A stretch of DNA of 64,000 bases from Solwaraspora sp. WMMD406 (GTDB lineage: Bacteria > Actinomycetota > Actinomycetes > Mycobacteriales > Micromonosporaceae): positions 1,550,001 to 1,614,000 of the forward strand of contig NZ_JARUBF010000001.1 of NCBI RefSeq assembly GCF_029626025.1, given 5' to 3'. Positions 1 through 64,000 of this stretch are shown here, piece after piece (positions within the stretch are counted from its first letter, which is position 1; every line of letters begins with the position of its first letter). A model generated the notes under the pieces. The model ran no database searches and was not told where the DNA came from. It saw only the letters and a list, made by a program, of their open reading frames with translations. Both the position numbers and the translations under genes were made by a program.

Positions 1-832
1 ACGTCGCTGGCGGGGCTGCCGGTCGGCGTACGGCCACGGTCGGGTCGTCCATCCGGTGCCCCGGTGGCGTCAGCCGCATCGTCTCCAGCTCAGGCTCGCT
101 GGCAGGGGCCGGCGCGGGGCCAGATACCGGCGGTACCGGCCGAGGCGGGGATCCGGTGGCCTGGAAGGCGATCGTCGGATCACCGCCACTGGGACCGGCT
201 GGTGGGGCCGGCCACGTCGCGGTGGGCTGCGGCGCAGGCGGGCCGCCCGGGCCGCCGTGGGCGACCCCGGCCGGCGGATATCCAGGCTGGTGGTAGCCGG
301 CATGGCCCGCTGCGTAGCCGCCCTGGCCAGGGCCGGGACCGCCCCAGCCGGGCGCACCTGGGCCTGGCAGCGGCGCGGTTCTGGCCACCTCCGACGCGGC
401 CGGAGCGCCCGCGTACAGCGCCACCACCCGCGCGCCCCGCCACCGACGAGGGCTGAACACCGTCGCGAGCAGCGGTACGGCCAGCACGACGGCCAGCCCT
501 TCGGCCGGTGCGGTGAGCACGAAGTCGGTGCCGAGAAAGCGGCGCGGCACCGTGCTGTAGAAGCCCGCGAGGTCCCAGACCGACCACGCTGACACGGCCA
601 GCAGGGCTAAACCGGCCAACGCCGGCCCCACGGGGGAGAACCGGGGCACGACGAGCAGGGCGTAGAGCAACCCGGCGACGCCCAACGCGGCCAGTCCGAC
701 GAACAGACCGGCCGGGGGATCGACGTACCCGAGCGCCCGGGACTCCGCGTACTCCCGCAGCCCGATCCCGGCGAGGAACCAGATGACCGGCGTGAGGACC
801 AGGGACAGGACCAACGAGCCCACGTGCCGCAT
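1..832 (-). CDS. Membrane protein with proline-rich tail, partial at the left window edge
   Basis: A frame opens with ATG at 832 and reads to the left edge without a stop, so the C-terminus lies outside the window. An AGGAGGT ribosome-binding site sits just before the ATG. About the first 125 residues contain four hydrophobic segments (near 5-25, 42-62, 68-88 and 105-125). A long disordered tail rich in Pro, Gly, Ala and Gln follows. The N-terminus (MRHVGSLVLSLVL) resembles that of the next gene (MRHLWSFLGGLVV), so the two are probably tandem paralogues transcribed leftwards, 78 bases apart. No enzymatic motif is visible and the function is unknown. The topology is the confident part of the call. 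Confidence 0.75.
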   Translation of the reverse strand, partial: MRHVGSLVLSLVLTPVIWFLAGIGLREYAESRALGYVDPPAGLFVGLAALGVAGLLYALLVVPRFSPVGPALAGLALLAVSAWSVWDLAGFYSTVPRRFLGTDFVLTAPAEGLAVVLAVPLLATVFSPRRWRGARVVALYAGAPAASEVARTAPLPGPGAPGWGGPGPGQGGYAAGHAGYHQPGYPPAGVAHGGPGGPPAPQPTATWPAPPAGPSGGDPTIAFQATGSPPRPVPPVSGPAPAPASEPELETMRLTPPGHRMDDPTVAVRRPAAPPAT

Positions 833-910
833 CTGACCTCCTCGAAGGGTACGTGCCTGAGCACCGTACCCGTCGGAAGCAAGGTGGGCGTCGGACCAGC
901 CCGGTTGTGA

Positions 911-1684
911 TCAGCGCCGGAAAGGCCGGATCGATCGCGGATTCGGACGGGCCGGCCGCAGCCGGTCCCGACCGCTGTCGTCACCCGATCCGTCGGTGTC
1001 GGTGTCGGTGTCCGCGTCCTCGTCGGTGGCGGTGGCGGTGGCGCCGCCGGACGGCGAGGTGGAGTCGGGGGTCGTCGCCGTGAGCGTCGCGGTCGACGGG
1101 CGGCTGGACTGTGCCGGGGCCGGCCCGGACGTCGATCGGGCGGACGAACCGGTGCCGCCGGGTAGGGACCACAACGTCGGGTCGAACTCGCCGACGGGGC
1201 GGACCGGCAGCGGATCGGCGCTCGGCGTGGCCGGCGTGGTCCTGGGCTCGTCGTCGGCCCGGGGCCAGGTCCGCCAGCGTTGGCGACTCAGCGCGGCGAC
1301 GCACAGCAGCACGCCGATCGTCGCCAGGGTTCCGTTCTCCACCGGGCGCAGCAGTTCGATCGGTTCACCGAGGAGCCGCCACGGCGTGCCGATGACGTCC
1401 CGGGCCCGCAGCGGCGCGATGAACATCATCACGTAGGGGGCGGCGAGCAGGAGACCGGCGACGAGCGGACCGCCAGGGGACACCCGCAGGGTGCCGAGCA
1501 GGCCGAGTATCAGACCGGCCGTGAAGAGGTACGCGGCCGGTGCGATCAGGGTCACGGTGTGATAACCGCCATCGGCCACCCAGCCGTCGATGGTGTCGAT
1601 CGACGTCTTCTGGCCGACCGCGACCAGCAGCCAGCAGAGGGGTGCCACGACGAGGCCGCCGAGGAAGCTCCAGAGATGACGCAT
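911..1684 (-). CDS. Four-helix membrane protein with Ser/Thr/Asp-rich cytoplasmic-type tail
   Basis: The product is 257 aa. Four hydrophobic stretches lie in the first 135 or so residues. The tail of about 110 residues is rich in Pro, Thr, Ser and Asp and contains a short DADTDTDTDGSGDD run, encoded by a GT-rich simple repeat near 996-1025. The N-terminus and spacing of helices match the gene to its left, with which it forms a leftward pair. The start ATG at 1684 gives the same MRH opening as its sister, which supports this choice. I recognise no family beyond uncharacterised actinobacterial membrane protein. Confidence 0.75.
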   Translation of the reverse strand: MRHLWSFLGGLVVAPLCWLLVAVGQKTSIDTIDGWVADGGYHTVTLIAPAAYLFTAGLILGLLGTLRVSPGGPLVAGLLLAAPYVMMFIAPLRARDVIGTPWRLLGEPIELLRPVENGTLATIGVLLCVAALSRQRWRTWPRADDEPRTTPATPSADPLPVRPVGEFDPTLWSLPGGTGSSARSTSGPAPAQSSRPSTATLTATTPDSTSPSGGATATATDEDADTDTDTDGSGDDSGRDRLRPARPNPRSIRPFRR

Positions 1685-1926
1685 GGGCGAACCGTACCGT
1701 TTCGGGTGAGTGTTGCCCGGCTAAGCCGCGCTTCCGGTCGGGGTTTTCGATGTACGTCGACCGCTGTGCCCGTACCGCTACCCCTGCGGTACGCATTGTG
1801 TTCCCGGCACGCATCCGATCGACGGTCGGCCGACGACAATGGGGTACGACAAGGGAACCGGCGGTAGGCGAGGATGGATCACGGGTCGTCCGGCAGCGTG
1901 GCCGTGACCCGGAAGGAGTGGCAGGC

Positions 1927-4002
1927 GTGAGTCAGGTGTTGTGGCAGCCGCCGGTGGACGTCCGCGAACGGTCCCGGATCGGGACCTATCTGGACTGGCT
2001 GGACCGGACCCGGGGGCTGCGGTTCGTCGACTATCCGCAGGTGTGGAAGTGGTCGGTGACCGACCTGACCGGATTCTGGGGTTCCATCTGGGACTACTTC
2101 GAGGTGATCGGCCATCAGCCACCGGACCAGGTGCTGGCCGACGCGCGGATGCCGGGAGCACGCTGGTTCCCCGGTGCCCGGCTCAACTACGCCGAGCATG
2201 TGCTCCGCGCTCCGGGGCTCGACGACGACCAGCCGGTGGTGCTCGCGTACAGCCAGACCCGGCACCCGGTGACGTTGACCGTCGCTCGGCTGCGGGAACA
2301 GGTCCGCCGTACCCGGGCCGGGCTGCGCCGGCTCGGTGTCGGGCCCGGTGACCGGGTCGCCGCGTACGCGCCGAACATCCCGGAGACGTACGTCCTGATG
2401 CTGGCGACGGCCAGTCTCGGCGCGGTCTTCTCGACCTGCGCCCCCGAGTTCGGCACCCGCAGCGTCACCGATCGTTGGCAGCAGATCGCACCGACGGTGC
2501 TGGTCGCGGTCGACGGCTACCGCTACGGCGACAAGGCGGTGGACCGCCGTACCGAGGTGGCGGAGATCGCCGCCGCGTTGCCGTCGGCCCGGCACCGGAT
2601 CGTGATCCCCTATTTGGCGCCGGACGCGGCGGCGCCGGACTGGGCGACGGCGAGTTGGGCCGCGCTCGCCGCCCCGACGGACGATCCGCTGACCTTCGAC
2701 CCGGTGCCGTTCGACCACCCGCTGTACGTGCTCTATTCGTCCGGTACGACCGGCCTGCCGAAGCCGATCGTGCACGGTCACGGCGGCATCCTGCTGGAGC
2801 ACCTGAAGATGCTCGCCCTGCACCACGACCTGGGTCCGGGGGACCGGTTCTTCTGGTTCACCACCACCGGCTGGATGATGTGGAACTACCTGGCGTCCGG
2901 GCCGGCGGTCGGCGCGGCGATCGTGCTGTTCGACGGCAATCCCGCCGTCGACGCCGCCTCTGGTGGTCCGGCCCGGGCGGATCTGGGCACGCTGTGGCGG
3001 TTGGCCGCCGACAGTCAGACCACCTATTTCGGCACCTCGGCACCGTTTCTGCTGGCCTGCCGCAAGGACGGGCTGGTGCCGCGCGAGATCGCCGACCTGT
3101 CGGCGCTGCGCGGCGTCGGCTCCACCGGTGCCCCGTTGCCGCCGGAGGGTTTCGCCTGGGTCTATCGGTCGGTCGGCGACGAGGTGCACCTCAGCTCGCT
3201 GTCCGGTGGGACGGACGTGTGTACCGGGTTCGTCGGCGGCGTACCGCTGCTGCCGGTGCGGGCCGGTGAGATCGCCTGCCGGTGTCTGGGTGCCCGGGTG
3301 GAGGCCCGCGCCGCCGACGGCCGGCCGGTGGTAGGGGAGTTGGGCGAGCTGGTGATCACCGCGCCGATGCCGAGCATGCCGGTCGGTTTCTGGAATGATC
3401 CGGACGGCATCCGCTACCGGCAGGCCTACTTCGACACCTATCCGGGCGTCTGGTGCCACGGTGACTGGATCACGATTTCCGAGCACGGCGGGTGCACGAT
3501 CACCGGACGGTCCGACGCCACCCTCAACCGGGGCGGGGTACGGCTGGGCACCGCCGAGTTCTACTCGGTGGTGGAGGCGTTGCCGGAGGTGGCCGACTCG
3601 TTGGTGATCCATCTGGAGGATTCGGAGGGCGGGGCGGGAGAGTTGCTGCTGTTCGTGGCGATGGCCGACGGTGCCGAACTCGACGACCCGCTGCGCGCCC
3701 GGATCGCCGGCGCGTTGCGGACGGCGTTGTCTCCTCGACATCTGCCCGACGGCATCCATCAGGTGCCCGGCGTTCCGCGTACCTTGTCGGGCAAGAAGCT
3801 GGAGGTGCCGGTCAAGCGGATCGTGAGTGGGGTGCCAGTGGAGCGGGCGGCGGCCGCCGGAGCGCTCGCGGACCCGGCGGCGCTCGATCCGTTCGTCCGG
3901 TTCGCCGCCGCCCGGGCGAACGCCGTCCCGGAGTCGGCGTCGGGCCCGGCTCCGGCTTCCCCGGCGGCGGACCCCGCTTCCCCGGCGGCGGGTCGACGAT
4001 AG
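1927..4002 (+). CDS. Acetoacetate-CoA ligase (acetoacetyl-CoA synthetase)
   Basis: The product is a cytoplasmic ANL-superfamily enzyme that makes acetoacetyl-CoA from acetoacetate, ATP and CoA. The protein is 691 aa from GTG 1927, which has AGGAG ten or so bases upstream; in-frame starts further upstream lack a site and would add a non-homologous basic stretch. The phosphate-binding loop YSSGTTGLPKPIVHGHGG lies near residue 272, followed by FWFTTTGWMMWN, which is typical of the acetoacetyl-CoA subfamily. The conserved C-terminal lysine region is SGKKLEVPVK. The last 50 or so residues form an Ala/Pro-rich extension beyond the usual family length of about 650. The gene is divergent from the membrane-protein pair on its left. 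Confidence 0.92.
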   Translation: MSQVLWQPPVDVRERSRIGTYLDWLDRTRGLRFVDYPQVWKWSVTDLTGFWGSIWDYFEVIGHQPPDQVLADARMPGARWFPGARLNYAEHVLRAPGLDDDQPVVLAYSQTRHPVTLTVARLREQVRRTRAGLRRLGVGPGDRVAAYAPNIPETYVLMLATASLGAVFSTCAPEFGTRSVTDRWQQIAPTVLVAVDGYRYGDKAVDRRTEVAEIAAALPSARHRIVIPYLAPDAAAPDWATASWAALAAPTDDPLTFDPVPFDHPLYVLYSSGTTGLPKPIVHGHGGILLEHLKMLALHHDLGPGDRFFWFTTTGWMMWNYLASGPAVGAAIVLFDGNPAVDAASGGPARADLGTLWRLAADSQTTYFGTSAPFLLACRKDGLVPREIADLSALRGVGSTGAPLPPEGFAWVYRSVGDEVHLSSLSGGTDVCTGFVGGVPLLPVRAGEIACRCLGARVEARAADGRPVVGELGELVITAPMPSMPVGFWNDPDGIRYRQAYFDTYPGVWCHGDWITISEHGGCTITGRSDATLNRGGVRLGTAEFYSVVEALPEVADSLVIHLEDSEGGAGELLLFVAMADGAELDDPLRARIAGALRTALSPRHLPDGIHQVPGVPRTLSGKKLEVPVKRIVSGVPVERAAAAGALADPAALDPFVRFAAARANAVPESASGPAPASPAADPASPAAGRR

Positions 4003-4051
4003 TGATCCGGGTGGGTGGCAACGCTGCGTCAAGCCAGCGCGTCTCAACGTC

Positions 4052-4408
4052 GTGGGTGCCTACTTCCGCTTGAAGATCACCGACACTCTCGGCGTCTGGG
4101 TCGAAGGCGCGCACGCCTTCGACCCGCAGGCCAAGGTCACCCGGATCTTCTGGTATCGCCTGCCGGCGGAATGGATCGTCGACGGAGCGTTGCCTCGGGA
4201 ACGCCGCGAGACGCTGGTCGACCAGCTGTACGGGCCGGGTTGGCGGGAGGGCAACCCGGACGGGTCGCGATACATCATCCTCGCCCTGCAGGAACAGGTG
4301 CTCACCGACGAGGAGGCCGACGGCAAGCCGTGGCTCAGCGACCGGGCCGGCTTCTACGTGTGCGACACCGAGGGCGACCTGCGCGAGGTGGTGCCCAGTG
4401 AGCTGTGA
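4052..4408 (+). CDS. Conserved hypothetical protein of about 118 aa
   Basis: The frame is open back into the preceding ligase gene. Protein-like sequence starts around GTG 4052 (VGAYFRLKITDTLGVWVEG), so that start is preferred although no good ribosome-binding site is seen. It lies 49 bases after the ligase stop on the same strand and could be cotranscribed. The composition is a normal soluble protein with no transmembrane segment; a WYRLPAEWIVDGALPRE block and acidic C-terminus are visible. No family is recognised. The start codon is uncertain. Confidence 0.65.
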   Translation: MGAYFRLKITDTLGVWVEGAHAFDPQAKVTRIFWYRLPAEWIVDGALPRERRETLVDQLYGPGWREGNPDGSRYIILALQEQVLTDEEADGKPWLSDRAGFYVCDTEGDLREVVPSEL

Positions 4409-4446
4409 CCGCTGCGGAGCGGGCTCGGTCGAAGGCGTCCGTCGGC

Positions 4447-5232
4447 TCAGATCAGGGACCGGGCGACTCGTTCCCGCTCGGCACGGCCGGCGACCTGCCG
4501 CTGGTCCAGATGCCGGCAGAGGACCACGCTGGCTTCGGCGACCAGGGGCGCCAGGAGCCAGTCCACCGGATCCGGGTAGCGATCCGTGTCGATCAGAATT
4601 CGGCTGCCGGGTAAGATCTCCAGCTCCGTGGCCCGCTGGCGAGCGCGGGTCGCCAGCTGCGCGTCGTGCGGATCTATCGCCGGGTACGGGGTGAAATGGT
4701 CGCCCTGTCCCCGTACCTCGACGACATAGTCGGCCCACCCGACGGGCAACTGCCGGATCGGGGCGGCCATCGGAGCGAGGCTGAGCAGGTAGCGCTCGCC
4801 GGCCGACCGGTGTCCGATCGCCGCCAGGTCGTCCGCCAGGTGGTCGACATGCGCGAAGACGACCTCGGCCGGCGTAGCGGTGATGGTCGTAGTCGCGGTG
4901 CCTGACCCGCCGCTGCTAGTTGCCCCGGTGCTGGTTCCGGCGGCTGCCCCGGCGGCCAGTCCGGCCGCCCGTACGGTCAGCCCGGCCGACCAGCATCCGA
5001 GCAGTACGGCTGCGGTCTGCCAGTGCGCTGGCAGCCAGACCTCGGCGACGTCGCCCCGACCGGCGCCGGCCGCGTCGACCACCAGGTTCGCGGTTTTGGC
5101 CACCCAGTTGGCGAGCGTGGTGCCGGAGAGTTCCGTACGGTCGCCGGTGGCGTCGTCGTACCAGGTGATCAGGGGGCGGGTGGGGTCGGCCGCGACGGAG
5201 ACGGCGAGCAGGCCGGCGATGTTGTTGGTCAT
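4447..5232 (-). CDS. TIGR03089-family protein (AMP-binding-like)
   Basis: The protein is 261 aa and begins MTNNIAGLLAVSVAADPTRP. It matches the actinobacterial TIGR03089 group, which resembles only the N-terminal part of acyl-adenylating enzymes (LITWYDDATGDRTELSG, then WVAKTANLVVD and the DVAEVWLPAHWQTA block). The family lacks the C-terminal catalytic subdomain and its biochemical role is unknown. A low-complexity Gly/Ser/Thr insertion lies near residues 95-110. Genes of this group usually sit near glycosyltransferases of cell-envelope synthesis, as here, where a GT4 gene starts divergently 288 bases away. No catalytic P-loop is visible. Confidence 0.8.
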   Translation of the reverse strand: MTNNIAGLLAVSVAADPTRPLITWYDDATGDRTELSGTTLANWVAKTANLVVDAAGAGRGDVAEVWLPAHWQTAAVLLGCWSAGLTVRAAGLAAGAAAGTSTGATSSGGSGTATTTITATPAEVVFAHVDHLADDLAAIGHRSAGERYLLSLAPMAAPIRQLPVGWADYVVEVRGQGDHFTPYPAIDPHDAQLATRARQRATELEILPGSRILIDTDRYPDPVDWLLAPLVAEASVVLCRHLDQRQVAGRAERERVARSLI

Positions 5233-5520
5233 CGCCGACGAGCCTAACGCCGGCTGCGGCAGGCCGGTCGGCGACGCCGCGAAGGTGGGTGACGGAGGGT
5301 GGTTGATTGACCGCTTTCGGGGAGTTGTCAGCCCTCCCTGTCGTCACGGAAAGTACAGGCAGTCACCGTACCGTCTCGGGTAGCTGGCCGGCGGGTGACT
5401 GCTCGGGGAACGTGGCGTCTTGTCCGCGTCGCGGCGGCGGGACCCGGGCACCGGCGGCGTAGGCTTGGCGTACGTGTCGTTCCCCACAATCCTCCATCAC
5501 CCCTCCAGAGGAGTTGCCCA

Positions 5521-6684
5521 GTGACCGCCGGTCGACCGCCCCGCGTACTCTTCGACGCCACGAGCGTGCCCGCCGACCGGGGTGGCGTTGGTCGATACGT
5601 TGACGGCCTGCTCGGTGCCCTTGGCAAGCTCATCGGCAACAGTGTCGAGTTGTCAGTCGTCGCGCTGCGTACTGATGCCGAGCGTTACACCCGGATGCTG
5701 CCCGCCGCCGACGTGGTCGCCGCCCCCGCCGCGGTGGCGCACCGGCCGGCCCGCCTGGCGTGGGAGCAGACCGGGCTTCCGCTGCTCGCTCAGCAGGTCG
5801 CCGCCGACGTGCTGCATTCGCCGTTCTACACCTGCCCGATGCGGGCGGGATGTCCGGTAACGGTAACGGTGCACGATGCGACCTTCTTCACTGAGCCAGA
5901 GCATTACGACAAGTCGCGCCGTACGTTCTTCCGCAGCGCCATCAAGACCTCGCTGCGTCGGGCCAGCCGGGTGATCGTCCCGAGCAAGGCCAGCCGAGAC
6001 GAGCTGATCCGCCTGCTCAACGCCGACCCGGCCCGCATCGACGTGGCTTACCACGGCGTCGACCAGGGTGCCTTCCACGTGCCCAGCGACGAGGAGAAAG
6101 CCCGGGTCCGGGCTCGACTCGGGCTGGTCGGGACCGGATACGTCGCCTTCCTCGGGGCCAAGGAACCGCGTAAGAATGTGCCGAACCTGATCCGTGGCTG
6201 GGTCAAGGCGGTGCGGGACCGTCCCGAGCCGCCCGCCCTGGTCGTCGCCGGCGGCCAGGGTCACGACGACGACATCGACCGGGCGGTGGCGGATGTCCCG
6301 GCCCACCTGAGGCTGCTGCGTCCGGGTTATCTGCGCTACGCCGACCTGCCCGGTTTTCTCGGTGGCGCGCTGGTGGCCGCCTACCCGTCCTACGGCGAGG
6401 GGTTCGGCCTGCCGATCCTGGAGGCGATGGCCTGCGGTGCTCCGGTGCTGACCACCCCCCGGCTGTCCCTGCCCGAAGTCGGCGGTGACGCGGTCGCCTA
6501 CACCAGCGAGGTGCCGGACCAGATCGCCACCGACCTGGCCGCGCTGCTCGACGACGAATCGCGTCGGCTCGCGTTGACCAAGGCGGGCGTCGACCGGGCA
6601 AAGGACTTCACCTGGGCGTCCAGTGCCGAGGTGCACGTCGCCTCGTGGAGCCGGGCGGCCGCGCTGGCCAAGGCGGTGGGATGA
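5521..6684 (+). CDS. GT4-family glycosyltransferase (probable mannosyltransferase)
   Basis: A 388-aa GT-B fold enzyme that probably transfers mannose or a related nucleotide sugar in cell-envelope glycan synthesis. The N-terminal acceptor half begins VLFDATSVPADRGGVGRYV; the donor half carries YPSYGEGFGLPILEAMACG, the E-x7-E motif of family 4. GTG 5521 is preceded by GAGGAG and is preferred over upstream in-frame starts without a site. It lies 72 bases before the manC gene, which makes GDP-mannose, so mannose is the natural donor guess. The position corresponds to wbbL1 in mycobacteria, but the fold is GT4 rather than GT2. Confidence 0.85.
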   Translation: MTAGRPPRVLFDATSVPADRGGVGRYVDGLLGALGKLIGNSVELSVVALRTDAERYTRMLPAADVVAAPAAVAHRPARLAWEQTGLPLLAQQVAADVLHSPFYTCPMRAGCPVTVTVHDATFFTEPEHYDKSRRTFFRSAIKTSLRRASRVIVPSKASRDELIRLLNADPARIDVAYHGVDQGAFHVPSDEEKARVRARLGLVGTGYVAFLGAKEPRKNVPNLIRGWVKAVRDRPEPPALVVAGGQGHDDDIDRAVADVPAHLRLLRPGYLRYADLPGFLGGALVAAYPSYGEGFGLPILEAMACGAPVLTTPRLSLPEVGGDAVAYTSEVPDQIATDLAALLDDESRRLALTKAGVDRAKDFTWASSAEVHVASWSRAAALAKAVG

Positions 6685-6756
6685 GCCCGGCAACGCATCG
6701 GGGTGGGTATCCCCCGTCTCGTCGGACCGCGTGCGCGGGCCGGGCATGATGTGCTG

Positions 6757-7857
6757 ATGCTCTTCGCCGTCATCCCGGCAGGTGGCAGCGGCACCCGCCT
6801 CTGGCCGCTGTCCCGCGCCGGTAACCCTAAATTTCTGCACCCCCTCACCGGCACCGCCGCCTCGTTGCTGCAGGCGACGGTGGCCCGGCTCGCCCCCCTG
6901 ACCGATCCCGAACGGATCCTGGTGGTGACCGGGGCCGCGCACGCCGCCGCGGTCGCCCGGCAACTGGCCTCGGTGCCCGAGGAGAACGTGCTCGTCGAGC
7001 CGTCGCCCCGGGACTCCTGCGCGGCGATCGCCCTCGCCGCCGCCGTCATCGCCCGGCGCGAACCGGACGCGGTGATGGGATCCTTCGCCGCCGACCATCT
7101 GATCGCCGACACCGACCGGTACGCCGACACGATCCGCGAGGCGGTCGCCGGGGCACAGGCCGGGCTGCTGATGACGGTCGGGATCACCCCGACCCGACCG
7201 GAGACCGGGTACGGGTATCTGGCCTGCGGCGAGGCGATCGGACCCGGTCCGGTCCGCCGGGTCGAACAATTCACCGAGAAGCCGGGCCTCGAACTCGCCG
7301 AGAGCTACCTCCGCTCCGGGCGGCACCTCTGGAACGCCAGCATGTTCGTCTGGCGGGTCGACGTGTTCCTCAGCGAACTCGCCCGGCAACAGCCCGAACT
7401 GCACTCCGGGCTGACCCGGATCGCAGCCAGCTGGGACACCCCGGAGCGGGACGAGATCCTCGGCGACGTCTGGCCGACGCTGCCTCGGATCTCGGTCGAC
7501 TACGCGGTGATGGAAGGCGCGGCGGCGGCCGGGCGGGTCGGCACCGTACCGGGCGACTTCGGCTGGAACGACGTGGGTGACTTCCACACCCTCGGTGACG
7601 TGCTGGTGGCCGACGCCGACCGTAACGTCGTCCTCGGTGCTCCCGCCGCCGAGGAAAAGCCAGGTGTGCTGCTGCACGACAGCAGCGGGCTGGTGGTGGT
7701 GCCGCAGTCGGGCCGGCTGGTCGCCGCGCTCGGCGTCCACGACCTGATCGTCGTCGACACCCCGGACGCGGTGCTCGTCTGCCCGCGTGACCGGGCACAG
7801 GACGTCAAGCGCCTGGTCGACGAGCTGAAGGAACGCGGAGCCGACGGCTACGTGTGA
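6757..7857 (+). CDS. manC: Mannose-1-phosphate guanylyltransferase
   Basis: The enzyme forms GDP-mannose from mannose-1-phosphate and GTP. The nucleotidyltransferase signature GGSGTRLWPLSRAGNPKF lies near the N-terminus, where NPKF replaces the more usual PKQ; GYGYL and VEQFTEKPG follow. The protein is 366 aa, the size of the short bacterial enzyme without an isomerase domain. ATG 6757 is chosen; GTG 6751, two codons upstream, is possible. The final 12 codons (DELKERGADGYV) are part of a 47-bp sequence that recurs at 23178, the basis for the proposed island. Together with manB at 61.4 kb this gene supplies GDP-mannose. Confidence 0.93.
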   Translation: MLFAVIPAGGSGTRLWPLSRAGNPKFLHPLTGTAASLLQATVARLAPLTDPERILVVTGAAHAAAVARQLASVPEENVLVEPSPRDSCAAIALAAAVIARREPDAVMGSFAADHLIADTDRYADTIREAVAGAQAGLLMTVGITPTRPETGYGYLACGEAIGPGPVRRVEQFTEKPGLELAESYLRSGRHLWNASMFVWRVDVFLSELARQQPELHSGLTRIAASWDTPERDEILGDVWPTLPRISVDYAVMEGAAAAGRVGTVPGDFGWNDVGDFHTLGDVLVADADRNVVLGAPAAEEKPGVLLHDSSGLVVVPQSGRLVAALGVHDLIVVDTPDAVLVCPRDRAQDVKRLVDELKERGADGYV

Positions 7858-7865
7858 GGTCCGCG
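7819..7865. repeat. Left 47-bp direct repeat (putative attL, overlaps manC 3' end)
   Basis: These 47 bases are identical to 23178-23224. They cover the last 12 codons and stop of manC plus eight bases. Homology continues about 15 more bases with four mismatches, including the convergent fbiB stop codon, and vanishes abruptly on the upstream side. This is the left boundary of the proposed island. Confidence 0.75.
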
Positions 7866-7927
7866 TTCAGCCCGGCGGCGGGCCGGCCGCTGGTCCGGCG
7901 GCGGTCAGTGCCCAGCGGCCGGTCCGT

Positions 7928-8107
7928 TCATTCGGGCCCGCCGGTGTCGTGGCGCAGGATGACGACGGCGATGAGGACGAGGAGTCCGGCGGTGACTAGC
8001 CGCCGGGCACGGTATTTGGCGTATGCCCAGGTCACGCTGTTTCCAGCGTGGAGTATGGCGATGGCGAGCAAGATGATGCCGACTGCGGCGGTGGCAGAGG
8101 TGGTCAT
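7928..8107 (-). CDS. Small two-helix membrane protein (59 aa)
   Basis: A short frame from ATG 8107 encodes MTTSATAAVGIILLAIAILH and continues to a TGA at 7928-7930. Two hydrophobic helices (about 6-22 and 36-52) flank a basic AKYRARR loop. It follows the 8172-8438 gene on the same strand by 64 bases and is likely the last gene of that small leftward unit. No family is recognised. The clear topology and normal codon pattern favour a real gene. Confidence 0.6.
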   Translation of the reverse strand: MTTSATAAVGIILLAIAILHAGNSVTWAYAKYRARRLVTAGLLVLIAVVILRHDTGGPE

Positions 8108-8171
8108 GGGCGGGCTTCCGATGTGGCTGCTGGGGGGTGGTCCGGGTCCGGGGTATGCGGCTGCGATGGGC

Positions 8172-8438
8172 CTACTGCTGTGGTTGGTCGGGCGCGCCGA
8201 GGAGTCCGAGGACGATGAGGGTGTCGCGGGTGGGTGTGGAGCGGTTGACGGCGTCGGCCCATCGACGGTGGGCGCAGGGGTGTGGGACGAGTCGTCCCTC
8301 GAATTGGCACTGCGCGCACATGTTGGTGTCGTCGGGGGTGTGGACCGCGAGGATGGCGTCGGCGGCGGGGGTGAGGTTCGCGGATGGGTGCATTCGGGGC
8401 ACCTCAGTCGGGTGTGGTGGGGTGGGTGTGGTGGTCAC
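8172..8438 (-). CDS. Small Cys/His-containing protein (88 aa)
   Basis: The GTG at 8438 has GGAG five bases upstream and gives an 88-aa protein; an internal ATG (MHPSANL) is an alternative start. The centre reads NMCAQCQFEGRLVPHPCAHR, with C-x2-C followed by H-x-C-x-H, a possible small zinc-binding knuckle. Similar short CxxC proteins are common next to helix-turn-helix genes in Streptomyces and Micromonospora and have no assigned role. It is the first gene of a two-gene leftward unit with the small membrane protein at 7928-8107. Confidence 0.6.
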   Translation of the reverse strand: MTTTPTPPHPTEVPRMHPSANLTPAADAILAVHTPDDTNMCAQCQFEGRLVPHPCAHRRWADAVNRSTPTRDTLIVLGLLGAPDQPQQ

Positions 8439-8641
8439 GCTGCTCCGTCCTGGCTGGTGGGGTTCGGTTCGTGTCGGTTGTCGTGTGGGGTGGCCGCTGC
8501 GATGGGGCGGGGGCGGTGGCCGTATCACCGGGTTTCACGTGTGTGGCTCGTCGGCGTCGTGTGGGGATGGTGTATCGGACGGTCGGGGCGGGTCGAGCGG
8601 TCGTGGATCGGCAGGCGACGGGTGCGTGGGACAACCGGTCG

Positions 8642-9265
8642 TCACCGCCGTTGTCGGCCGTGGGTGCGGGGTTGGCGCCACATGGGCCATACCGGTGGTC
8701 CGTCGTCGGGCAGCCGCGGCGGGGTGGGGGTGGTGTCGTGGTAGCCGAGCCGTTGGTAGAGGCGTCGGGCGGCGTCGCTGGTGGCGACGAGGTGCACGGG
8801 GGTGCCGGCGGTGTCGCAGGTGGCGTGCCGGTGGGTGAGCAGAGCGGTGCCGACGCCTCGGTGTTGCCGGTCTGGGGTGACGCCGAGGTAAGCGAGGTAG
8901 GTGTGCGGCCGGTGTGGGGCGTGCCGGCGTAACAGGGCGGCGAGGCGGGCGAACCGTGGGGTGTGGGGGCCGGCGGCGCGGGCGAACCACGCGGAGTGGT
9001 GGGGGTCTGGGGTGTGGGCGAGGGTGTGGGGCAGCCAGATCGCGGCGCCGGTGTGGTCGTCGGTGGTGTGGACGGTGCCCGCCACGATGGCGTGGGTGAG
9101 GATCGCGGGACACAGCCGCTGGTATATGTGTCGGCGTTCGTCGGGGTCGGGGATCAGCCAGGCGGCGTCGGGGGTGCCGAGGAATGCGTCGACGAGCATC
9201 GCGGCGAGTGTGGGGATGTCGTGGCGGTCGGCGACGCGGATCGCAGTGGTGGGGGTGGTGGTCAC
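8642..9265 (-). CDS. GNAT-family N-acetyltransferase
   Basis: A 207-aa enzyme of the GNAT fold, expected to move an acetyl group from acetyl-CoA to an amine. The acetyl-CoA-binding motif A is seen as LGVTPDRQHRGVGTALL near residues 127-143, with the C-terminal RLYQRLGY block after it. The GTG start at 9265 overlaps the stop of the upstream permease gene by four bases (GTGA), and AAGGAG lies nine bases before it, so the two are translationally coupled. That coupling suggests the substrate may be what the permease carries; this is inference. Confidence 0.85.
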   Translation of the reverse strand: MTTTPTTAIRVADRHDIPTLAAMLVDAFLGTPDAAWLIPDPDERRHIYQRLCPAILTHAIVAGTVHTTDDHTGAAIWLPHTLAHTPDPHHSAWFARAAGPHTPRFARLAALLRRHAPHRPHTYLAYLGVTPDRQHRGVGTALLTHRHATCDTAGTPVHLVATSDAARRLYQRLGYHDTTPTPPRLPDDGPPVWPMWRQPRTHGRQRR

Positions 9266-10779
9266 CGGTGGATCTCCTTACGGGCGGTCGGGGTCGGATG
9301 GGTGGGTCGGGTGACGGCGTCGGCTCCCGCGCCGACGGTGGCCCACACGGCAGGCCGTGTCTGGTGGAGCACGGCCGCCCAGGCGAGGCCACATGTGATG
9401 GCGGCGGCGTAGAGGCCGGGTAGCAGCCACCGGGCCGGTGAGCCGGCGGGGGCGTTGAGGAGGTCACCGAATCCGATGAGGGTGCCGCCGAGGATGAACA
9501 CCAGCAGGTTGAGCGCCGTGCCGGGGGCGAGCGCGGTCGACCAGCGGCTCTCGCCTCGCCGGTGGTGGCGGAAGTACGCGAGGACGGCGAGGCTGGTCGC
9601 GGTCATCAGGATCAGCACGCCCAGGCCACCGGTGACGGTCAGCCAGAAGAACAGATGCACGATCGGATCCAGCCCCGCCAGGGCGTAGACCACGATGATC
9701 AGGCTGGCCACGCCGGTCTGGACCAGGGAGCCGAGCTTCGGCGCCCCGGTCCGACCGTGGGCGCGACCCAAACCAGCGGGGAGGACCTGTTCGCGGCCCA
9801 ACGCGAACAGGTAGCGGGCGACCAGGTTATGGAAGGCGAGCAGGGCGGCGAACAGACTCGTCACCAGCAGCAGCCGGCCGACGTCGATCACCAGGCGCGG
9901 GAGGTGGCCGTCGACCAGGGCGAACATCAACTCCGGGCCGTGCTGGACGGCCTCGTTGACGATGCGGTCGGGGCCGGCGGCGACCTGCATCGCCCACGCC
10001 GACCCCGCATACAACACGGCGGTGAGGGCGATGGCGGTGTAGGTGGCGCGGGCGACCGTACGGCGGGGGTCGCGGGTCTCCTCCGAGAGCACGGTGGTGG
10101 CCTCGACCCCGACGTAGCCGGCGATCCCGCCGACGAGGATCGCCGCCATCCCCGGCACCGCCAGCTGCGCCGGCTCCAACCCGTGCAGTGACAGCGTCCC
10201 GCCGGCCGGGTTGGTGGCCATGACAATGTCGAAGACCACCACGACGGTGATCTCCGCGATCAGCAGCACACCCAGGACTCGGCCGTTGAGGTCGACCCGC
10301 GCCAGCCCGAGAACCGCGACCGCCAGCCAGGCTCCGAGGGCCCACACCCACCACGGGACGCTGACACCGGCCACCGCCGACGCGGCGGCGGCCGCGACGA
10401 CACCGAAGGCCCCGTACAGGCCGATCTGCATCAGGTTGTAGGCGACGACCGCGACGAACGCCGCCGCCACCCCGCAGGCTGGTCCGAGACCGTGCGCGAT
10501 GTAGGAGTACATCGACCCGGCGTTGACGACATGGCGGCTCATGGCGACGTAGCCGACCGCGAACACCACCATCACGGTGGCGGTCGCCGCGTAGGCGACC
10601 GGCACCCCGGTCAGGCCGGTCACCGCGTACGCGGTCGGCACCGCTGACGCGACCACCGTCATCGGCGCAGCGGCGGCAAGGACGAAGAACACCACCTGCG
10701 GCACCCCGAGCCGGGACCTGGCCAGGGCGGCGGCGACACCACCCCGACGCGGACGCGGCACACCACGCGAAACAGACAC
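9262..10779 (-). CDS. APC-family amino acid/amine permease
   Basis: A 505-aa integral membrane protein with about 12 hydrophobic helices, of the amino acid-polyamine-organocation superfamily. The first helix begins after LGVPQVVFFVLAAAAPMTVV, and the consensus GGIAGYVGVEATTVLSEETR of the family lies at about residues 215-235. The start is GTG 10779 with AGGAG seven bases upstream. It is the first gene of a pair with the GNAT gene (4-base overlap). The substrate cannot be told from sequence. Confidence 0.88.
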   Translation of the reverse strand: MSVSRGVPRPRRGGVAAALARSRLGVPQVVFFVLAAAAPMTVVASAVPTAYAVTGLTGVPVAYAATATVMVVFAVGYVAMSRHVVNAGSMYSYIAHGLGPACGVAAAFVAVVAYNLMQIGLYGAFGVVAAAAASAVAGVSVPWWVWALGAWLAVAVLGLARVDLNGRVLGVLLIAEITVVVVFDIVMATNPAGGTLSLHGLEPAQLAVPGMAAILVGGIAGYVGVEATTVLSEETRDPRRTVARATYTAIALTAVLYAGSAWAMQVAAGPDRIVNEAVQHGPELMFALVDGHLPRLVIDVGRLLLVTSLFAALLAFHNLVARYLFALGREQVLPAGLGRAHGRTGAPKLGSLVQTGVASLIIVVYALAGLDPIVHLFFWLTVTGGLGVLILMTATSLAVLAYFRHHRRGESRWSTALAPGTALNLLVFILGGTLIGFGDLLNAPAGSPARWLLPGLYAAAITCGLAWAAVLHQTRPAVWATVGAGADAVTRPTHPTPTARKEIHR

Positions 10780-10863
10780 AACGATCTCCTGACAAAGACA
10801 ACGAGAAGGGATGCGGAGACAGGGCGGGCGTCTGGGTAGACGCCCGAACCGGGCTGGTGGTGG

Positions 10864-11547
10864 TCAGGTCCGGCCACCCAGCACGGCCCGGCCGACCGCC
10901 GCCGCCAGCTCGACCAGCAGCACGTCGACCTGCGCCGGCACCGGACCGACCAGCCGGTCGAGACGCTGCCGCGCCTGCGGACCACCGTCGAGGAACCGGC
11001 CCTCGACACCGACAGCGGTACACAACCGCGCCAAGGCACTGTCGAACACGTCCAGCGGCTCACCACGACGGACGTGGGTCGACAACCGGGCCCACGGCCA
11101 CGCCGCCACGTTCATGTCCGCCGGCTCCCACACCGTCCTGGTCGTCATCAGCCGCCGGACCCGCACCGGCCGCACCACACCGGCATCGGCCAACCGCTGA
11201 CCCACCGCCGGCACCGACACATCAGCGAGAACCTCGATCCAGACCGGAACCGGCTGACCCGGCTCAGCCGCTACCCACGCAGCGACCTGCCCCTCGAACC
11301 CGGCCACCCGCACCCCAGGCTGCGGGCAGTCCAGCCGCCCAGACGCCGTCACCACCAGCACACCCGCCGAGACCAGGTCCGCCAACACAGCGGCAGCCAC
11401 CCCGAATCCGGCGATCCGCGGCGCCAGACGCAACTGACCCGACACGTCATGGTGCGCCATCAGGAAGAAATCGTCCGCCAACAGCTGACGATCAACCGGC
11501 AACGACAACACCGACCGCCAATGGGTTCCGGAGTGGTAGACGGTCAT
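10864..11547 (-). CDS. GPP34 (GOLPH3-like) family protein
   Basis: The 227-aa protein opens with SLPVDRQLLADDFFLMAHHD, followed by a SGQLRLAPRIAGFGVAAAVLAD block, the pattern of the GPP34 domain. In eukaryotes this fold binds phosphatidylinositol-4-phosphate; in actinobacteria it is common and its role is unknown. ATG 11547 overlaps by four bases the stop of a short upstream frame (ATGA). An upstream in-frame ATG at 11568 is possible. The gene lies 84 bases upstream of the permease on the same strand, so one leftward transcript is likely. Confidence 0.75.
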   Translation of the reverse strand: MTVYHSGTHWRSVLSLPVDRQLLADDFFLMAHHDVSGQLRLAPRIAGFGVAAAVLADLVSAGVLVVTASGRLDCPQPGVRVAGFEGQVAAWVAAEPGQPVPVWIEVLADVSVPAVGQRLADAGVVRPVRVRRLMTTRTVWEPADMNVAAWPWARLSTHVRRGEPLDVFDSALARLCTAVGVEGRFLDGGPQARQRLDRLVGPVPAQVDVLLVELAAAVGRAVLGGRT

Positions 11548-11696
11548 CGCGGGTGCCGTCCTGTCCACGATGCGAACGGCTGGTGCGACGCGGCTCGTCG
11601 GTCGCGCAGATCCAGGGCCGGTCGGTGGGGGTTCGGCTTGGTCGCGCAGGCTGGGGAGGCAGCGAGGGCGATCTGCAGCCCGTTAGGTGGCAACAT
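11544..11696 (-). CDS. Possible 50-aa leader-like ORF coupled to the GPP34 gene
   Basis: The frame starts at ATG 11696, has an AAGGGGAAG purine run just before it, and ends in a TGA that overlaps the ATG of the GPP34 gene (ATGA). The peptide begins MLPPNGLQIALAASPA and ends SWTGRHPR, with no recognised family. Coupling and the ribosome-binding site are the only support. Confidence 0.35.
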   Translation of the reverse strand: MLPPNGLQIALAASPACATKPNPHRPALDLRDRRAASHQPFASWTGRHPR

Positions 11697-11727
11697 GACT
11701 TCCCCTTCGACTGGTGCGGCGTGGTGG

Positions 11728-11767
11728 GCCTGCCGTGCCGGTGACGGGGGGCACCGGCACGGCAGGC
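11728..11767. terminator. Strong hairpin, 16-bp perfect stem
   Basis: The arm 11728-11743 pairs perfectly with 11752-11767 around an 8-base G-rich loop. No T-tract follows, as is common for actinobacterial terminators. It lies 31 bases upstream of the small ORF that precedes the GPP34 gene, so it could also be a leader attenuator of that leftward transcript. Confidence 0.55.
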
Positions 11768-12554
11768 TGCTTCGTGCGGGCGAGTCTCTCGTCGACGAGC
11801 AACCTCCGTGACGCTTCCGGCCACAGGCTCGGAAGGACACCTCGTCAGCTGACTTCGAGCAGACCTAGCGAGCGGCATCGGCTCCAAGTGAAAGCGGTCA
11901 TCCAGCAGGTCGTACAGACATGACAGCCACAAGCGACAGTGAAGGAATAGGCGGGGTTGAGCCGGTGGGTGGGCCTCTGTCAAATCGCGAACCCGTGCGC
12001 GGCTCGGCCTGCCAGCTACGACGGGGGTAGACGTGCGCCTGTTCATGTGATGAATCACGACGCAGAGTCGCCCAGGAACTCACGGGGCGGAGTGTCGGCT
12101 GAAGGCAACCTAGGGCACAACCCAGGCAGAGTTACGCTCGGGAACTCGCCTGTATCGTTTAGCGGCTATGTCACTCTTGGCTGTTGCGGCCGGGTGACAG
12201 GGTGATCAATCCGATGGACCTGCCGATTCACCCACTGCACGTGCGATCGGTCTCGGCCTTTCGTACTGGAGCAAGATCGACCGACTGACGGATTCCCGGA
12301 GCGTACCTGCAGCTCCCCGTCCTTGACCGCCCAGCCAGCGGAGTGACAGGAAGGTGTTGAGCACGGACGACCACCACGCTCCTTTGCTGTCACGGTTCTC
12401 TGTCACATCTGGCCGACAGGTGCGCCGATCGGTTGTGCTGGATCTACCGCCTAATCCTGACGGTCTGGATCCAGATGGGATAGGTCAGGCTGAGCTGAGG
12501 CGGAGACTCGGGCAAATGTTGCGCGGGCCAAACCACATCGCGAGGAGGTTGTCA
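11768..12554. other. Gene-poor region upstream of the lanthipeptide-like cluster
   Basis: About 790 bases without a convincing gene; GC is lower than in the flanks. It must hold the promoter for the rightward lan genes, but I cannot place one with confidence. A frame opens from GTG 12354 and reads into the precursor gene in the same frame (67 extra codons), yet its start lacks a spaced ribosome-binding site and the peptide resembles nothing known. Confidence 0.5.
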
Positions 12555-12692
12555 ATGGAAACACTGTCCAACGTGCCGACGGATCAGACCACAGATCTGG
12601 AACCGGTCCTGGATCTGGCTGTGGTAACGATTGGGGAGTCGCCACAGTCGAACGACGAGACGCCGACCTACACCTGCACCGACGGCAAGTAA
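12555..12692 (+). CDS. Putative class I lanthipeptide precursor peptide (45 aa)
   Basis: ATG 12555 follows a strong GAGGAGG site at ideal spacing. The 45-residue peptide has an acidic leader with the segment LEPVLDLAVVTIGES, similar to the LDLD-type or FxLD-type recognition boxes of actinobacterial class I lanthipeptide leaders. The C-terminus TPTYTCTDGK has a single Cys (C41) among Thr residues 36, 38, 40 and 42, so at most one (methyl)lanthionine ring is possible. It is followed by a hairpin and then by lanB and lanC. A FxLD-family assignment is plausible but not exact. No GG or other clear protease site is visible. The role as precursor is inferred from position and the leader motif. Confidence 0.7.
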   Translation: METLSNVPTDQTTDLEPVLDLAVVTIGESPQSNDETPTYTCTDGK

Positions 12693-12702
12693 CCGATCAA
12701 CG

Positions 12703-12745
12703 CGTCTCGCGGTGGCCAGGCAGTCGGCCGGGCCACCGCGAGACG
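12703..12745 (+). terminator. Attenuator-like hairpin between precursor and lanB
   Basis: The 15-bp arm at 12703-12717 pairs perfectly with 12731-12745 around a 13-base loop. It lies 10 bases after the precursor stop and ends before the lanB ribosome-binding site. Such hairpins in lantibiotic operons reduce read-through so that precursor is made in excess over modification enzymes. Confidence 0.7.
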
Positions 12746-12760
12746 TTGAGGAGGCGGATT

Positions 12761-15730
12761 GTGTTTGTCATGCCGAGGATCGCGATGGTTCGGGCGCCGC
12801 TGGCACCGGTGACGGCTCGATCATCGGGGCATTCAGGCGGGGCGGTGGACCCGGTGTTGCGGGAGGCGATCGCGGTCGCTAGCCCGGATCTGGACGCTGC
12901 GATGGAGCTTTCCGACGGCGAGGACCACGCTGATGCGAGGCGTACCGCGTTGGCGGTCGCGGGCTATTCGGCGCGAATGACTTTCCGCGCGACTCCGTTC
13001 GGCCTGTTTTCCGGGGTCACCGCCGCCGGAATCGGAGGCCCTTGGGCACGTGCCCTGTGTGGCGAGGCGCACCAGACGCGAACGCTGCCAGATGGCGGAT
13101 GGCTAGTCGCACTCATGGCGCGCCTGCACCGAGATCTCTCTGTTGTCTCAGGGCTGTACGTGTCGGTTAACCCAACACTGCGGAAACGGGGCGGCCGATT
13201 GGTGCTGCAGCGTTGGCACCAGCCTGACGGCCGGGCATCGTCGCAACTGCAGGAGGTGTCAATCGGCGCTGTCGGTCCAGCGGCTGACGTGTTGCACGCT
13301 GCGGATCAAGAAGTCGCTGTTGCCCGGTTGCTTGCCGAGGCTTCAGGTCCTGACTTGGATTCGGGCTTGCTTATCGTTTCAGAGCTCCTGAAGGCTGGGT
13401 TTCTGCACAGCGAGCTGACCAGGGCTGTCAATCATCGAGATTCGTTACGGGAGATCGAGGGTATACTACAAAGGGTTGCCTCGCCGATCGCGAACGAAGT
13501 CCGTGAGGTTGCGCGCCTTGCACGCGAGTATGACAAACGTTCGCTAGGTAGCGGGCTACCGGCGTTCCGGGCATTGACGCAGCAGATGCAGTTGGTGGCA
13601 GCGGCGCGACACCAGGTATGCGTCGACACGCGACTCGACGCCGAGATTCGCCTACCGCGCGCCGTCGGCGAAGAGGTGCGACATGTCGCAGGACTGTTGT
13701 GGCGACTGAGAGTATACAGTGAACATCCACTGGCTGATTTCCACCAGGATTTTGTCGACCGTTATGGGTTCGATCGGGCGGTACCCGTACTGGACGTACT
13801 TGATGAGTATCGTGGCCTCGGCCTTCCAGTAGGATACGCGGCCGGCCGGCCGCTGCAGTCGTCTCAGTCGCCGGTTCATACCGTACGCGATGGGCAAATG
13901 TTTGCACTGTGGGCTAGGACGGCAGGGCGGGGCGCGGCTCAGGTTTTCTTGGACGAGGATGTTGCTCAGGATTGGTGGGAGGGTTTTCCCCTTTCCGAGG
14001 AGTCGCCTCAGTCGTGCGATTTGTTCGCCAGGCTGGCTGCACGCGATATCTGGGCGATGGCTCGCGGCGACTTTACGTTAGTGGAGCCCTGGTTCAACGA
14101 AGCTCCTGCGACGGCGGGATTTGCCCGATTTCTGGATCTGATTCCAGAGGCGACTACGGCGCTGCAGGAGACTGTCAGGTCGGATCGCACCGGGGATGCG
14201 GGAAGCTGTTTTGCGGAGGTTCAGTTCAGCCCGCTGCAGCCGCGTCTGACCAACGTGATGCGCGCAGGTGGCAGATCGGGGCGGCAGATCTGTGTCGACC
14301 GGGCACCTATAGCGCCCGGTGACATCGCAGTGCGAGATCTGTCGGTGTTCTCTGACGGACGTCGCCTGCACGTGCAGACACAAAACGGTGAGCGCCTGGT
14401 TCCTGTCGCCGGTCATGGCCTCGGACGCAGACATGCACCCGCCGTGGCGCGGTTTCTACTCGAGATTGGGCATAGGCCGCGTCCCCACGGCTGGCAGTGG
14501 GGCAGGCCGCTACAGGAGTACGCCCCGTTTCTGCCACGAGTCTCGGCTGGCCGTAGCGTTTTGGCACCGGCGAGTTGGCTCCTGCCTGCGGCGGTGATAC
14601 AGGCAGCCGGAGACGCGGCGCAATGGCAGTCAGCGCTCGATCGATGGCGGCGCGAGGCCGACCTGCCTGACCGGGTGGAGGCCGGGGCCTCCGACATGCG
14701 CGTACCAGTGGATCTGACCTCTTCGGAGGGAGTCGGCCTGCTACGCAGAGAGGTCAACCTGCATGGGGTGACCAGGGTGCGGGAGGTACTCGATGTGCCT
14801 GATGGGTGGTTGCGCGGTCCAGACGGCTACCACGTGGCGGAGATTGTCGCACCTGTCGTTCCGACCGAACCGCATACGGTCAGCGGGCGGGCGTCGCCCT
14901 CCATTGTCCGGCCGGTGCGTCCCGCCGGGTCGGGGGAACATCTGCCCGGGGCTGGGCGATGGCTCTACGCGGTGCTGCCAGTTCCACATCGCAGCCAGGA
15001 CGATGTGCTCACCGTCCTGGCGAAGGACTTCGCTAGCCATCACCAGAGATGGTTCTTCGTCCGCTACCACGACCATGGCAGTCCATGTCTACGAATCAGG
15101 GTGCGAACGACGCGGGCCGGGCAGGGGACGGTGCTGGGCATGCTTGCCGACCAGGTCTGTCGGTTGCGCGAGGGTGGTCTTGCTGGTGGATTTCGGTTCG
15201 ACACCTACGATCCGGAGATCGAGCGGTACGGCGGCCCTGACCTGATTACGACGGCGGAGGAGCTCTTCTGCGCCGACACCGCCGCTGTTTTAGCGGACAT
15301 CAGCAGCGGGCGGAGCACCGTGGTGACAGCCGCGTTGTCAGTAGTCGGGCTCCTTCACATGCTTGCTCCGAGGGCAGAGGACCGGCGCTGGCTTTCCGGA
15401 ATCAAAGGTCAGCCTGGCCACCATCGAGCACGGGTACGCGCCTTGGCCGTGTCTGGGTTGGACGAATGGCTCGGGCCGGTTGCATCGCTGTGGCGGAGAC
15501 GACTCACCGTCGCCAGCCGCTATGGCAGCCAGCTCGGCCTACTGACGTCTGAGCGCCGCAACCATGTCGTCCGGAGCGTGATTCATATGCACTGCAACCG
15601 GCTGGTGGGCACTGAGCAAAGCATGGAGGCGCAAGTGCTGCGGCTGGCGCGAGACGCTATCGAGACCTGCGTGCGAACCGGGCGACCGTTGACTGCGGTG
15701 TTGGAGGGGCCGACGACATGCCAAGCCTGA
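12761..15730 (+). CDS. Lantibiotic dehydratase, full-length LanB
   Basis: A 989-aa protein expected to use glutamyl-tRNA to glutamylate and then eliminate Ser/Thr of the precursor, giving dehydroalanine and dehydrobutyrine. The N-terminal glutamylation domain carries RATPFGLFSGVTAAG near residues 76-90. The C-terminal elimination (SpaB_C, thiopeptide-type) domain starts near residue 735 (RWLYAVLPVPHRSQDD) with WFFVRYHDHG after it. Both halves sit in one chain, unlike split thiopeptide dehydratases. GTG 12761 is chosen because GAGGAGG lies six bases before it; the in-frame TTG at 12746 would place the site inside the gene. The 3' end overlaps lanC by 13 bases. Confidence 0.9.
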   Translation: MFVMPRIAMVRAPLAPVTARSSGHSGGAVDPVLREAIAVASPDLDAAMELSDGEDHADARRTALAVAGYSARMTFRATPFGLFSGVTAAGIGGPWARALCGEAHQTRTLPDGGWLVALMARLHRDLSVVSGLYVSVNPTLRKRGGRLVLQRWHQPDGRASSQLQEVSIGAVGPAADVLHAADQEVAVARLLAEASGPDLDSGLLIVSELLKAGFLHSELTRAVNHRDSLREIEGILQRVASPIANEVREVARLAREYDKRSLGSGLPAFRALTQQMQLVAAARHQVCVDTRLDAEIRLPRAVGEEVRHVAGLLWRLRVYSEHPLADFHQDFVDRYGFDRAVPVLDVLDEYRGLGLPVGYAAGRPLQSSQSPVHTVRDGQMFALWARTAGRGAAQVFLDEDVAQDWWEGFPLSEESPQSCDLFARLAARDIWAMARGDFTLVEPWFNEAPATAGFARFLDLIPEATTALQETVRSDRTGDAGSCFAEVQFSPLQPRLTNVMRAGGRSGRQICVDRAPIAPGDIAVRDLSVFSDGRRLHVQTQNGERLVPVAGHGLGRRHAPAVARFLLEIGHRPRPHGWQWGRPLQEYAPFLPRVSAGRSVLAPASWLLPAAVIQAAGDAAQWQSALDRWRREADLPDRVEAGASDMRVPVDLTSSEGVGLLRREVNLHGVTRVREVLDVPDGWLRGPDGYHVAEIVAPVVPTEPHTVSGRASPSIVRPVRPAGSGEHLPGAGRWLYAVLPVPHRSQDDVLTVLAKDFASHHQRWFFVRYHDHGSPCLRIRVRTTRAGQGTVLGMLADQVCRLREGGLAGGFRFDTYDPEIERYGGPDLITTAEELFCADTAAVLADISSGRSTVVTAALSVVGLLHMLAPRAEDRRWLSGIKGQPGHHRARVRALAVSGLDEWLGPVASLWRRRLTVASRYGSQLGLLTSERRNHVVRSVIHMHCNRLVGTEQSMEAQVLRLARDAIETCVRTGRPLTAVLEGPTTCQA

Positions 15731-16833
15731 CGACGCTCAGCGCGCAGACCGCGCTCGCGCTCGCGGACCGCCTAACAGATCACCGCCTCAGCTTCGACGC
15801 GATCGCCGATCACCTCGGGGTTGCCACCGTCCACGCGGCCACCCTGCCCTGGAGGCCTACGGCGGCTACCTACGCCAGGAGGCGGCTTGAATCGGCAGCC
15901 CAAGCATTGCCGACGGTGGTCCCCGCTGGCGCCTGGTCCGGGCTGGGCGCACTGCTGTTCGCCCACGGCGCTCTCGCCGCCGCCACCGGCCGCCGGACCA
16001 CGACATACCGGCAAGGGCTCGATCGGCTTACCCGACACGCTCGCGAGTTGGTCACCCGTTACGAGCGCCAACCTGCGGACGTCACCCAACGTGACATCGA
16101 TCTGATCTCAGGGATCACCGGCGTCGGCCGGTTGCTGCTCGACTCTGGGGACTGCCTCACACAGCCGTTACGGGAGATCCTCACCTTCCTTGTCCGCGTC
16201 GTCCACAGAGTACGTGCAGATTTGGGCATGGCGCATGGCATGACGGGGCCGCTGGCGCTACTCGCACTATCCCACGCACGAGGAGTGACCGTATCGGGAC
16301 AAAGCGATACCATCGCTGCGCTCGCGCGATGGCTTCGGACACACCGTCGAGACGATGGGCTCTGGCCCGCCACGGTCTTCGAATGCCCGATGGACACCAA
16401 ACCGGCCGTACCGGGATGGTGTTACGGCAACGCCGGCATCAGCCGCGCGCTTACCCTCGCTGGACGGGCCCTTGCCGACCAGCAGTTGATCGACGACGGC
16501 GTCGCTGCACTCACCGTATTGGCTGAACCCGACGCGTCGATTCCGCCCTTCGCGGGGTCAACGCTCTGCCACGGACGAGCCGGTCTGCTGATGGTCGTCT
16601 GCCGTACCATGGTTGATCACCGGTCTCCTGCCCTCGATGCGTTGGCCGGCCGCCTCGCAGCGGAGATCATCGACGACCTCGCCTCTACCGACGCAGCGCC
16701 TGCTGGCCACGCCGCCGCCGAGATCCGCTCCACTCAACTACTCACCGGTACGGCCGGAATTGCGCTGGCCCTGCTGCAGTACGCATACCCGGACCAACCC
16801 GTCGCCTGGGACCGGTCGTTGCTTCTCTGCTAG
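15718..16833 (+). CDS. Lanthionine synthetase C family cyclase (LanC)
   Basis: A 371-aa zinc enzyme that adds Cys thiols to dehydrated residues to close lanthionine rings. Zinc ligands are visible as WCYGNAG (C235) and LCHGRAG (C284, H285); the conserved histidine of MAHGMTGPLA is H173. Length and repeats fit stand-alone LanC. ATG 15718 overlaps the end of lanB by 13 bases, so the two are coupled. No ABC exporter, peptidase or immunity protein follows; the next gene, 101 bases on, is a dnaE copy. Confidence 0.9.
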   Translation: MPSLTTLSAQTALALADRLTDHRLSFDAIADHLGVATVHAATLPWRPTAATYARRRLESAAQALPTVVPAGAWSGLGALLFAHGALAAATGRRTTTYRQGLDRLTRHARELVTRYERQPADVTQRDIDLISGITGVGRLLLDSGDCLTQPLREILTFLVRVVHRVRADLGMAHGMTGPLALLALSHARGVTVSGQSDTIAALARWLRTHRRDDGLWPATVFECPMDTKPAVPGWCYGNAGISRALTLAGRALADQQLIDDGVAALTVLAEPDASIPPFAGSTLCHGRAGLLMVVCRTMVDHRSPALDALAGRLAAEIIDDLASTDAAPAGHAAAEIRSTQLLTGTAGIALALLQYAYPDQPVAWDRSLLLC

Positions 16834-16842
16834 CCCGGGTCG

Positions 16843-16879
16843 CCGTCGGCGGGTCCGCCGCAATCCGGCGAGCCGACGG
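16843..16879 (+). terminator. Hairpin after lanC
   Basis: Arms at 16843-16850 and 16872-16879 pair over 8 bp, with further partial pairing inside. It lies 10 bases after the lanC stop and upstream of a possible -10 (GATAGT, 16881-16886) for dnaE, which suggests that dnaE has its own promoter. Confidence 0.4.
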
Positions 16880-16934
16880 GGATAGTGTGCTCTCTCGGCC
16901 ACCGCACGGCGTCGCTAGCTAAGGGGTCTTAGCC

Positions 16935-19900
16935 ATGTCCGATTCGTTCGTACATCTGCACACGCACACCGAGTACTCGATGCTCGACGGGGCGGCCCGA
17001 TTGAAGGAGTTGTTCGCCGAGACGAATCGGCTCGGCATGCCCGCTTTGGCGATGACCGATCACGGATATCTGTTCGGGGCGTACGATTTCTTCAAGCAGG
17101 CGACCGGAGCCGGGGTGAAGCCGATCATCGGCTTGGAGGCATATCTGACGCCGGGGACCGATCGGCGGGACCGGACCCGGGTACGGTGGGCCGACGGCGG
17201 GGAGAACGACGTTTCCGGTGGTGGCGCCTACACCCACATGACCATGTTGGCGGCGGACGCCGACGGGCTGCGCAATCTGTTCCGGCTGGGGTCGCGGGCC
17301 AGCCTGGAGGGCTACTTCTACAAGCCCCGGGCGGATCGGGAGTTGCTGCACCAGTACGGCAAGGGGATCATCGCGACGACCGGCTGCCCCTCCGGTGAGG
17401 TCCAGACGTGGTTGCGGATCGGGAATTTCGACAAGGCGTGCGAGTCGGCGGCCGAGTTCCGCGACATCTTCGGCGCGGACAACTTTTATCTGGAGTTGAT
17501 GGATCACGGACTCGACATCGAGACCCGGATCCGGACCGATCTGATCCGGCTCGGTAAACGGCTCAATCTGAAGCCGATCGCGACGAACGATCTGCATTAC
17601 ACGCACGAGCGGGACGCCGAAGCGCACGAGGTGTTGTTGTGTGTCCAGTCCGGGTCGACGATGGCGGATCCCAAGCGGTTCAAGTTCGACGCCCGCGACT
17701 TCTATCTGAAGTCACCGGCCGAGATGCGTAAACTGTGGGACGCCGAGGTGCCGGGGGCGTGTGACAACACCCTGGAGATCGCGGAGAAGATCGGCGACTA
17801 TTCGGCGTTGTTCGCCTCCCGGGACCTGATGCCGCAGTTCCCGGTCCCGGCCGGCGAGACCGAGGAGTCGTTCCTGCGCGCCGAGGTGCTGCGCGGTCTG
17901 GACCGCCGGTTTCCCGGCGGGGTGCCCGAGGGGCACCGCAAACAGGCCGAGTACGAGCTCGACGTCATTCTCAAGATGGGCTTCCCGGGATACTTCCTCG
18001 TCACCGCCGACCTGGTGGCGTACGCGAAACGGGAAGGCATCCGGGTCGGCCCGGGCCGTGGCTCGGCGGCCGGCGCGCTGATCGCGTACGCACTGGGGAT
18101 CACCGAACTGGATCCGATTCCGCACGGCCTGCTGTTCGAACGGTTCCTCAACCCGGACCGGGTGTCGATGCCGGACATCGACATGGACTTCGACGAGCGT
18201 CGGCGCGGCGACATGATCCGGTACGCGACCGAGCGGTACGGCGAGGAACGGGTCGCGCAGATCATCACGTACGGCACGATCAAGGCGAAGGCGGCGATCA
18301 AGGACGCGGCCCGGGTGCTCGGCTACCCGTTCGCGATGGGCGACCGGATCACCAAGGCGATGCCACCGCCGGTGATGGGCAAGGACATCCCGCTGACCGG
18401 CATCTTCGACCCGAAACACCCCCGCTACCCGGAGGCGGCCGAGTTCCGGTCGTTGTACGAGTCCGACGGCGAGGTCCGCAAGATCGTCGACACGGCCAAG
18501 GGCCTGGAAGGACTCAAGCGGCAGTGGGGCGTGCACGCCGCCGGGGTGATCCTGTCCCGCGACCCCCTGGTCGACGTGCTGCCGATCCAGAAACGGGAGC
18601 AGGACGGGGCGATCATCACCCAGTGGGACATGGGCGCCTGCGAGTCCATCGGCCTGCTGAAGATGGACTTCCTGGGCTTGCGCAACCTGACCGTGATGGA
18701 CGACTGCCTGGCCGGGATCAAGGACAACCGCGGCCTGGACCTGGTCCTCGAGGAGTTGCCGCTGGACGACAAACGCGCCTACGAGCTGCTGGCCCGGGGC
18801 GACACGCTCGGCGTGTTCCAGCTCGACGGCGGGCCGATGCGGTCACTGCTGCGGTCGATGGTGCCGGACAACTTCGAGGACATCTCCGCCGTCCTGGCGC
18901 TGTACCGGCCGGGTCCGATGGGCGCCAACGCGCACAACGAGTACGCCGACCGCAAGAACAACCGTAAACCGGTGGTGCCGATCCACCCCGAACTCGCCGA
19001 ACCGCTCGCCGACATCCTGGGCGACACCTACGGTCTGATCGTCTACCAGGAACAGGTCATGGCGATCGCCCAGCAGTTGGCCGGCTACACCCTGGGCGCC
19101 GCCGACCTGCTGCGCCGGGCGATGGGCAAGAAGAAGAAGGAGATCCTGGACAAGGAGTACGTCCCGTTCTCCCAGGGCATGCGGGACAACGGCTACTCCG
19201 ACGAGGCGATCAAGACGCTCTGGGACATCCTGGTCCCGTTCTCCGACTACGCGTTCAACAAGGCCCACACCGCCGGCTACGGTCTGGTCTCCTACTGGAC
19301 GGCCTATCTGAAGGCCAACTATCCGGCCGAGTACATGGCCGCCCTGCTGACCAGCGTCGGCGACGACAAGGACAAAGCCGCCGTCTACCTGGCCGAGTGC
19401 CGGCGGATGAAGATCAAGGTGCTGCCGCCGGACGTCAACGCCTCCGGTGCCCGGTTCACCGCCGTCGGCTCCGACATCCGGTTCGGGCTCGCCGCCGTCC
19501 GTAACGTCGGCACCAACGTCGTCGAGGCGATCGCCCGGGCCCGCAAGGCCAAGGACGCCTACACCGACTTCTACGACTTCCTCCGCAAGGTCGACGCGGT
19601 CGCCTGCAACAAACGTACCGTCGAATCGCTGATCAAAGCCGGCGCGTTCGACTCGTTGGGGCACACCCGCAAAGGGCTGTTGACCGTGCACGCCGACGCG
19701 ATCGACTCGTTCATGGACCTCAAACGCAACGAGGCGGTCGGCCAGTACGACCTGTTCGGCGACGCGTTCGGCGCCGGTGGCGACGCCGGCGCGGGCGGTG
19801 GCATGGTGGTCACCCCGCCGATCCCGGACAGCGAGTGGGACAAGACCGACCTGCTCACCTTCGAACGCGAAATGCTCGGCCTCTACGTCTCCGACCACCC

Positions 19901-20483
19901 GCTGTTCGGGGTGGAACACATCCTCGCCAACGCCGCCGACATGTCGATCGCCGCCCTCGCCGAGGACGGCGCGGTCGCCGACGGCACCGTACTCAACCTG
20001 GCCGGCATCCTGTCCGGGGTGCAGCGCCGGATCACCAAACAGGGCCGGGCCTGGGCGTCGGCCACCCTGGAAGACCTCGGCGGCGCGGTCGAGGTGCTGT
20101 TCTTCCCAAACACCTACGAGGTCGTCGGCCAGTACATCGCCGAGGACGCCATCGTCGTGGTCAAAGGTCGCGTCGACCGCCGCGACGACCAACCCCGCCT
20201 GATGGCCATGGACCTGTCGGTCCCCGAGATCACCGCCGCCGACGAGATCAAACCGATCGTGATCACCCTGCCCCCGGCCCGCTGCACCCCACCCCTGGTC
20301 GAAGGGCTCCGCGACGTACTCACCAGCCATCCCGGCTCCGCCGAGGTCCACGTCAAACTCGTCAACGGCAGCCGCGCCACCCTGCTACGCCTCGGCCCGC
20401 ACCGGGTGGCTCCCACCACCGCACTCATGGCCGACCTCAAAGCACTCCTCGGACCAAGCGCAGTATCGCAGGGTGACGAGTAG
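16935..20483 (+). CDS. dnaE: DNA polymerase III alpha subunit, DnaE1 type (possible second copy)
   Basis: A 1182-aa replicative polymerase subunit. The N-terminal PHP domain keeps all nine metal-ligand positions of the proofreading mycobacterial DnaE1 (H9, H11, D18, H43, E68, H101, C151, D219, H221). The polymerase core has GPGRGSAAG (372-380) and the catalytic PDIDMDF (D414, D416, D418). The C-terminal OB-type region runs from about 990. This is a full, apparently active DnaE1-type enzyme, not the mutagenic DnaE2 form. It follows lanC by 101 bases inside the island, away from the genes that usually accompany dnaE1 in actinobacteria. It could be the only dnaE, a duplicated copy, or a resistant target copy protecting against the neighbouring peptide; the last is inference. 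Confidence 0.92.
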
Positions 20484-20617
20484 TATGGCTCCGCGTTGGT
20501 CCGGAGGGTCGATCAAACCCGGTGCGGTGGTACTGGACACGGCCGCCGACATCTGCAGTGAACTGGGCCTGTCGCTACACAGCCCGCCCGGCGGTGAGGG
20601 CCGTGGACATCGTGTGT

Positions 20618-21541
20618 CTACAGTCTGCGGTGATCCTCCAGAATTTCGACAAGGTTCCCGCTGGGATCCTTGACAAATAGGTACGACACTCCGGTGTTGC
20701 CGACGCGAGGGGCTACCACGACTGGTATCCCGCGTGCACTCAGCATTGTCATGGCTTCTTCCAGCGATGCCACTTGAAGCGCGAGATGCTTCCAGCCAAT
20801 CCTGGGCAAGTCTGTCGAAAGTTCGCTTGCTGATTGTGGCGCGGCAATATGCTGGTGATACTTCCAGATCTCCAGGAAGGCATTGCCGAGTTTCAGGTGT
20901 GCGATTTCGAAGCCGCCGTCGGGATCGACGTATTCTAGCATTGGGCGAAATCCGAAGTGCCCGTAGAACCGAATCGATTCAGAAATGTCATCAACACTCA
21001 CGGCGACGTGATGGAACCTAAACGAAGCCATGGCGACATGGTGGTGTTCGCGTACAGGAGATCCTGACGGCCGAGCCGTTACCACCTGCCTCGGCTGCTC
21101 TGGAAAATTGACTTCATCGAACAGAATCCATTCGCTGACGGCGACCTCATACATTCGGATATGTGTGTCACCGTGGGCGATAAGGTATGGATCAAGAGCG
21201 GGCCGAGCTGCCGGCCAGCGCTTGACGAACGTTTCAGCCTCGGGACCGATTCCGTGGGTAGCGAGTTCGCGGGCGACGCCGGTGAAGGTAACGCCGCGAA
21301 CCTTCTGTCCCAATCCTTCTAACGGCATCGCGATGATGCTTCCCGCCACGCGTGCATCGTTGCGAATGCTGGCGCTGTGCAGCCGATCATCGCGGGAAAT
21401 AAATCGAAGAATGTCGGGATCAAAATGGGCGTCGTACCACACGTTGCTTACAGACGGCCAACCGTCGGCAGCCAACGTCGCGAGTTGCATGAGCTTGCCG
21501 CAACGGACGTACTCTTCGAGCAGTTCGCGTAGGTTCGTCAC
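20618..21541 (-). CDS. Pyridoxamine 5'-phosphate oxidase-like/VOC domain fusion protein
   Basis: The 307-aa protein has two domains. Residues about 1-150 resemble the PNPOx split-barrel flavin/F420-binding family (LMQLATLAADGWPSVSNVWY, then a VAGSIIAMPLEG block). Residues about 180-305 are a VOC (glyoxalase-fold) domain beginning FRFHHVAVSVDDISESIRFY and ending VKDPSGNLVEILEDH. The GTG start at 21541 overlaps the stop of the upstream regulator by four bases, and GGAGGTG precedes it. An F420- or flavin-dependent redox step on a small molecule is possible. The fusion is unusual; both domains lie in one uninterrupted frame. Confidence 0.75.
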   Translation of the reverse strand: MTNLRELLEEYVRCGKLMQLATLAADGWPSVSNVWYDAHFDPDILRFISRDDRLHSASIRNDARVAGSIIAMPLEGLGQKVRGVTFTGVARELATHGIGPEAETFVKRWPAARPALDPYLIAHGDTHIRMYEVAVSEWILFDEVNFPEQPRQVVTARPSGSPVREHHHVAMASFRFHHVAVSVDDISESIRFYGHFGFRPMLEYVDPDGGFEIAHLKLGNAFLEIWKYHQHIAAPQSASELSTDLPRIGWKHLALQVASLEEAMTMLSARGIPVVVAPRVGNTGVSYLFVKDPSGNLVEILEDHRRL

Positions 21542-23004
21542 TGGGCACCTCCATGCTCGATCGCAGTCACGGTGAGTTGCGGTTGTCTGAGGGAATGAAG
21601 AACCTCTCGCCATTGTCGTGCTGGCTCGCCGGATTCGGGAACAAGGCGATCGAACTCTCGCGCCCGGCGGATAACTGTAATGCCATGGTATGTGTGGTGA
21701 TCCAGGATTGCGCCAGTGGCAATGCGGCATGCCTCGGCTACCTCGCCGGATTGAGCGTAGGCGCTGGCCTGCTCGAACCGGGCCAGTGCCGGCTCGGTGG
21801 TTTCGTGGAGATCATAAAGGCTGATGGCACGCTCTGCGGCTACCGACGCCATGTCAGCGTTCCTTAGTTCCACCCAGCCGCGGGCCTCGTAGAAGGCAAG
21901 CTTCTCCGGAAGAAACGAGAATATTCCTGGCTTGACGAGGTCCTTCGGTGACCGATCGAGGACGTCTCGTGCGCGTTCGATCGATCTCTGGAAAGCGTTA
22001 GCGTCGGCCAACATGGCGTGTGCTTTAGCTCGGAACGCCCACAGCCAAGCAATGGCCGGCGATGGAGAACGAGCACCGTCTAGGCGCGGGATCACGCTGG
22101 CGAGGACGGCGCGCGGGTCAGAGGTGTAGGTCGGCAGGTAGGTGTTACCGGCTAGCGCGATGTCCGCCAGGAACTGATTGCCAGCCTCTTCTGCGGCTCG
22201 GCGGGCAACGGCGTACCAGTGGGCAGCCAGAGGAAACTCCCCCTGATTGAATAGGATCTCACCGGTGATTGTCGCGAACATTGCGCCATAGATGGAAAGC
22301 TCTCGCTGGGAGCGCAGCGTCTGCTTTGTCTCCAGGAGCCTTCGCGTGTTGCGGAACTGCCAAAGTGTTTGGGCGAGCACTGTCGCAGGAGGAACCCTGA
22401 CTACCTGTACCCCCAAATCTGCGGCCTCCCTGCCGATGGCCTCCAAGCGCGCGGCGCTGATAGATCCTCGATCCAGCGCTTCGTGCATACGACTAGGCTC
22501 AGACCACAACCTATCCAGAAATGCGGCCGCCATCACCGCGCCGCCCATCTGAACCACTCCACGACGATCCACTGCTGCTGCCTCCTCGTTCCCTGGCGGG
22601 TTCTCACTCGCAACCATCTGGGAGCCGTCGACTGCTTGCTCGCCAGGACTCGCCAAGGAAAAGGGCTCAGCTGCCGACACGTCGCTGTGATCGGGTGCGC
22701 GTCGCCTTGCACGCTGGAAGCGTTCGTCCCGTTGGACCTGTTGCCGGTGCTTGACGATCAAATCCTGCAACCTGTCGTACTCTGCGACAAGACTGCCCTG
22801 GCAGCCCAGTTCCTGATCGCACGTCGCCCAGAAGGCCTGAGATGCCTTTCCGGATCCCGTTTCGACGCTTGCGACAGTGCTACGGCTGTAGTTGATTTGG
22901 CGAGCCAAGTCGGACTGGCTCCACCCGGTGGCATTTCGCGCGATGGCAAGCCTGAGACCGAGACGCCGCCGTGCCTCCGCGATCTGATCCTTGGTCACCA
23001 CCAC
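21538..23004 (-). CDS. XRE-family transcriptional regulator with TPR-like C-terminus
   Basis: A 488-aa protein. The N-terminal helix-turn-helix spans about residues 10-65 (LRLAIARNATGWSQSDLARQ followed by INYSRSTVASVETG). The remaining 300 residues are helical and TPR-like, a common actinobacterial layout for regulators that sense peptides or small ligands. GTG 23004 is preferred because GGAG lies six bases upstream and the HTH follows at the usual distance; the open frame extends a further 41 codons upstream. Its end overlaps the PNPOx-VOC gene, so the two are cotranscribed leftwards. A role in regulating the lan genes is a guess from proximity. Confidence 0.8.
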   Translation of the reverse strand: MVVTKDQIAEARRRLGLRLAIARNATGWSQSDLARQINYSRSTVASVETGSGKASQAFWATCDQELGCQGSLVAEYDRLQDLIVKHRQQVQRDERFQRARRRAPDHSDVSAAEPFSLASPGEQAVDGSQMVASENPPGNEEAAAVDRRGVVQMGGAVMAAAFLDRLWSEPSRMHEALDRGSISAARLEAIGREAADLGVQVVRVPPATVLAQTLWQFRNTRRLLETKQTLRSQRELSIYGAMFATITGEILFNQGEFPLAAHWYAVARRAAEEAGNQFLADIALAGNTYLPTYTSDPRAVLASVIPRLDGARSPSPAIAWLWAFRAKAHAMLADANAFQRSIERARDVLDRSPKDLVKPGIFSFLPEKLAFYEARGWVELRNADMASVAAERAISLYDLHETTEPALARFEQASAYAQSGEVAEACRIATGAILDHHTYHGITVIRRAREFDRLVPESGEPARQWREVLHSLRQPQLTVTAIEHGGAQ

Positions 23005-23177
23005 AACAGTCTCCACCACCAGACCATGATGAGACCATGGTCGGCTGTCGCTTCTGTGTCGCATCTTCCTGCCGTCTGTAGGCGACAGGCCACGACCCAT
23101 GGCCTTCACGGTGTCACTACCTGCCACCGCCAGGTCGATTCAAGATCGTCGGGTGCTCGTCGTCAGCCGATTGCGTG

Positions 23178-23224
23178 GACGAGCTGAAGGAACGCGGAGC
23201 CGACGGCTACGTGTGAGGTCCGCG
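23178..23224. repeat. Right 47-bp direct repeat (putative attR)
   Basis: Identical to 7819-7865. Here the block is a detached fragment of manC: 12 in-frame codons and a stop without the rest of the gene, starting abruptly at 23178 and running into the convergent fbiB end at 23226. This shows that the fragment derives from the manC-fbiB junction. Confidence 0.75.
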
Positions 23225-23225
23225 C

Positions 23226-24413
23226 TCAACCCGGCGGTCGGCTGTCCGCCGCGTCCGCTGGGCTGTCTGCGGTGTCCGGCACGCTGGACAGCCCGAGCAG
23301 CACCTCGGTGCGGTCGGTGTCGGGCGTGTGGGACAGCGGTGCGCTGGAGATTCCCTCGACGGCCAGCGCCACCCGTAGCCGGTGCACGTCGGCGCCGAGC
23401 CGGACCAGGTCCGCCGGGCCGGCGGCCGGCGGGCGGCACCGAAGCCGATCCGGGTACGGCGACGCCTGGTCGTCGTCGGAGAGTGCCTCGGCCGGGACCA
23501 GTTCGACGCTGGTCCCGGCGGCGATCACCGGGCTGACCCGTTGGATCGCCCGCCGGAGGGCGGCCGGATCGACCCGGCCGGTGGGGGGCGCGTCCGGCTC
23601 CGTCAGGGTCGCCGCCATGACCAGGCCCGCCGTCGTCGCTTCCGCCGTACCGAGGGTGAACAGGTCCTCGCTCAGGTCGCGCAGCAGCGGCCGTACTCCA
23701 GGGCCGTCGGGTCGGGCGGGCGGAGGGCCGTCGGGTCGGGGCGACGATCCGTCCCCCGGGTCGTCGGCCAGCTGCCACGGATAGCCGCGTACCACCGCCA
23801 CCGGGATCTGCTCGTTCTTGCCTTTGACCAGGTCGGCCGCGCCGGCTAGCTCGTCGACGACCGCCATCTGGGTCAATCGCAGCTCGTTGCCGTACCGGTC
23901 AATCCTGCCCCGGTAGTCGCGGACTGGCGCGATGCCGGCCGCCCCGAGCGCGACGTCGGTCAGGCCGTTGCGCCACGGCCGTCCCATCGTGTCCGAGACG
24001 ATCACCGCCACGTCGATCCCGAGCCGGGACTCCAGCGCCCGCCGTAGCTCGCGGGCCGACCGGTCCGGGTCGACCGGCAACAGCACCAGTCGGGTCGGTG
24101 CCACGTTGGAGTTGTCGATCCCGGCGGCGGCCATCACGAAGCCGTGGCGGGTCCGGACGATCCGGGTGCCTCCCCGCCGGGCCACGACCGCAGCCGTTTC
24201 GGCGTCCAGCAGTTCCTCGCGGACCTTGTTGCGGGCGGACTCGTCGTCGGGCAGTTCGACCAGCCGTCCCTCGGCCTTGGACACCACCTTGCTGGTCACC
24301 ACGAGGACGTCTCCGGACCGCAACCAGGGTGCCGCGTCGGCGATCAGCGCGGCCAGGTCGTCTCCGGGCACGATCTCGCCGATCCCGGTGACCGGTAGGA
24401 CCTCTAGTCTCAT
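23226..24413 (-). CDS. fbiB: Coenzyme F420:L-glutamate ligase FbiB
   Basis: A 395-aa protein. The N-terminal CofE-type ligase domain (about 1-240) shows VLVVTSKVVSKAEGR, ARRGGTRIVRTRHGFVMAAA and VSDTMGRPWRNGLTDVALG; it adds glutamates to F420-0. In mycobacteria the C-terminal half is a nitroreductase-like FMN domain. Here the C-terminal 150 residues are Pro/Ala-rich and lack the usual opening RR-x-R-F motif; only a degenerate stretch near LVRLGADVHRLRVALAVEG recalls that fold. ATG 24413 overlaps the fbiA stop (ATGA). The stop codon lies two bases beyond the right island repeat. Confidence 0.9.
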   Translation of the reverse strand: MRLEVLPVTGIGEIVPGDDLAALIADAAPWLRSGDVLVVTSKVVSKAEGRLVELPDDESARNKVREELLDAETAAVVARRGGTRIVRTRHGFVMAAAGIDNSNVAPTRLVLLPVDPDRSARELRRALESRLGIDVAVIVSDTMGRPWRNGLTDVALGAAGIAPVRDYRGRIDRYGNELRLTQMAVVDELAGAADLVKGKNEQIPVAVVRGYPWQLADDPGDGSSPRPDGPPPARPDGPGVRPLLRDLSEDLFTLGTAEATTAGLVMAATLTEPDAPPTGRVDPAALRRAIQRVSPVIAAGTSVELVPAEALSDDDQASPYPDRLRCRPPAAGPADLVRLGADVHRLRVALAVEGISSAPLSHTPDTDRTEVLLGLSSVPDTADSPADAADSRPPG

Positions 24414-25432
24414 TCACCGGCTCCGGCTCGCGTGGCGTCGGCCAGCTCGATCGCCGCGGTGACCATCGCCTCGGTGGCGGCCTCGTCCGACATCCACAAC
24501 GGTACGGCCCGTACGGTCACCTCGCCGACCCGGGACGCCCCGTCCACCGGGTCGACCAGCCAGCCGTCCAGCAGACCTCCGGAACGCCGGGAGCCGTAAA
24601 GGCCGGCCACGGCCTCGGCCGTGCATGGCACGCCGAGCACCGCGAGGCAGCGGTCGGCCATTCCCCGTACGGGGGCGTCGCCGATCACCGGGGAGACGCC
24701 GACGACCGGCGCGGCACCGTCGGTCAGAGCCTCCCGGATCCCCGGTACGGCCAGCACCGGCGCGATGCTCACCACCGGATTGCTGGGCGCGATCAGCACG
24801 ACGTCGGCGTCGTGCAACGCCGCCAGCACACCGGCCGCCGGCTTGGCCTCGGACGCACCCACGAACACGAACCGATGGGTCGGTAGCGCACCCCGGTAGC
24901 GGACCCACCACTCCTGGAAGTGGATGGCCCGCTGGTCGGACCGGCCATCGCCGGTCGACCCATCGCCGGTCGACCCATCGCCGGTCGACCCATCCGAGAC
25001 GACGACGTGCGTCTCCAGCCGGTCGTCGGTGGCCGGAAGTAGTCGGATGCCTGGTTCCCATCGGGTACTCAGTGCTTCGGTGACCGCCGACAGCGGATAG
25101 CCGGCGTTGAGCATCGTGGTCCGGACCAGGTGGGTGGCGATGTCCCGATCGCCCAGCCCGAACCAGCTGGGTTCCGCCTGGTAGGCGGCCAGTTCCTCCT
25201 TGACGGTCCAGGTTTCGCCGACCCGTCCCCAGCCCCGCTGTGGATCGGCGCCGCCGCCGAGGGTGTACAGGACACTGTCCAGATCGGGGCAGATCCGCAG
25301 GCCGTGCAGGACGACGTCGTCGCCGACGTTGACCACCGCGGTCACCTCCGCGCCGGTACGTCGGGCGTAGGCCCGTACGCCGACCAGGAACTTCGCCCCG
25401 CCGATCCCACCGGTCAATACCACGATCCGCAT
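24410..25432 (-). CDS. fbiA: Phosphoenolpyruvyl/lactyl transferase FbiA (CofD family)
   Basis: A 340-aa enzyme that joins the FO chromophore to the lactyl- or enolpyruvyl-phosphoguanosine donor to make (dehydro)F420-0. Signature segments are [36 protein letters not shown] and [20 protein letters not shown] 25432 has AAGGA eight bases upstream; the earlier in-frame start at 25450 would give a non-homologous extension. Residues around 150-165 contain a three-fold GSTGD repeat encoded by 15-bp tandem copies, an insertion in a loop. The gene is coupled to fbiB and divergent from the membrane-protein gene at 25591. Confidence 0.93.
24945..24989. repeat. 15-bp tandem repeat, three copies, within fbiA
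   Basis: Three exact copies of CCATCGCCGGTCGAC. The unit is a multiple of three, so it adds five residues (GSTGD on the coding strand) per copy and keeps the frame. Copy number could vary between strains. Confidence 0.85.
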
Positions 25433-25590
25433 ACCGACATCCTTGCCCATCGGCGATTCCGTCCCGGACTCCGGTGGGTTGGTTTCGGCGTGGCTCGATC
25501 TGGGGATCCGGCGATGACGCCTGGGCCGTTACGCTCACCGCGCACACGCTCTCGCGCCACCGCCGCCCGCCACCCCAGAGGAATGGATCT

Positions 25591-26631
25591 GTGACGACGC
25601 AACCAGAGGCCTCATCGGCCGACCGGCCACCCGCCCGCGAGTTCACCGCGCCGTTGCGGGAGACCGCCGCGCTGGTACTGCTCGGTGCCACTGCGGTCTT
25701 CCTCTTCGCCGCCCTACTCGACCTGCTCGTTCCGTACGGATTCGGTGGTGGCGGACCTGGCTTCGCGCGCCGGTCGGCGAACAGCTTCGGCGGATTCGTC
25801 AACCTGGTGACGATCGGTTTTCCGTTCCTCGCGGTGCTGCTCGCCACCCATCTGTCGCCGGAGCTGGCGCGGGCTCGGCTGATCACTGTCGTCGCGTTGG
25901 TCGAGTACGGCGTGGCTGCGGTCTTCGGCACACTGTTCGGTCTGCTGGTGGGATTCGTCGTGCTGGTGGACGACAGCATCCGGACCGCCTTCCAGACGCT
26001 GCTCGTCCGCGCCGCGTGGCTGGCGGTGCTGGGTGTTGCCGGGCTGGCGTTGGTCAAGCTCTGGCAGGGGCGATACCACGTGGCGAAGCCCAAGCCGGCG
26101 CCGGCGCCCGGGGGATACGGTCCGCCGAGTGGGTACGGCCAGTCACCTTCCGGATACGGTCAGCCGGGTGCGTACGGTCAGCCGGGTCATCCACCGGCCG
26201 GTCAGCCGGGTGGCGGCTACCCCCAGCAGGGTGGTCATCCACAGCAGCCCGGCGGGTACGGCCAGCCCGGCGGGTACGGCCAGCCGAGCGGCTATCCGCA
26301 GCACGGTGGCTACGGCCAGTCGCCGTATCAGCCAGGACCGGGTGGCCCGGGCGGTACGTACTCCGCGCCGGCCTCCGGCCCACCGGCGTACGCCCCGTCG
26401 CCCGCGCCGGCCTCCGGCCCACCCGCCTCGGGGCGACCGCCTGCGGCGGGGCCTGTTTCCGGGCCGCCGGCTCCGGCCGGGGCAGCGGCGGACGCCGGAT
26501 CAGCTGAACCCACCCAACGGCTGTCCCACGGGCCGGAGCCGGCCGACGCCGACAGCCAGCGCACCCAAATGATCAATCCGGCCAGCCAGCAGCCGTCGGC
26601 CGGCAATCCGCCGCCGCCCACCGCCGGGTGA
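25591..26631 (+). CDS. Membrane protein with long Gly/Pro/Tyr/Gln-rich tail
   Basis: The protein is 346 aa from GTG 25591, which has an AGAGGA site. Four hydrophobic helices lie in the first 165 or so residues; the rest is a disordered tail with GYGQ and PSGYGQP repeats, then Pro/Ala-rich sequence. The layout copies the two proteins at 1-1684, although sequence similarity is mainly in architecture. It lies between fbiA and fbiC but has no visible link to F420 synthesis. The last seven codons and stop are duplicated in tandem just downstream. Confidence 0.75.
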
Positions 26632-26652
26632 CCGCCGCCCACCGCCGGGTGA
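26611..26652. repeat. 21-bp tandem duplication covering a stop codon
   Basis: The unit CCGCCGCCCACCGCCGGGTGA occurs at 26611-26631 and 26632-26652, with a partial third copy. The first copy ends the membrane-protein gene; the second is in the same frame but lies after the stop. Confidence 0.8.
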
Positions 26653-26720
26653 CCGCCGCCGCTCGGTGAGTCGGTCCGCTCGCCGCCGCGTCGTGGGAGC
26701 GCACGGCCTACTCTGCACAG

Positions 26721-29324
26721 GTGGCCGACCGCACCGATACCGCTGCCGTTCACTCGGCACCGGTTGCCAACCAGCACCCGTCCGTCGCCCCGACCAGCGC
26801 GAGCATCCGCCGCGCGCTGCGCCGGGCGGCCGACGGCCGTAGCGTCGACGTCGACGAGGCGACCGCGCTGCTCGCCGCCACCGGTGCCGAATGGGACGAG
26901 CTACTGGCGGTCGCCGGGCCGATCCGGGACGCCGGCCTGCGGGACGCCGGCCGGCCCGGGGTGGTCACGTACTCGCGGAAGGTGTTCGTCCCGCTGACCC
27001 GGCTCTGCCGGGACCGTTGCCACTACTGCACCTTTGCCACGGTGCCGGGGCGGCTGCCGGCCGCCTACCTTGACCGCGACGAGGTGCTGGCTATCGCCCG
27101 TGCCGGTGCCGCCCAGGGCTGCAAGGAGGCGTTGTTCACCCTGGGTGACCGGCCGGAGGAGCGCTGGCCGGCGGCCCGGCAGTGGCTCGACGAGCGGGGC
27201 TACGAGTCGACCGTCGACTACCTTCGGGCCAGCGCGATCGCGGTGCTGGAGGAGACCGGCCTGCTGCCGCATCTCAACCCCGGCGTGCTGAGCTGGGCCG
27301 AGCTTCAACGACTCAAGCCGGTGGCCCCGAGCATGGGGATGATGTTGGAGACGACCGCGACCCGGCTGTGGTCCGAGCCGGGCGGTCCGCACTACGGCTC
27401 GCCGGACAAGGAGCCCGCCGTCCGGCTCCGGACCATCGCCGACGCCGGCCGGGTGGGGGTGCCGTTCACCACCGGGCTGCTGATCGGGATCGGCGAGACT
27501 CCCCGGGAGCGGGTGGAGTCGCTGTTCGCGATCCGTGCCGCCGCTCGGGAGTACGGACACGTCCAGGAGGTCATCCTGCAGAACTTCCGCGCCAAGCCGG
27601 ACACGGCGATGCGGGGGATGCCGGACGCCGAGCTGCGTGACCTGGCCGCCACCATCGCGGTGGCCAGGATCCTGCTCGGGCCCAGGGCCCGGATCCAGGC
27701 GCCGCCGAACTTGGCGGCCGGGGAGTACGCGTTGCTGCTGCGGGCCGGTATCGACGACTGGGGCGGGGTGTCGCCGGTGACCCCGGATCACGTGAATCCA
27801 GAGCGGCCGTGGCCGCAGATCGAGGAGTTGGCCCGGCGCAGCGCCGAAGCCGGGTTCGTGCTTCGGGAGCGGTTGACCATCTATCCCGAGTATCTGCTGC
27901 GGGCGGAGAGCTGGCTCGACCCTCGGATGGCGCCCCACGTCACCGCGTTGGCCGACCCGTCGACCGGTCTCGCCGACGAGTCCGCGCGGCCGGTGGGGCG
28001 GCCGTGGCAGGAGCCGGACGAGGGGTTCACCCCGACCGGGCGGACCGACCTGCACGCGACGATCGACACGACGGGCCGGACGGCGGATCGGCGGGGCGAC
28101 TTCGATCATGTCTACGGCGACTGGTCCGAGGTCGCCGACCGGCTGTCGCCGGGTGCCGGGACCGGGACAACGCCGACCGGTCAGGCGCGGCCGACATCGG
28201 ACGGCGGTGGCGACGCCGACCTGCGGACCGGGCTACGCCTCGTGGCGGACGATCCGGCGGCATTGCTGGAACCTCGGCACACGGACGCGGCGCTGGCGTT
28301 GTTCGGCGCCGACGGCCCGGCGCTCGACACGCTGTGTCGGATCGCCGACCAGGTACGTGCCGATACGGTCGGTGACGACGTCACCTACGTGATCAACCGC
28401 AACATCAACTTTTCCAACGTCTGTTACGTCGGCTGCCGGTTCTGCGCGTTCGCCCAGCGCGAGCGGGACTCGGACGCGTTCCGGCTCTCCGCCGAGCAGG
28501 TCGCCGACCGCGCGGAGGAGGCCTGGCAGGCCGGGGCGACCGAGGTCTGCATGCAGGGCGGCATCGACCCGAAGCTACCGGTTACGGCGTACGCGGACCT
28601 GGTCCGGGCGGTGAAGGCACGGGTACCCGGCCTGCACGTGCACGCGTTCTCGCCGATGGAGATCGTGACGGCGGCGGCGAAGGCCGGCATGCCGGTCCGT
28701 GAGTGGCTGATCATGCTCCGGGAGGCCGGCCTGGACACCATTCCCGGCACCGCCGCGGAGATCCTCGACGACGACGTACGGTGGGTGTTGACCAAGGGCA
28801 AACTGCCGGCGGCCACCTGGGTCGAGGTGGTGACCACGGCTCACGAGGTGGGGCTGCGGTCCAGCTCGACCATGATGTACGGGCACGTAGACCATCCGGG
28901 TCAGTGGCTGGCGCACTTCCGGGTGCTGGCCGGGGTGCAGGACCGGACCGGCGGGTTCACCGAGTTCGTCGCGCTGCCGTTCGTGCACACCAACGCCCCG
29001 ATCTATCTGGCCGGGATCGCCCGGCCGGGCCCCACGTGGCGGGAGAACCGGGCCGTGCACGCGATGGCCCGGCTGTTGCTGCACGGTCGGATCGACAACA
29101 TCCAGTGTTCCTGGGTGAAGCTCGGTGACGAGGGTACGGTCGCGATGCTGCGCGGCGGCTGCAACGATCTCGGGGGCACCCTGATGGAGGAGACGATCTC
29201 GCGGATGGCGGGTTCGGCCAACGGTTCGGCCCGTACGGTGGAGCAGTTGACGGCGATCGCGGCGGCGGCGGGCCGGCCGGCGGTACAGCGGACCACGGCG
29301 TACCAGCGCTCGGCCCCAAGCTGA
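26721..29324 (+). CDS. fbiC: Bifunctional FO synthase (FbiC)
   Basis: An 867-aa two-headed radical SAM enzyme that makes the deazaflavin FO from tyrosine and 5-amino-6-ribitylaminouracil. The N-terminal CofG half has the cluster motif CRDRCHYC near residue 92; the C-terminal CofH half has CYVGCRFC near residue 570. Both are C-x3-C-x2-C. The length fits fused actinobacterial FbiC. GTG 26721 is used although its ribosome-binding site is weak. A small hairpin at 29351-29370 may end the transcript. With fbiA and fbiB this unites most of F420 synthesis within 6 kb; the guanylyltransferase (CofC/FbiD) is not in the window. Confidence 0.95.
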
Positions 29325-29534
29325 CGCGGCGCGGACCTACCTACCTACCTGCCCGCGCCCTGCGGCGGGCCCGACAGCACCGGACAAAAGCCGTCGTCCG
29401 TTGATCGAACTGACTCGGCCCGCTGGCCGTATGGATAGTTGTCGGCGGTCACAGGCAACCGATGGATCTCCTCGCCGGCACAGGTCCCATCGCGACAGTG
29501 GGTCAGTGGCGCTGACCCGCCGGAAAGGTTGTCC

Positions 29535-29816
29535 ATGAGAACCGACCAGCGGAAACGATCAAGGTTGAGGATCTCCCGCCGGCAGGTACTGACCGTCGCG
29601 GCCAGTGCTGGTGTCGGCGCGGCGGCGGTCAGCGTCACCGGTCTTTCGTCGGCTGTGGACAGCCGGCTGACCGGCTCCTCGGGCGACGAGGCGATCGTGG
29701 TGCACCTGCGGGACGTGTCGACCGGTACGTTGGACGTCTTCGTCGGAGCGTCGCGGATCGAGGTTCGCGACAAAGGGCTCGCCGCGCGTCTGCGGCGCGC
29801 CGCGCGTCGGGGCTGA
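29535..29816 (+). CDS. Small Tat-exported protein (93 aa)
   Basis: ATG 29535 follows a GGAAAGG site. The N-terminus has a twin-arginine signal (ISRRQVLTVAASAGVGAAAV) with a likely cleavage near residue 40. The mature part is about 55 residues (IVVHLRDVSTGTLDVFVG) with a basic C-terminus and no known family. The following DUF4331 gene starts 129 bases on, so the two could be cotranscribed and cooperate outside the cell. Confidence 0.7.
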   Translation: MRTDQRKRSRLRISRRQVLTVAASAGVGAAAVSVTGLSSAVDSRLTGSSGDEAIVVHLRDVSTGTLDVFVGASRIEVRDKGLAARLRRAARRG

Positions 29817-29945
29817 CCCCAGCCTACCGCGTTTCTCGGGCGCGCTCCGATCGAGCAATCGAGCACCGGGTATTTGAGCGTCGGGCATCGAGCACCGATC
29901 AACACCGAGCACCGATCACTTGAGGCTATGTGAGGTAGGTCCACC

Positions 29946-31331
29946 ATGTCTTCGCACCGTGAATCTCCGGAGATATCCAAAGACCCGGTCGCCGACAGTA
30001 CCGACGTCTACGCGTTCGTCAGTCCGGACCGGCCGGACACCGTGACGTTGATCGCCAACTATCTGCCGTTCCAGGTTCCGTCTGGTGGGCCGAACTTCTT
30101 CGAGTTCGGTGACGATGTGCTCTATGAGATCCATATCGACAACAATGGCGACGGTCATCCGGACATCACGTACCAGTTTCGTTTCCAGACGGAGATTACC
30201 AACGAGAACACTTTTCTCTACAACACTGGCCCGATCGACGCCCTGGACAGCGAGAACTGGAACCGCCGGCAGTTCTACAGCGTGACCCGCGTGGATGCTG
30301 GTGGCAGGTCGCACGTGCTGGCTCGCAAGGTCCCCTGCCCGCCCTGCAACATCGGACCGTTGTCGACCCCGGAGTACGCCGCACTGGCCAGATCCGCCAC
30401 GTTCCAGCTGAAGAGCGGCGAGCGGATCTTCGCCGGGCAGCGAGCCGAGGGCTTCTTCGTCGACCTCGGGGCCATCTTCGATCTCGGCAACCTGCGTCCG
30501 TTCCAGCAACTGCACGTGGTCGGCAAGGACATCTTCAACGCCGCCGACGAGCCGGTCAACGCCACCGACCGGGTCAACGTGTCCAGCATCGCGCTGCAGA
30601 TCCCGATCAGCTCCGTCGTCGGCGGCAGCAAGTACAGAGCGGACGATCACCGGTCGGTGATCGGCGTGTGGACCTCCGCCGGCCGTCAACAGGTACGGGT
30701 ATTGGGAGCTGCCAAGTCGGCTGACGTCAATGTCGGTCCGATCGCTCAGGTGTCGCGCCTGGGTAATCCGCTGTTCAACGAGGTCATCGTTCCGATGGCG
30801 CAGAAGGATCTGTGGAATTCGTTGCCGCCGGCCGAGGACAAGCGGTTCGTTGGTCTGGTGGAGAAACCGGAACTGGCCCAGCTGCTGCCGGTGCTCTATC
30901 CGGATGTGTTCCCCAATCTGGCCGAGCTCAACGAGTCGGGTAAGCCGCGCGCCGATCTGGTGGCGATCCTGCTGACCGGTATCCCGGCCGGGTTGATCGA
31001 CGGGTTCCAGAACAACACCGGCGACGTGCAGGCCGACATGCTGCGGTTGAACACCGCGATCCCGCCGTCGCGTCGGCCGAGCCGGTTCGGCCTGCTCGGC
31101 GGTGACCTCGCGGGATTCCCGAACGGGCGGCGGGTCACCGACGACGTCGTCACGATCTCGCTGCGCGCGATCGCGGGCCTGACGTTCCCGCTGATCGACA
31201 AGAACTTCACTCCTGACGACGCGGCGGGTGCCGTGACGCACGGGCTGAGCGCCGCCGACGTCACCGCCCCGTTCCTCAAGCACTTTCCCTATCTCGGAGT
31301 GCCGTACGACGGATTCAACAACCCGTCCTGA
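29946..31331 (+). CDS. DUF4331 family protein
   Basis: The 461-aa product starts SSHRESPEISKDPVADSTDV, the typical opening of DUF4331, and contains DNNGDGHPDITYQFRF, a calcium-binding-like acidic loop. It continues through the family's LARKVPCPPCNIGP and FFVDLGAIFDL regions. The family is widespread, often secreted or surface-bound, and of unknown function. No signal peptide is visible, while the gene before it encodes a Tat-exported small protein. AGGTAGGT lies before the ATG. Confidence 0.85.
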   Translation: MSSHRESPEISKDPVADSTDVYAFVSPDRPDTVTLIANYLPFQVPSGGPNFFEFGDDVLYEIHIDNNGDGHPDITYQFRFQTEITNENTFLYNTGPIDALDSENWNRRQFYSVTRVDAGGRSHVLARKVPCPPCNIGPLSTPEYAALARSATFQLKSGERIFAGQRAEGFFVDLGAIFDLGNLRPFQQLHVVGKDIFNAADEPVNATDRVNVSSIALQIPISSVVGGSKYRADDHRSVIGVWTSAGRQQVRVLGAAKSADVNVGPIAQVSRLGNPLFNEVIVPMAQKDLWNSLPPAEDKRFVGLVEKPELAQLLPVLYPDVFPNLAELNESGKPRADLVAILLTGIPAGLIDGFQNNTGDVQADMLRLNTAIPPSRRPSRFGLLGGDLAGFPNGRRVTDDVVTISLRAIAGLTFPLIDKNFTPDDAAGAVTHGLSAADVTAPFLKHFPYLGVPYDGFNNPS

Positions 31332-31405
31332 CCTGACGGCGCGTACACCAGACGGCCATACACCAGACGGCCCATACCAGACGGCGCAGACACCAGGAGG
31401 TGGCC

Positions 31406-31807
31406 ATGCACGAGCACAGCCTCGCCCCGTCGGAGACGGGAAGTGTCGTTCTCGACATCGGGGGCGACATGGGCGCACTGATCATCTACACCGGACAGGA
31501 GTTCCACGGTCGGGAGATCGAGATCAGCCCGGTGCCCGACTCGTACCAGGCCGACTCGGGCATCGGGCCGGACGCGCCGACCGACGCCCACGCGGTACCC
31601 CGTACCCATGCCGCCGTCCGCGAGCGGCAGGTGCACGACGGCATCTTCTACAGCGCGGTCTACACCGATCTGCGGGCCGGTCGGTACACGGTGTGGCGTT
31701 CCGACGACGTGCCGGCGGGTCAGGTGATGGTCACCGGGGGTGCGGTGACCGAGTTCGTCTGGCCGCAGCACGCCAGCGCCGGGCGGCTGATCCGGCGGAC
31801 GGTGTGA
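31406..31807 (+). CDS. Conserved actinobacterial hypothetical protein (133 aa)
   Basis: AGGAGG ends five bases before ATG 31406. The protein begins MHEHSLAPSETGSVVLDIGG; a RAGRYTVWRSDDVPAGQV stretch and a final Trp-rich EFVWP segment follow. The pattern of beta-strand-like blocks suggests a small all-beta soluble protein. Family members occur next to DUF4331-type genes but have no established role. Three imperfect copies of ACACCAGACGGC lie in the leader (31350-31390). Confidence 0.7.
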   Translation: MHEHSLAPSETGSVVLDIGGDMGALIIYTGQEFHGREIEISPVPDSYQADSGIGPDAPTDAHAVPRTHAAVRERQVHDGIFYSAVYTDLRAGRYTVWRSDDVPAGQVMVTGGAVTEFVWPQHASAGRLIRRTV

Positions 31808-31833
31808 TTTAGGGCTAATAAGACAATTTGTCT

Positions 31834-31869
31834 ACTGAGTCGGTACCGCATTGGCGGTACCGACTCAGT
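31834..31869 (+). terminator. Terminator hairpin, 16-bp perfect stem
   Basis: Arms 31834-31849 and 31854-31869 are perfectly complementary around the 4-base loop ATTG. It follows the 31406-31807 gene by 26 bases and should end its transcript and shield whiB. No T-tract follows. Confidence 0.8.
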
Positions 31870-32053
31870 GGCATGTGTTCAGCCGTACGCGGGTGTCGGT
31901 TCGGGTGTTCGGTCACCGTGTCGGTGACCGCGACGCGCCGGTGGCGCGTTACCCGGTGGGGGTCTGAATCGATAGGGCAGGTTGCGGGCCGGATGACTGC
32001 CGCAGGTCAGTTGTTCGGTGCCGTGTGGGGGAAGCCTACTTACCAGGTTCGTC

Positions 32054-32083
32054 TTGACGACGCACGCATTACACGCGTGTAAT
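32054..32083 (+). promoter_or_regulatory. Probable whiB promoter with overlapping 16-bp palindrome
   Basis: TTGACG (32054-32059) and TGTAAT (32078-32083) form a -35/-10 pair with an 18-base spacer. The perfect palindrome ATTACACGCGTGTAAT (32068-32083) covers the -10 and resembles, with one extra central base, the TnAC/GTnA half-sites bound by BldD in Streptomyces. A repressor binding here would block whiB transcription; the identity of the repressor is inference. Confidence 0.6.
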
Positions 32084-32203
32084 TTCACTGGGGTCGCTCG
32101 GACGGGCTGCATCAAAACCGGATCGAACGGGCAAGATGGACACGCCTTCCGCGTGGGGGGTTGCGCCAGCCGGATCGGGTGGCGCGCGAAAGGAGGCACG
32201 CGT

Positions 32204-32461
32204 ATGGATGGTCGGCTGGAGGTTGCGGACCTGCTCGGTAACGCTCCGGAATGGCAGGAACGGGCCCTGTGCTCGCAGACCGACCCGGAGGCGTTCTTTC
32301 CGGAGAAGGGGGGATCCACCCGCGAGGCGAAGCGGATCTGCTCCCGATGTGAGGTGAAATCCGAGTGCCTGGAGTACGCACTCGGTCACGACGAGCGGTT
32401 CGGCATCTGGGGCGGACTATCCGAGCGGGAACGTCGCAAGCTCAAGCGGCGGGCCGCCTGA
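32204..32461 (+). CDS. whiB: WhiB-family iron-sulfur regulator (WhiB2/WhmD type)
   Basis: An 85-aa protein with the four [4Fe-4S]-binding cysteines C23, C46, C49 and C55 and the GIWGG turn at 67-71, followed by a basic RERRKLKRRAA tail. The PEAFFPEKGGSTREAK segment matches WhiB2 (WhmD in mycobacteria, WhiB in Streptomyces), which works with WhiA to control septation and sporulation. AAAGGAGG lies seven bases before ATG 32204. The neighbours fbiA, fbiB and Rv3259-like gene are the same as around mycobacterial whiB2. Confidence 0.95.
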   Translation: MDGRLEVADLLGNAPEWQERALCSQTDPEAFFPEKGGSTREAKRICSRCEVKSECLEYALGHDERFGIWGGLSERERRKLKRRAA

Positions 32462-32812
32462 CAGCTGCGCTGGCCCGGTTCGCCGGTTCCACCCGCGAAC
32501 CGGGCCTTGCCCGTCCGGTACATACCGTTGTGGACAAGTGCGCTCTAGTGAGCACGCGCGTCCACAGCCCGCAGTTACCGGCGGGCGCTCCCCGCCTGAC
32601 CCGCTCAAGCGGTGCGGGGTTGACGCTTCGACGACCACAGCCAGGACAGGTCCTGGTCTTACACAGTCTCCACGTCCTTTCGACCTCGAAAGGTCCGGCT
32701 CCCGGGGCATCCCGGTACCGCTGGTGCTGACGTGTTCAACCTGCCGCCCCAGGAGCCGGACGGGTTTGGTTGTCGCCCGTCCGGCTCCTCGGACGATACC
32801 ACCGAAGCAGCC
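32462..32812. other. Convergent intergenic region between whiB and metallopeptidase gene
   Basis: No gene seen. Two minor hairpins lie near 32650 and 32685, and the main terminator at 32751-32789. A single TGTGGACAA at 32529-32537 equals one DnaA-box consensus but is isolated and not interpreted as an origin. Confidence 0.6.
32751..32789. terminator. Bidirectional terminator hairpin, 14-bp perfect stem
   Basis: Arms 32751-32764 and 32776-32789 pair perfectly over an 11-base loop. It sits between the convergent ends of whiB and the metallopeptidase gene and lies 23 bases from the latter's stop. Confidence 0.8.
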
Positions 32813-33271
32813 TCAGGCCAGCTCGTCCGGATCGACCCCGAGCAGGTTGGCCACCTGCTCGATGATCACATCGTGGACCAGGTCGGCCAGATCTTCCCGG
32901 TCCATCGCCCGGAACTCCAGCGGACGGCGGTAGAGCACGATCCGTGGCGGCATCTCCTGCCGGCCCGGTCGACCCGGCAGGAGCCGAGCCAACGGCACCT
33001 CGCCGTCCTCCAGCACGTCCGAGTCGTACACGTTGAGATCCGGAGGCACGTCCTCGACGGCGAACTCGACCCCGGCGAGCTCCTTGGCGAATCGGCGTTC
33101 GAGCGTCTCGACCGTGTCGAGCACCAGCTCGTCGAAGACCTCGGCCTTGGTCCGCGCGAGCGGCACCGTCGCCGGCACCAGACGGCCGCGTAGGCCGCGC
33201 CCGTGCCGGTCCCGACGGCCGCGCCGCGCCCGGCGGGGCACCTGGGCGCTACCGGGGGTCGGGATGGTCAC
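32813..33271 (-). CDS. Zincin-like metallopeptidase family protein (Rv3259 type)
   Basis: A 152-aa protein of the small zincin-like family. The region LADLVHDVIIEQVANLLGVD near the C-terminus corresponds to the HExxH helix but reads HDVIIE, so the classical zinc motif is altered, as in many actinobacterial members. The N-terminal 35 residues are very basic (RRARRGRRDRHGRGLRGR). GTG 33271 has GAGGA upstream. It is divergent from the DUF3499 gene, the same arrangement as Rv3259 and Rv3258c in mycobacteria. Peptidase activity is uncertain. Confidence 0.8.
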   Translation of the reverse strand: MTIPTPGSAQVPRRARRGRRDRHGRGLRGRLVPATVPLARTKAEVFDELVLDTVETLERRFAKELAGVEFAVEDVPPDLNVYDSDVLEDGEVPLARLLPGRPGRQEMPPRIVLYRRPLEFRAMDREDLADLVHDVIIEQVANLLGVDPDELA

Positions 33272-33398
33272 AGGAATCCTCCACTCACCAGGTCAGCGTA
33301 GTCCGGAAACCGCCGGTTCGGGCGTGCGGGATCAGGACTGCCGGCGTGTCGTGTCGGCAAGCTGGTCGCGGAGCCGGTATTAGCGATAACGTCCTGTC

Positions 33399-33770
33399 GT
33401 GAGGTCACCACGGCGCTGCTCCCGTAACGGCTGTCCCCGCCAGGCCGTCGCCACGTTGACCTATGTCTACAACGAGTCGACCGCTGTCGTCGGCCCACTC
33501 GCCGCTTTCGCCGAGCCGCACACGTACGACCTCTGTGAGCAGCACGCCCGCAGCCTGACCGCCCCCCGGGGTTGGGAAGTGGTCCGCCACGAAGGCGAGT
33601 TCGATCCACCGCCGCCGACCACGGACGACCTGGTCGCCTTGGCCGAAGCGGTCCGTGAGGCAGCCCGGCCGGCACCGCCGCGACCCGCCGACCCGGAGGA
33701 CATCGGGTTGGACGTCAACGCGTCGACCGGCCGCCGTGGTCACCTCCGGGTGATCCCGCCGACCCCCTGA
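33399..33770 (+). CDS. DUF3499 family protein
   Basis: The 123-aa product opens RSPRRCSRNGCPRQAVATLT, continues with ESTAVVGPLAAFAEPHTYDL and CEQHARSLTAPRGWEVVR, the actinobacteria-specific DUF3499 pattern. The C-x4-C and C-x2-H pairs could bind one zinc ion. Function is unknown. In mycobacteria the orthologue (Rv3258c) lies next to manB; here 27.6 kb of other genes intervene. Confidence 0.88.
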   Translation: MRSPRRCSRNGCPRQAVATLTYVYNESTAVVGPLAAFAEPHTYDLCEQHARSLTAPRGWEVVRHEGEFDPPPPTTDDLVALAEAVREAARPAPPRPADPEDIGLDVNASTGRRGHLRVIPPTP

Positions 33771-33866
33771 CGACCCGGCCGGCCGGCTCCGCACACCAGG
33801 CCAGCGGTGTCCTGCGCGCCGGTTCCCGGCTCGCGGCCACGGCGTCCTGTCTTCCGCCCGAACCGG

Positions 33867-35255
33867 TCAGTGGCCGATCAGCCGGCCGATCAACGCTGCC
33901 CGCCGCGACGGCCGTCCGGTGCGTTCCTCGGCGGCGTCGGCGGCTGTCACCAGCCGGAGGCTCGCGTTGACGCCCAGCCACCGCAGCGGTTCCGGTTCCC
34001 ACCGTGGCGACCGGTGCCCGACCCAGGCCAGGCTGGTCAGTTCGCTGTCCACCCCCCGGATCAGGTCGGCGAGCGTACGCCCGGCCAGGTTGGCCGCACC
34101 GACACCGTCACCCACGTAGCCGCCGGCCCAGGCGAGACCGGTCTCCCGGTCCAGACCCACCGAGGCGTGCCAGTCGCGGGCGACACCGAGCGGCCCACCC
34201 CAGGTCATGGCGACCGGGACGTCCCCGCCGAGCACCGGGAACAGGTCGCCGAGCGTACGGCGCAGCGACGCGAACACCCGGGGGTCGCGGTCGTACTCGG
34301 GTCGGATCCGGGACCGGAAATGGTACGGCGCACCCCGGCCGCCGAACGCCAACCGACCATCCGCCGTCCGCTGACCGTAAACGATCAGATGGCGGAAGTC
34401 GCTGAACGTCTCCCGCCGGGCGAGGCCGATCCGCTGCCACACGTCGTCGGCCAACGGCTGGGTGGCGATCATCAACGAATACACCGGAGCGACCGCCCGG
34501 CCGGCACCCGGCAGCGACGGGGTGTAGCCCTCGGTGGCCCGAACCACCACCGGAGCCCGTACGGTCCCGGTCGGGGTACGCGCCGATCGGGGACCGTACG
34601 CGATCACCGGAGTCCGCTCGCAGATGGTCACGCCGAGCCGTTGTGCGGCCCGGGCCAGGCCACGGACCAGCCGGGCCGGGTGGATCGCCGCGCAGTGCGG
34701 GGTGTAGGTGCCGCCGAGCACGCCGTCGGCGGCGCATCGGGCGGCGGCGTCGTCGGCGTCGAGCAGGACCAGGTCGGCGTCGGTGCCGCCGTACGCGTGG
34801 GCCTCGGCGACCGCCGCCTCGGCCCGCAGCAGCTGCGCCGGCGTACGGGCGATCGTGACGGTGCCGCCGTGGCGCCAGTGGCAGTCGATCCCCTCGGCGG
34901 CGGCGACCCGACCCACCTCGTCGACCGTGGCGTTCATCGCCCGTTGCAGGGCGATCGCGGCCACCCGGCCGTACCGGCGGGCGAGGGCGCGCGGCGAGGA
35001 GGGCAGCAGGGCGGAACACCAACCGCCGTTGCGCCCCGAGGCACCGTAGCCGGCGATCTCCTTCTCCAGCACCACGATCTGCAACGACGGGTCGGCGCGG
35101 GCCAGGTAGTACGCCGTCCACAGGCCGGTGTAGCCGGCGCCGACGATGACCACGTCGGCGATCCGGTCGCCGTCGAGCGCCGGGCGGGGCGTCAGGTCGT
35201 CATCCACGGTAGACATCCAGTGGGAGACGCGCCGGTAGTCGTCGGGTCGCCGCAT
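33867..35255 (-). CDS. FAD-dependent amine oxidoreductase (PuuB/DadA-like)
   Basis: A 462-aa flavoenzyme of the DAO family. The dinucleotide-binding motif GAGYTG lies at residues 39-44 (ADVVIVGAGYTGLWTAYYLA), followed by the acidic VVLEKE end and ASGRNGGWCS, typical of gamma-glutamylputrescine oxidase-like enzymes. ATG 35255 has GGAAGGGGGG upstream; the frame stays open a little further. It lies downstream of a class III aminotransferase on the same strand in a polyamine locus, so oxidation of putrescine, its glutamyl derivative or a related amine is likely. Confidence 0.8.
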   Translation of the reverse strand: MRRPDDYRRVSHWMSTVDDDLTPRPALDGDRIADVVIVGAGYTGLWTAYYLARADPSLQIVVLEKEIAGYGASGRNGGWCSALLPSSPRALARRYGRVAAIALQRAMNATVDEVGRVAAAEGIDCHWRHGGTVTIARTPAQLLRAEAAVAEAHAYGGTDADLVLLDADDAAARCAADGVLGGTYTPHCAAIHPARLVRGLARAAQRLGVTICERTPVIAYGPRSARTPTGTVRAPVVVRATEGYTPSLPGAGRAVAPVYSLMIATQPLADDVWQRIGLARRETFSDFRHLIVYGQRTADGRLAFGGRGAPYHFRSRIRPEYDRDPRVFASLRRTLGDLFPVLGGDVPVAMTWGGPLGVARDWHASVGLDRETGLAWAGGYVGDGVGAANLAGRTLADLIRGVDSELTSLAWVGHRSPRWEPEPLRWLGVNASLRLVTAADAAEERTGRPSRRAALIGRLIGH

Positions 35256-35342
35256 CGTCCCCCCTTCCGTCGTCGCCCAGCCGCAGCCGCCCGGGTTCAC
35301 CGCCGCCGCCGGGGTTTCACCGCCTGCGGTCAGGGCCCGGTT

Positions 35343-36689
35343 CTACAGTTGCCGCCATGCCTCGGTGAGCACCGACCGCAGGATCTGTTCGATCTCGTCG
35401 AACTGGGTCTGGCCGGCGATCAGCGGCGGGGCGAGCTGGATCACCGGGTCGCCCCGGTCGTCGGCCCGGCAGTAGAGCCCGGCGGCGAACAGCGCCCCGG
35501 AGAGGAACCCGCGCAGCAGACGCTCGGACTCGGCGTCGTCGAAGCTCTCCCGGGTTGCCTTGTCCTTGACCAACTCGATGCCGTAGAAGTAGCCGTCGCC
35601 CCGGATGTCACCGACGATCGGCAGATCGTGCAACCGTTCCAAGGTGGACCGGAACGCGCCTTCGTTGGCTTGTACGTGCCCGACCAGATCCTCGCGGGCG
35701 AAGATGTCCAGGTTGGTCAGGGCCACCGCGCAGGACACCGGATGCCCGCCGAAGGTGATCCCGTGCGCGAACGACGCGGTGCCGTCGAGGAACGGCTCGA
35801 TCAGCTTGTCGGAGGCGATCATCGCGCCGAGCGGCGAGTAGCCGGAGGTGATCCCCTTGGCGGTGGTGATGATGTCCGGCTGGTAGCCGTACCGCTCGGC
35901 GCCGAAGTACGCGCCGAGCCGACCCCACGAGCAGATCACCTCGTCGGAGACGAGCAACACGTCGTAGGCGTCACAGATCTCGCGTACCCGCTCGAAGTAA
36001 CCCGGCGGCGGCGGGAAACAGCCGCCAGCGTTCTGCACCGGCTCCAGGAACACGGCGGCCACCGTGTCCGGGCCCTCACGTTCGATGGCCCGGCCGATCT
36101 CCTCGGCCGCCCACCGGCCGAACGCCACCGGGTCGTCGCCGTGCTCCGGAGCCCGGAAGAAGTTGGTGTTCGGGGCCTTGATCCCGCCCGGCACCAGCGG
36201 CTCGAAGTCGGCCTTGATGCCGGGCAGCCCGGTGATCGACAGCGCCCCCATCGTGGTGCCGTGGTACGCGATGTGCCGGCTGACCACCTTGTGCTTCATC
36301 GGCTTGCCGACCCGCTTGAAGTAGGCGCGGGCCAGTTTCCACGCCGACTCGACCGCCTCCGAGCCGCCGGTGGTGAAGAAGACCCGGTTGAGGTCGCCGG
36401 GGGCCAGCGCCGCGATCCGTTCGGCCAGTTCGATCGCGGTCGGGTGGGCGTACGACCAGATCGGGAAGTACGCCAGCTCGCTGGCCTGCTTCGCGGCGGC
36501 CTCGGCCAGCTCGGTCCGCCCGTGCCCGGCGTTGACCACGAACAGTCCGGCGAGCCCGTCCAGGTAGCGGCGTCCCTCGCTGTCCCAGATGTACGCGCCC
36601 TCGCCGCGCACGATGGTCGGCACCGGGGCGTCCCGGTAGCTCGACATCCGGGTGAAGTGCATCCAGAGGTGGTCGGTCGGGTTGCCCAT
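35343..36689 (-). CDS. Class III aminotransferase (putrescine/GABA-pyruvate type)
   Basis: A 448-aa PLP enzyme. The family blocks RVFFTTGGSEAVESAWKLAR, HIAYHGTTMGALSITG and PDIITTAKGITSGYSPLGA (with the PLP lysine) are visible. ATG 36689 (MGNPTDHLWMHFTRMSSYRD) gives the conserved family start; upstream codons to 36770 are not conserved-looking. Such enzymes convert putrescine, cadaverine or GABA with pyruvate or oxoglutarate as acceptor. The FAD oxidoreductase gene follows 87 bases on, and the polyamine transporter lies 2.7 kb away. Confidence 0.88.
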   Translation of the reverse strand: MGNPTDHLWMHFTRMSSYRDAPVPTIVRGEGAYIWDSEGRRYLDGLAGLFVVNAGHGRTELAEAAAKQASELAYFPIWSYAHPTAIELAERIAALAPGDLNRVFFTTGGSEAVESAWKLARAYFKRVGKPMKHKVVSRHIAYHGTTMGALSITGLPGIKADFEPLVPGGIKAPNTNFFRAPEHGDDPVAFGRWAAEEIGRAIEREGPDTVAAVFLEPVQNAGGCFPPPPGYFERVREICDAYDVLLVSDEVICSWGRLGAYFGAERYGYQPDIITTAKGITSGYSPLGAMIASDKLIEPFLDGTASFAHGITFGGHPVSCAVALTNLDIFAREDLVGHVQANEGAFRSTLERLHDLPIVGDIRGDGYFYGIELVKDKATRESFDDAESERLLRGFLSGALFAAGLYCRADDRGDPVIQLAPPLIAGQTQFDEIEQILRSVLTEAWRQL

Positions 36690-37004
36690 GTCGTGGCCCC
36701 ATCGCGTCGGCAGCACCGGCGCCTGCGCAGACGCCGTCCTGACTACGGTTATCGCACAGATCCGCCGCAACCTGCAAGGTTCACGAGATCAACACTGGCG
36801 TTCGCCTACGGTTTGAGCAATCTGAGCAGGCTACAACGACGAAATCCGCATCCCGGACGTCCGGCCCAACCGGTGGTAGTCGTGGGCATTTCGCGGTCGC
36901 CCCGACCACGCTGGCTCCGGGCAACACCTTGATCGACTCGCGACGACGATCCGCTGCACCCGACTCTACTGGTCAGAATTCTGACCGGTCGCTAGGATGG
37001 CTTC
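36690..37004. other. Divergent intergenic region, aminotransferase and toxin-antitoxin
   Basis: 315 bases without a gene. It should hold the leftward aminotransferase promoter and the antitoxin promoter. A short inverted repeat AACCTGCAAGGTT lies at about 36770-36782, and the antitoxin operator at 36971-36986. Nothing else stands out. Confidence 0.55.
36971..36986. promoter_or_regulatory. Perfect 16-bp palindrome, probable antitoxin operator
   Basis: GGTCAGAATTCTGACC is a perfect palindrome 18 bases before the antitoxin ATG. A -10-like TAGGAT (36993-36998) follows at once, which implies a leaderless transcript. YefM/Phd antitoxins bind palindromes over their own promoters, so this is the likely autoregulatory site. 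Confidence 0.7.
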
Positions 37005-37289
37005 ATGGAGACCATCCCGATCACCGAGGCCAAGGCCCGGATCGCCGAGCTTGCTGACCGGGTTGCCCGGGAACATGACCATTTCACGATCACCCGCAAC
37101 GGCCGGGCCGACGTGATGCTGATTTCGGTAGCCGAGTACGAGTCGATGCGGGAAACGCTCGATCTGCTGTCCGACGACGAAGCGCTTGCCGATCTGCGTC
37201 AGTCCCGGGACGATTTCTCCACCGGCGACACGTTCTCGATGGACGAAGTTCGCGCCGAGTTGGAACGGCGTCGCGGCCAGGCGGCCTGA
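37005..37289 (+). CDS. Phd/YefM-family antitoxin
   Basis: The 94-aa protein starts METIPITEAKARIAELADRV and continues FTITRNGRADVMLISVAEYE, the conserved Phd/YefM N-terminal DNA-binding half. The acidic C-terminal part (LLSDDEALADLRQSRDDF) is the toxin-binding segment. Its stop overlaps the toxin ATG (TGATG). The antitoxin should neutralise the RelE-like product and repress the operon through the 36971 palindrome. Confidence 0.92.
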   Translation: METIPITEAKARIAELADRVAREHDHFTITRNGRADVMLISVAEYESMRETLDLLSDDEALADLRQSRDDFSTGDTFSMDEVRAELERRRGQAA

Positions 37290-37594
37290 TGCCCTCCGGA
37301 AGCGGGCGGGCCGACGACACGAGCGGCGAGCCTCCAGGCCCGTACACGGTGATGTTCTCCCGGCAGGCGCGCCGCAACCTGCACGAGGACCTGCCGCTGG
37401 AGGTGGCGACCGCCGCAACCGAGACGATCCAACGGGCGATAGCGGTCAACCCCTATCGGGTAGGCAAGCCACTCGACGAGCCCTTTGACGGCTTCCACTC
37501 TGCCCGCCGGGGGACGTACCGAATCATCTACCGGATCAACGAGGCCAAACGGGTCGTCGAGATCCACTCGATCCGTCACCGGCGCAACGTCTAA
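37289..37594 (+). CDS. RelE/ParE-family toxin
   Basis: A 101-aa basic protein. The RelE fold is seen in YTVMFSRQARRNLHEDLPLE, then NPYRVGKPLDEPFDGFHSAR and the closing RGTYRIIYRINEAKRVVEIH with IRHRRNV, all typical of ribosome-dependent mRNA interferases. The first 20 residues are a non-homologous extension, so an internal start (for example VMFSRQ) is possible, but ATG 37289 overlaps the antitoxin stop and suggests coupling. Confidence 0.9.
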   Translation: MPSGSGRADDTSGEPPGPYTVMFSRQARRNLHEDLPLEVATAATETIQRAIAVNPYRVGKPLDEPFDGFHSARRGTYRIIYRINEAKRVVEIHSIRHRRNV

Positions 37595-37727
37595 CGCTGG
37601 TAGCGCTCCGACAGGACGCGTTGGCGTCAACGATCCGGCCGGGCAGCGCGTCGGGAGGCGTGGCGTGCACCGCTGATCAGCACGAGGCGGGTGTCCGCCA
37701 GCTGGCCTGAGGCCGGGGTGAGGTCGG

Positions 37728-38642
37728 TCAGTCGGTGGTCGCCGGGCGTCCGGTGTTGAGGTCGACGCTGCCGCCGGCCGGGACCGGCACGAACGTCGGG
37801 CAGCCCTTGGCGGTCTCGTCGGTCAGGCAGCGCTGGAACACCTCGTACAGCACGTACGCGTCCGGGCCGAGCACCTCGACGAGCTGACGGATCTGCTTGA
37901 GCTTCTCCTCGACGGTGGCGTTCTGCTCGGTGACCGCCCGCCGCTCGGTGATCGCCACCTGCACCGCCGCCAGGCCGTCGACCAACTCCTGGCGCGGTGT
38001 CGGCTTCTGCAGGGTCAGGTTGAACTGCAGGAAGTAGGCCCGGCCGCCGGTGGTCGCCTGCACCGCCGCACCCAAATCCTCGTTGATCGCCGTCTCGAAG
38101 GCGGCCCGGGTGGCCGGGTCGTTGTAGAGCGCCAACCAGTCGTACTTCTGCGCCTCGGTGGTCATCGCCCGCTGCAGCGGATGCCCGATGTAGAAGCGCA
38201 GCATCTCCAGCCACCGGTCGGTGGTGCGCCCGTCGCCGTCCATCACCGGCTGGAACTTCAGCCCGATCTCCTCGTGGAACTCGCGCAGCATGCCGCCGTC
38301 GTCGTCGCAGGAGGTGTCCAGATGGAAGGTCAGCCCGCCGGAGACGGTCAGTTCCTGGTTGTCCTTGGAAACCACCACGAACGGCGGGGACTCGGAGTCG
38401 TCCCGGCCGGTGAAGTCGAACGTCCGCTGACCGGCCGGATAGACGTAGTACTTTTCGCCCGGCCCGTCCCAGGCGCGGTTGTTCTGGGTGACGCACTCCT
38501 GGTAGGTGGTGCTGGAGAAGGCCCCGGCGTCGTAGTGCAGCGCCACCTGGTCCGACTCGGTGCTGACCGTGGTGCACCCCGTAACGGTCAACAGCAGCAG
38601 TGCTCCGAGCCCCGCGATCACCCGTACCCGACGACGACGCAT
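37728..38642 (-). CDS. SPFH/band-7-like lipoprotein
   Basis: The 304-aa protein begins with a basic N-terminus and hydrophobic signal ending LLLLTVTGC, a good lipobox (Cys23). The remainder, with FVVVSKDNQELTVSGGLTFH and a long helical ITERRAVTEQNATVEEKLKQ segment, resembles SPFH/band-7 (stomatin-like) domains. It would be anchored on the outer face of the membrane. Its neighbours, an Lrp regulator on the same strand and the toxin gene opposite, give no clue to function. Confidence 0.7.
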   Translation of the reverse strand: MRRRRVRVIAGLGALLLLTVTGCTTVSTESDQVALHYDAGAFSSTTYQECVTQNNRAWDGPGEKYYVYPAGQRTFDFTGRDDSESPPFVVVSKDNQELTVSGGLTFHLDTSCDDDGGMLREFHEEIGLKFQPVMDGDGRTTDRWLEMLRFYIGHPLQRAMTTEAQKYDWLALYNDPATRAAFETAINEDLGAAVQATTGGRAYFLQFNLTLQKPTPRQELVDGLAAVQVAITERRAVTEQNATVEEKLKQIRQLVEVLGPDAYVLYEVFQRCLTDETAKGCPTFVPVPAGGSVDLNTGRPATTD

Positions 38643-38739
38643 CCGCCCGCCCCGATCTGCTCGACGTGTGCCGTCAGGGTAGGCGGGGCAATCAACCCGG
38701 TTACGGGTAGACCGGGCGAAGGACCCAGACGGACCCGGC

Positions 38740-39222
38740 TCAGGCCGTACCCCAGGTGTAGGTCTGTTTGCGGAGCTTGAGATAGACGAACGCCTCGGTG
38801 GAGACGACCCCCTCGACCGCCCGCAGCCGCTGCAGGATCTCCAGCAGGTGGTCGTCGTTGCGGCAGACCACCTCGGTGAGCAAGTCGAACGAGCCGGCGG
38901 TGATCACTACGTAGTCGACCTCGTCGAGCTCGGCGAGCCGGTCGGCGACCGCCTCCAGGTCCCCGGAGGTCCGCAGCCCGATCATCGCCTGGCGGGGAAA
39001 ACCGAGCTGGAGCGGATCGGTGACCGCGACGATCTGCATCACCCCGGCGTCGAGCAGCCGTTGCACCCGCTGACGGACCGCCGCCTCGGACAGGCCGACC
39101 GCCTTGCCGATGCTGGCGTACGGCCGCCGCCCGTCCTCCTGCAGCTGCTCGATGATCTGTTTGGCCACGTCGTCGAGGAGGACGTGGCCCGGACTGCCGC
39201 CGCTGGACTGCCGTGTGCCCAT
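38740..39222 (-). CDS. Lrp/AsnC-family transcriptional regulator
   Basis: A 160-aa regulator. The N-terminal winged HTH covers LLDDVAKQIIEQLQEDGRR, YASIGKAVGLSEAAVRQRVQ and the following RLLDAGVMQIVAV; the C-terminal ligand-binding RAM domain follows (VITAGSFDLLTEVVCRNDDH). ATG 39222 is chosen; an in-frame ATG at 39255 would add 11 residues. It is divergent from the polyamine transporter operon, with 238 bases between, so control of that operon in response to an amino acid or amine is likely. Confidence 0.88.
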   Translation of the reverse strand: MGTRQSSGGSPGHVLLDDVAKQIIEQLQEDGRRPYASIGKAVGLSEAAVRQRVQRLLDAGVMQIVAVTDPLQLGFPRQAMIGLRTSGDLEAVADRLAELDEVDYVVITAGSFDLLTEVVCRNDDHLLEILQRLRAVEGVVSTEAFVYLKLRKQTYTWGTA

Positions 39223-39460
39223 CCCAGGCTTCCCCTGTCTGCCGAATCGGTGCATTATTCCTTGCGGGCGGTACGCCGCCGAGGCGACCGGTGTTAAGAG
39301 TCCGAGTCTGGCGTATTTCGTCGCCAATGGCGAGCTCCGCAACGGAATCCCTTGTGATGCGGTCTTCTGCATGTCAGGATCGGCGTCTAATTGGTCAACT
39401 CACCACGCCGTCTTGCTTCGGGTCGGCTTCGCCGGCCCTCACCCCTTCAGGGAGCCGTCC

Positions 39461-40699
39461 ATGCGTAGCCGCCTCCGCCCCCCGCCCTCCGCGCCGGCCG
39501 CCGCCCTGCTCTCCGCCCTCGGCGTCGGCCGTACGGTGAGCCGACGTGCCCTGGTTCGCGGTGCCGCCGTCTCCGGTGGAGCGTTGCTCGCCGGCAGCGC
39601 CCTCGCCGCCTGCGGTACCCCGGCCGCCCAGCAGACCGAGGACAGCTGCGTCAGCGAGGACCTGTCCGACAGCGAGAAGACGATCGCCTTCTCCAACTGG
39701 CCGCAGTACATCGACGTCGACGAGTCCGACGAGAGCCGCCGCCCCACCCTGGAGGCGTTCCAGCAAGCCACCGGGATCGAGGTCACCTACACCGAGGACA
39801 TCAACGACAACAACGAGTTCTTCGGCAAGGTGCAGAACCAGCTGTCGTCGTGCCAGCCCACCGGCCGCGACATCATGGTGCTCACCGACTGGCTGGCCGC
39901 CCGGATGATCCGCCTCGGCTGGGTGCAGTCGCTCGACAAGGCCAACATGCCCAACGTCGTCGCCAACACACTGCCGTCGCTGAAGGCCCGCCCGTTCGAC
40001 CCGGACGACTCGTACGCCGTACCGTGGCAGTCCGGGTTGACCGGGATCGCCTACAACGGCACCGTCACCGGCGAGGTCCGCACCATCGACGACCTGCTCA
40101 CCCGGGCCGACCTCAAGGGCAGGGTGACCGCGTTGACCGAGATGCGCGACACGATGGGCCTGCTGCTGCAGGCCGGCGGCCACGACCCGTCCGACTTCAC
40201 CGACGCCCAGTTCGACGACGCCCTGGAAAAGCTGCGCCGGGCCGTCGCCGACGGGCAGATCCGCCGATTCACCGGCAACGACTACGCCGCCGACCTGGCC
40301 CGCGGCGACGTCGCCGCCTGCATCGGCTGGTCCGGCGACGTCATCCAACTCTCCGCCGAAGACCCCAACATCGTCTTCCAGGCACCCGAATCCGGGCTGA
40401 TCCTGTTCTCCGACAACATGCAGGTGCCCAACCAGGCCGCCCACAAGGCCAACGCCGAGAAGCTGATGGACCACTACTACGACCCGGCCGTCGCCGCCGA
40501 AGTCGCCGCGTACGTCAACTTCATCTGCCCGGTCGCCGGCGCCCAGGAGGCGATGGCCGCCATCGACCCGGAGCTGGCCGCCAACCCGCTGATCTTCCCC
40601 GACGAGGCGCTGCTCGGCCAGGCCAAGGTCTTCATGGCGCTGTCCGAGGAGCAGGAACGCTCGTACGAGCAGAAGTTCCAGCAGGTCATCGGGGCCTGA
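39461..40699 (+). CDS. potD: Spermidine/putrescine ABC transporter substrate-binding lipoprotein (PotD-like)
   Basis: The 412-aa protein carries a Tat lipoprotein signal (SRRALVRGAAVSGGALLAG, then the lipobox LAAC). The mature part shows IAFSNWPQYIDVDESDESRR and GIEVTYTEDINDNNEFFGKV, the PotD/PotF signature. ATG 39461 has AGGGAG six bases upstream. It is the first gene of a tightly packed operon with potA, potB and potC, and gives the transporter its polyamine specificity on the outer membrane face. Confidence 0.9.
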   Translation: MRSRLRPPPSAPAAALLSALGVGRTVSRRALVRGAAVSGGALLAGSALAACGTPAAQQTEDSCVSEDLSDSEKTIAFSNWPQYIDVDESDESRRPTLEAFQQATGIEVTYTEDINDNNEFFGKVQNQLSSCQPTGRDIMVLTDWLAARMIRLGWVQSLDKANMPNVVANTLPSLKARPFDPDDSYAVPWQSGLTGIAYNGTVTGEVRTIDDLLTRADLKGRVTALTEMRDTMGLLLQAGGHDPSDFTDAQFDDALEKLRRAVADGQIRRFTGNDYAADLARGDVAACIGWSGDVIQLSAEDPNIVFQAPESGLILFSDNMQVPNQAAHKANAEKLMDHYYDPAVAAEVAAYVNFICPVAGAQEAMAAIDPELAANPLIFPDEALLGQAKVFMALSEEQERSYEQKFQQVIGA

Positions 40700-40710
40700 G
40701 GCAGACCCGG

Positions 40711-41874
40711 ATGGCGACCGACCCGCCCGCCGGCGACCTGCGCCTGGCGAACGTGACCAAACGGTTCGGCCCGTTCACCGCCGTGGACGACCTGAGCCTG
40801 ACCATCCCGCAGGGGGCGTTCTTCGCCCTGCTCGGGGCGTCCGGCTGCGGCAAGACCACCACTCTGCGGATGGTCGCCGGGCTGGAACAACCGACCAGCG
40901 GGCAGGTGCTGCTCGGCGAACACGACATCAGCCGGCTGCGCCCGTACCGCCGGCCGGTCAACACCGTGTTCCAGAGCTACGCGCTCTTCCCGCACCTGAG
41001 CATCGCCGAAAACGTCGCGTTCGGGCTGCGCCGGCGCGGCATCCGCGACGTACGCGCACAGGTCGAGCAGATGCTGGAGCTGGTCCAGCTCGGCGGCTTC
41101 GGCCCACGCCGGCCGCAGCAGCTCTCCGGCGGACAGCAGCAGCGGGTGGCCCTGGCCCGAGCGTTGATCAACCATCCGCAGGTGCTGCTGCTCGACGAAC
41201 CGCTCGGCGCGCTCGACCTGAAACTGCGCCGGCAGATGCAGACCGAGCTCAAACGGATCCAGACCGAGGTCGGCATCACCTTCGTGCACGTCACCCACGA
41301 CCAGGAGGAGGCCATGACGATGGCCGACACCGTCGCGGTGATGCACGCCGGCCGGATCGAGCAGCTCGGCCCACCAGCGCGGATGTACGAGTTCCCGGCG
41401 ACCCCGTTCGTGGCGAACTTCCTCGGCCAGTCGAACCTGCTGGCCGGCGAAGTCACCGGCCGTTCCGGCGACGACGTGCTGGTCACCGCCTACGGCTCGC
41501 GGTTCACCGTGCCCGTCGGCCGGTCCCGGTCCGACGACGGCCCGGTCTATCTGGGGGTACGCCCGGAGAAGCTGGCCCTGGCCCGGGACGCCGACGGTGT
41601 GCCGGCCGGGGCGCTGTCGGTCGCCGGGATCGTCACCGACCTGGCCTACCTGGGGGTCAGCACGCAATACCAGGTGCGTACGGGTTGGGGCACCGAGTTG
41701 AGCGTGTTCAGCCCGAACCTCGGGTCCGGCCCCGGCGGCGACAACCAGCTGCTGCCGGTCGGCGCCGACGTGGTCGCCTACTGGCAGCCGGCGCACACTT
41801 TCCTGCTGGCCCGCGAGCCGGGTGCCGGCGACCAGACCGCCCCGCTGCTCGACGAAGCCCTCCCCGCGTCATGA
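40711..41874 (+). CDS. potA: Polyamine ABC transporter ATP-binding protein (PotA-like)
   Basis: The 387-aa ATPase has Walker A GASGCGKTT near residue 42, the LSGGQQQRVALARAL signature, Walker B VLLLDEPLGALD and the switch HVTHDQEEAMTMAD. A C-terminal TOBE domain begins near 300 (VYLGVRPEKLALARD). ATG 40711 lies 11 bases after the potD stop. The stop overlaps the potB ATG (ATGA), so the subunits are translationally coupled. Confidence 0.93.
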   Translation: MATDPPAGDLRLANVTKRFGPFTAVDDLSLTIPQGAFFALLGASGCGKTTTLRMVAGLEQPTSGQVLLGEHDISRLRPYRRPVNTVFQSYALFPHLSIAENVAFGLRRRGIRDVRAQVEQMLELVQLGGFGPRRPQQLSGGQQQRVALARALINHPQVLLLDEPLGALDLKLRRQMQTELKRIQTEVGITFVHVTHDQEEAMTMADTVAVMHAGRIEQLGPPARMYEFPATPFVANFLGQSNLLAGEVTGRSGDDVLVTAYGSRFTVPVGRSRSDDGPVYLGVRPEKLALARDADGVPAGALSVAGIVTDLAYLGVSTQYQVRTGWGTELSVFSPNLGSGPGGDNQLLPVGADVVAYWQPAHTFLLAREPGAGDQTAPLLDEALPAS

Positions 41875-42779
41875 GTGTCCTGGCCCATGTGGGGGGCGGT
41901 GGGGCGACCACGCCACCACCGGCGACCCGGCGGGGGCGCAGCCGGCTGTTGCCGTACCTGCTGCTGTTGCCGGGCGGGGCGTGGCTGACCCTGTTCTTCG
42001 CGGTGCCGGCGTTCCAGCTCGGCGCGACCAGCCTGTACGACCCGAACGGCTCGCTGGCCACCGGGTACGCGATGACCTGGTCGTTCGGCAACTATCCGGC
42101 GGCGCTGGAGGCGTACTGGACGCAGTTCGGCCGGGGCTTTCTCTACGCCGGCATCGCCACCGTCATCGCGGTGCTGCTCGGCTACCCCTTGGCCTACGCG
42201 ATCGCGCAGAAGGCCGGCCGGTGGAAGAACCTGATGCTGGTCTGCGTCGTCGCCCCGATGTTCACCAGCTTCCTGGTCCGCACCCTGGCCTGGAAGACGA
42301 TCCTGTCGGAGAACGGCTGGATGGTCGGCGTACTGCAGGATCTGCACCTGCTGGCCGACGACGGCCGGCTGCTGTTCACCCCGGTCGCGGTGGTCCTCGG
42401 GTTGACGTACAACTTCCTGCCGTTCATGGTGCTGCCGCTGTACGCGAGCCTGGAGCGCCTCGACGGCCGACTGCTGGAAGCGGCCAGTGACCTGTACGCG
42501 TCCCCGGCGCGGTCCTTCGTCCGGGTGACCCTGCCGTTGTCGGCACCCGGCCTGGTCGCCGGCACCCTGCTGACCTTCATCCCCGCCTCGGGTGACTACA
42601 TCAACGCCCGGCTGCTCGGCACCCCCAACGAGTACATGATCGGCAACGTGATCGACTCGGCGTTCCTGGTCCGGTTGGACTACCCGCAGGCGGCGGCGCT
42701 GTCGTTCCTGCTGATGGCGGCGATCCTCGTGATCGTGTCGATCTACATCCGGCGGACCGGCACCGAGGAGGTGCTGTGA
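41871..42779 (+). CDS. potB: Polyamine ABC transporter permease (PotB-like)
   Basis: A 302-aa permease with about six helices. The loop LEAASDLYASPARSFVRVTL is the EAA motif that contacts the ATPase. It starts at ATG 41871 overlapping potA by four bases and ends overlapping potC (GTGATG at 42776). The subfamily matches PotB rather than PotC by its long N-terminal cytoplasmic part and the late ASGDYINARLLGTPNEYMIG segment. Confidence 0.92.
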   Translation: MSVLAHVGGGGATTPPPATRRGRSRLLPYLLLLPGGAWLTLFFAVPAFQLGATSLYDPNGSLATGYAMTWSFGNYPAALEAYWTQFGRGFLYAGIATVIAVLLGYPLAYAIAQKAGRWKNLMLVCVVAPMFTSFLVRTLAWKTILSENGWMVGVLQDLHLLADDGRLLFTPVAVVLGLTYNFLPFMVLPLYASLERLDGRLLEAASDLYASPARSFVRVTLPLSAPGLVAGTLLTFIPASGDYINARLLGTPNEYMIGNVIDSAFLVRLDYPQAAALSFLLMAAILVIVSIYIRRTGTEEVL

Positions 42780-43588
42780 TGGGCGCGCGCCTTGGTCGCT
42801 GGCTGGTCGACCGCTGGGTCCTCGGCGTCGGGCTGCTGGTGCTCGGCTACCTGCTCCTGCCGGTGGCGGTCGTCGCGGCGTTGTCGTTCAACCGGCCGTC
42901 CAGCCGACTGTCCTACGACTTCAACGAGTTCACCCTGGACAACTGGCGGCAGCCCTGCGCCACCAGCGAGATGTGCGACGCGGTGCTGCGCAGCGTACAG
43001 ATCGGGTTCCTGGCCACCGCCGGGGCGACGATCCTCGGCACGCTGATGGCGTTCGCCCTGGTCCGGCACCGGTTCCGGGGCCGGTCGGCGGTGAACCTGC
43101 TGATCTTCCTGCCGATGGCCACCCCGGAGCTGGTGATGGGCTCGTCGCTGTTGACGCTGTTCGTGGCCGGCGCGGTGCCGCTCGGGTTCTGGACCGTGGT
43201 GATCGCCCACGTGATGTTCTGCCTGAGCTTCGTCGTGGTCACCGTGAAGGCGCGGCTGGCCGGCATGGACACCCGCCTCGAAGAGGCGGCGATGGACCTG
43301 TACGCCAACGAGTGGCAGACGTTCCGCCGGATCACCCTGCCACTGGTGCTGCCCGGCGTCGTCGCCGCCGCGCTGCTGGCGTTCTCGCTGTCGTTCGACG
43401 ACTTCATCATCACCAACTTCAACTCCGGCACCACGGTCACCTTCCCGATGTACGTGTGGGGTGCCTCCCAGCGCGGTATCCCGCCGCAGGTCAACGTGAT
43501 CGGCACGGCGATGTTCGCGATCGCGTTGCTGCTGGTGGTGCTCGGCGGCACGGTCGGCCGTCGGCGTCGCCGGGCCGGCGTGAGTTGA
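42776..43588 (+). CDS. potC: Polyamine ABC transporter permease (PotC-like)
   Basis: A 270-aa partner permease with six predicted helices. The EAA motif reads LEEAAMDLYANEWQTFRRIT; the segment SFDDFIITNFNSGTTVTFPM is characteristic of PotC/PotI. GTG 42776 overlaps potB; the ATG at 42779 is an equally good start. An insertion with two Cys (RQPCATSEMCDAV) in the first outside loop is unusual for the family and might form a disulfide. Confidence 0.92.
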   Translation: MMGARLGRWLVDRWVLGVGLLVLGYLLLPVAVVAALSFNRPSSRLSYDFNEFTLDNWRQPCATSEMCDAVLRSVQIGFLATAGATILGTLMAFALVRHRFRGRSAVNLLIFLPMATPELVMGSSLLTLFVAGAVPLGFWTVVIAHVMFCLSFVVVTVKARLAGMDTRLEEAAMDLYANEWQTFRRITLPLVLPGVVAAALLAFSLSFDDFIITNFNSGTTVTFPMYVWGASQRGIPPQVNVIGTAMFAIALLLVVLGGTVGRRRRRAGVS

Positions 43589-43602
43589 TCGGGAGGTTAG
43601 CC

Positions 43603-44862
43603 GTGCGGATCCTGCTGATAGGTGCCGGCGGGGTGGGCTCGGCGGTGGTGTCGATCGCCGCCCGCCGGGACTTCTTCGACACGATGGTGGTCGCCGACTA
43701 CGACCCGGCCCGCGCCGCCCGCGCCGTGGCCCGCCGCACCGGTGACGGCCGCTTCGTCGTCGCCTCCGTCGACGCGTCGTCGGCGGAGGCGGTCGCCGCG
43801 CTGTGCCGGAAGCACCGGATCACCCACGTGCTCAACGCCGTCGACCCACGCTTCGTCATGCCGATCTTCGAGGGCGCGTACGCGGCCGGCGCCGACTACC
43901 TGGACATGGCGATGTCGCTGTCCACGCCGCACCCGGACCGCCCGCACGACGAGTGCGGGGTCAAGCTCGGCGACGCGCAGTTCGCCGCCGCGTCCCGCTG
44001 GGAGTCCGCCGGCCGGCTCGCCCTGGTCGGCGTCGGCGTCGAACCGGGCCTGTCCGACGTGTTCGCCCGCTACGCCGCCGACCAGCTGTTTTCGTCGATC
44101 GACCAGATCGGGGTACGCGACGGCGCGAACCTGACTGTCGACGGCTACGACTTCGCCCCGTCGTTCTCGATCTGGACCACCATCGAGGAGTGCCTCAACC
44201 CGCCGGTGATCTGGGAAGCCGGGCGCGGCTGGTACACCACGGCACCGTTCAGCGAACCGGAGGTCTTCGACTTCCCGGACGGCATCGGCCCGGTCGAGTG
44301 CGTCAACGTCGAACACGAAGAGGTGCTGCTGATCCCGCGCTGGGTGCCGGCGCGGCGGGTCACCTTCAAGTACGGTCTCGGCGCCGAGTTCATGGACGTG
44401 CTCAAGACGCTGCACAAGCTGGGGCTGGACTCGACCCGTCCGGTACGGGCCGGCGCGGTCGAGGTGTCACCGCGTGACGTGGTCGCTGCCTGCCTGCCGG
44501 ACCCGGCCACCCTTGGTGACCGGATGCGCGGCAAGACCTGCGCCGGCACCTGGGTGACCGGGCTGTCCCCGGCCGGCGAGCCGCGCGAGGTCTACCTCTA
44601 CCACGTGGTCGACAACGAGTGGTCGATGGCCGAGTACGGCCACCAGGCGGTGGTCTGGCAGACGGCGATCAACCCGGTGGTCGCGTTGGAGTTGCTGGCC
44701 GCCGGCGTCTGGTCCGGCACCGGGGTGCTCGGCCCGGAAGCGTTGCCGGCCCAGCCGTACCTGGACCTGCTCACCGCGTACGGCTCGCCGTGGGGTCTGC
44801 GCGACAGCCTGGCCGACGCCGGCCCGCAAGCGTCGACCGCCGGACCGGCTGGTGTGTCGTGA
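43603..44862 (+). CDS. Saccharopine dehydrogenase-family protein
   Basis: A 419-aa NAD(P)-binding enzyme. The Rossmann motif is GAGGVGSAVVSIAARR at the start; EPGLSDVFARYAAD and the C-terminal YLYHVVDNEWSMAEYGHQAV fit the saccharopine reductase/carboxynorspermidine dehydrogenase-like group. GTG 43603 follows GGGAGG by seven bases. Its stop overlaps the agmatinase GTG start (GTGA). Within the polyamine operon it may work on a carboxy-polyamine or an aminoaldehyde adduct; the exact substrate is unknown. Confidence 0.85.
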   Translation: MRILLIGAGGVGSAVVSIAARRDFFDTMVVADYDPARAARAVARRTGDGRFVVASVDASSAEAVAALCRKHRITHVLNAVDPRFVMPIFEGAYAAGADYLDMAMSLSTPHPDRPHDECGVKLGDAQFAAASRWESAGRLALVGVGVEPGLSDVFARYAADQLFSSIDQIGVRDGANLTVDGYDFAPSFSIWTTIEECLNPPVIWEAGRGWYTTAPFSEPEVFDFPDGIGPVECVNVEHEEVLLIPRWVPARRVTFKYGLGAEFMDVLKTLHKLGLDSTRPVRAGAVEVSPRDVVAACLPDPATLGDRMRGKTCAGTWVTGLSPAGEPREVYLYHVVDNEWSMAEYGHQAVVWQTAINPVVALELLAAGVWSGTGVLGPEALPAQPYLDLLTAYGSPWGLRDSLADAGPQASTAGPAGVS

Positions 44863-45878
44863 CGGGACGGTACGGGGCCATGTACGGCCCGGATCTGACC
44901 TTCCTCGGCGTACCCCGGTGTGATCTGACCGATGTGGACAGCTTCGCCGACGCGGACGTGGTGGTCGTCGGCGCGCCGTTCGACGGCGGCACCTCGCACC
45001 GCCCCGGCACCCGGTTCGGTCCGGCGGCGATCCGGCAGGCCTGCTACCTGCCGCACGACGGGTCCCGGCCGTCGCTGGCGTTGCGGGTCGACGCGCTGCG
45101 TGATCTGCGGGTGGTCGACGCCGGGGACGTGGAGATGTTCTCCGGCGACATCGAGCGGTCGTTGGGCGCGCTCGAATCCGCCGTGTACGCGGTGGCGCGT
45201 ACCGGGGCGATCCCGGTAGTACTCGGCGGTGACCATTCGATCGCGTTGCCGGACGCCACCGGCGTGGCCCGGCATCTGGGCTTCGGCAACGTGTCGCTGG
45301 TGCACTTCGACGCACACGCCGACACCGGGGACGTCGAGTTCGGTTCGCTGTACGGGCACGGCCAGCCAATGCGCCGGCTGATCGAGTCCGGTGCGGTACG
45401 CGGCGACCGGTTTCTGCAGATCGGGCTGCGCGGCTACTGGCCCGGGCCGGACACCCTCGAGTGGATGGCCGGGCAGCGGATGCGCTCGTACGAGATGACC
45501 GAGATCGTGGCCCGTGGCCTGGACGAATGCCTGACCGAGGCGGGCCGGATCGCGGTGGACGGCTGCGCCGGGGTGTTCCTGTCGGTCGACGTGGACGTGG
45601 TGGATCCGGGGATGGCACCGGGCACCGGCACCCCCGAGCCGGGCGGGCTGACCAGCCGGCAACTGCTCGACGCGGTCCGGCGCTGCTGCTACGAGCTGCC
45701 GGTGGTCGGGGTCGAGGTGGTGGAGGTGTCGCCGCCGTACGACCAGGCGGAGGTGACGGCGTACCTCGGTAATCGGGTGGTGTTGGAGGCGTTGTCGGCG
45801 ATCGCCCGCCGCCGCCGGGACGCCGTGACCGGCGGACCGCCGTGGGATCCGACCCAGCCGTTGCTCGACGGCCGCTGA
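44859..45878 (+). CDS. speB: Agmatinase/ureohydrolase
   Basis: A 339-aa Mn enzyme of the arginase family, expected to hydrolyse agmatine to putrescine and urea. Metal ligands are visible in VVLGGDHSIALPD, VHFDAHADTGD and FLSVDVDVVDPGMAPG. GTG 44859 overlaps the preceding gene. A related guanidinobutyrase or guanidinopropionase activity cannot be excluded. It completes a route from imported agmatine to putrescine, with the aminotransferase, oxidoreductase and aldehyde dehydrogenase nearby for the next steps. Confidence 0.88.
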   Translation: MTGRYGAMYGPDLTFLGVPRCDLTDVDSFADADVVVVGAPFDGGTSHRPGTRFGPAAIRQACYLPHDGSRPSLALRVDALRDLRVVDAGDVEMFSGDIERSLGALESAVYAVARTGAIPVVLGGDHSIALPDATGVARHLGFGNVSLVHFDAHADTGDVEFGSLYGHGQPMRRLIESGAVRGDRFLQIGLRGYWPGPDTLEWMAGQRMRSYEMTEIVARGLDECLTEAGRIAVDGCAGVFLSVDVDVVDPGMAPGTGTPEPGGLTSRQLLDAVRRCCYELPVVGVEVVEVSPPYDQAEVTAYLGNRVVLEALSAIARRRRDAVTGGPPWDPTQPLLDGR

Positions 45879-46119
45879 TCACCGCTGATCATCGTTGATG
45901 TGTCGGTGCACGGGTGGGACTCGGGAATCGCCCGAGTGGCTGACCCGGATCTGACCGGCTGCTGTCAGGATGACGGCGGGGCGGATCGGTGACGGTTCAG
46001 GATGATGCAGTGATCGAAGATCTGGATAGTGGGCGGTCCGTCCGTTCCGGGCGGTCCGTGTCGGCGAGCAGCCGGCGGCTGCGGCTGGTCAACATGCTGC
46101 GCTGGCCGGCCTCGCGACC

Positions 46120-46386
46120 GTGGCCGCGACGACGCGGTACGCGGTGGGGGATCGGGTCGACCTGGTGGTGGACCGGCGTGGTTGGGTGGCGGCGCGTCCG
46201 ACTGACACAGCGTCGCCGGATCCGGTCAGCCTGGCTGTGGGTCTGGTCGGTGGGCCGCTGCTGCTTTTGCTGATCCTGCGGTGTCTGATCGTGGGGGAGC
46301 GCTGGCTGAGCCGGTCCCGTACACACGCCCGCGCTGCCGGCCCAGCCGATGACGACGTGCCGGTCAGCCCTCTAGAGCGTGCATGA
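46120..46386 (+). CDS. Small one-helix membrane protein, possibly the 3' part of a frameshifted gene
   Basis: An 88-aa frame from GTG 46120 reads YAVGDRVDLVVDRRGWVAAR and then one strong helix (VGLVGGPLLLLLILRCLIVG). No ribosome-binding site precedes it, and the same frame stays open upstream without a start. Another frame opened by GTG 45989 (VTVQDDAVIEDLDSG) runs into this region, so a one-base frameshift near 46095-46115 may have split a single gene of about 130 codons. The 3' end overlaps the end of the convergent aldehyde dehydrogenase gene by 23 bases. Confidence 0.4.
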   Translation: MAATTRYAVGDRVDLVVDRRGWVAARPTDTASPDPVSLAVGLVGGPLLLLLILRCLIVGERWLSRSRTHARAAGPADDDVPVSPLERA

Positions 46387-47800
46387 CGTGCTTGACCCGG
46401 GTGTAGTCCTCCAGGCTGTAGAGCGAGAGGTCCTTGCCGTGGCCGGAGTGCTTGAATCCGCCGTGCGGCATCTCGGACACGAACGGGATGTGGGTGTTGA
46501 CCCAGACACAGCCGAAGTCGAGCCGGCGGGTCATCCTCATCGCCCGGCCGTGGTCGCGGGTCCACACTGACGCGGACAGGCCGTAGCGGGTGCCGTTGGC
46601 CCACCGTACGGCCTCGTCCTCGTCGGTGAACCGCTGCACGGTGATCACCGGGCCGAAGACCTCGTCCTGGATGATCTCGTCCGGCTGGCGGACCCCGGAG
46701 ACGACGGTCGGGGCGTAGAAGTAGCCTCGGTCGCCGACCCGTTCACCGCCGACGTGCAGTCGGGCGTGGTCGGGCAGCCGGTCCACGAAGCCGGTCACCC
46801 GGCCCAGCTGGTTGGCGTTGTTCAACGGCCCGTACGCCACGTCCGGGTCGTCCGGCAGCCCGGTCTTCGTGGCGCGGGCCTGGTCGGCCAACGCGGCCAC
46901 GAAGTCGTCGTGCACGCCGGGTGCGGCCAGCACCCGGGTCGCCGCGGTGCAGTCCTGCCCGGCGTTGAAGTAGCCGGCTCCGGCGATCGCCTCGGCGGCG
47001 GCCGCGACGTCGGCGTCGTCGAAGATCACCACCGGTGCCTTGCCGCCCAGCTCCAGGTGGGTGCGTTTGAGGTCGGGTGCGGCGGCCGCCGCCACCTCCA
47101 TGCCGGCCCGGGTGGAACCGGTGATCGACACGAACTCCGGGGTGGGGTGGGACACCAGGGCGCGGCCGGTGTCCCGGTCGCCGCAGACCACGTTGAACAC
47201 GCCGGGGGGCAGGAACTCGGCGGCGATCTCGGCGAGCAGCAGAGTGGACAGTGGGGTGGTGTCGGACGGCTTGAGGACGACCGTGTTGCCGGCGGCCAGC
47301 GCGGGCGCGATCTTCCAGACCGCCATCATCAGCGGATAGTTCCAGGGCGTCACCTGGGCGCAGACGCCGATCGGCTCCCGCCGGGTGTAGGAGGTGTGCC
47401 CGGCCAGGTATTCCCCGGCGGATTTGCCCTCCAGCATCCGGGCCGCGCCGGCGAAGAACCGGAACTGGTCGACGCTGGGCGGCAGCTCCTCGTCGGCGGT
47501 CAGCTGGCGCGGCTTGCCGGTGTTGCGGACCTCGGCGTCGACCAGCTCGGCGGCGCGGGCCTCGACCGCGTCGGCGATCTTGAGCAGGGCCAGTTGCCGC
47601 TGTGCCGGGGTGGTGTCCCGCCAGCCTTCGAAGGCGGTCGCGGCGGCATACATGGCCCGGTCCACGTCGCCGGTGCCGGAGGTCGGGGACTGGGCAAACA
47701 CCTCGCCGGTGCACGGGTCGATCAGGTCCTGGTAGCCGCCGTCGACCGGGTCGACGTACTCGCCGTCGACGAAGTTGCGCAACGTCTGCTTGTCGGTCAT
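46364..47800 (-). CDS. Gamma-aminobutyraldehyde dehydrogenase-type aldehyde dehydrogenase
   Basis: A 478-aa NAD(P) aldehyde dehydrogenase. The catalytic Glu is in HLELGGKAPVVIFDDAD and the Cys in YFNAGQDCTAATRVL, the latter motif typical of aminobutyraldehyde/PatD-like enzymes. ATG 47800 (MTDKQTLRNFVDGEYVDPVD) has GGGAG upstream; further upstream the frame is open but unlike the family. It would oxidise 4-aminobutanal, made from putrescine by the neighbouring enzymes, to GABA. It is convergent with the agmatinase operon. Confidence 0.88.
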   Translation of the reverse strand: MTDKQTLRNFVDGEYVDPVDGGYQDLIDPCTGEVFAQSPTSGTGDVDRAMYAAATAFEGWRDTTPAQRQLALLKIADAVEARAAELVDAEVRNTGKPRQLTADEELPPSVDQFRFFAGAARMLEGKSAGEYLAGHTSYTRREPIGVCAQVTPWNYPLMMAVWKIAPALAAGNTVVLKPSDTTPLSTLLLAEIAAEFLPPGVFNVVCGDRDTGRALVSHPTPEFVSITGSTRAGMEVAAAAAPDLKRTHLELGGKAPVVIFDDADVAAAAEAIAGAGYFNAGQDCTAATRVLAAPGVHDDFVAALADQARATKTGLPDDPDVAYGPLNNANQLGRVTGFVDRLPDHARLHVGGERVGDRGYFYAPTVVSGVRQPDEIIQDEVFGPVITVQRFTDEDEAVRWANGTRYGLSASVWTRDHGRAMRMTRRLDFGCVWVNTHIPFVSEMPHGGFKHSGHGKDLSLYSLEDYTRVKHVMHALEG

Positions 47801-48107
47801 CGTTCGGCGCTCCCGCACGTCGGGCCGGTCCAGGTCAGGATGAGGTATCCGCCAGCTACCCGCCATCTTGGCGACCGAAATCGCGGCAGACAAGGGGTGC
47901 GGCCACTGTTTCCGTGTGCGTGTGGCCCGGCGCGTCGCCTGGTCCAGCCTGGTCCGGCCGTGAGCGGCGGCAGGCCCGGCCTGCGATCGTCCGAGACTGA
48001 GGTACTGCTCGCAGAACGCCCACGAGGCGACGATGATCAACTGATAACTGAGCCTTGATTTGTGGTGACCTGCGTGCTCAGCTTGTCGCTGAATCAGGCG
48101 CATCATG
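47801..48107. other. Intergenic region between aldehyde dehydrogenase and GT-methyltransferase genes
   Basis: 307 bases without a gene. It should hold the leftward dehydrogenase promoter, which I cannot place, and only a weak hairpin (GCAGGCCCGGCCTGC, 47970-47984) that might end the collagen operon transcript. The section next to 48107 is less GC-rich than the rest. Confidence 0.5.
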
Positions 48108-49373
48108 CTAAATGGTGATCAGTCCCCCGTTTCGGGCATTACCCTTCAGTGCAATGAGGTTCGCGGCTACGTACGATATCTTGTGGGTTTCATGCCAGGC
48201 ACTCGGGAAATAGGTGACCAGGCGCGATACCTGGAAGCGGCATTGAATTTCCGGAACAAAGCGCGCGTACGCCGAATTAGTGAAGTACCAGAAGGAGTTC
48301 TCGTTGTAAAACGAGACGTGGGTGGGATCCTGGAAGGCGCCGCGGCCGTCGGTGCTCGGAGTCAACGAGAGCAGGAGTCCGCCTGGGGCGAGGATGCGGT
48401 AGAGCTCGTTGAAGAGAGCGATCTTGTCAGGGACGTGTTCCAGGAAGTCGGTCGCGCGCACAACGCCGACGCTGTTGTCCGGCAGGTCGATCCGTCCGAG
48501 GTTAACGTCACATGCGATGTCGACACCAGGCCCGGCAATGCGGTCTAGGCCGAGATAGCCCTCAGGTTTGTTGTGCGCCGCCCCGAGATCGAGGGCGACC
48601 AACCCGAGCCGCCGAGACCAGGCCAACGCGTTCAGCTCGATGTTTGAATCGTAGATCTCGACGGTACGCTTCTGGATCTGCGCGTTCACGTCAGGGTGGC
48701 GCTGAGTGTTGTTAGCGTGCATACGTTGCAAATAGAGACACTCTGGAACATGGCGGAACTCGCAGACCTGGTAGAGTCGACACATCAGATCGTGGTCATC
48801 GGCTACGCCAAGCGATTCGTCATACCCGCCCACCTTTTCGTAGAGATCCCGCCGGAACGCGCGAACGTGATTCGGCGCGTACCAGATGTAGCTGACGTTG
48901 TGCGGTGTGGCAGGTAGCGAACGGCACACGAGAAGGTCCCGACCGTCGACCTGCTCCTCTCGGTAGTCCCAGCCAAACGTCGCCGCGAAGCGTGTCTCGT
49001 CGCGGCTGCCGTCCTCCCGGATCTGGGCGGTGTCGCTGTAGACGAGTCCGGCCGCAGGATCTGCCTCGAAGGCCGCATCGAGTTGCTCGAGGCAGGTGCT
49101 CGTCAGCATGTCGTCATGGTCGAGCTCGACGAGAATGTCGCCCGAAGCCTCGGCACAGGCACGAGCTTTCACCGCGCCAATACCAGACAGATGGTCGGCA
49201 TTCACCAGTCGAATCCGTCGGTCAACCACCTCCGGCCGCCATCGTGCGCCCTGATTGAGGACGACGACCCACTCCCAGTCCGAGTACGTCTGCGCGAGTA
49301 GCGACTGGAGGCAATCATCCAGGAACCGCGTCCGGTTACTTCCGGTGAAGACACTGAATCGAGGTCTGCTCAC
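48108..49373 (-). CDS. GT2 glycosyltransferase fused to a SAM methyltransferase-like domain
   Basis: A 421-aa protein. Residues about 5-240 are a GT-A, family 2 glycosyltransferase (FSVFTGSNRTRFLDDCLQSL, with the metal site ILVELDHDDM). Residues about 255-400 resemble a class I methyltransferase (LVALDLGAAHNKPEGYLGLD, then TDFLEHVPDKIALFNELYRI and LAPGGLLLSLTP). It is the last gene of a leftward operon behind a collagen-like protein and a TPR lipoprotein, 14 bases from the latter. A role in glycosylating, and perhaps O-methylating the sugar on, the collagen-like protein is inferred from context. Confidence 0.82.
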   Translation of the reverse strand: MSRPRFSVFTGSNRTRFLDDCLQSLLAQTYSDWEWVVVLNQGARWRPEVVDRRIRLVNADHLSGIGAVKARACAEASGDILVELDHDDMLTSTCLEQLDAAFEADPAAGLVYSDTAQIREDGSRDETRFAATFGWDYREEQVDGRDLLVCRSLPATPHNVSYIWYAPNHVRAFRRDLYEKVGGYDESLGVADDHDLMCRLYQVCEFRHVPECLYLQRMHANNTQRHPDVNAQIQKRTVEIYDSNIELNALAWSRRLGLVALDLGAAHNKPEGYLGLDRIAGPGVDIACDVNLGRIDLPDNSVGVVRATDFLEHVPDKIALFNELYRILAPGGLLLSLTPSTDGRGAFQDPTHVSFYNENSFWYFTNSAYARFVPEIQCRFQVSRLVTYFPSAWHETHKISYVAANLIALKGNARNGGLITI

Positions 49374-49387
49374 CTAATCTCCCTTTC

Positions 49388-49975
49388 TCAGTCGTCGTCG
49401 GAGAGGTAGTGTTCGCGGTACTCCTCCGGAATGGCAGGTACCAGTTCCGGGTTGATCTCAACGGCCGCACCGAACGCACTTCTGGCGCCGGCGGTGTCTC
49501 CCTCGCTCGCGAGGAGGATGCCCAACCGGACGTACGCTGTGGAGGCGCGATTGTCGAGGGCTAGGATCTCCTTATATAGGTCGATTGCCGATCCCGCGTC
49601 GCTCGCTTCGATTGCGATTGCTTTGTTATAGATCGCTGGTTTGAATTCCGGGTCGATGGCCAGCGCCTTGTCGTAGCTTGCGATCGCGTCGTCGATCTGA
49701 TCCTGCGAGTGCGCAATGTAGCCAATGTTGAACCAGGCGAACTTGTTGCCGCTGTCGCTTGCTACTGCCTGCTCAAACGATTCTTTCGCTTTTTCGAGAT
49801 CGCCCGATTCCCCCTGTTCGATGCCGAGGTTGACGAGAGCCGAAGAGTCGGTCTCGATGCCGGCGGCAGCTGTCGGTCGTGGCTGCGGACTCTGTGAGTC
49901 ATCAGTACAGGCGACTGCGCCCGCCAGCAGAGCGGCCCCACAGGCCAAGACTCCGATGGAGCGTACGATTTTCAT
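49388..49975 (-). CDS. TPR-repeat lipoprotein
   Basis: A 195-aa protein with a signal peptide ending AGAVACTDD (probable lipid-modified Cys23, although the lipobox has Ala at -3). Three or more tetratricopeptide repeats follow (KFAWFNIGYIAHSQDQIDDA, then IASYDKALAIDPEF), so it is a surface-anchored protein-interaction module. It lies 44 bases after the collagen-like gene and 14 before the glycosyltransferase gene. It may dock or export the collagen-like protein; this is inference. Confidence 0.82.
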   Translation of the reverse strand: MKIVRSIGVLACGAALLAGAVACTDDSQSPQPRPTAAAGIETDSSALVNLGIEQGESGDLEKAKESFEQAVASDSGNKFAWFNIGYIAHSQDQIDDAIASYDKALAIDPEFKPAIYNKAIAIEASDAGSAIDLYKEILALDNRASTAYVRLGILLASEGDTAGARSAFGAAVEINPELVPAIPEEYREHYLSDDD

Positions 49976-50019
49976 GACGTGTCCTAACAGTTCTGTTGGC
50001 GTGTTTCATTGGTGATGTA

Positions 50020-51228
50020 TTACGGGTTGTCGAGGCAAATTACGTATAGTTCGTTGCCGGTGGGTGAGATGAAGTCCACCTGCCATCCGGTCGGTGTCGA
50101 GTTGTTTGTCGCTGGGATGGGCCTGCTAACCGTTACCGGCTCGTCGCTGAAGAATCCACCGCCGGTGGCGATATCCCCACCGTCGCAAACCACGTTGTTG
50201 ACTCCGCCCCCGGCACCCTCGGCTCGGATGTAGAAACTGGGAGCGATTGCGCCGCCCTGTGGGCCTTGTGGTCCGGTGTCGCCTTGTGGTCCTTGGGGGC
50301 CGAGTGCGCCTTGTGGTCCGGTGTCGCCTTGTGGTCCTTGGGGTCCGAGTGCGCCTTGTGGTCCCTGGGGGCCTTCTGCGCCGGTGTCGCCTTGTGGGCC
50401 TTGTGGTCCGGTGTCGCCTTGTGGTCCTTGGGGGCCTTCTGCGCCGGTGTCGCCTTGTGGTCCTTGGGGTCCGAGTGCGCCTTGTGGTCCCTGGGGGCCT
50501 TCTGCGCCGGGGTCGCCTTGTGGTCCTTGGGGTCCGAGTGCGCCTTGTGGTCCGGTGTCGCCTTGTGGTCCCTGGGGTCCGAGTGCGCCTTGGGGTCCGG
50601 TGTCGCCTTGTGGTCCTTGGGGTCCGAGCGCGCCTTGTGGTCCGGTGTCGCCTTGTGGTCCTTGGGGGCCTTCTGCGCCGGTGTCGCCTTGTGGTCCTTG
50701 GGGTCCGAGTGCGCCTTGTGGTCCCTGGGGGCCTTCTGCGCCGGGGTCGCCTTGTGGTCCCTGGGGTCCGAGTGCGCCTTGGGGTCCGGTGTCGCCTTGT
50801 GGTCCCTGGGGGCCTTCTGCGCCGGTGTCGCCTTGTGGTCCTTGGGGTCCGAGTGCGCCTTGTGGTCCCTGGGGGCCTTCTGCGCCGGTGTCGCCCTGTG
50901 GTCCCTGCGGTCCCTCTGGTCCGGCCTCGCCTTGTGGGCCTTGTGGCCCACGTGAACCATGCCTGTTCTCGTGCGAAGGCCCCTGCCAGCCCTGAGGGCC
51001 GATGTCTACGCCGCCGTCTCGCCGAAAATTCAACTGTCCGACCAGAGCCCAAGTCTCAATTTGCTCGCTTGGCGTTGCCGAGCCGAACTCTGATCCGCCG
51101 GACCACGGACGGTCGCTGGGCCCGGCTAGCGCTGTTCCCGCCAGACTGGCGAAAAGCAAGAGGGAGTTGAGGCCGGTTGCAGCCCTCGCGCGTACGATCC
51201 GTCGTTTCGGCGGTACCGCTTTACTCAT
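50020..51228 (-). CDS. Secreted collagen-like protein (about 78 Gly-X-Y triplets)
   Basis: A 402-aa protein. ATG 51228 has GGGGGA upstream and gives a signal peptide ([16 protein letters not shown], cleavage near 35); the open frame continues 44 codons upstream without a site. Residues 36-90 are a unique N-terminal region. Residues about 91-325 are uninterrupted Gly-X-Y triplets built from GPQ, GDT, GAE and GAL. A 77-residue C-terminal domain has two Cys and may act as trimerisation head, as in BclA-type exosporium proteins. Thr in GDT triplets are possible glycosylation sites. It heads an operon with a TPR lipoprotein and a GT2-methyltransferase gene. Confidence 0.9.
50250..50958. repeat. 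Coding minisatellite of the collagen-like gene
   Basis: About 700 bases of nested 9-, 27- and 36-base repeats that encode the Gly-X-Y triplets. Many units are identical at DNA level, which points to recent expansion and makes length variation and assembly collapse likely. Long stop-free frames on the opposite strand here are a by-product of the repeat. Confidence 0.9.
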
Positions 51229-51645
51229 GGTTCCCCCATCGACTGAAGGGCGCTCACATTTCTGGCCCATCACTGTGATCACGACAGTAGCCGCTAATAG
51301 GGCTTCTGAGTTGAAAATGGATAAAGATGGGCGTGAAGGTGAAATGCGAGTGGATTTCATCGCGTCCGGCAGCGTCCGACGGGGGCGGAGAGCCGCTGAG
51401 TCGAGTCGCGCAAGGTCCGGAGCGTCAGTGGAAGCGCTGGATGAAGGCGAGGGCGGTGTCGCAGACCTCGCGCCAGCCGCTGTCGATGGTCAGCGAGTGC
51501 CGCGATTGTACCTCGAACACCAAAGATTTCGCGATTGCTCGCAGCCGGATAGAGCGCAGTGTCGGTCTGGCTGACGTGGGCTGCCCTGGCCGGTCTGCCG
51601 GACGGGGCGACCGGCCAGGGCGCGCGGGTGTGGTGCGCAGACGGG
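51229..51645. other. Intergenic region upstream of the collagen-like operon
   Basis: 417 bases without a supported gene. It should contain the leftward promoter of the collagen-like operon; the section 51260-51340 is the most AT-rich, with an imperfect palindrome centred on GTGATCAC near 51275. The GH43-type gene's terminator lies at 51583-51621. Confidence 0.5.
51583..51621 (-). terminator. Terminator hairpin after the GH43-like gene
   Basis: Arms 51583-51594 and 51610-51621 pair perfectly over 12 bp around a 15-base loop, 25 bases after the stop of the leftward glycosidase gene. Confidence 0.7.
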
Positions 51646-53100
51646 TCAGCTGGTCACCCGGAAGGTCGCGTCGGCGCGCGCTTGGGCGTCGGTGATCGGG
51701 TCGAGCCGGAGTTGGTAGCCGTAGTGCCGGATGTAGCGGTCGGGGAAGTTGTACGACTGGAACGACGTCCACGACGAGTCGGCCAGTCCGGCCACCCGGC
51801 GGAAGCTGGCGTCGGCGGCGAAGACTGCGCTGCCGTCGTTGGCGGCCAGGACGAAGTCGTACGCGTAGTGGCGTAGGTAGTAGCCGGGGTAGTTGACCGA
51901 CTCGAACGACACGTGGCCGGAGCGGTCGGCCAGGCCGGGTACGAGCCGGAACTGGGCGTCCTGGGCCGGGCTGACGTTGGCGTCGATCCGGACGTCAAGG
52001 TTGGCGTGCCGGACGTACCGGTCCGGGAAGTTGTAGGACTGGATGCGGTTGACCGGGACGGTGGAGCCCCAGCGACCGAGGACCCGGGACTGCTCGGCGG
52101 CGGTCAGGTTGAGGATCGACCCGTGCCGTTTGCGGTTGCCGCCCAAGGCGAAGTCGGATCGGGTCCGGAAGTTCTGGGTGCTGCCCAGGTTGGTCGAGGT
52201 GATCGGCATGTAGCCCCGGCCGGTGGCGTACTGGTCGAGCCACAACACCCATTCGTTACGGCCGTTGAACTGCGCCCACATCGGCCCTTCGACGACGTTG
52301 CCGCCGCCGGTGCCGTTGGAGATGCCCAGGTGGGCGAGGTTCCCGAGGGTCGTCCACGAGCCGAGGATCGAGTTGCTGGCCTCGATGGTGATGTGGCCGT
52401 CGGCCGACGCCCGGTAGTAGCGGTAGCCGCCTACGCTGTTCGGCACTTCGATGATCTGGGTGTCGATGATGCCCTGGCCGGTACCCCGGTCGATGTAGAG
52501 CTGCGGGGCGCTGACCGTACGGAAGTCGCTGGTGCGTACGTACCAGATGCGGTGTTTTGTCACGCCGTTGCGGGCGGAGTTGGTCGCCCAGTAGATGACG
52601 TAGTCCCCGGTGGCCGGGTTGTAGATCGCCTCGGGTGCCCAGGCGTTACCGGCTCCGGGGATCCCGCCGGCGACGTTGAGCAGTCGTGGCGCCGACCAGT
52701 TGACCAGGTCGGTCGACTCCCACACCACGATCGAGGTGCTGCCCCGGTTGGCCGCGTCGTTCCAGGAGGTACCGCTGGCAATTCGCAGGTCCGTCGCGAT
52801 GATCCAGTAGCGGTCGCCGGCGGGGGATCGGACCAGGACCGGATCCCGTACGCCACGGGTGCCGACGGTGGAGACCAGGACCGGGCTGCCGTTGTTGAGG
52901 TCGGTCCAGCGCAGGCCGTCGGTGCTGTGGGCGAGGTAGATCTGTTCGCCGGTGGCCGATTCGCCGGTGAAGTGGGCCATCAGGTAGCCGGTGAACGGGT
53001 CGAGCGCGGCGGCGGGTTTCGGCGCGGCGACCGACCAGGAGGTGAACAGCAGGCAGGCGGCGGCGAGGGCGGTGCCGATCCGGGTGAGGACGGGTGACAT
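51646..53100 (-). CDS. Secreted GH43-like glycosidase with AbfB arabinose-binding domain
   Basis: A 484-aa protein. A signal peptide ends near AAPKPAAA. The catalytic part (about 35-330) has five-blade propeller features of GH43-type enzymes: FTGESATGEQIYLAHSTDG, then RDPVLVRSPAGDRYWIIATD, and NAWAPEAIYNPATGDYVIYW. The C-terminal 150 residues (NRIQSYNFPDRYVRHAN, repeated at the end) form an AbfB (CBM42) beta-trefoil that binds arabinofuranose side chains. ATG 53100 has AGGAGA upstream. It likely releases arabinose from plant arabinoxylan or arabinan. A LacI-type operator lies 72 bases upstream. Confidence 0.85.
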   Translation of the reverse strand: MSPVLTRIGTALAAACLLFTSWSVAAPKPAAALDPFTGYLMAHFTGESATGEQIYLAHSTDGLRWTDLNNGSPVLVSTVGTRGVRDPVLVRSPAGDRYWIIATDLRIASGTSWNDAANRGSTSIVVWESTDLVNWSAPRLLNVAGGIPGAGNAWAPEAIYNPATGDYVIYWATNSARNGVTKHRIWYVRTSDFRTVSAPQLYIDRGTGQGIIDTQIIEVPNSVGGYRYYRASADGHITIEASNSILGSWTTLGNLAHLGISNGTGGGNVVEGPMWAQFNGRNEWVLWLDQYATGRGYMPITSTNLGSTQNFRTRSDFALGGNRKRHGSILNLTAAEQSRVLGRWGSTVPVNRIQSYNFPDRYVRHANLDVRIDANVSPAQDAQFRLVPGLADRSGHVSFESVNYPGYYLRHYAYDFVLAANDGSAVFAADASFRRVAGLADSSWTSFQSYNFPDRYIRHYGYQLRLDPITDAQARADATFRVTS

Positions 53101-53428
53101 CAGGTCTCCTGCTGGGGGTGGGGGTCAGGAGGGTCGGTCGCGCGACGGGGGTACGGATCGTCAGGGGTGTGGTGTTAGCGCTAACACATCACCGGCCGAC
53201 TGGTTGCGCTGCAGTTACCGGATGAGATCGATAGTGTTAACTGTCCTGGCGGCAGCTGTCAACGCCCGGCCGGCACTTGGCCGATCGGGCGGTCCCCGGT
53301 GGGTGATCGGGTCTCCCGCTGCGAGGACACGGGCAAGTGTTCGTGCGGCAGGGTGCTGCGCGGTCTCCGGTCAAGCGGCACTGCGGCGGGGCTGTGTGGA
53401 CAGACGACTCGCAGTAGGCTTCCGGGTC
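53101..53428. other. Divergent intergenic region with LacI-type operator
   Basis: 328 bases without a gene between the leftward glycosidase and the rightward nuclease-like gene. Apart from the operator at 53172-53187 there is an AT-richer patch near 53225-53240 (ATAGTGTTAACTGT) that may be part of a promoter. A -10-like TAGGCT lies about 15 bases before the ATG at 53429. Confidence 0.5.
53172..53187. promoter_or_regulatory. LacI-family operator palindrome
   Basis: GTGTTAGCGCTAACAC is a perfect 16-bp palindrome with the central CpG of LacI/GalR-family operators, 72 bases before the glycosidase start. It likely mediates repression in the absence of arabinosides. The repressor gene is not in the window. 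Confidence 0.75.
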
Positions 53429-54427
53429 ATGCCCAGCCCTCTGCTCTCCACCTACCGCACGGGCGAGAATCGCATCACCTCGTCGACCATGGCCGTTTTC
53501 GAGCGGATCGATCTTGCACTGGTCCAGGAACTACTTGAGAGCGCCAGTGGTATCGGCGAAGAGTTGCGATCGGTAACCTTCAGTAATCAGGTGGTCAGCG
53601 ATGGCTCTGTGCCTGATGCGCGGATTTCAGCCCGATTCACCTGGTACTTCGAGACCAAAACCACTCGCGGTGCATACGCGTCGGAAGGGCATGGTCGCAA
53701 ACAGGTGCGCTGCCACTCGAAGCAACTGCATGGTGATCCCGACGCCAAGCTTTTCGTGCTGACTCCAGACTCCGTCCAGCCGGCCTGGTTCGATTCTCTG
53801 GACGGCGTAGAAGAGCCGGTGCGAAACCGAATAATATGGCTGTCATTTCTCAGTCTTGCCGAGGTGATTCGTGCTTTAATTGGGGACACCGGTCGCCTGG
53901 TCGGCGAGCAGACCCGATTTCTGTTGGCGGAACTCGTGGCACTCTACGAGGCCGACGGCCTACTTTCCAGCGATGACACTGTGGTGGTTGCTGCCAAGGT
54001 GGCTTGGGGTGAGTATCAGAAATACGCTGCCTACGTCTGCCAACCGAATCGGTCGTTCAGAGAAGGGCTCACCCACTTCGGGTTCTACTTCAAATCCCAC
54101 ATCCAGGATCGGGTTCCGAAAATCATCGAGTGGGTGCCAAGTGTTCTTTTTGCTGAGGATGCTGCCGCTGGTTATGCGGCCTCGGGCAAAGAGGCGCTGG
54201 CAACCGTCATACGATCCATGCTGGGAGATCAGCTCCGTGTCGAAGGTGACTCACATGGTGTCATGCTTCTGAGCCCGGAGCGTGACCCCCGGACCGTCTA
54301 CCTTCGCGCACCGATCGCCAACGACACGACGACTGAGGCGGGGAAGGCCTGGGCATGGACGCTCGGCCAGCGTTACACAAGCCTGAGCCGCCTCAAGAGT
54401 GGCGTCACTCTGACCTCCCAACTGTGA
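53429..54427 (+). CDS. PD-(D/E)XK nuclease-like protein (332 aa)
   Basis: The protein starts MPSPLLSTYRTGENRITSST; residues 62-63 and 75-77 form P-D-x11-E-T-K (SVPDARISARFTWYFETK), the canonical restriction-endonuclease-like active site, followed by QVRCHSKQLHGDPDAKLFVL. The remainder is a helical domain. A similar TYRxGENRxTS opening occurs in uncharacterised PD-(D/E)XK proteins, some near defence genes. No partner methylase or helicase is next to it. ATG 53429 has no ribosome-binding site and may be leaderless. Lower GC than its neighbours suggests transfer. Confidence 0.65.
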   Translation: MPSPLLSTYRTGENRITSSTMAVFERIDLALVQELLESASGIGEELRSVTFSNQVVSDGSVPDARISARFTWYFETKTTRGAYASEGHGRKQVRCHSKQLHGDPDAKLFVLTPDSVQPAWFDSLDGVEEPVRNRIIWLSFLSLAEVIRALIGDTGRLVGEQTRFLLAELVALYEADGLLSSDDTVVVAAKVAWGEYQKYAAYVCQPNRSFREGLTHFGFYFKSHIQDRVPKIIEWVPSVLFAEDAAAGYAASGKEALATVIRSMLGDQLRVEGDSHGVMLLSPERDPRTVYLRAPIANDTTTEAGKAWAWTLGQRYTSLSRLKSGVTLTSQL

Positions 54428-54528
54428 CCGGGTCCGTTCGGCGGCGAGCGCTTCGAGGGAGTGACCTGATAGCCACGGCTTCGGTCATGTACATCGCAGC
54501 GGTGATGCCGGTTGTGCGTGAGTGTGGA

Positions 54529-54564
54529 GAAGCGCCGGCCCTGCGGTAGCAGGGCCGGCGCTTC
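54529..54564. terminator. Bidirectional terminator hairpin, 16-bp perfect stem
   Basis: Arms 54529-54544 and 54549-54564 pair perfectly around the loop GGTA. It sits between the convergent nuclease-like gene and DUF397 gene. Confidence 0.85.
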
Positions 54565-54594
54565 GACGAGGTGTGGCAGGGGTGGGCGTCTGGG

Positions 54595-54783
54595 TCAGTG
54601 GTGGTGCTTGGCCAGCGCGACGAAGGAGCGCCAGGCGGACGGGGCGAAGGCCAGGGTGCCGCCGTCGCGGTCCTTGGTGTCCCGGACCAGGACGCGGTCG
54701 GCGAGGTTGTCGGCCACCTCGACGCAGTTGCTCACGCCGCCCGACCGTGTGGACTTACGCCATGAAGGGCTACTTGTGTTCAT
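54595..54783 (-). CDS. DUF397 protein
   Basis: The 62-aa protein (SPSWRKSTRSGGVSNCVEVA, then VLVRDTKDRDGGTLAFAPSA) has the DUF397 pattern. DUF397 proteins are small partners of XRE regulators in Streptomyces and relatives (WhiJ/BldB-type developmental systems). It overlaps the preceding XRE gene by 14 bases, which supports a working pair. Confidence 0.9.
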   Translation of the reverse strand: MNTSSPSWRKSTRSGGVSNCVEVADNLADRVLVRDTKDRDGGTLAFAPSAWRSFVALAKHHH

Positions 54784-55546
54784 CGATCAACCTTAGAATC
54801 AAGTCGCGGCTCTGGACAGTCGACAACGAGAGCTCGTTGATGACCTCCCACGCCCACTCTAGTTCGATGATGTCGTCTGCGGTGGTCGCCATCCTGCCGC
54901 GTAGCTGATCGTCGAGGTAGGCGATCCGGCGGCCATCACTCAGAGTGGCAAGCGAGAGTGGTCCGCCAAGGCCGGGGTGCAGGCTCACGCCACGGTCCGG
55001 CACGATCCGGATGCGGATGTTCGGCTGGTGGCTGGCGTCGACCAGGTAAGCAAGCTGATCTTTGAGAACTTCTCGCGTCCCCTGATGTAGGGCGGTCTCG
55101 CCGATCAAGCACGACAGCTCGACCGGCTCATCACGGTCGAAGACCGCCGCCTGCCGGGCGAGGCGGATCCTCACCAGGTCGTCGACCCTGTTCTTGTTTG
55201 CCGGGATCGTCCCGAACAGCTCTCGCATGTACGCCTCGCGTTGCAGCAGCCCAGGGATGATCGACAAGTCCCAGCAGCGCAGGAGCATCGCGCGCCGTTC
55301 GTGTTCGGCCCACGAGCGCAGCCACGGTCGGCGGTCCTCGCGGCCGTCCTTCGACAGTTGTTGAAGCCGGTCACCGGAGTTTAGTAACTTGTCGAGAGCC
55401 TTCGCGGTGTCCTCCTTCGGCACCAGCCGGCCCGTCTCGAAGCTGGCAATCAGCGACTTCGACACGCCTACAGCTTTCGCCAACTGAGTCTGATTCATGT
55501 GCCGGGACAGCCGGAGCTGCCGGAGCTTCTTGGGTAGATCATCCAT
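54770..55546 (-). CDS. XRE-family regulator with DUF5753 domain
   Basis: A 258-aa protein. The HTH is at about 5-60 (LRLSRHMNQTQLAKAVGVSK, then SLIASFETGRLVPKE); the C-terminal two thirds (IPGLLQREAYMRELFGTIPA to GLGGPLSLATLSDGRRIAYL) is the DUF5753 domain. ATG 55546 has GGAGG eight bases upstream; the earlier in-frame ATG at 55561 would place the site inside the coding region. It pairs with the DUF397 gene and probably regulates development or an adjacent small-gene cluster. Confidence 0.92.
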   Translation of the reverse strand: MDDLPKKLRQLRLSRHMNQTQLAKAVGVSKSLIASFETGRLVPKEDTAKALDKLLNSGDRLQQLSKDGREDRRPWLRSWAEHERRAMLLRCWDLSIIPGLLQREAYMRELFGTIPANKNRVDDLVRIRLARQAAVFDRDEPVELSCLIGETALHQGTREVLKDQLAYLVDASHQPNIRIRIVPDRGVSLHPGLGGPLSLATLSDGRRIAYLDDQLRGRMATTADDIIELEWAWEVINELSLSTVQSRDLILRLIDEHK

Positions 55547-55705
55547 AGTTATGCCCTCCAAAGATCGAGGCTCACCCTTACGTCAACCCTTGCGATATTG
55601 CCTCAAGGAGCCGTGGGAGTCCAGGGTGGAATTGACCCCGGGAAGTTGTTCTCCCGCTCGGATCGCTTCCCGGGGTCCTCGTCGAGTCGACTGAGGGGGA
55701 TTCTC

Positions 55706-56050
55706 TTGATCAAGAATGACGGTGGTGAAAGCGACGCGGGAAGATCATCGACACGCGGCGGCATCGGCGACGCCGCGTCTGCCCGGCCGGCGTTGCCGAG
55801 ACGCGTGCCCAACCCGGCCAGCGTGGACACCGATCCGCGGTTCCGCCTGACGGCGGTGCGAGAGGACGTACGGGCGCATCTGCCGACCCGGTGGCGCATC
55901 TGCCGTACGTGTGGCCGGGCCACGCCGTGCCGGCCGTTCCTGCGGGCGTTGACGATCCTCGACCGGCATGACCCGGCCAAAGCGAGACGGCTGCGCACCG
56001 TGCTGCACCTGTCCGGACTCTGGTCGGCACCGCTGCCGGCCCGCAAGTGA
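55706..56050 (+). CDS. Small CxxC protein (about 114 aa)
   Basis: The frame is open from 55598, but a GAGGGGG site points to TTG 55706 as start (LIKNDGGESDAGRSS). The C-terminal half reads HLPTRWRICRTCGRATPCRP, with three Cys that might bind metal, then a helical LRTVLHLSGLWSAP. Such short proteins are common beside XRE/DUF397 pairs in Micromonosporaceae. Start codon uncertain and no function known. Confidence 0.6.
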   Translation: MIKNDGGESDAGRSSTRGGIGDAASARPALPRRVPNPASVDTDPRFRLTAVREDVRAHLPTRWRICRTCGRATPCRPFLRALTILDRHDPAKARRLRTVLHLSGLWSAPLPARK

Positions 56051-56066
56051 GAGGGGTGTGTCGACG

Positions 56067-56237
56067 ATGGAGATCGGAGCGCTCGTCGGAGCGGCGCTGC
56101 TCGGCTTCTGCGCCGGACTGTTCTCGTTCCGAGTGAAGTCCAGGTGGTGCCCCCAGTGCGGGCTCACCACCTGGCCGACGGAACGAGGTGCGGACGGCGT
56201 CGAACGGCCGCGCCGCGACGCACCGCCCCGTGAATAG
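56067..56237 (+). CDS. Small membrane protein with CxxC (56 aa)
   Basis: ATG 56067 follows a GAGGGG stretch. One N-terminal helix (IGALVGAALLGFCAGLFSF) is followed by a soluble tail with WCPQCGLTTWP, a likely zinc-binding pair. It lies 16 bases after the previous gene and overlaps the next by eight bases, so it belongs to one rightward unit. Confidence 0.6.
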   Translation: MEIGALVGAALLGFCAGLFSFRVKSRWCPQCGLTTWPTERGADGVERPRRDAPPRE

Positions 56238-56490
56238 CCGACTGCTGCGTACGCCCGAACCGAAAGCCGGCGATGTGCTGCTGATCGGCCGAGAAGCGAG
56301 CGTGCAGTTCGCCGGCGACCGACGACTCACGTTCCGCGTCATCTCGGTCGATCGGAAACCGACGTACCACGGCTGGGTGTGGCTGACCGGCTACGTCATC
56401 GACGAACGCGGATTGGCCGCCGATCGGCGGGAGATATTCGTCCAGCGACGTGGACTCTACCGGCTGCCCAAACGTACCGCGGAATTGTAA
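56230..56490 (+). CDS. Small hypothetical protein (86 aa)
   Basis: GTG 56230 overlaps the end of the preceding gene. The protein reads LLRTPEPKAGDVLLIGREAS, then LTFRVISVDRKPTYHGWVWL, suggesting a small beta-barrel, and ends in a basic segment. Proteins of this kind recur in the same gene strings in related genomes; I know of no assigned function. Confidence 0.6.
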   Translation: MNSRLLRTPEPKAGDVLLIGREASVQFAGDRRLTFRVISVDRKPTYHGWVWLTGYVIDERGLAADRREIFVQRRGLYRLPKRTAEL

Positions 56491-56503
56491 TTGATCAAGG
56501 AGT

Positions 56504-56776
56504 ATGATGGTGATCTTCGATGTGTTGCGGGACTGGTGGCTGCGCTGGCTCGACTGGCGCTCCGGCCGGTCCACGGCGTCCCGACGCCTCGAATACCTAC
56601 GCCGCGAACGACTCGACCAGCAGCGACACCACCGGACCACGGCCCGGCACCGCCGACTCGACGGCAACCGGGGACGCCACTGGCGATCAGAGACCACCAC
56701 CCCGCTGCCGACCCTGCGCCCGTTGATGACCTACGGCCAGCAGCTCGGTTACCGGCTGCCACCCGGCACGACCTGA
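56504..56776 (+). CDS. Small Arg/Trp-rich hypothetical protein (90 aa)
   Basis: AAGGAG lies just before the double ATG at 56504/56507. The N-terminus is amphipathic (VLRDWWLRWLDWRSGRSTAS), followed by a very basic RRLEYLRRERLDQQRHHRTT segment. Nucleic-acid or membrane contact is possible. It is the last gene of the rightward string. Confidence 0.55.
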   Translation: MMVIFDVLRDWWLRWLDWRSGRSTASRRLEYLRRERLDQQRHHRTTARHRRLDGNRGRHWRSETTTPLPTLRPLMTYGQQLGYRLPPGTT

Positions 56777-56809
56777 GCGGCGCGTAGCCAGATGCGGTAG
56801 GACACGGAG

Positions 56810-57376
56810 TCACAGCTGGCCGAGATCGAGCTCAAGGAAGAAGGGCGCGGACACCTTCACGACGCCGGTGAAGATCTCGCCGTCGCGGTAGCGTCCCGTC
56901 GCTGGGTCAAGAACGTACGTGTAGACGAGAGGCGCGCCCGTGGCGGCCTGCTCGACCCGCCAGTAGAACTGAATTCCAACCCTGGCGTACTGGTCAGCCT
57001 TGACGATCCGGTCGGTCGTCTCCGACCCGGGCGAGACCACCTCGGCCACCAGCAGCACATGCTCCGGGCGAGTCGGGGTGACGTCGATGGTGTCCGCGCG
57101 ATAGACCGTCACGTCCGGACGGCGGTTGTTCAGCGGCACGTCGTGAAGCCGAACGTCGAAGTCGGTGTCCGCGTTCCACTCCGGCCCGGCGGCACTGTCC
57201 AGGGCGTTCGCCAGCAGCCTTGCCAGGCGATTGTGCCGCTTGGAGGCGCTCGGGCTCACGAGGACCATCCCATCCACGATCTCGATGCCGGCGCACTGCT
57301 CTTCTGTCCACGTCGCGTACTGCTCGGCCGTGACCTGCTCATGCATCCAGGCCGGCGCGACCATCTCGACGGTCAT
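56810..57376 (-). CDS. Uma2-family endonuclease-like protein
   Basis: A 188-aa protein of the Uma2 (DUF820) family, a PD-(D/E)XK-like fold. Typical blocks are IEIVDGMVLVSPSASKRHNR, then NNRRPDVTVYRAD (the PD site) and HVLLVAEVVSPGSETTDRIV (the E site) with KADQYARVGIQFYW. ATG 57376 has AGGAGA upstream. The family is abundant in cyanobacteria and actinobacteria and its role is not settled. It is divergent from an aldehyde dehydrogenase gene. Confidence 0.88.
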   Translation of the reverse strand: MTVEMVAPAWMHEQVTAEQYATWTEEQCAGIEIVDGMVLVSPSASKRHNRLARLLANALDSAAGPEWNADTDFDVRLHDVPLNNRRPDVTVYRADTIDVTPTRPEHVLLVAEVVSPGSETTDRIVKADQYARVGIQFYWRVEQAATGAPLVYTYVLDPATGRYRDGEIFTGVVKVSAPFFLELDLGQL

Positions 57377-57460
57377 ACAGGTCTCCTGAGCTGGCGATCG
57401 GCTACCGGCTTCACGATACCGTGGCTCTGCCCGGATGGTGGGCTGGCCTAGGCTGGCGGG

Positions 57461-58948
57461 ATGGAGCACGCCGCCGCCGACCCGACCGTACCGGTGCCGT
57501 TCTGGCTGGCCGGGGAGCCGGCGCACGGCGACACGCCGCTGGCCGTGCACCACCCGTACGGCGGACGGCTGGTCGGACAGACCAGCTATGCCACGCCCGA
57601 CCAGGTCGAGCGGGCCGTCGCCGCCGCGCAGCAGCTCGCACCGGTGGCCGCCGCGCTGCCCGCGTACCGCCGGGCCGCCGCCCTCGACCACATCAGCGCC
57701 CGGCTCGCGCAGCGCGCCGACGAAATCGCCCGACTGATCACCGCCGAAAACGGCAAACCGCTGAAATGGGCGCGGGCCGAGGTGAACCGGGCCGTCTCCA
57801 CGTTCCGCTGGGCCGCCGAGGAGGCCCGCCGCTTCTCCGGCGACCTGCAGCGCCTCGACACCGACCCGGCCGCCGCCGGGCGGATGGCGGTGGTCCGCCG
57901 GGTGCCGCGCGGACCGGTACTGGGCATCTCGCCGTTCAATTTTCCGCTGAACCTGGTCGCGCACAAGGTCGCCCCGGCGATCGCGGTCGGCGCGCCGATC
58001 ATCCTCAAGCCGGCCCCGGCGACCCCGCTGACCGCGCTGCTGCTCGGCGAGCTGATCGCCGAGGCCACCGAGCCGGACGGACTGGATACCGGGCTGCCCG
58101 CCGGCATGGTGTCCGTACTCCCGGTGCCCAACGACCGGGCCGGCGACTTGGTCGCCGACCCGCGCCTGCCGGTGGTGTCGTTCACCGGCTCCGGCCCGGT
58201 CGGCGCGCTGATCCGCCGATCGGTCCCGGAGAAGCACGTCACCCTGGAGTTGGGCGGCAACGCGGCGGCGGTCATCTGCGAGGACTGGACCGGCGACGAG
58301 GAGCTGACCTGGGCGGCGCAGCGCATCGCCACCTTCGCCAACTATCAGGCCGGGCAGAGCTGCATCGCCGTGCAACGGGTCTACGTGCACGAATGGCTCT
58401 ACGACGGCTTCCTGCCCCGGCTCGTCGACGCCGTACAACGATTGCGGGTCGGTGACCCGACCGACGAAGCCACCGACGTCGGGCCACTGATCAACGAAGA
58501 CGCCGCGATCCGCGTCGAGTCCTGGGTGGACGAAGCGGTGACCGCCGGGGCCACCATCGACGTCGGTGGCCGCCGCGACGGCGCGACCTATCCGCCGACC
58601 GTACTGACCCTGGTGCCGCCCGACGCCAAGGTGCTCACCGAGGAGGTCTTCGGCCCGGTGCTCGTCGTACAGCGGGTCGAGAACGACGCGGCGGCGTTCG
58701 CGGCGGTCAACGACTCGGCGTACGGGCTGCAGGCCGGCGTCTTCACCCACAACCTGCAGACCGCGTTCACCGCGCACCGCACCCTGGCCGTCGGCGGGGT
58801 GATCGTCGGTGACGTGCCGTCGTACCGGGCCGACCAGATGCCGTACGGCGGGGTCAAAGGCAGCGGCGTCGGCCGCGAAGGTGTCCGTAGCGCGATGGAC
58901 GACTACACCGACCCGCGTGTCATGGTCCTCACCGGACTCGACCTGTAG
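57461..58948 (+). CDS. Aldehyde dehydrogenase
   Basis: A 495-aa NAD(P) aldehyde dehydrogenase. The catalytic Glu lies in VTLELGGNAAAVI and the Cys in FANYQAGQSCIAVQRV; the coenzyme site is FNFPLNLVAHKVAPAI. The QSCIAVQR motif is nearer to glyceraldehyde/lactaldehyde- or sulfolactaldehyde-type enzymes than to the GABA-pathway type at 46.4 kb. The substrate is not clear. ATG 57461 has only a weak ribosome-binding site. Confidence 0.88.
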   Translation: MEHAAADPTVPVPFWLAGEPAHGDTPLAVHHPYGGRLVGQTSYATPDQVERAVAAAQQLAPVAAALPAYRRAAALDHISARLAQRADEIARLITAENGKPLKWARAEVNRAVSTFRWAAEEARRFSGDLQRLDTDPAAAGRMAVVRRVPRGPVLGISPFNFPLNLVAHKVAPAIAVGAPIILKPAPATPLTALLLGELIAEATEPDGLDTGLPAGMVSVLPVPNDRAGDLVADPRLPVVSFTGSGPVGALIRRSVPEKHVTLELGGNAAAVICEDWTGDEELTWAAQRIATFANYQAGQSCIAVQRVYVHEWLYDGFLPRLVDAVQRLRVGDPTDEATDVGPLINEDAAIRVESWVDEAVTAGATIDVGGRRDGATYPPTVLTLVPPDAKVLTEEVFGPVLVVQRVENDAAAFAAVNDSAYGLQAGVFTHNLQTAFTAHRTLAVGGVIVGDVPSYRADQMPYGGVKGSGVGREGVRSAMDDYTDPRVMVLTGLDL

Positions 58949-59557
58949 CGGCCGCCCGCAGGATCGGGGGCTCGTGGCCGCAGCGCGGTAGCCTGTCGCC
59001 CGACGGCGTCCGAGGCACGGGGGCCGGCGACGCGGGAGGCGAGGCGGCACATGGCGGTACGTCGTGGCATGACCCGACTGACGATGGTGCTGCTGTTGAC
59101 CGCCGGAGTGGCGGTGGCCGCCGCGAGTCCCGCGTACGCCCAGGACGAGCAGGTACGGGTCCAGCTCGGTCTGCCCGGCAAGTTCACCGCCGGTGAGAAG
59201 GCCGGCGGGGTGACCGTCAAGGTGACCAAACGCACCGAGGGGTGCGTGTCGCTGCGGACCGCCCTGGCGATCCGACTGCCCGGCGCCACCCCGGACCTGG
59301 TGGCGGTGCAGGCCCGGATCGACGACGACTGGGTGAACGTGCCGGTGACGGACAACGGCGGCGGCCTGCTGGTCACCGACCGGACCGCACCCGAAGACGA
59401 CGAGCTGTGCAAAGGCAAGAGCCGCACCACCCGATATCGGATGGCGTTCCTGGCCGGGGCGCCCGCCGGCACCGCCAACATCGTCGCCGAGGCGTACACC
59501 GCCGGCGGTGAACTGCTCGGCCGGGCGGCCGGAGCGAAGAAGGTCGGCGGCCGGCTA

Positions 59558-60796
59558 GTGCTGTGACCACGAACGTTCACGGTGTTGGATGACACGCCGT
59601 CGGGCCTGTCGGCCGGGTGACGTCGTGACGGCCAGGCTGTGGTGGTGGCAGATCTTGTACGTGTACGGCGGTTGAGTGACCACGAAGGTCAGCAGCTGCT
59701 GCGAATCACCCGCAGGGGAACCGGTTCCCCGATCCGACTGCGACGCGCGATGGTCGTGCTCGCCTCGGCCGGCGGGAACACCGTGCCGGCGATCGCCCGC
59801 CTGGTACAGGCCGACGAGGACACGATCCGGCAGGTCATCCACCGGTTCAACGAGATGGGCATGGCCAGCCTGGACCCTCGGTGGGCGGGTGGCCGTCCCC
59901 GCCAGATCAGTCCCGATGACGAGACGTTCATCATCGAGACGGCCACCACCCGCCCCGAGAAGCTGGGGCGGCCGTTCACCCGCTGGAGCGTGCGCAAGCT
60001 CGCCGACCACCTGAGCTCGCACGCCTCCCGTCGCGTCCAGGTGGGGCGGGAACGACTTCGGCAGATCCTGCACCGACACAAGATCACCTTCCAACGGACG
60101 AAGACGTGGAAGGAGTCCACCGACCCCGACCGGGACGCCAAGCTCGCCCGCATCGAGGAGGTGACCGCCCGGTTCCCGCACCGGGTGTTCGCTTTCGACG
60201 AGTTCGGGCCCCTGGTGATCCGTCCGCAGGCCGGCGCCGGATGGGCACCGGCCGGACACCCGCGCCGGCTACCCGCGAACTATCACAAGCTGCACGGCGT
60301 CCGACAGTTCCACGGCTGCTACTCCGTCGGCGACGACCAACTCTGGGGCGTCGTCCGACGACACAAGAGCGCCGCGAACACCCTCGCCGCCCTAAAGTCG
60401 ATCCGCGCCGCCCGTCCGGACGGGGCACCGATCTACGTCATCCTGGACAACCTCTCCGCGCACAGAGGCCGCACGATCCGCGGGTGGGCGGCCCGGAACA
60501 AGGTCGAACTCTGCTTCACCCCGACCTACGCCTCCTGGGCCAACCCGATCGAGGCCCAGTTCGGGCCACTGCGCACCTTCGTCATCGCCGGGTCGAACCA
60601 CCCCAACCACCCCGCCCTGACCCGGAGGCTGCAGACATACCTACGCTGGCGCAACGCCAACGCCCGTCATCCCGACGTCCTGGCCGCCCAACGCCGCGAA
60701 CGAGCCCGCATACGCAGCGAACGACAACAACGCTGGGGCCAACCCACTACCCGCGCAGCCTGACACCAACACCCTGAACGTTCGTGGTCACAGCAC
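59558..60796 (+). mobile_element. IS630-family insertion sequence, 1239 bp, complete
   Basis: Terminal inverted repeats of 31 bp (59558-59588 and 60766-60796) match at 30 positions. The element is flanked by TA on both sides (59556-59557 and 60797-60798) within a CTAG context, the TA target duplication typical of IS630/Tc1-mariner elements. One transposase gene fills it. The near-perfect ends and intact gene indicate a recent, potentially active insertion. Confidence 0.92.
59639..60763 (+). CDS. IS630-family DDE transposase
   Basis: The 374-aa protein has an N-terminal HTH pair (NTVPAIARLVQADEDTIRQV) and the DDE domain with D in RVFAFDEFG, D in IYVILDNLSAHRG and E in ASWANPIEAQFG, spaced as in IS630. 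The frame is uninterrupted. GTG 59639 opens a run of three GTG codons, so the exact start may be one or two codons later. It is transcribed in the same direction as the disrupted gene. Confidence 0.93.
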   Translation: MVVADLVRVRRLSDHEGQQLLRITRRGTGSPIRLRRAMVVLASAGGNTVPAIARLVQADEDTIRQVIHRFNEMGMASLDPRWAGGRPRQISPDDETFIIETATTRPEKLGRPFTRWSVRKLADHLSSHASRRVQVGRERLRQILHRHKITFQRTKTWKESTDPDRDAKLARIEEVTARFPHRVFAFDEFGPLVIRPQAGAGWAPAGHPRRLPANYHKLHGVRQFHGCYSVGDDQLWGVVRRHKSAANTLAALKSIRAARPDGAPIYVILDNLSAHRGRTIRGWAARNKVELCFTPTYASWANPIEAQFGPLRTFVIAGSNHPNHPALTRRLQTYLRWRNANARHPDVLAAQRRERARIRSERQQRWGQPTTRAA

Positions 60797-61380
60797 TAGC
60801 CGGCACGTACCAGCCGGCTCCGCCGTCGCCGACCGTAGAGCCGACCGAGGAACCGACCCCGGAGCCGACCGAGGCGGCCACGGCGGTCGAGCCGACCGAG
60901 GTGCCCGCGGTCGCCGCGCCCGACCAGGACCTGCTGGCCGCCGCTGGTCAGGGCGGCAGCCAGGAGTCGGGCGGGCCGGGGGTCGGGACGCTGGCGCTGG
61001 CGGGCGGCGTCGGCATGGTCGGGGTCGGGATCGGGCTGCTGGTGCTGCTGATCCGCCGGGGACGCGGCGGCAGCGGCGGCAGCGGCGGCAGGGACGACAG
61101 CGGTGATTCCGGTGGGGACGGTGGGGACGGTGGGGCGACCATGCTGCTGCCCCGGATCCACCCGCGCTGAGTTGCGAAGAACCCGTGCTGAGCTGCGACA
61201 ACAGCGGGGCGTCGGCTGCGGCGGCAGCTGACGCGGGTACGGGTGCGGTACGGCTGTGCGCGGCGACAGGATGAACATCATGCTGCCGGAGGGTGGCCCG
61301 GCCAGCCTTGACGCCGGACGCCGCCGCTAGCTCCGTTACGCTCACCGGTGTTGGCATCGGCACTGCTGAGGAGCGAGACC

Positions 61381-62757
61381 TTGTCTGACTTGTCCAAAAT
61401 CGTCAAGGCCTACGACGTCCGTGGCACGACTCCCGACCAGCTCAACGAGGCGGTCGCCCGGGCGATCGGTACCGCCTTCGTCCAGGTGCTACGGGACAAC
61501 GGCGAGAAGGCCGACAAGATCGTCATCGCCCACGACATGCGCGACTCGTCACCGCCGCTGGCCGACGCCTTCGCCGCTGGCGCCAACGCGGCCGGCGCCG
61601 AGGTGCTGCACGGCGGCCTGGCCTCCACCGACCTGCTCTACTACGCCTCCGGTGCGCTCGACCTGCCCGGTGCGATGTTCACCGCCAGCCACAACCCGGC
61701 CCAGTACAACGGCATCAAGATGTGCCGGGCCGGCGCGGCCCCGATCGGCCAGGACTCCGGCCTGACCGACATCCGGGACCGGGCGCAGGCGTTGCTGGAC
61801 AGCGGCGAGACGCCGACTGGTGAGGACCGGGTCGACCGGCACGACCTGCTCGCCGACTACGCCGCCCACCTGCGGACCCTCGTCGACCTGTCGGGGATCC
61901 GGCCGCTCAAGGTGGTGGTCGACGCCGGCAACGGGATGGGCGGCTACACCGTACCGGCGGTGCTCGGCGACAGCGTCCTGCCCGCGTTGCCGCTGGACAT
62001 CATTCCCATGTACTTCGAGCTGGACGGCTCCTTCCCCAACCACGAGGCCAACCCGCTCGACCCGGCCAACATCGTCGACCTGCAGCAGGCCGTCCGGGAC
62101 CACGGCGCCGACCTCGGGCTCGCGTTCGACGGTGACGCCGACCGCTGCTTCGTCGTCGACGAGCGCGGCGAACCGGTCTCCCCGTCGGCGATCACCGCCC
62201 TGGTCGCCACTCGTGAGCTGGCCAAATATCCGGGTTCGACGATCATCCACAACCTGATCACCTCCAGCGCCGTACCGGAGATCGTCAGTGAGAACGGCGG
62301 CCAGCCGGTCCGGGCCCGGGTCGGTCACTCGTTCATCAAGGCCGAGATGGCCCGGACCAACGCGGTCTTCGGCGGCGAACACTCCGCGCACTACTACTTC
62401 CGGGACTTCTGGTTCGCCGACACCGGCATGCTGGCCGCGATGCACATGCTGGCCGCCCTCGGGGAGCAGGACCGGCCGCTGTCCGAGCTGGCCCACGCGT
62501 ACGAACGGTACGTCGCGTCCGGCGAGATCAACTCGACGGTCGACGACCAGCAGGCCAAGCTGGCGGCGGTCACGGCCGCGTACGCCGACGCCGACACCGA
62601 CGAACTCGACGGCCTGACCGTACGGTTCGCCGACGGCGCCTGGTTCAACATCCGGGCCTCCAACACCGAACCGTTGCTGCGGCTCAACGTGGAGGCACCG
62701 ACCGGCGAACGGATGAGCGAGCTGCGCGACGGCGTACTCGCGCTGATCCGCGGCTAG
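61381..62757 (+). CDS. manB: Phosphomannomutase/phosphoglucomutase
   Basis: A 458-aa alpha-D-phosphohexomutase that interconverts mannose-6- and mannose-1-phosphate. The phosphoserine loop is TASHNPAQYNGIK (S103); the Mg loop is AFDGDADRCFVVDE; the sugar-binding loop is FGGEHSAHYYF; the phosphate-binding loop is RASNTEPLLR. TTG 61381 is chosen because GAGGAG lies seven bases upstream; the open frame extends to 61348. Its product feeds ManC at 6.8 kb. Confidence 0.93.
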   Translation: MSDLSKIVKAYDVRGTTPDQLNEAVARAIGTAFVQVLRDNGEKADKIVIAHDMRDSSPPLADAFAAGANAAGAEVLHGGLASTDLLYYASGALDLPGAMFTASHNPAQYNGIKMCRAGAAPIGQDSGLTDIRDRAQALLDSGETPTGEDRVDRHDLLADYAAHLRTLVDLSGIRPLKVVVDAGNGMGGYTVPAVLGDSVLPALPLDIIPMYFELDGSFPNHEANPLDPANIVDLQQAVRDHGADLGLAFDGDADRCFVVDERGEPVSPSAITALVATRELAKYPGSTIIHNLITSSAVPEIVSENGGQPVRARVGHSFIKAEMARTNAVFGGEHSAHYYFRDFWFADTGMLAAMHMLAALGEQDRPLSELAHAYERYVASGEINSTVDDQQAKLAAVTAAYADADTDELDGLTVRFADGAWFNIRASNTEPLLRLNVEAPTGERMSELRDGVLALIRG

Positions 62758-62823
62758 GATTTCCGCGACGCGTCCCGTACCGCACAGGGGAAGCGTCCCT
62801 GACGAGTTGGAAGGAGCCGCTCG

Positions 62824-63009
62824 ATGGCCCTGGATTCGCAGTTGCTGGAGATCCTCGCCTGCCCGGACACCCACCACACACCGTTGGACTACGACGCGGA
62901 GGCGGCGACGCTGACCTGCCCGCAGTGCCAGCGGATCTTCGAGGTGCGCGACGGCATTCCGGTGCTCCTGCTCGACGAGGCCCGTGGCGGCCCTTCCGAG
63001 GCCGCCTGA
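62824..63009 (+). CDS. Trm112-like zinc-ribbon protein (61 aa)
   Basis: The protein reads LLEILACPDTHHTPLDYDAE, then LTCPQCQRIFEVRDGIPVLL. Apart from one shorter first pair, it keeps the C-P and C-x2-C pattern and the final GIPVLLxDEA of Trm112/YcaR proteins. In bacteria these are small partner proteins of unknown target. AAGGAG precedes ATG 62824; the stop overlaps the next ATG (TGATG). Confidence 0.88.
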   Translation: MALDSQLLEILACPDTHHTPLDYDAEAATLTCPQCQRIFEVRDGIPVLLLDEARGGPSEAA

Positions 63010-64000
63010 TGTCGCTGCCGATCGACGGTCAGTCCGGGGTGCTGGGTCGGCGGCTGCCGGACGAGGCGCTGCTCGACGACGCGGACGCGCTGGCCACCGC
63101 CGACCCGGGCGGCATGCTGCGGTTCACCGCGTCGGCCGGAGCCCAGGTACGGGAGTCGGCGGCGTTGGCCGCCGAAGCCAACCTGGGGGTCCTCGCCGAC
63201 GAAGGCCGCCCCCGGGCGGTGGTGATCGCCGGCATCGGCACCGCCGGCCGTACCGGTGACGTGCTGGCGACCGTGGCCGGGCCACGCTGCCCCGTACCGG
63301 TGATCGCACACCGCAGCGCCGGCGTGCCCGGCTGGGTGGGCGCGGCGGACGTGGTGATCGCGGTCAGCGCCTCGGGCCGCAGCCCGGAAGCGCTCGGCGC
63401 GGCGCAGGCCGCCGCCCGGCGCGGTGCCCGGCTGGTCGCCGTCGGCGCCCCCGACTCGCAGCTGCAGTCGGTCGCCGAGGGGGTACGGGCTCCGTTCATC
63501 CCGGTGCCGCGTCGCGCCCCGGCGCGGGCCAGCCTCTGGGCGTTGACGGTGCCGGTCCTGCTAGCCGCCCGGTCCCTTGGCCTGGTCAAGGTCAACGAGG
63601 CCGATCTGGCCGAAACCGCCGCCCGGCTGGACGCCGACGCCGAACGCTGCAAGCCGGCGGCCGAGTCGTTCGTCAACCCGGCGAAGGCGCTCGCGCTCGG
63701 CTTGGCGGGTTCGGTGCCGATCGTCTGGGGTTCGTCGCCGGTGGCGGCGGTCGCGGCCCGACGATTCGGTGACACCTTGTCGACCAACGCCCGCTACCCG
63801 GTGGTGACCGGGGCGCTCGGCGAGGCCGGCCGGGGCCGGGTGGGTCTGCTCGACGGGGTGTTCGGCGGGCTGGTCGAGTCCAGCCGCGACATCTTCGCCG
63901 ACCCGGAGGACGTCGTCGAGTCGCCGACCCGGCTGCGGCTGGTGCTGCTGCGCGACGGCGGGCTCAACCCGGAGGACGACGCCGACGAGCCGCTGGCGGT
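63009..64000 (+). CDS. SIS-domain sugar isomerase-like protein, partial at the right edge
   Basis: The frame opens at ATG 63009, overlapping the Trm112 stop, and runs off the window after about 330 codons. Two SIS (phosphosugar isomerase) modules are visible: RAVVIAGIGTAGRTGDVLAT with VVIAVSASGRSPEALGAAQA near 68-135, and a later IVWGSSPVAAVAARRFGD near 238. It corresponds to Rv3256c beside manB in mycobacteria, and probably acts as a mannose/glucose-6-phosphate isomerase-like protein. The gene for ManA often follows outside the window. Confidence 0.85.
   Translation, partial: MSLPIDGQSGVLGRRLPDEALLDDADALATADPGGMLRFTASAGAQVRESAALAAEANLGVLADEGRPRAVVIAGIGTAGRTGDVLATVAGPRCPVPVIAHRSAGVPGWVGAADVVIAVSASGRSPEALGAAQAAARRGARLVAVGAPDSQLQSVAEGVRAPFIPVPRRAPARASLWALTVPVLLAARSLGLVKVNEADLAETAARLDADAERCKPAAESFVNPAKALALGLAGSVPIVWGSSPVAAVAARRFGDTLSTNARYPVVTGALGEAGRGRVGLLDGVFGGLVESSRDIFADPEDVVESPTRLRLVLLRDGGLNPEDDADEPLA

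Follow-up and report, generated by a model that had tools for sequence, protein, structure and literature searches.

Gene content of the island

The window, by which we mean the whole 64-kb stretch of DNA that was analysed, carries an island between manC and the convergent gene fbiB; the genes and boundary features are compiled in Table 1. Judged by its gene content, the island is a class I lanthipeptide cluster that also includes a permease, a GNAT acetyltransferase, a GPP34-domain protein, a regulator and a full-length dnaE, while the precursor peptide is a candidate. The elements by which class I is recognized are present: a LanB with both dehydratase domains and a LanC cyclase. The unusual part is that the dnaE of this lanthipeptide cluster has become almost identical to that of its host.

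Table 1. Features of the island and its flanks. Coordinates are positions in the window; G001 and G004 are congeners, and G486 is a distant actinomycete of the same class.
Feature	Coordinates	Strand	Evidence
manC, intact, left flank	6703..7857	+	ORF; 90-92% protein identity in 6 congeners
Left 47-bp repeat copy (manC 3' end + 8 bp)	7819..7865		Identical to 23178-23224; 2 genome copies
Diverged fbiB 3'-end trace	7866..7897		Moderate support: shuffle tests
Small, probably membrane protein, 59 aa	7928..8107	-	Codon-position GC; PHROGs: none
Small Cys/His-containing ORF	8172..8528	-	Pfam none; 8143-8471 80-82% to G004/G001 DNA
GNAT acetyltransferase	8642..9265	-	PF13508 1.7e-08
Amino-acid permease	9262..10779	-	PF00324 9.3e-20
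GPP34-domain protein	10864..11568	-	PF05719 1.6e-27
Terminator-like hairpin, end of congener-shared part	11726..11767		95-98% to G004/G001; fold z -4.5
Candidate lanthipeptide precursor, 45 aa	12555..12692	+	Good ribosome-binding site before ATG; weak similarity to G486 candidate
LanB, full-length lanthipeptide dehydratase	12746..15730	+	PF04738 8e-133, PF14028 1.2e-38
LanC cyclase	15718..16833	+	PF05147 4.4e-33
Second dnaE (DNA polymerase III alpha)	16935..20483	+	99.4% DNA identity to chromosomal dnaE, N45Y
PNPOx-glyoxalase fusion	20618..21730	-	PF01243, PF00903
HTH + TPR-like regulator, NsdA family	21538..23127	-	PF13560 1.1e-11; NF053720 1.4e-31
Right 47-bp repeat copy	23178..23224		Exact repeat comparison
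fbiB, right flank	23226..24413	-	ORF; 64-66% in congeners

The DNA from the precursor candidate through LanB to LanC has a G+C content of 61-67%, against 70-73% just outside the island. Of the 354 family genomes, 122 others have a LanB match, and the island LanB shares no more than 37% identity with any of these; it is 35-37% identical to the two other matches (E <=1e-90) among 394 genomes of the class. An initial search of named genomes with LanB gave no relative. The similarity between the precursor candidates of the island and of G486 is equalled by 19 of 2000 shuffles, and neither has an NCBIfam match. Among the nine island proteins searched, none matched the FxLD methyltransferase family (TIGR04364).

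The left part of the island is shared with the genus. The GNAT-permease-GPP34 stretch (8.66-11.55 kb) has a counterpart of 85-86% identity in both G001 and G004, with a LanB match some 6 kb away; in G004 this LanB is accompanied by an FxLD methyltransferase. With at most two places scored per genome, at least ten other genomes of the family (G001, G004, G097, G139, G163, G164, G167, G209, G253, and G286) have permease and LanB matches no more than 14 kb apart, and the two matches are far apart in others, e.g. G174, G178, G230, and G284. Since roughly one such near pair is estimated to arise by chance, we take the left part to be a probable component of the lanthipeptide cluster. The hairpin that ends the shared part was considered as a dispersed repeat and rejected, its 15-base arm being present in 6 of 286 loci, all at this spot of the genome under study, G001 or G004.

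Two further observations concern the congeners. G001 has a second GNAT-permease-GPP34 block about 5 kb from a second dnaE of 59% identity (L270, G001:C1:5004001-5023000), and the congener loci with the shared block (L115 and L116, from G004 and G001, respectively) lie near integrase- and transposase-like genes. Elsewhere in the window, a 374-aa transposase-like ORF (59639-60763) is located between 39-bp inverted repeats that are 97% complementary; we take this element (59550-60804) to be IS630-like.

Direct repeats at the island ends

The island is bounded by a 47-bp block that is identical at both ends and cannot be extended exactly by even one base on either side. The base preceding it is C at the left copy and G at the right copy, and the congeners also have G. 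Except for a tandem array at 50.2-50.9 kb, the block is the longest exact direct repeat in the window; that array (50255-50942) is composed of 9-bp based units with periods of 45, 63, 144, and 234, presumably as in a collagen-like repeat protein. The whole genome (7.16 Mb, 3 contigs) contains only these two copies when up to three mismatches are allowed. A degenerate 42-mer of the manC 3' end, scanned with at most three mismatches, is matched in 58 of the 354 family genomes, singly in 57 and twice only in the genome of the window; the remaining 296 genomes give no signal either way.

At the left end manC is intact. The right copy, separated from manC and directly touching the convergent fbiB stop, holds no more of manC than its final dozen or so codons. 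Next to the left copy, just beyond the 47 bp, about 32 bp may be what is left of a diverged fbiB end, for which the support is moderate: 14 of the first 19 bases past the left copy agree in register with the fbiB end (equalled by 3 of 20000 shuffles), and the local alignment of 7866-7965 with 23225-23324 has a score of 21 (equalled by 10 of 1000). An alignment begun at the manC stop, which includes eight of the identical bases, was equalled by 0 of 1000 shuffles. The fold of the repeat, considered as an att-like structure, is unremarkable (z -1.27), and no RNA family reached the gathering score in the range 4000-28000, which takes in both island ends.

A preliminary description of the window had reported the identical blocks, had read the right one as a detached manC fragment that meets the convergent end of fbiB, and had seen a diverged fbiB trace beside the left one. 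The exact repeat and the detached fragment are borne out, and the trace is retained with moderate support, the in-register agreement being stronger than the local alignment. The diverged tail at the left, together with the differing base before the block, is what a single crossover within the 47 bp would leave if the host junction met another junction of slightly different sequence, and it would fit a site-specific enzyme and homologous recombination alike.

Insertion at the manC-fbiB junction

In all six congeners (the other genomes of the genus), manC is directly convergent with fbiB, that is, the site is empty. When the window flanks are joined by removing one repeat copy and 15.3 kb, they align across the junction in one piece, at 80-81%, to each of the three congeners used for this comparison (G001, G004, and G006). 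The empty sites, together with the collinear joined flanks, support an insertion of 15,359 bp at this junction. The size of 15.4 kb proposed earlier was right in its coordinates, 7819..23224, which count both repeat copies; the insertion proper is shorter. Integration at the junction, the central proposal of the preliminary description, thus finds support in the relatives: the 15 kb are not common to all of them, nor is the 47-bp block a dispersed repeat. The proposed comparison, whether the same block flanks other cargo in relatives, was negative: each of the 57 other family genomes in which the block is detectable has a single copy.

Direct contact between manC and fbiB looks like a genus trait, since at the 30 loci of other genera fbiB is either more distant from manC (L045, L046, and L047) or has no match within 1.5 kb (the remaining 27). 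In two of these, L045 and L046, a short gene lies between manC and fbiB.

A search for tyrosine and serine recombinases identified ten PF00589 and seven PF00239 places in the genome and none inside the island, in agreement with the early remark that no integrase was recognised in it. The nearest PF00239 place is a resolvase-family gene (G000:C1:1544796-1545212) about 12.6 kb to the left of the island and outside the window. Apart from the housekeeping-type dnaE, no replication or conjugation gene is found among the families matched by the island ORFs searched.

Several sources and routes were considered and rejected. A transposon insertion is at odds with the 47-bp duplication and with the lack of a transposase among the island families matched, and an island at a tRNA site with a window devoid of tRNA. 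A phage origin of the left end (7760-8640) was dismissed for lack of a phage match, and the viral contigs gave zero exact matches to the degenerate manC 3' end. Regarding plasmids, LanB reached 31.5% as the top value among the best 15 of 49 records, all 49 of which are below 60%; for the left part, ten listed records of 58 gave 64-68% with no more than 28% of the query covered, and another of the 58 falls in the 80-90% band. The earlier suggestion that a protein-gene end served as attachment site holds insofar as integration took place there. In the strict sense it finds no support, with no tyrosine or serine recombinase found inside the island, no second duplicated block among the 58 family genomes in which the block is detectable and no exact viral match.

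We propose that incoming DNA, probably circular, brought its own copy of a manC-fbiB junction and underwent one crossover with the chromosome. Such an event would account for the two identical blocks, for the undamaged manC and for the diverged remnant of fbiB that follows the left block. The enzyme responsible was most likely a site-specific recombinase with its target at the manC 3' end; its gene would since have been lost from the island, or it would have acted from elsewhere. Alternatively, a circle with some 80 bp spanning the manC-fbiB junction, captured from a related strain, could have entered by RecA-type homologous (Campbell) insertion, and no dedicated recombinase would ever have been involved. 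The lack of a recombinase match in the island agrees with this, as does the homology, which seems to pass the 47 bp into the fbiB tail in the manner of a captured chromosomal junction and unlike a phage-type attachment site. However, a stretch of 47 identical bp offers very little for homologous recombination to act on, and so little of manC is found in the right copy that we consider this route unlikely, though deserving of some weight.

A different possibility is that the insertion is not mobile at all and that, through replication slippage or break repair, a break at the junction was mended with foreign DNA and its ends were duplicated by copying. This would account for the absence of mobility genes among the families matched and for the composite content, in which the left part resembles the host genus and the middle is foreign. 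But a single duplication event does not explain both a diverged left tail and the identical 47 bp beside it, and integrated islands typically show just such a perfect duplication, of similar length and placed at a gene end; we judge such an origin quite improbable and retain entry by a recombinase-made crossover.

The island dnaE and the chromosomal dnaE

The two dnaE genes match without gaps over 3,517 bp at 99.37% identity, starting with base 2 of the start codon and ending about ten codons short of the stop, whereas the dnaE genes of the congeners are only 90-91% identical in DNA. Upstream of the start codon the island and chromosomal genes differ, and from position 3489 differences pile up in the last 60 bp, where the stop is shifted and the gene end is still partly alignable. 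Blind capture of a chromosomal segment is unlikely, because the identity starts at the start codon and ends in this accumulation of differences. The island DnaE has an altered start codon and C-terminus besides the single substitution N45Y; its C-terminus is of the family housekeeping type, unlike that of most second copies with 58-61% identity.

From position 2 to position 3488 the two genes differ at 20 sites, and all but the one behind N45Y are silent (probability 5e-11 were every site equally free to change). As polarized with the congener rows L119-L124 only, some rows of the alignment (L131, L135 and others) being out of frame, eight of the 20 changed on the chromosomal side and three on the island side, and nine are unclear. 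The island gene thus keeps the genus base at eight sites where the chromosomal copy has changed, against three in reverse, and so was not copied from the chromosome of today. The differences also crowd towards the 3' part: a cut at position 2290, chosen after viewing the data, divides them 5 to 15 (p 1e-4). Ten fall within 450 bp (p 0.003) and 11 within 600 bp (p 0.007), but the clustering test fails for a 300-bp window (p 0.06); congener dnaE variation is overall not higher in the 3' part.

Asn45 follows the motif TDHG, which we take to be that of the PHP domain; the solved DnaE chain 7pu7_A, presumably M. tuberculosis DnaE1, has an Asn at the aligned position. The reading of N45Y as a conserved resistance residue finds no support, since Asn is found in 39 of 39 readable rows (of 54 others) and in the cluster-linked DnaE of G486.

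From these comparisons we infer that the cluster dnaE was overwritten by the dnaE of this species or of a near sister strain, perhaps as a mosaic. The cluster would have arrived with its own dnaE behind lanC, and the imported gene would later have been replaced by host-lineage dnaE from near the start codon to a point between codons 1115 and 1163.

Occurrence of the lanB-lanC-dnaE order

The order precursor candidate-LanB-LanC-dnaE is common to the island and to G486, in which an FxLD methyltransferase follows. A tree of 102 LanBs places the island protein and that of G486 as sisters, with a support of 0.78. The linked dnaE of G486 is divergent, with 61% identity to the other copy of that genome over the first piece, and is split across two overlapping frames in the available sequence. 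It is the only dnaE near LanB in the 12 LanB neighbourhoods compared; G348, the next LanB in the tree, has no dnaE at its LanB locus. A second scan of named genomes, by two-row alignment, retained 80 of 113, and none of these 80 LanB loci has a dnaE within 10 kb on each side. The link between lan genes and dnaE is therefore seen in two cases only.

Second dnaE copies also occur without LanB: in 13 other genomes of the family, the 14 stretches surrounding them gave no LanB match. The second copies of the 13 family genomes examined are 58-68% identical to the island dnaE. With at most two places scored per genome, 23 of the 354 family genomes, that of the window included, have two dnaE places at E <=1e-300, and all seven genomes of genus g14 are among them.

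In a rival origin, the dnaE of this lineage would have been duplicated and the new copy would have landed behind lanC by chance, with no earlier foreign dnaE. Its close identity to the chromosomal gene, far above the congener level, and its housekeeping-type C-terminus would be expected of such a copy. On the other hand, the identity sets in with the start codon and is lost over the final codons, even though the two gene ends can still be aligned in part, and G486 has the same order with a dnaE. A plain duplication is, in our opinion, rather improbable, and overwriting of an imported dnaE remains our preferred explanation.

Discussion

Taken together, the data may be read as a horizontally acquired class I lanthipeptide cluster that entered by one crossover made by a site-specific recombinase and whose own dnaE was later overwritten by host-lineage dnaE; we give this combination an even chance of being correct in all its parts. 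The island adds a protein-gene end, that of manC, as an insertion site.

To our knowledge, few natural products hit the alpha subunit of the bacterial replicative polymerase. Nargenicin is an example of such an inhibitor and is reported to bind DnaE1; a dnaE homologue, narR/ngnU, lies beside its cluster and has been proposed as a decoy (PMC8922275). The island, like G486, has in its cluster an extra copy of dnaE, the presumed target gene. By analogy, the island dnaE is possibly self-protective, probably as a decoy or a resistant target copy against the product of the cluster itself. This analogy is drawn from gene content. Among open-licence papers, judged by titles and abstract openings, no lanthipeptide cluster with dnaE was found, a weak absence. 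Against self-protection, the host-like copy is not an obvious resistant variant.

In a further reading, the lanthipeptide would halt DnaE1 and the island dnaE would be a decoy. Since such a decoy could do without resistance, its replacement by host dnaE, even time after time, would do no harm or might be favoured by selection, and the immunity gene of a mobile cluster would be re-tuned to the polymerase of each new host, a proposal that we regard as speculative and distinctly unlikely. Lanthipeptide genes accompanied by their own dnaE would suggest that the peptide inhibits the target of nargenicin, and the near-complete homogenisation with host dnaE would show a self-protection gene adapting after transfer. 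The lanB-lanC-dnaE order can be used as a search rule.

Compared with known systems, the island resembles the integrative elements of actinomycetes and other integrase-type islands (ICE, IME, and CIME) in its direct repeats at a gene 3' end, the gene left intact and the empty site in relatives. It differs from them in lacking a recognised integrase, replication or transfer gene and in using the end of a protein gene instead of a tRNA. With the FxLD-type class I clusters it shares LanB, LanC and a short precursor candidate, as well as the permease that is found near LanB elsewhere in the family; however, the TIGR04364 methyltransferase of the G486 and G004 clusters is not matched among its nine proteins searched, and its LanB stands apart from every other found. 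As for narR/ngnU, the likeness lies in an extra dnaE adjoining an antibiotic cluster (PMC8922275). The differences are that the island cluster is of the lanthipeptide and not the macrolide type, and that its dnaE, at 99.4% identity, is not clearly different from the housekeeping gene.
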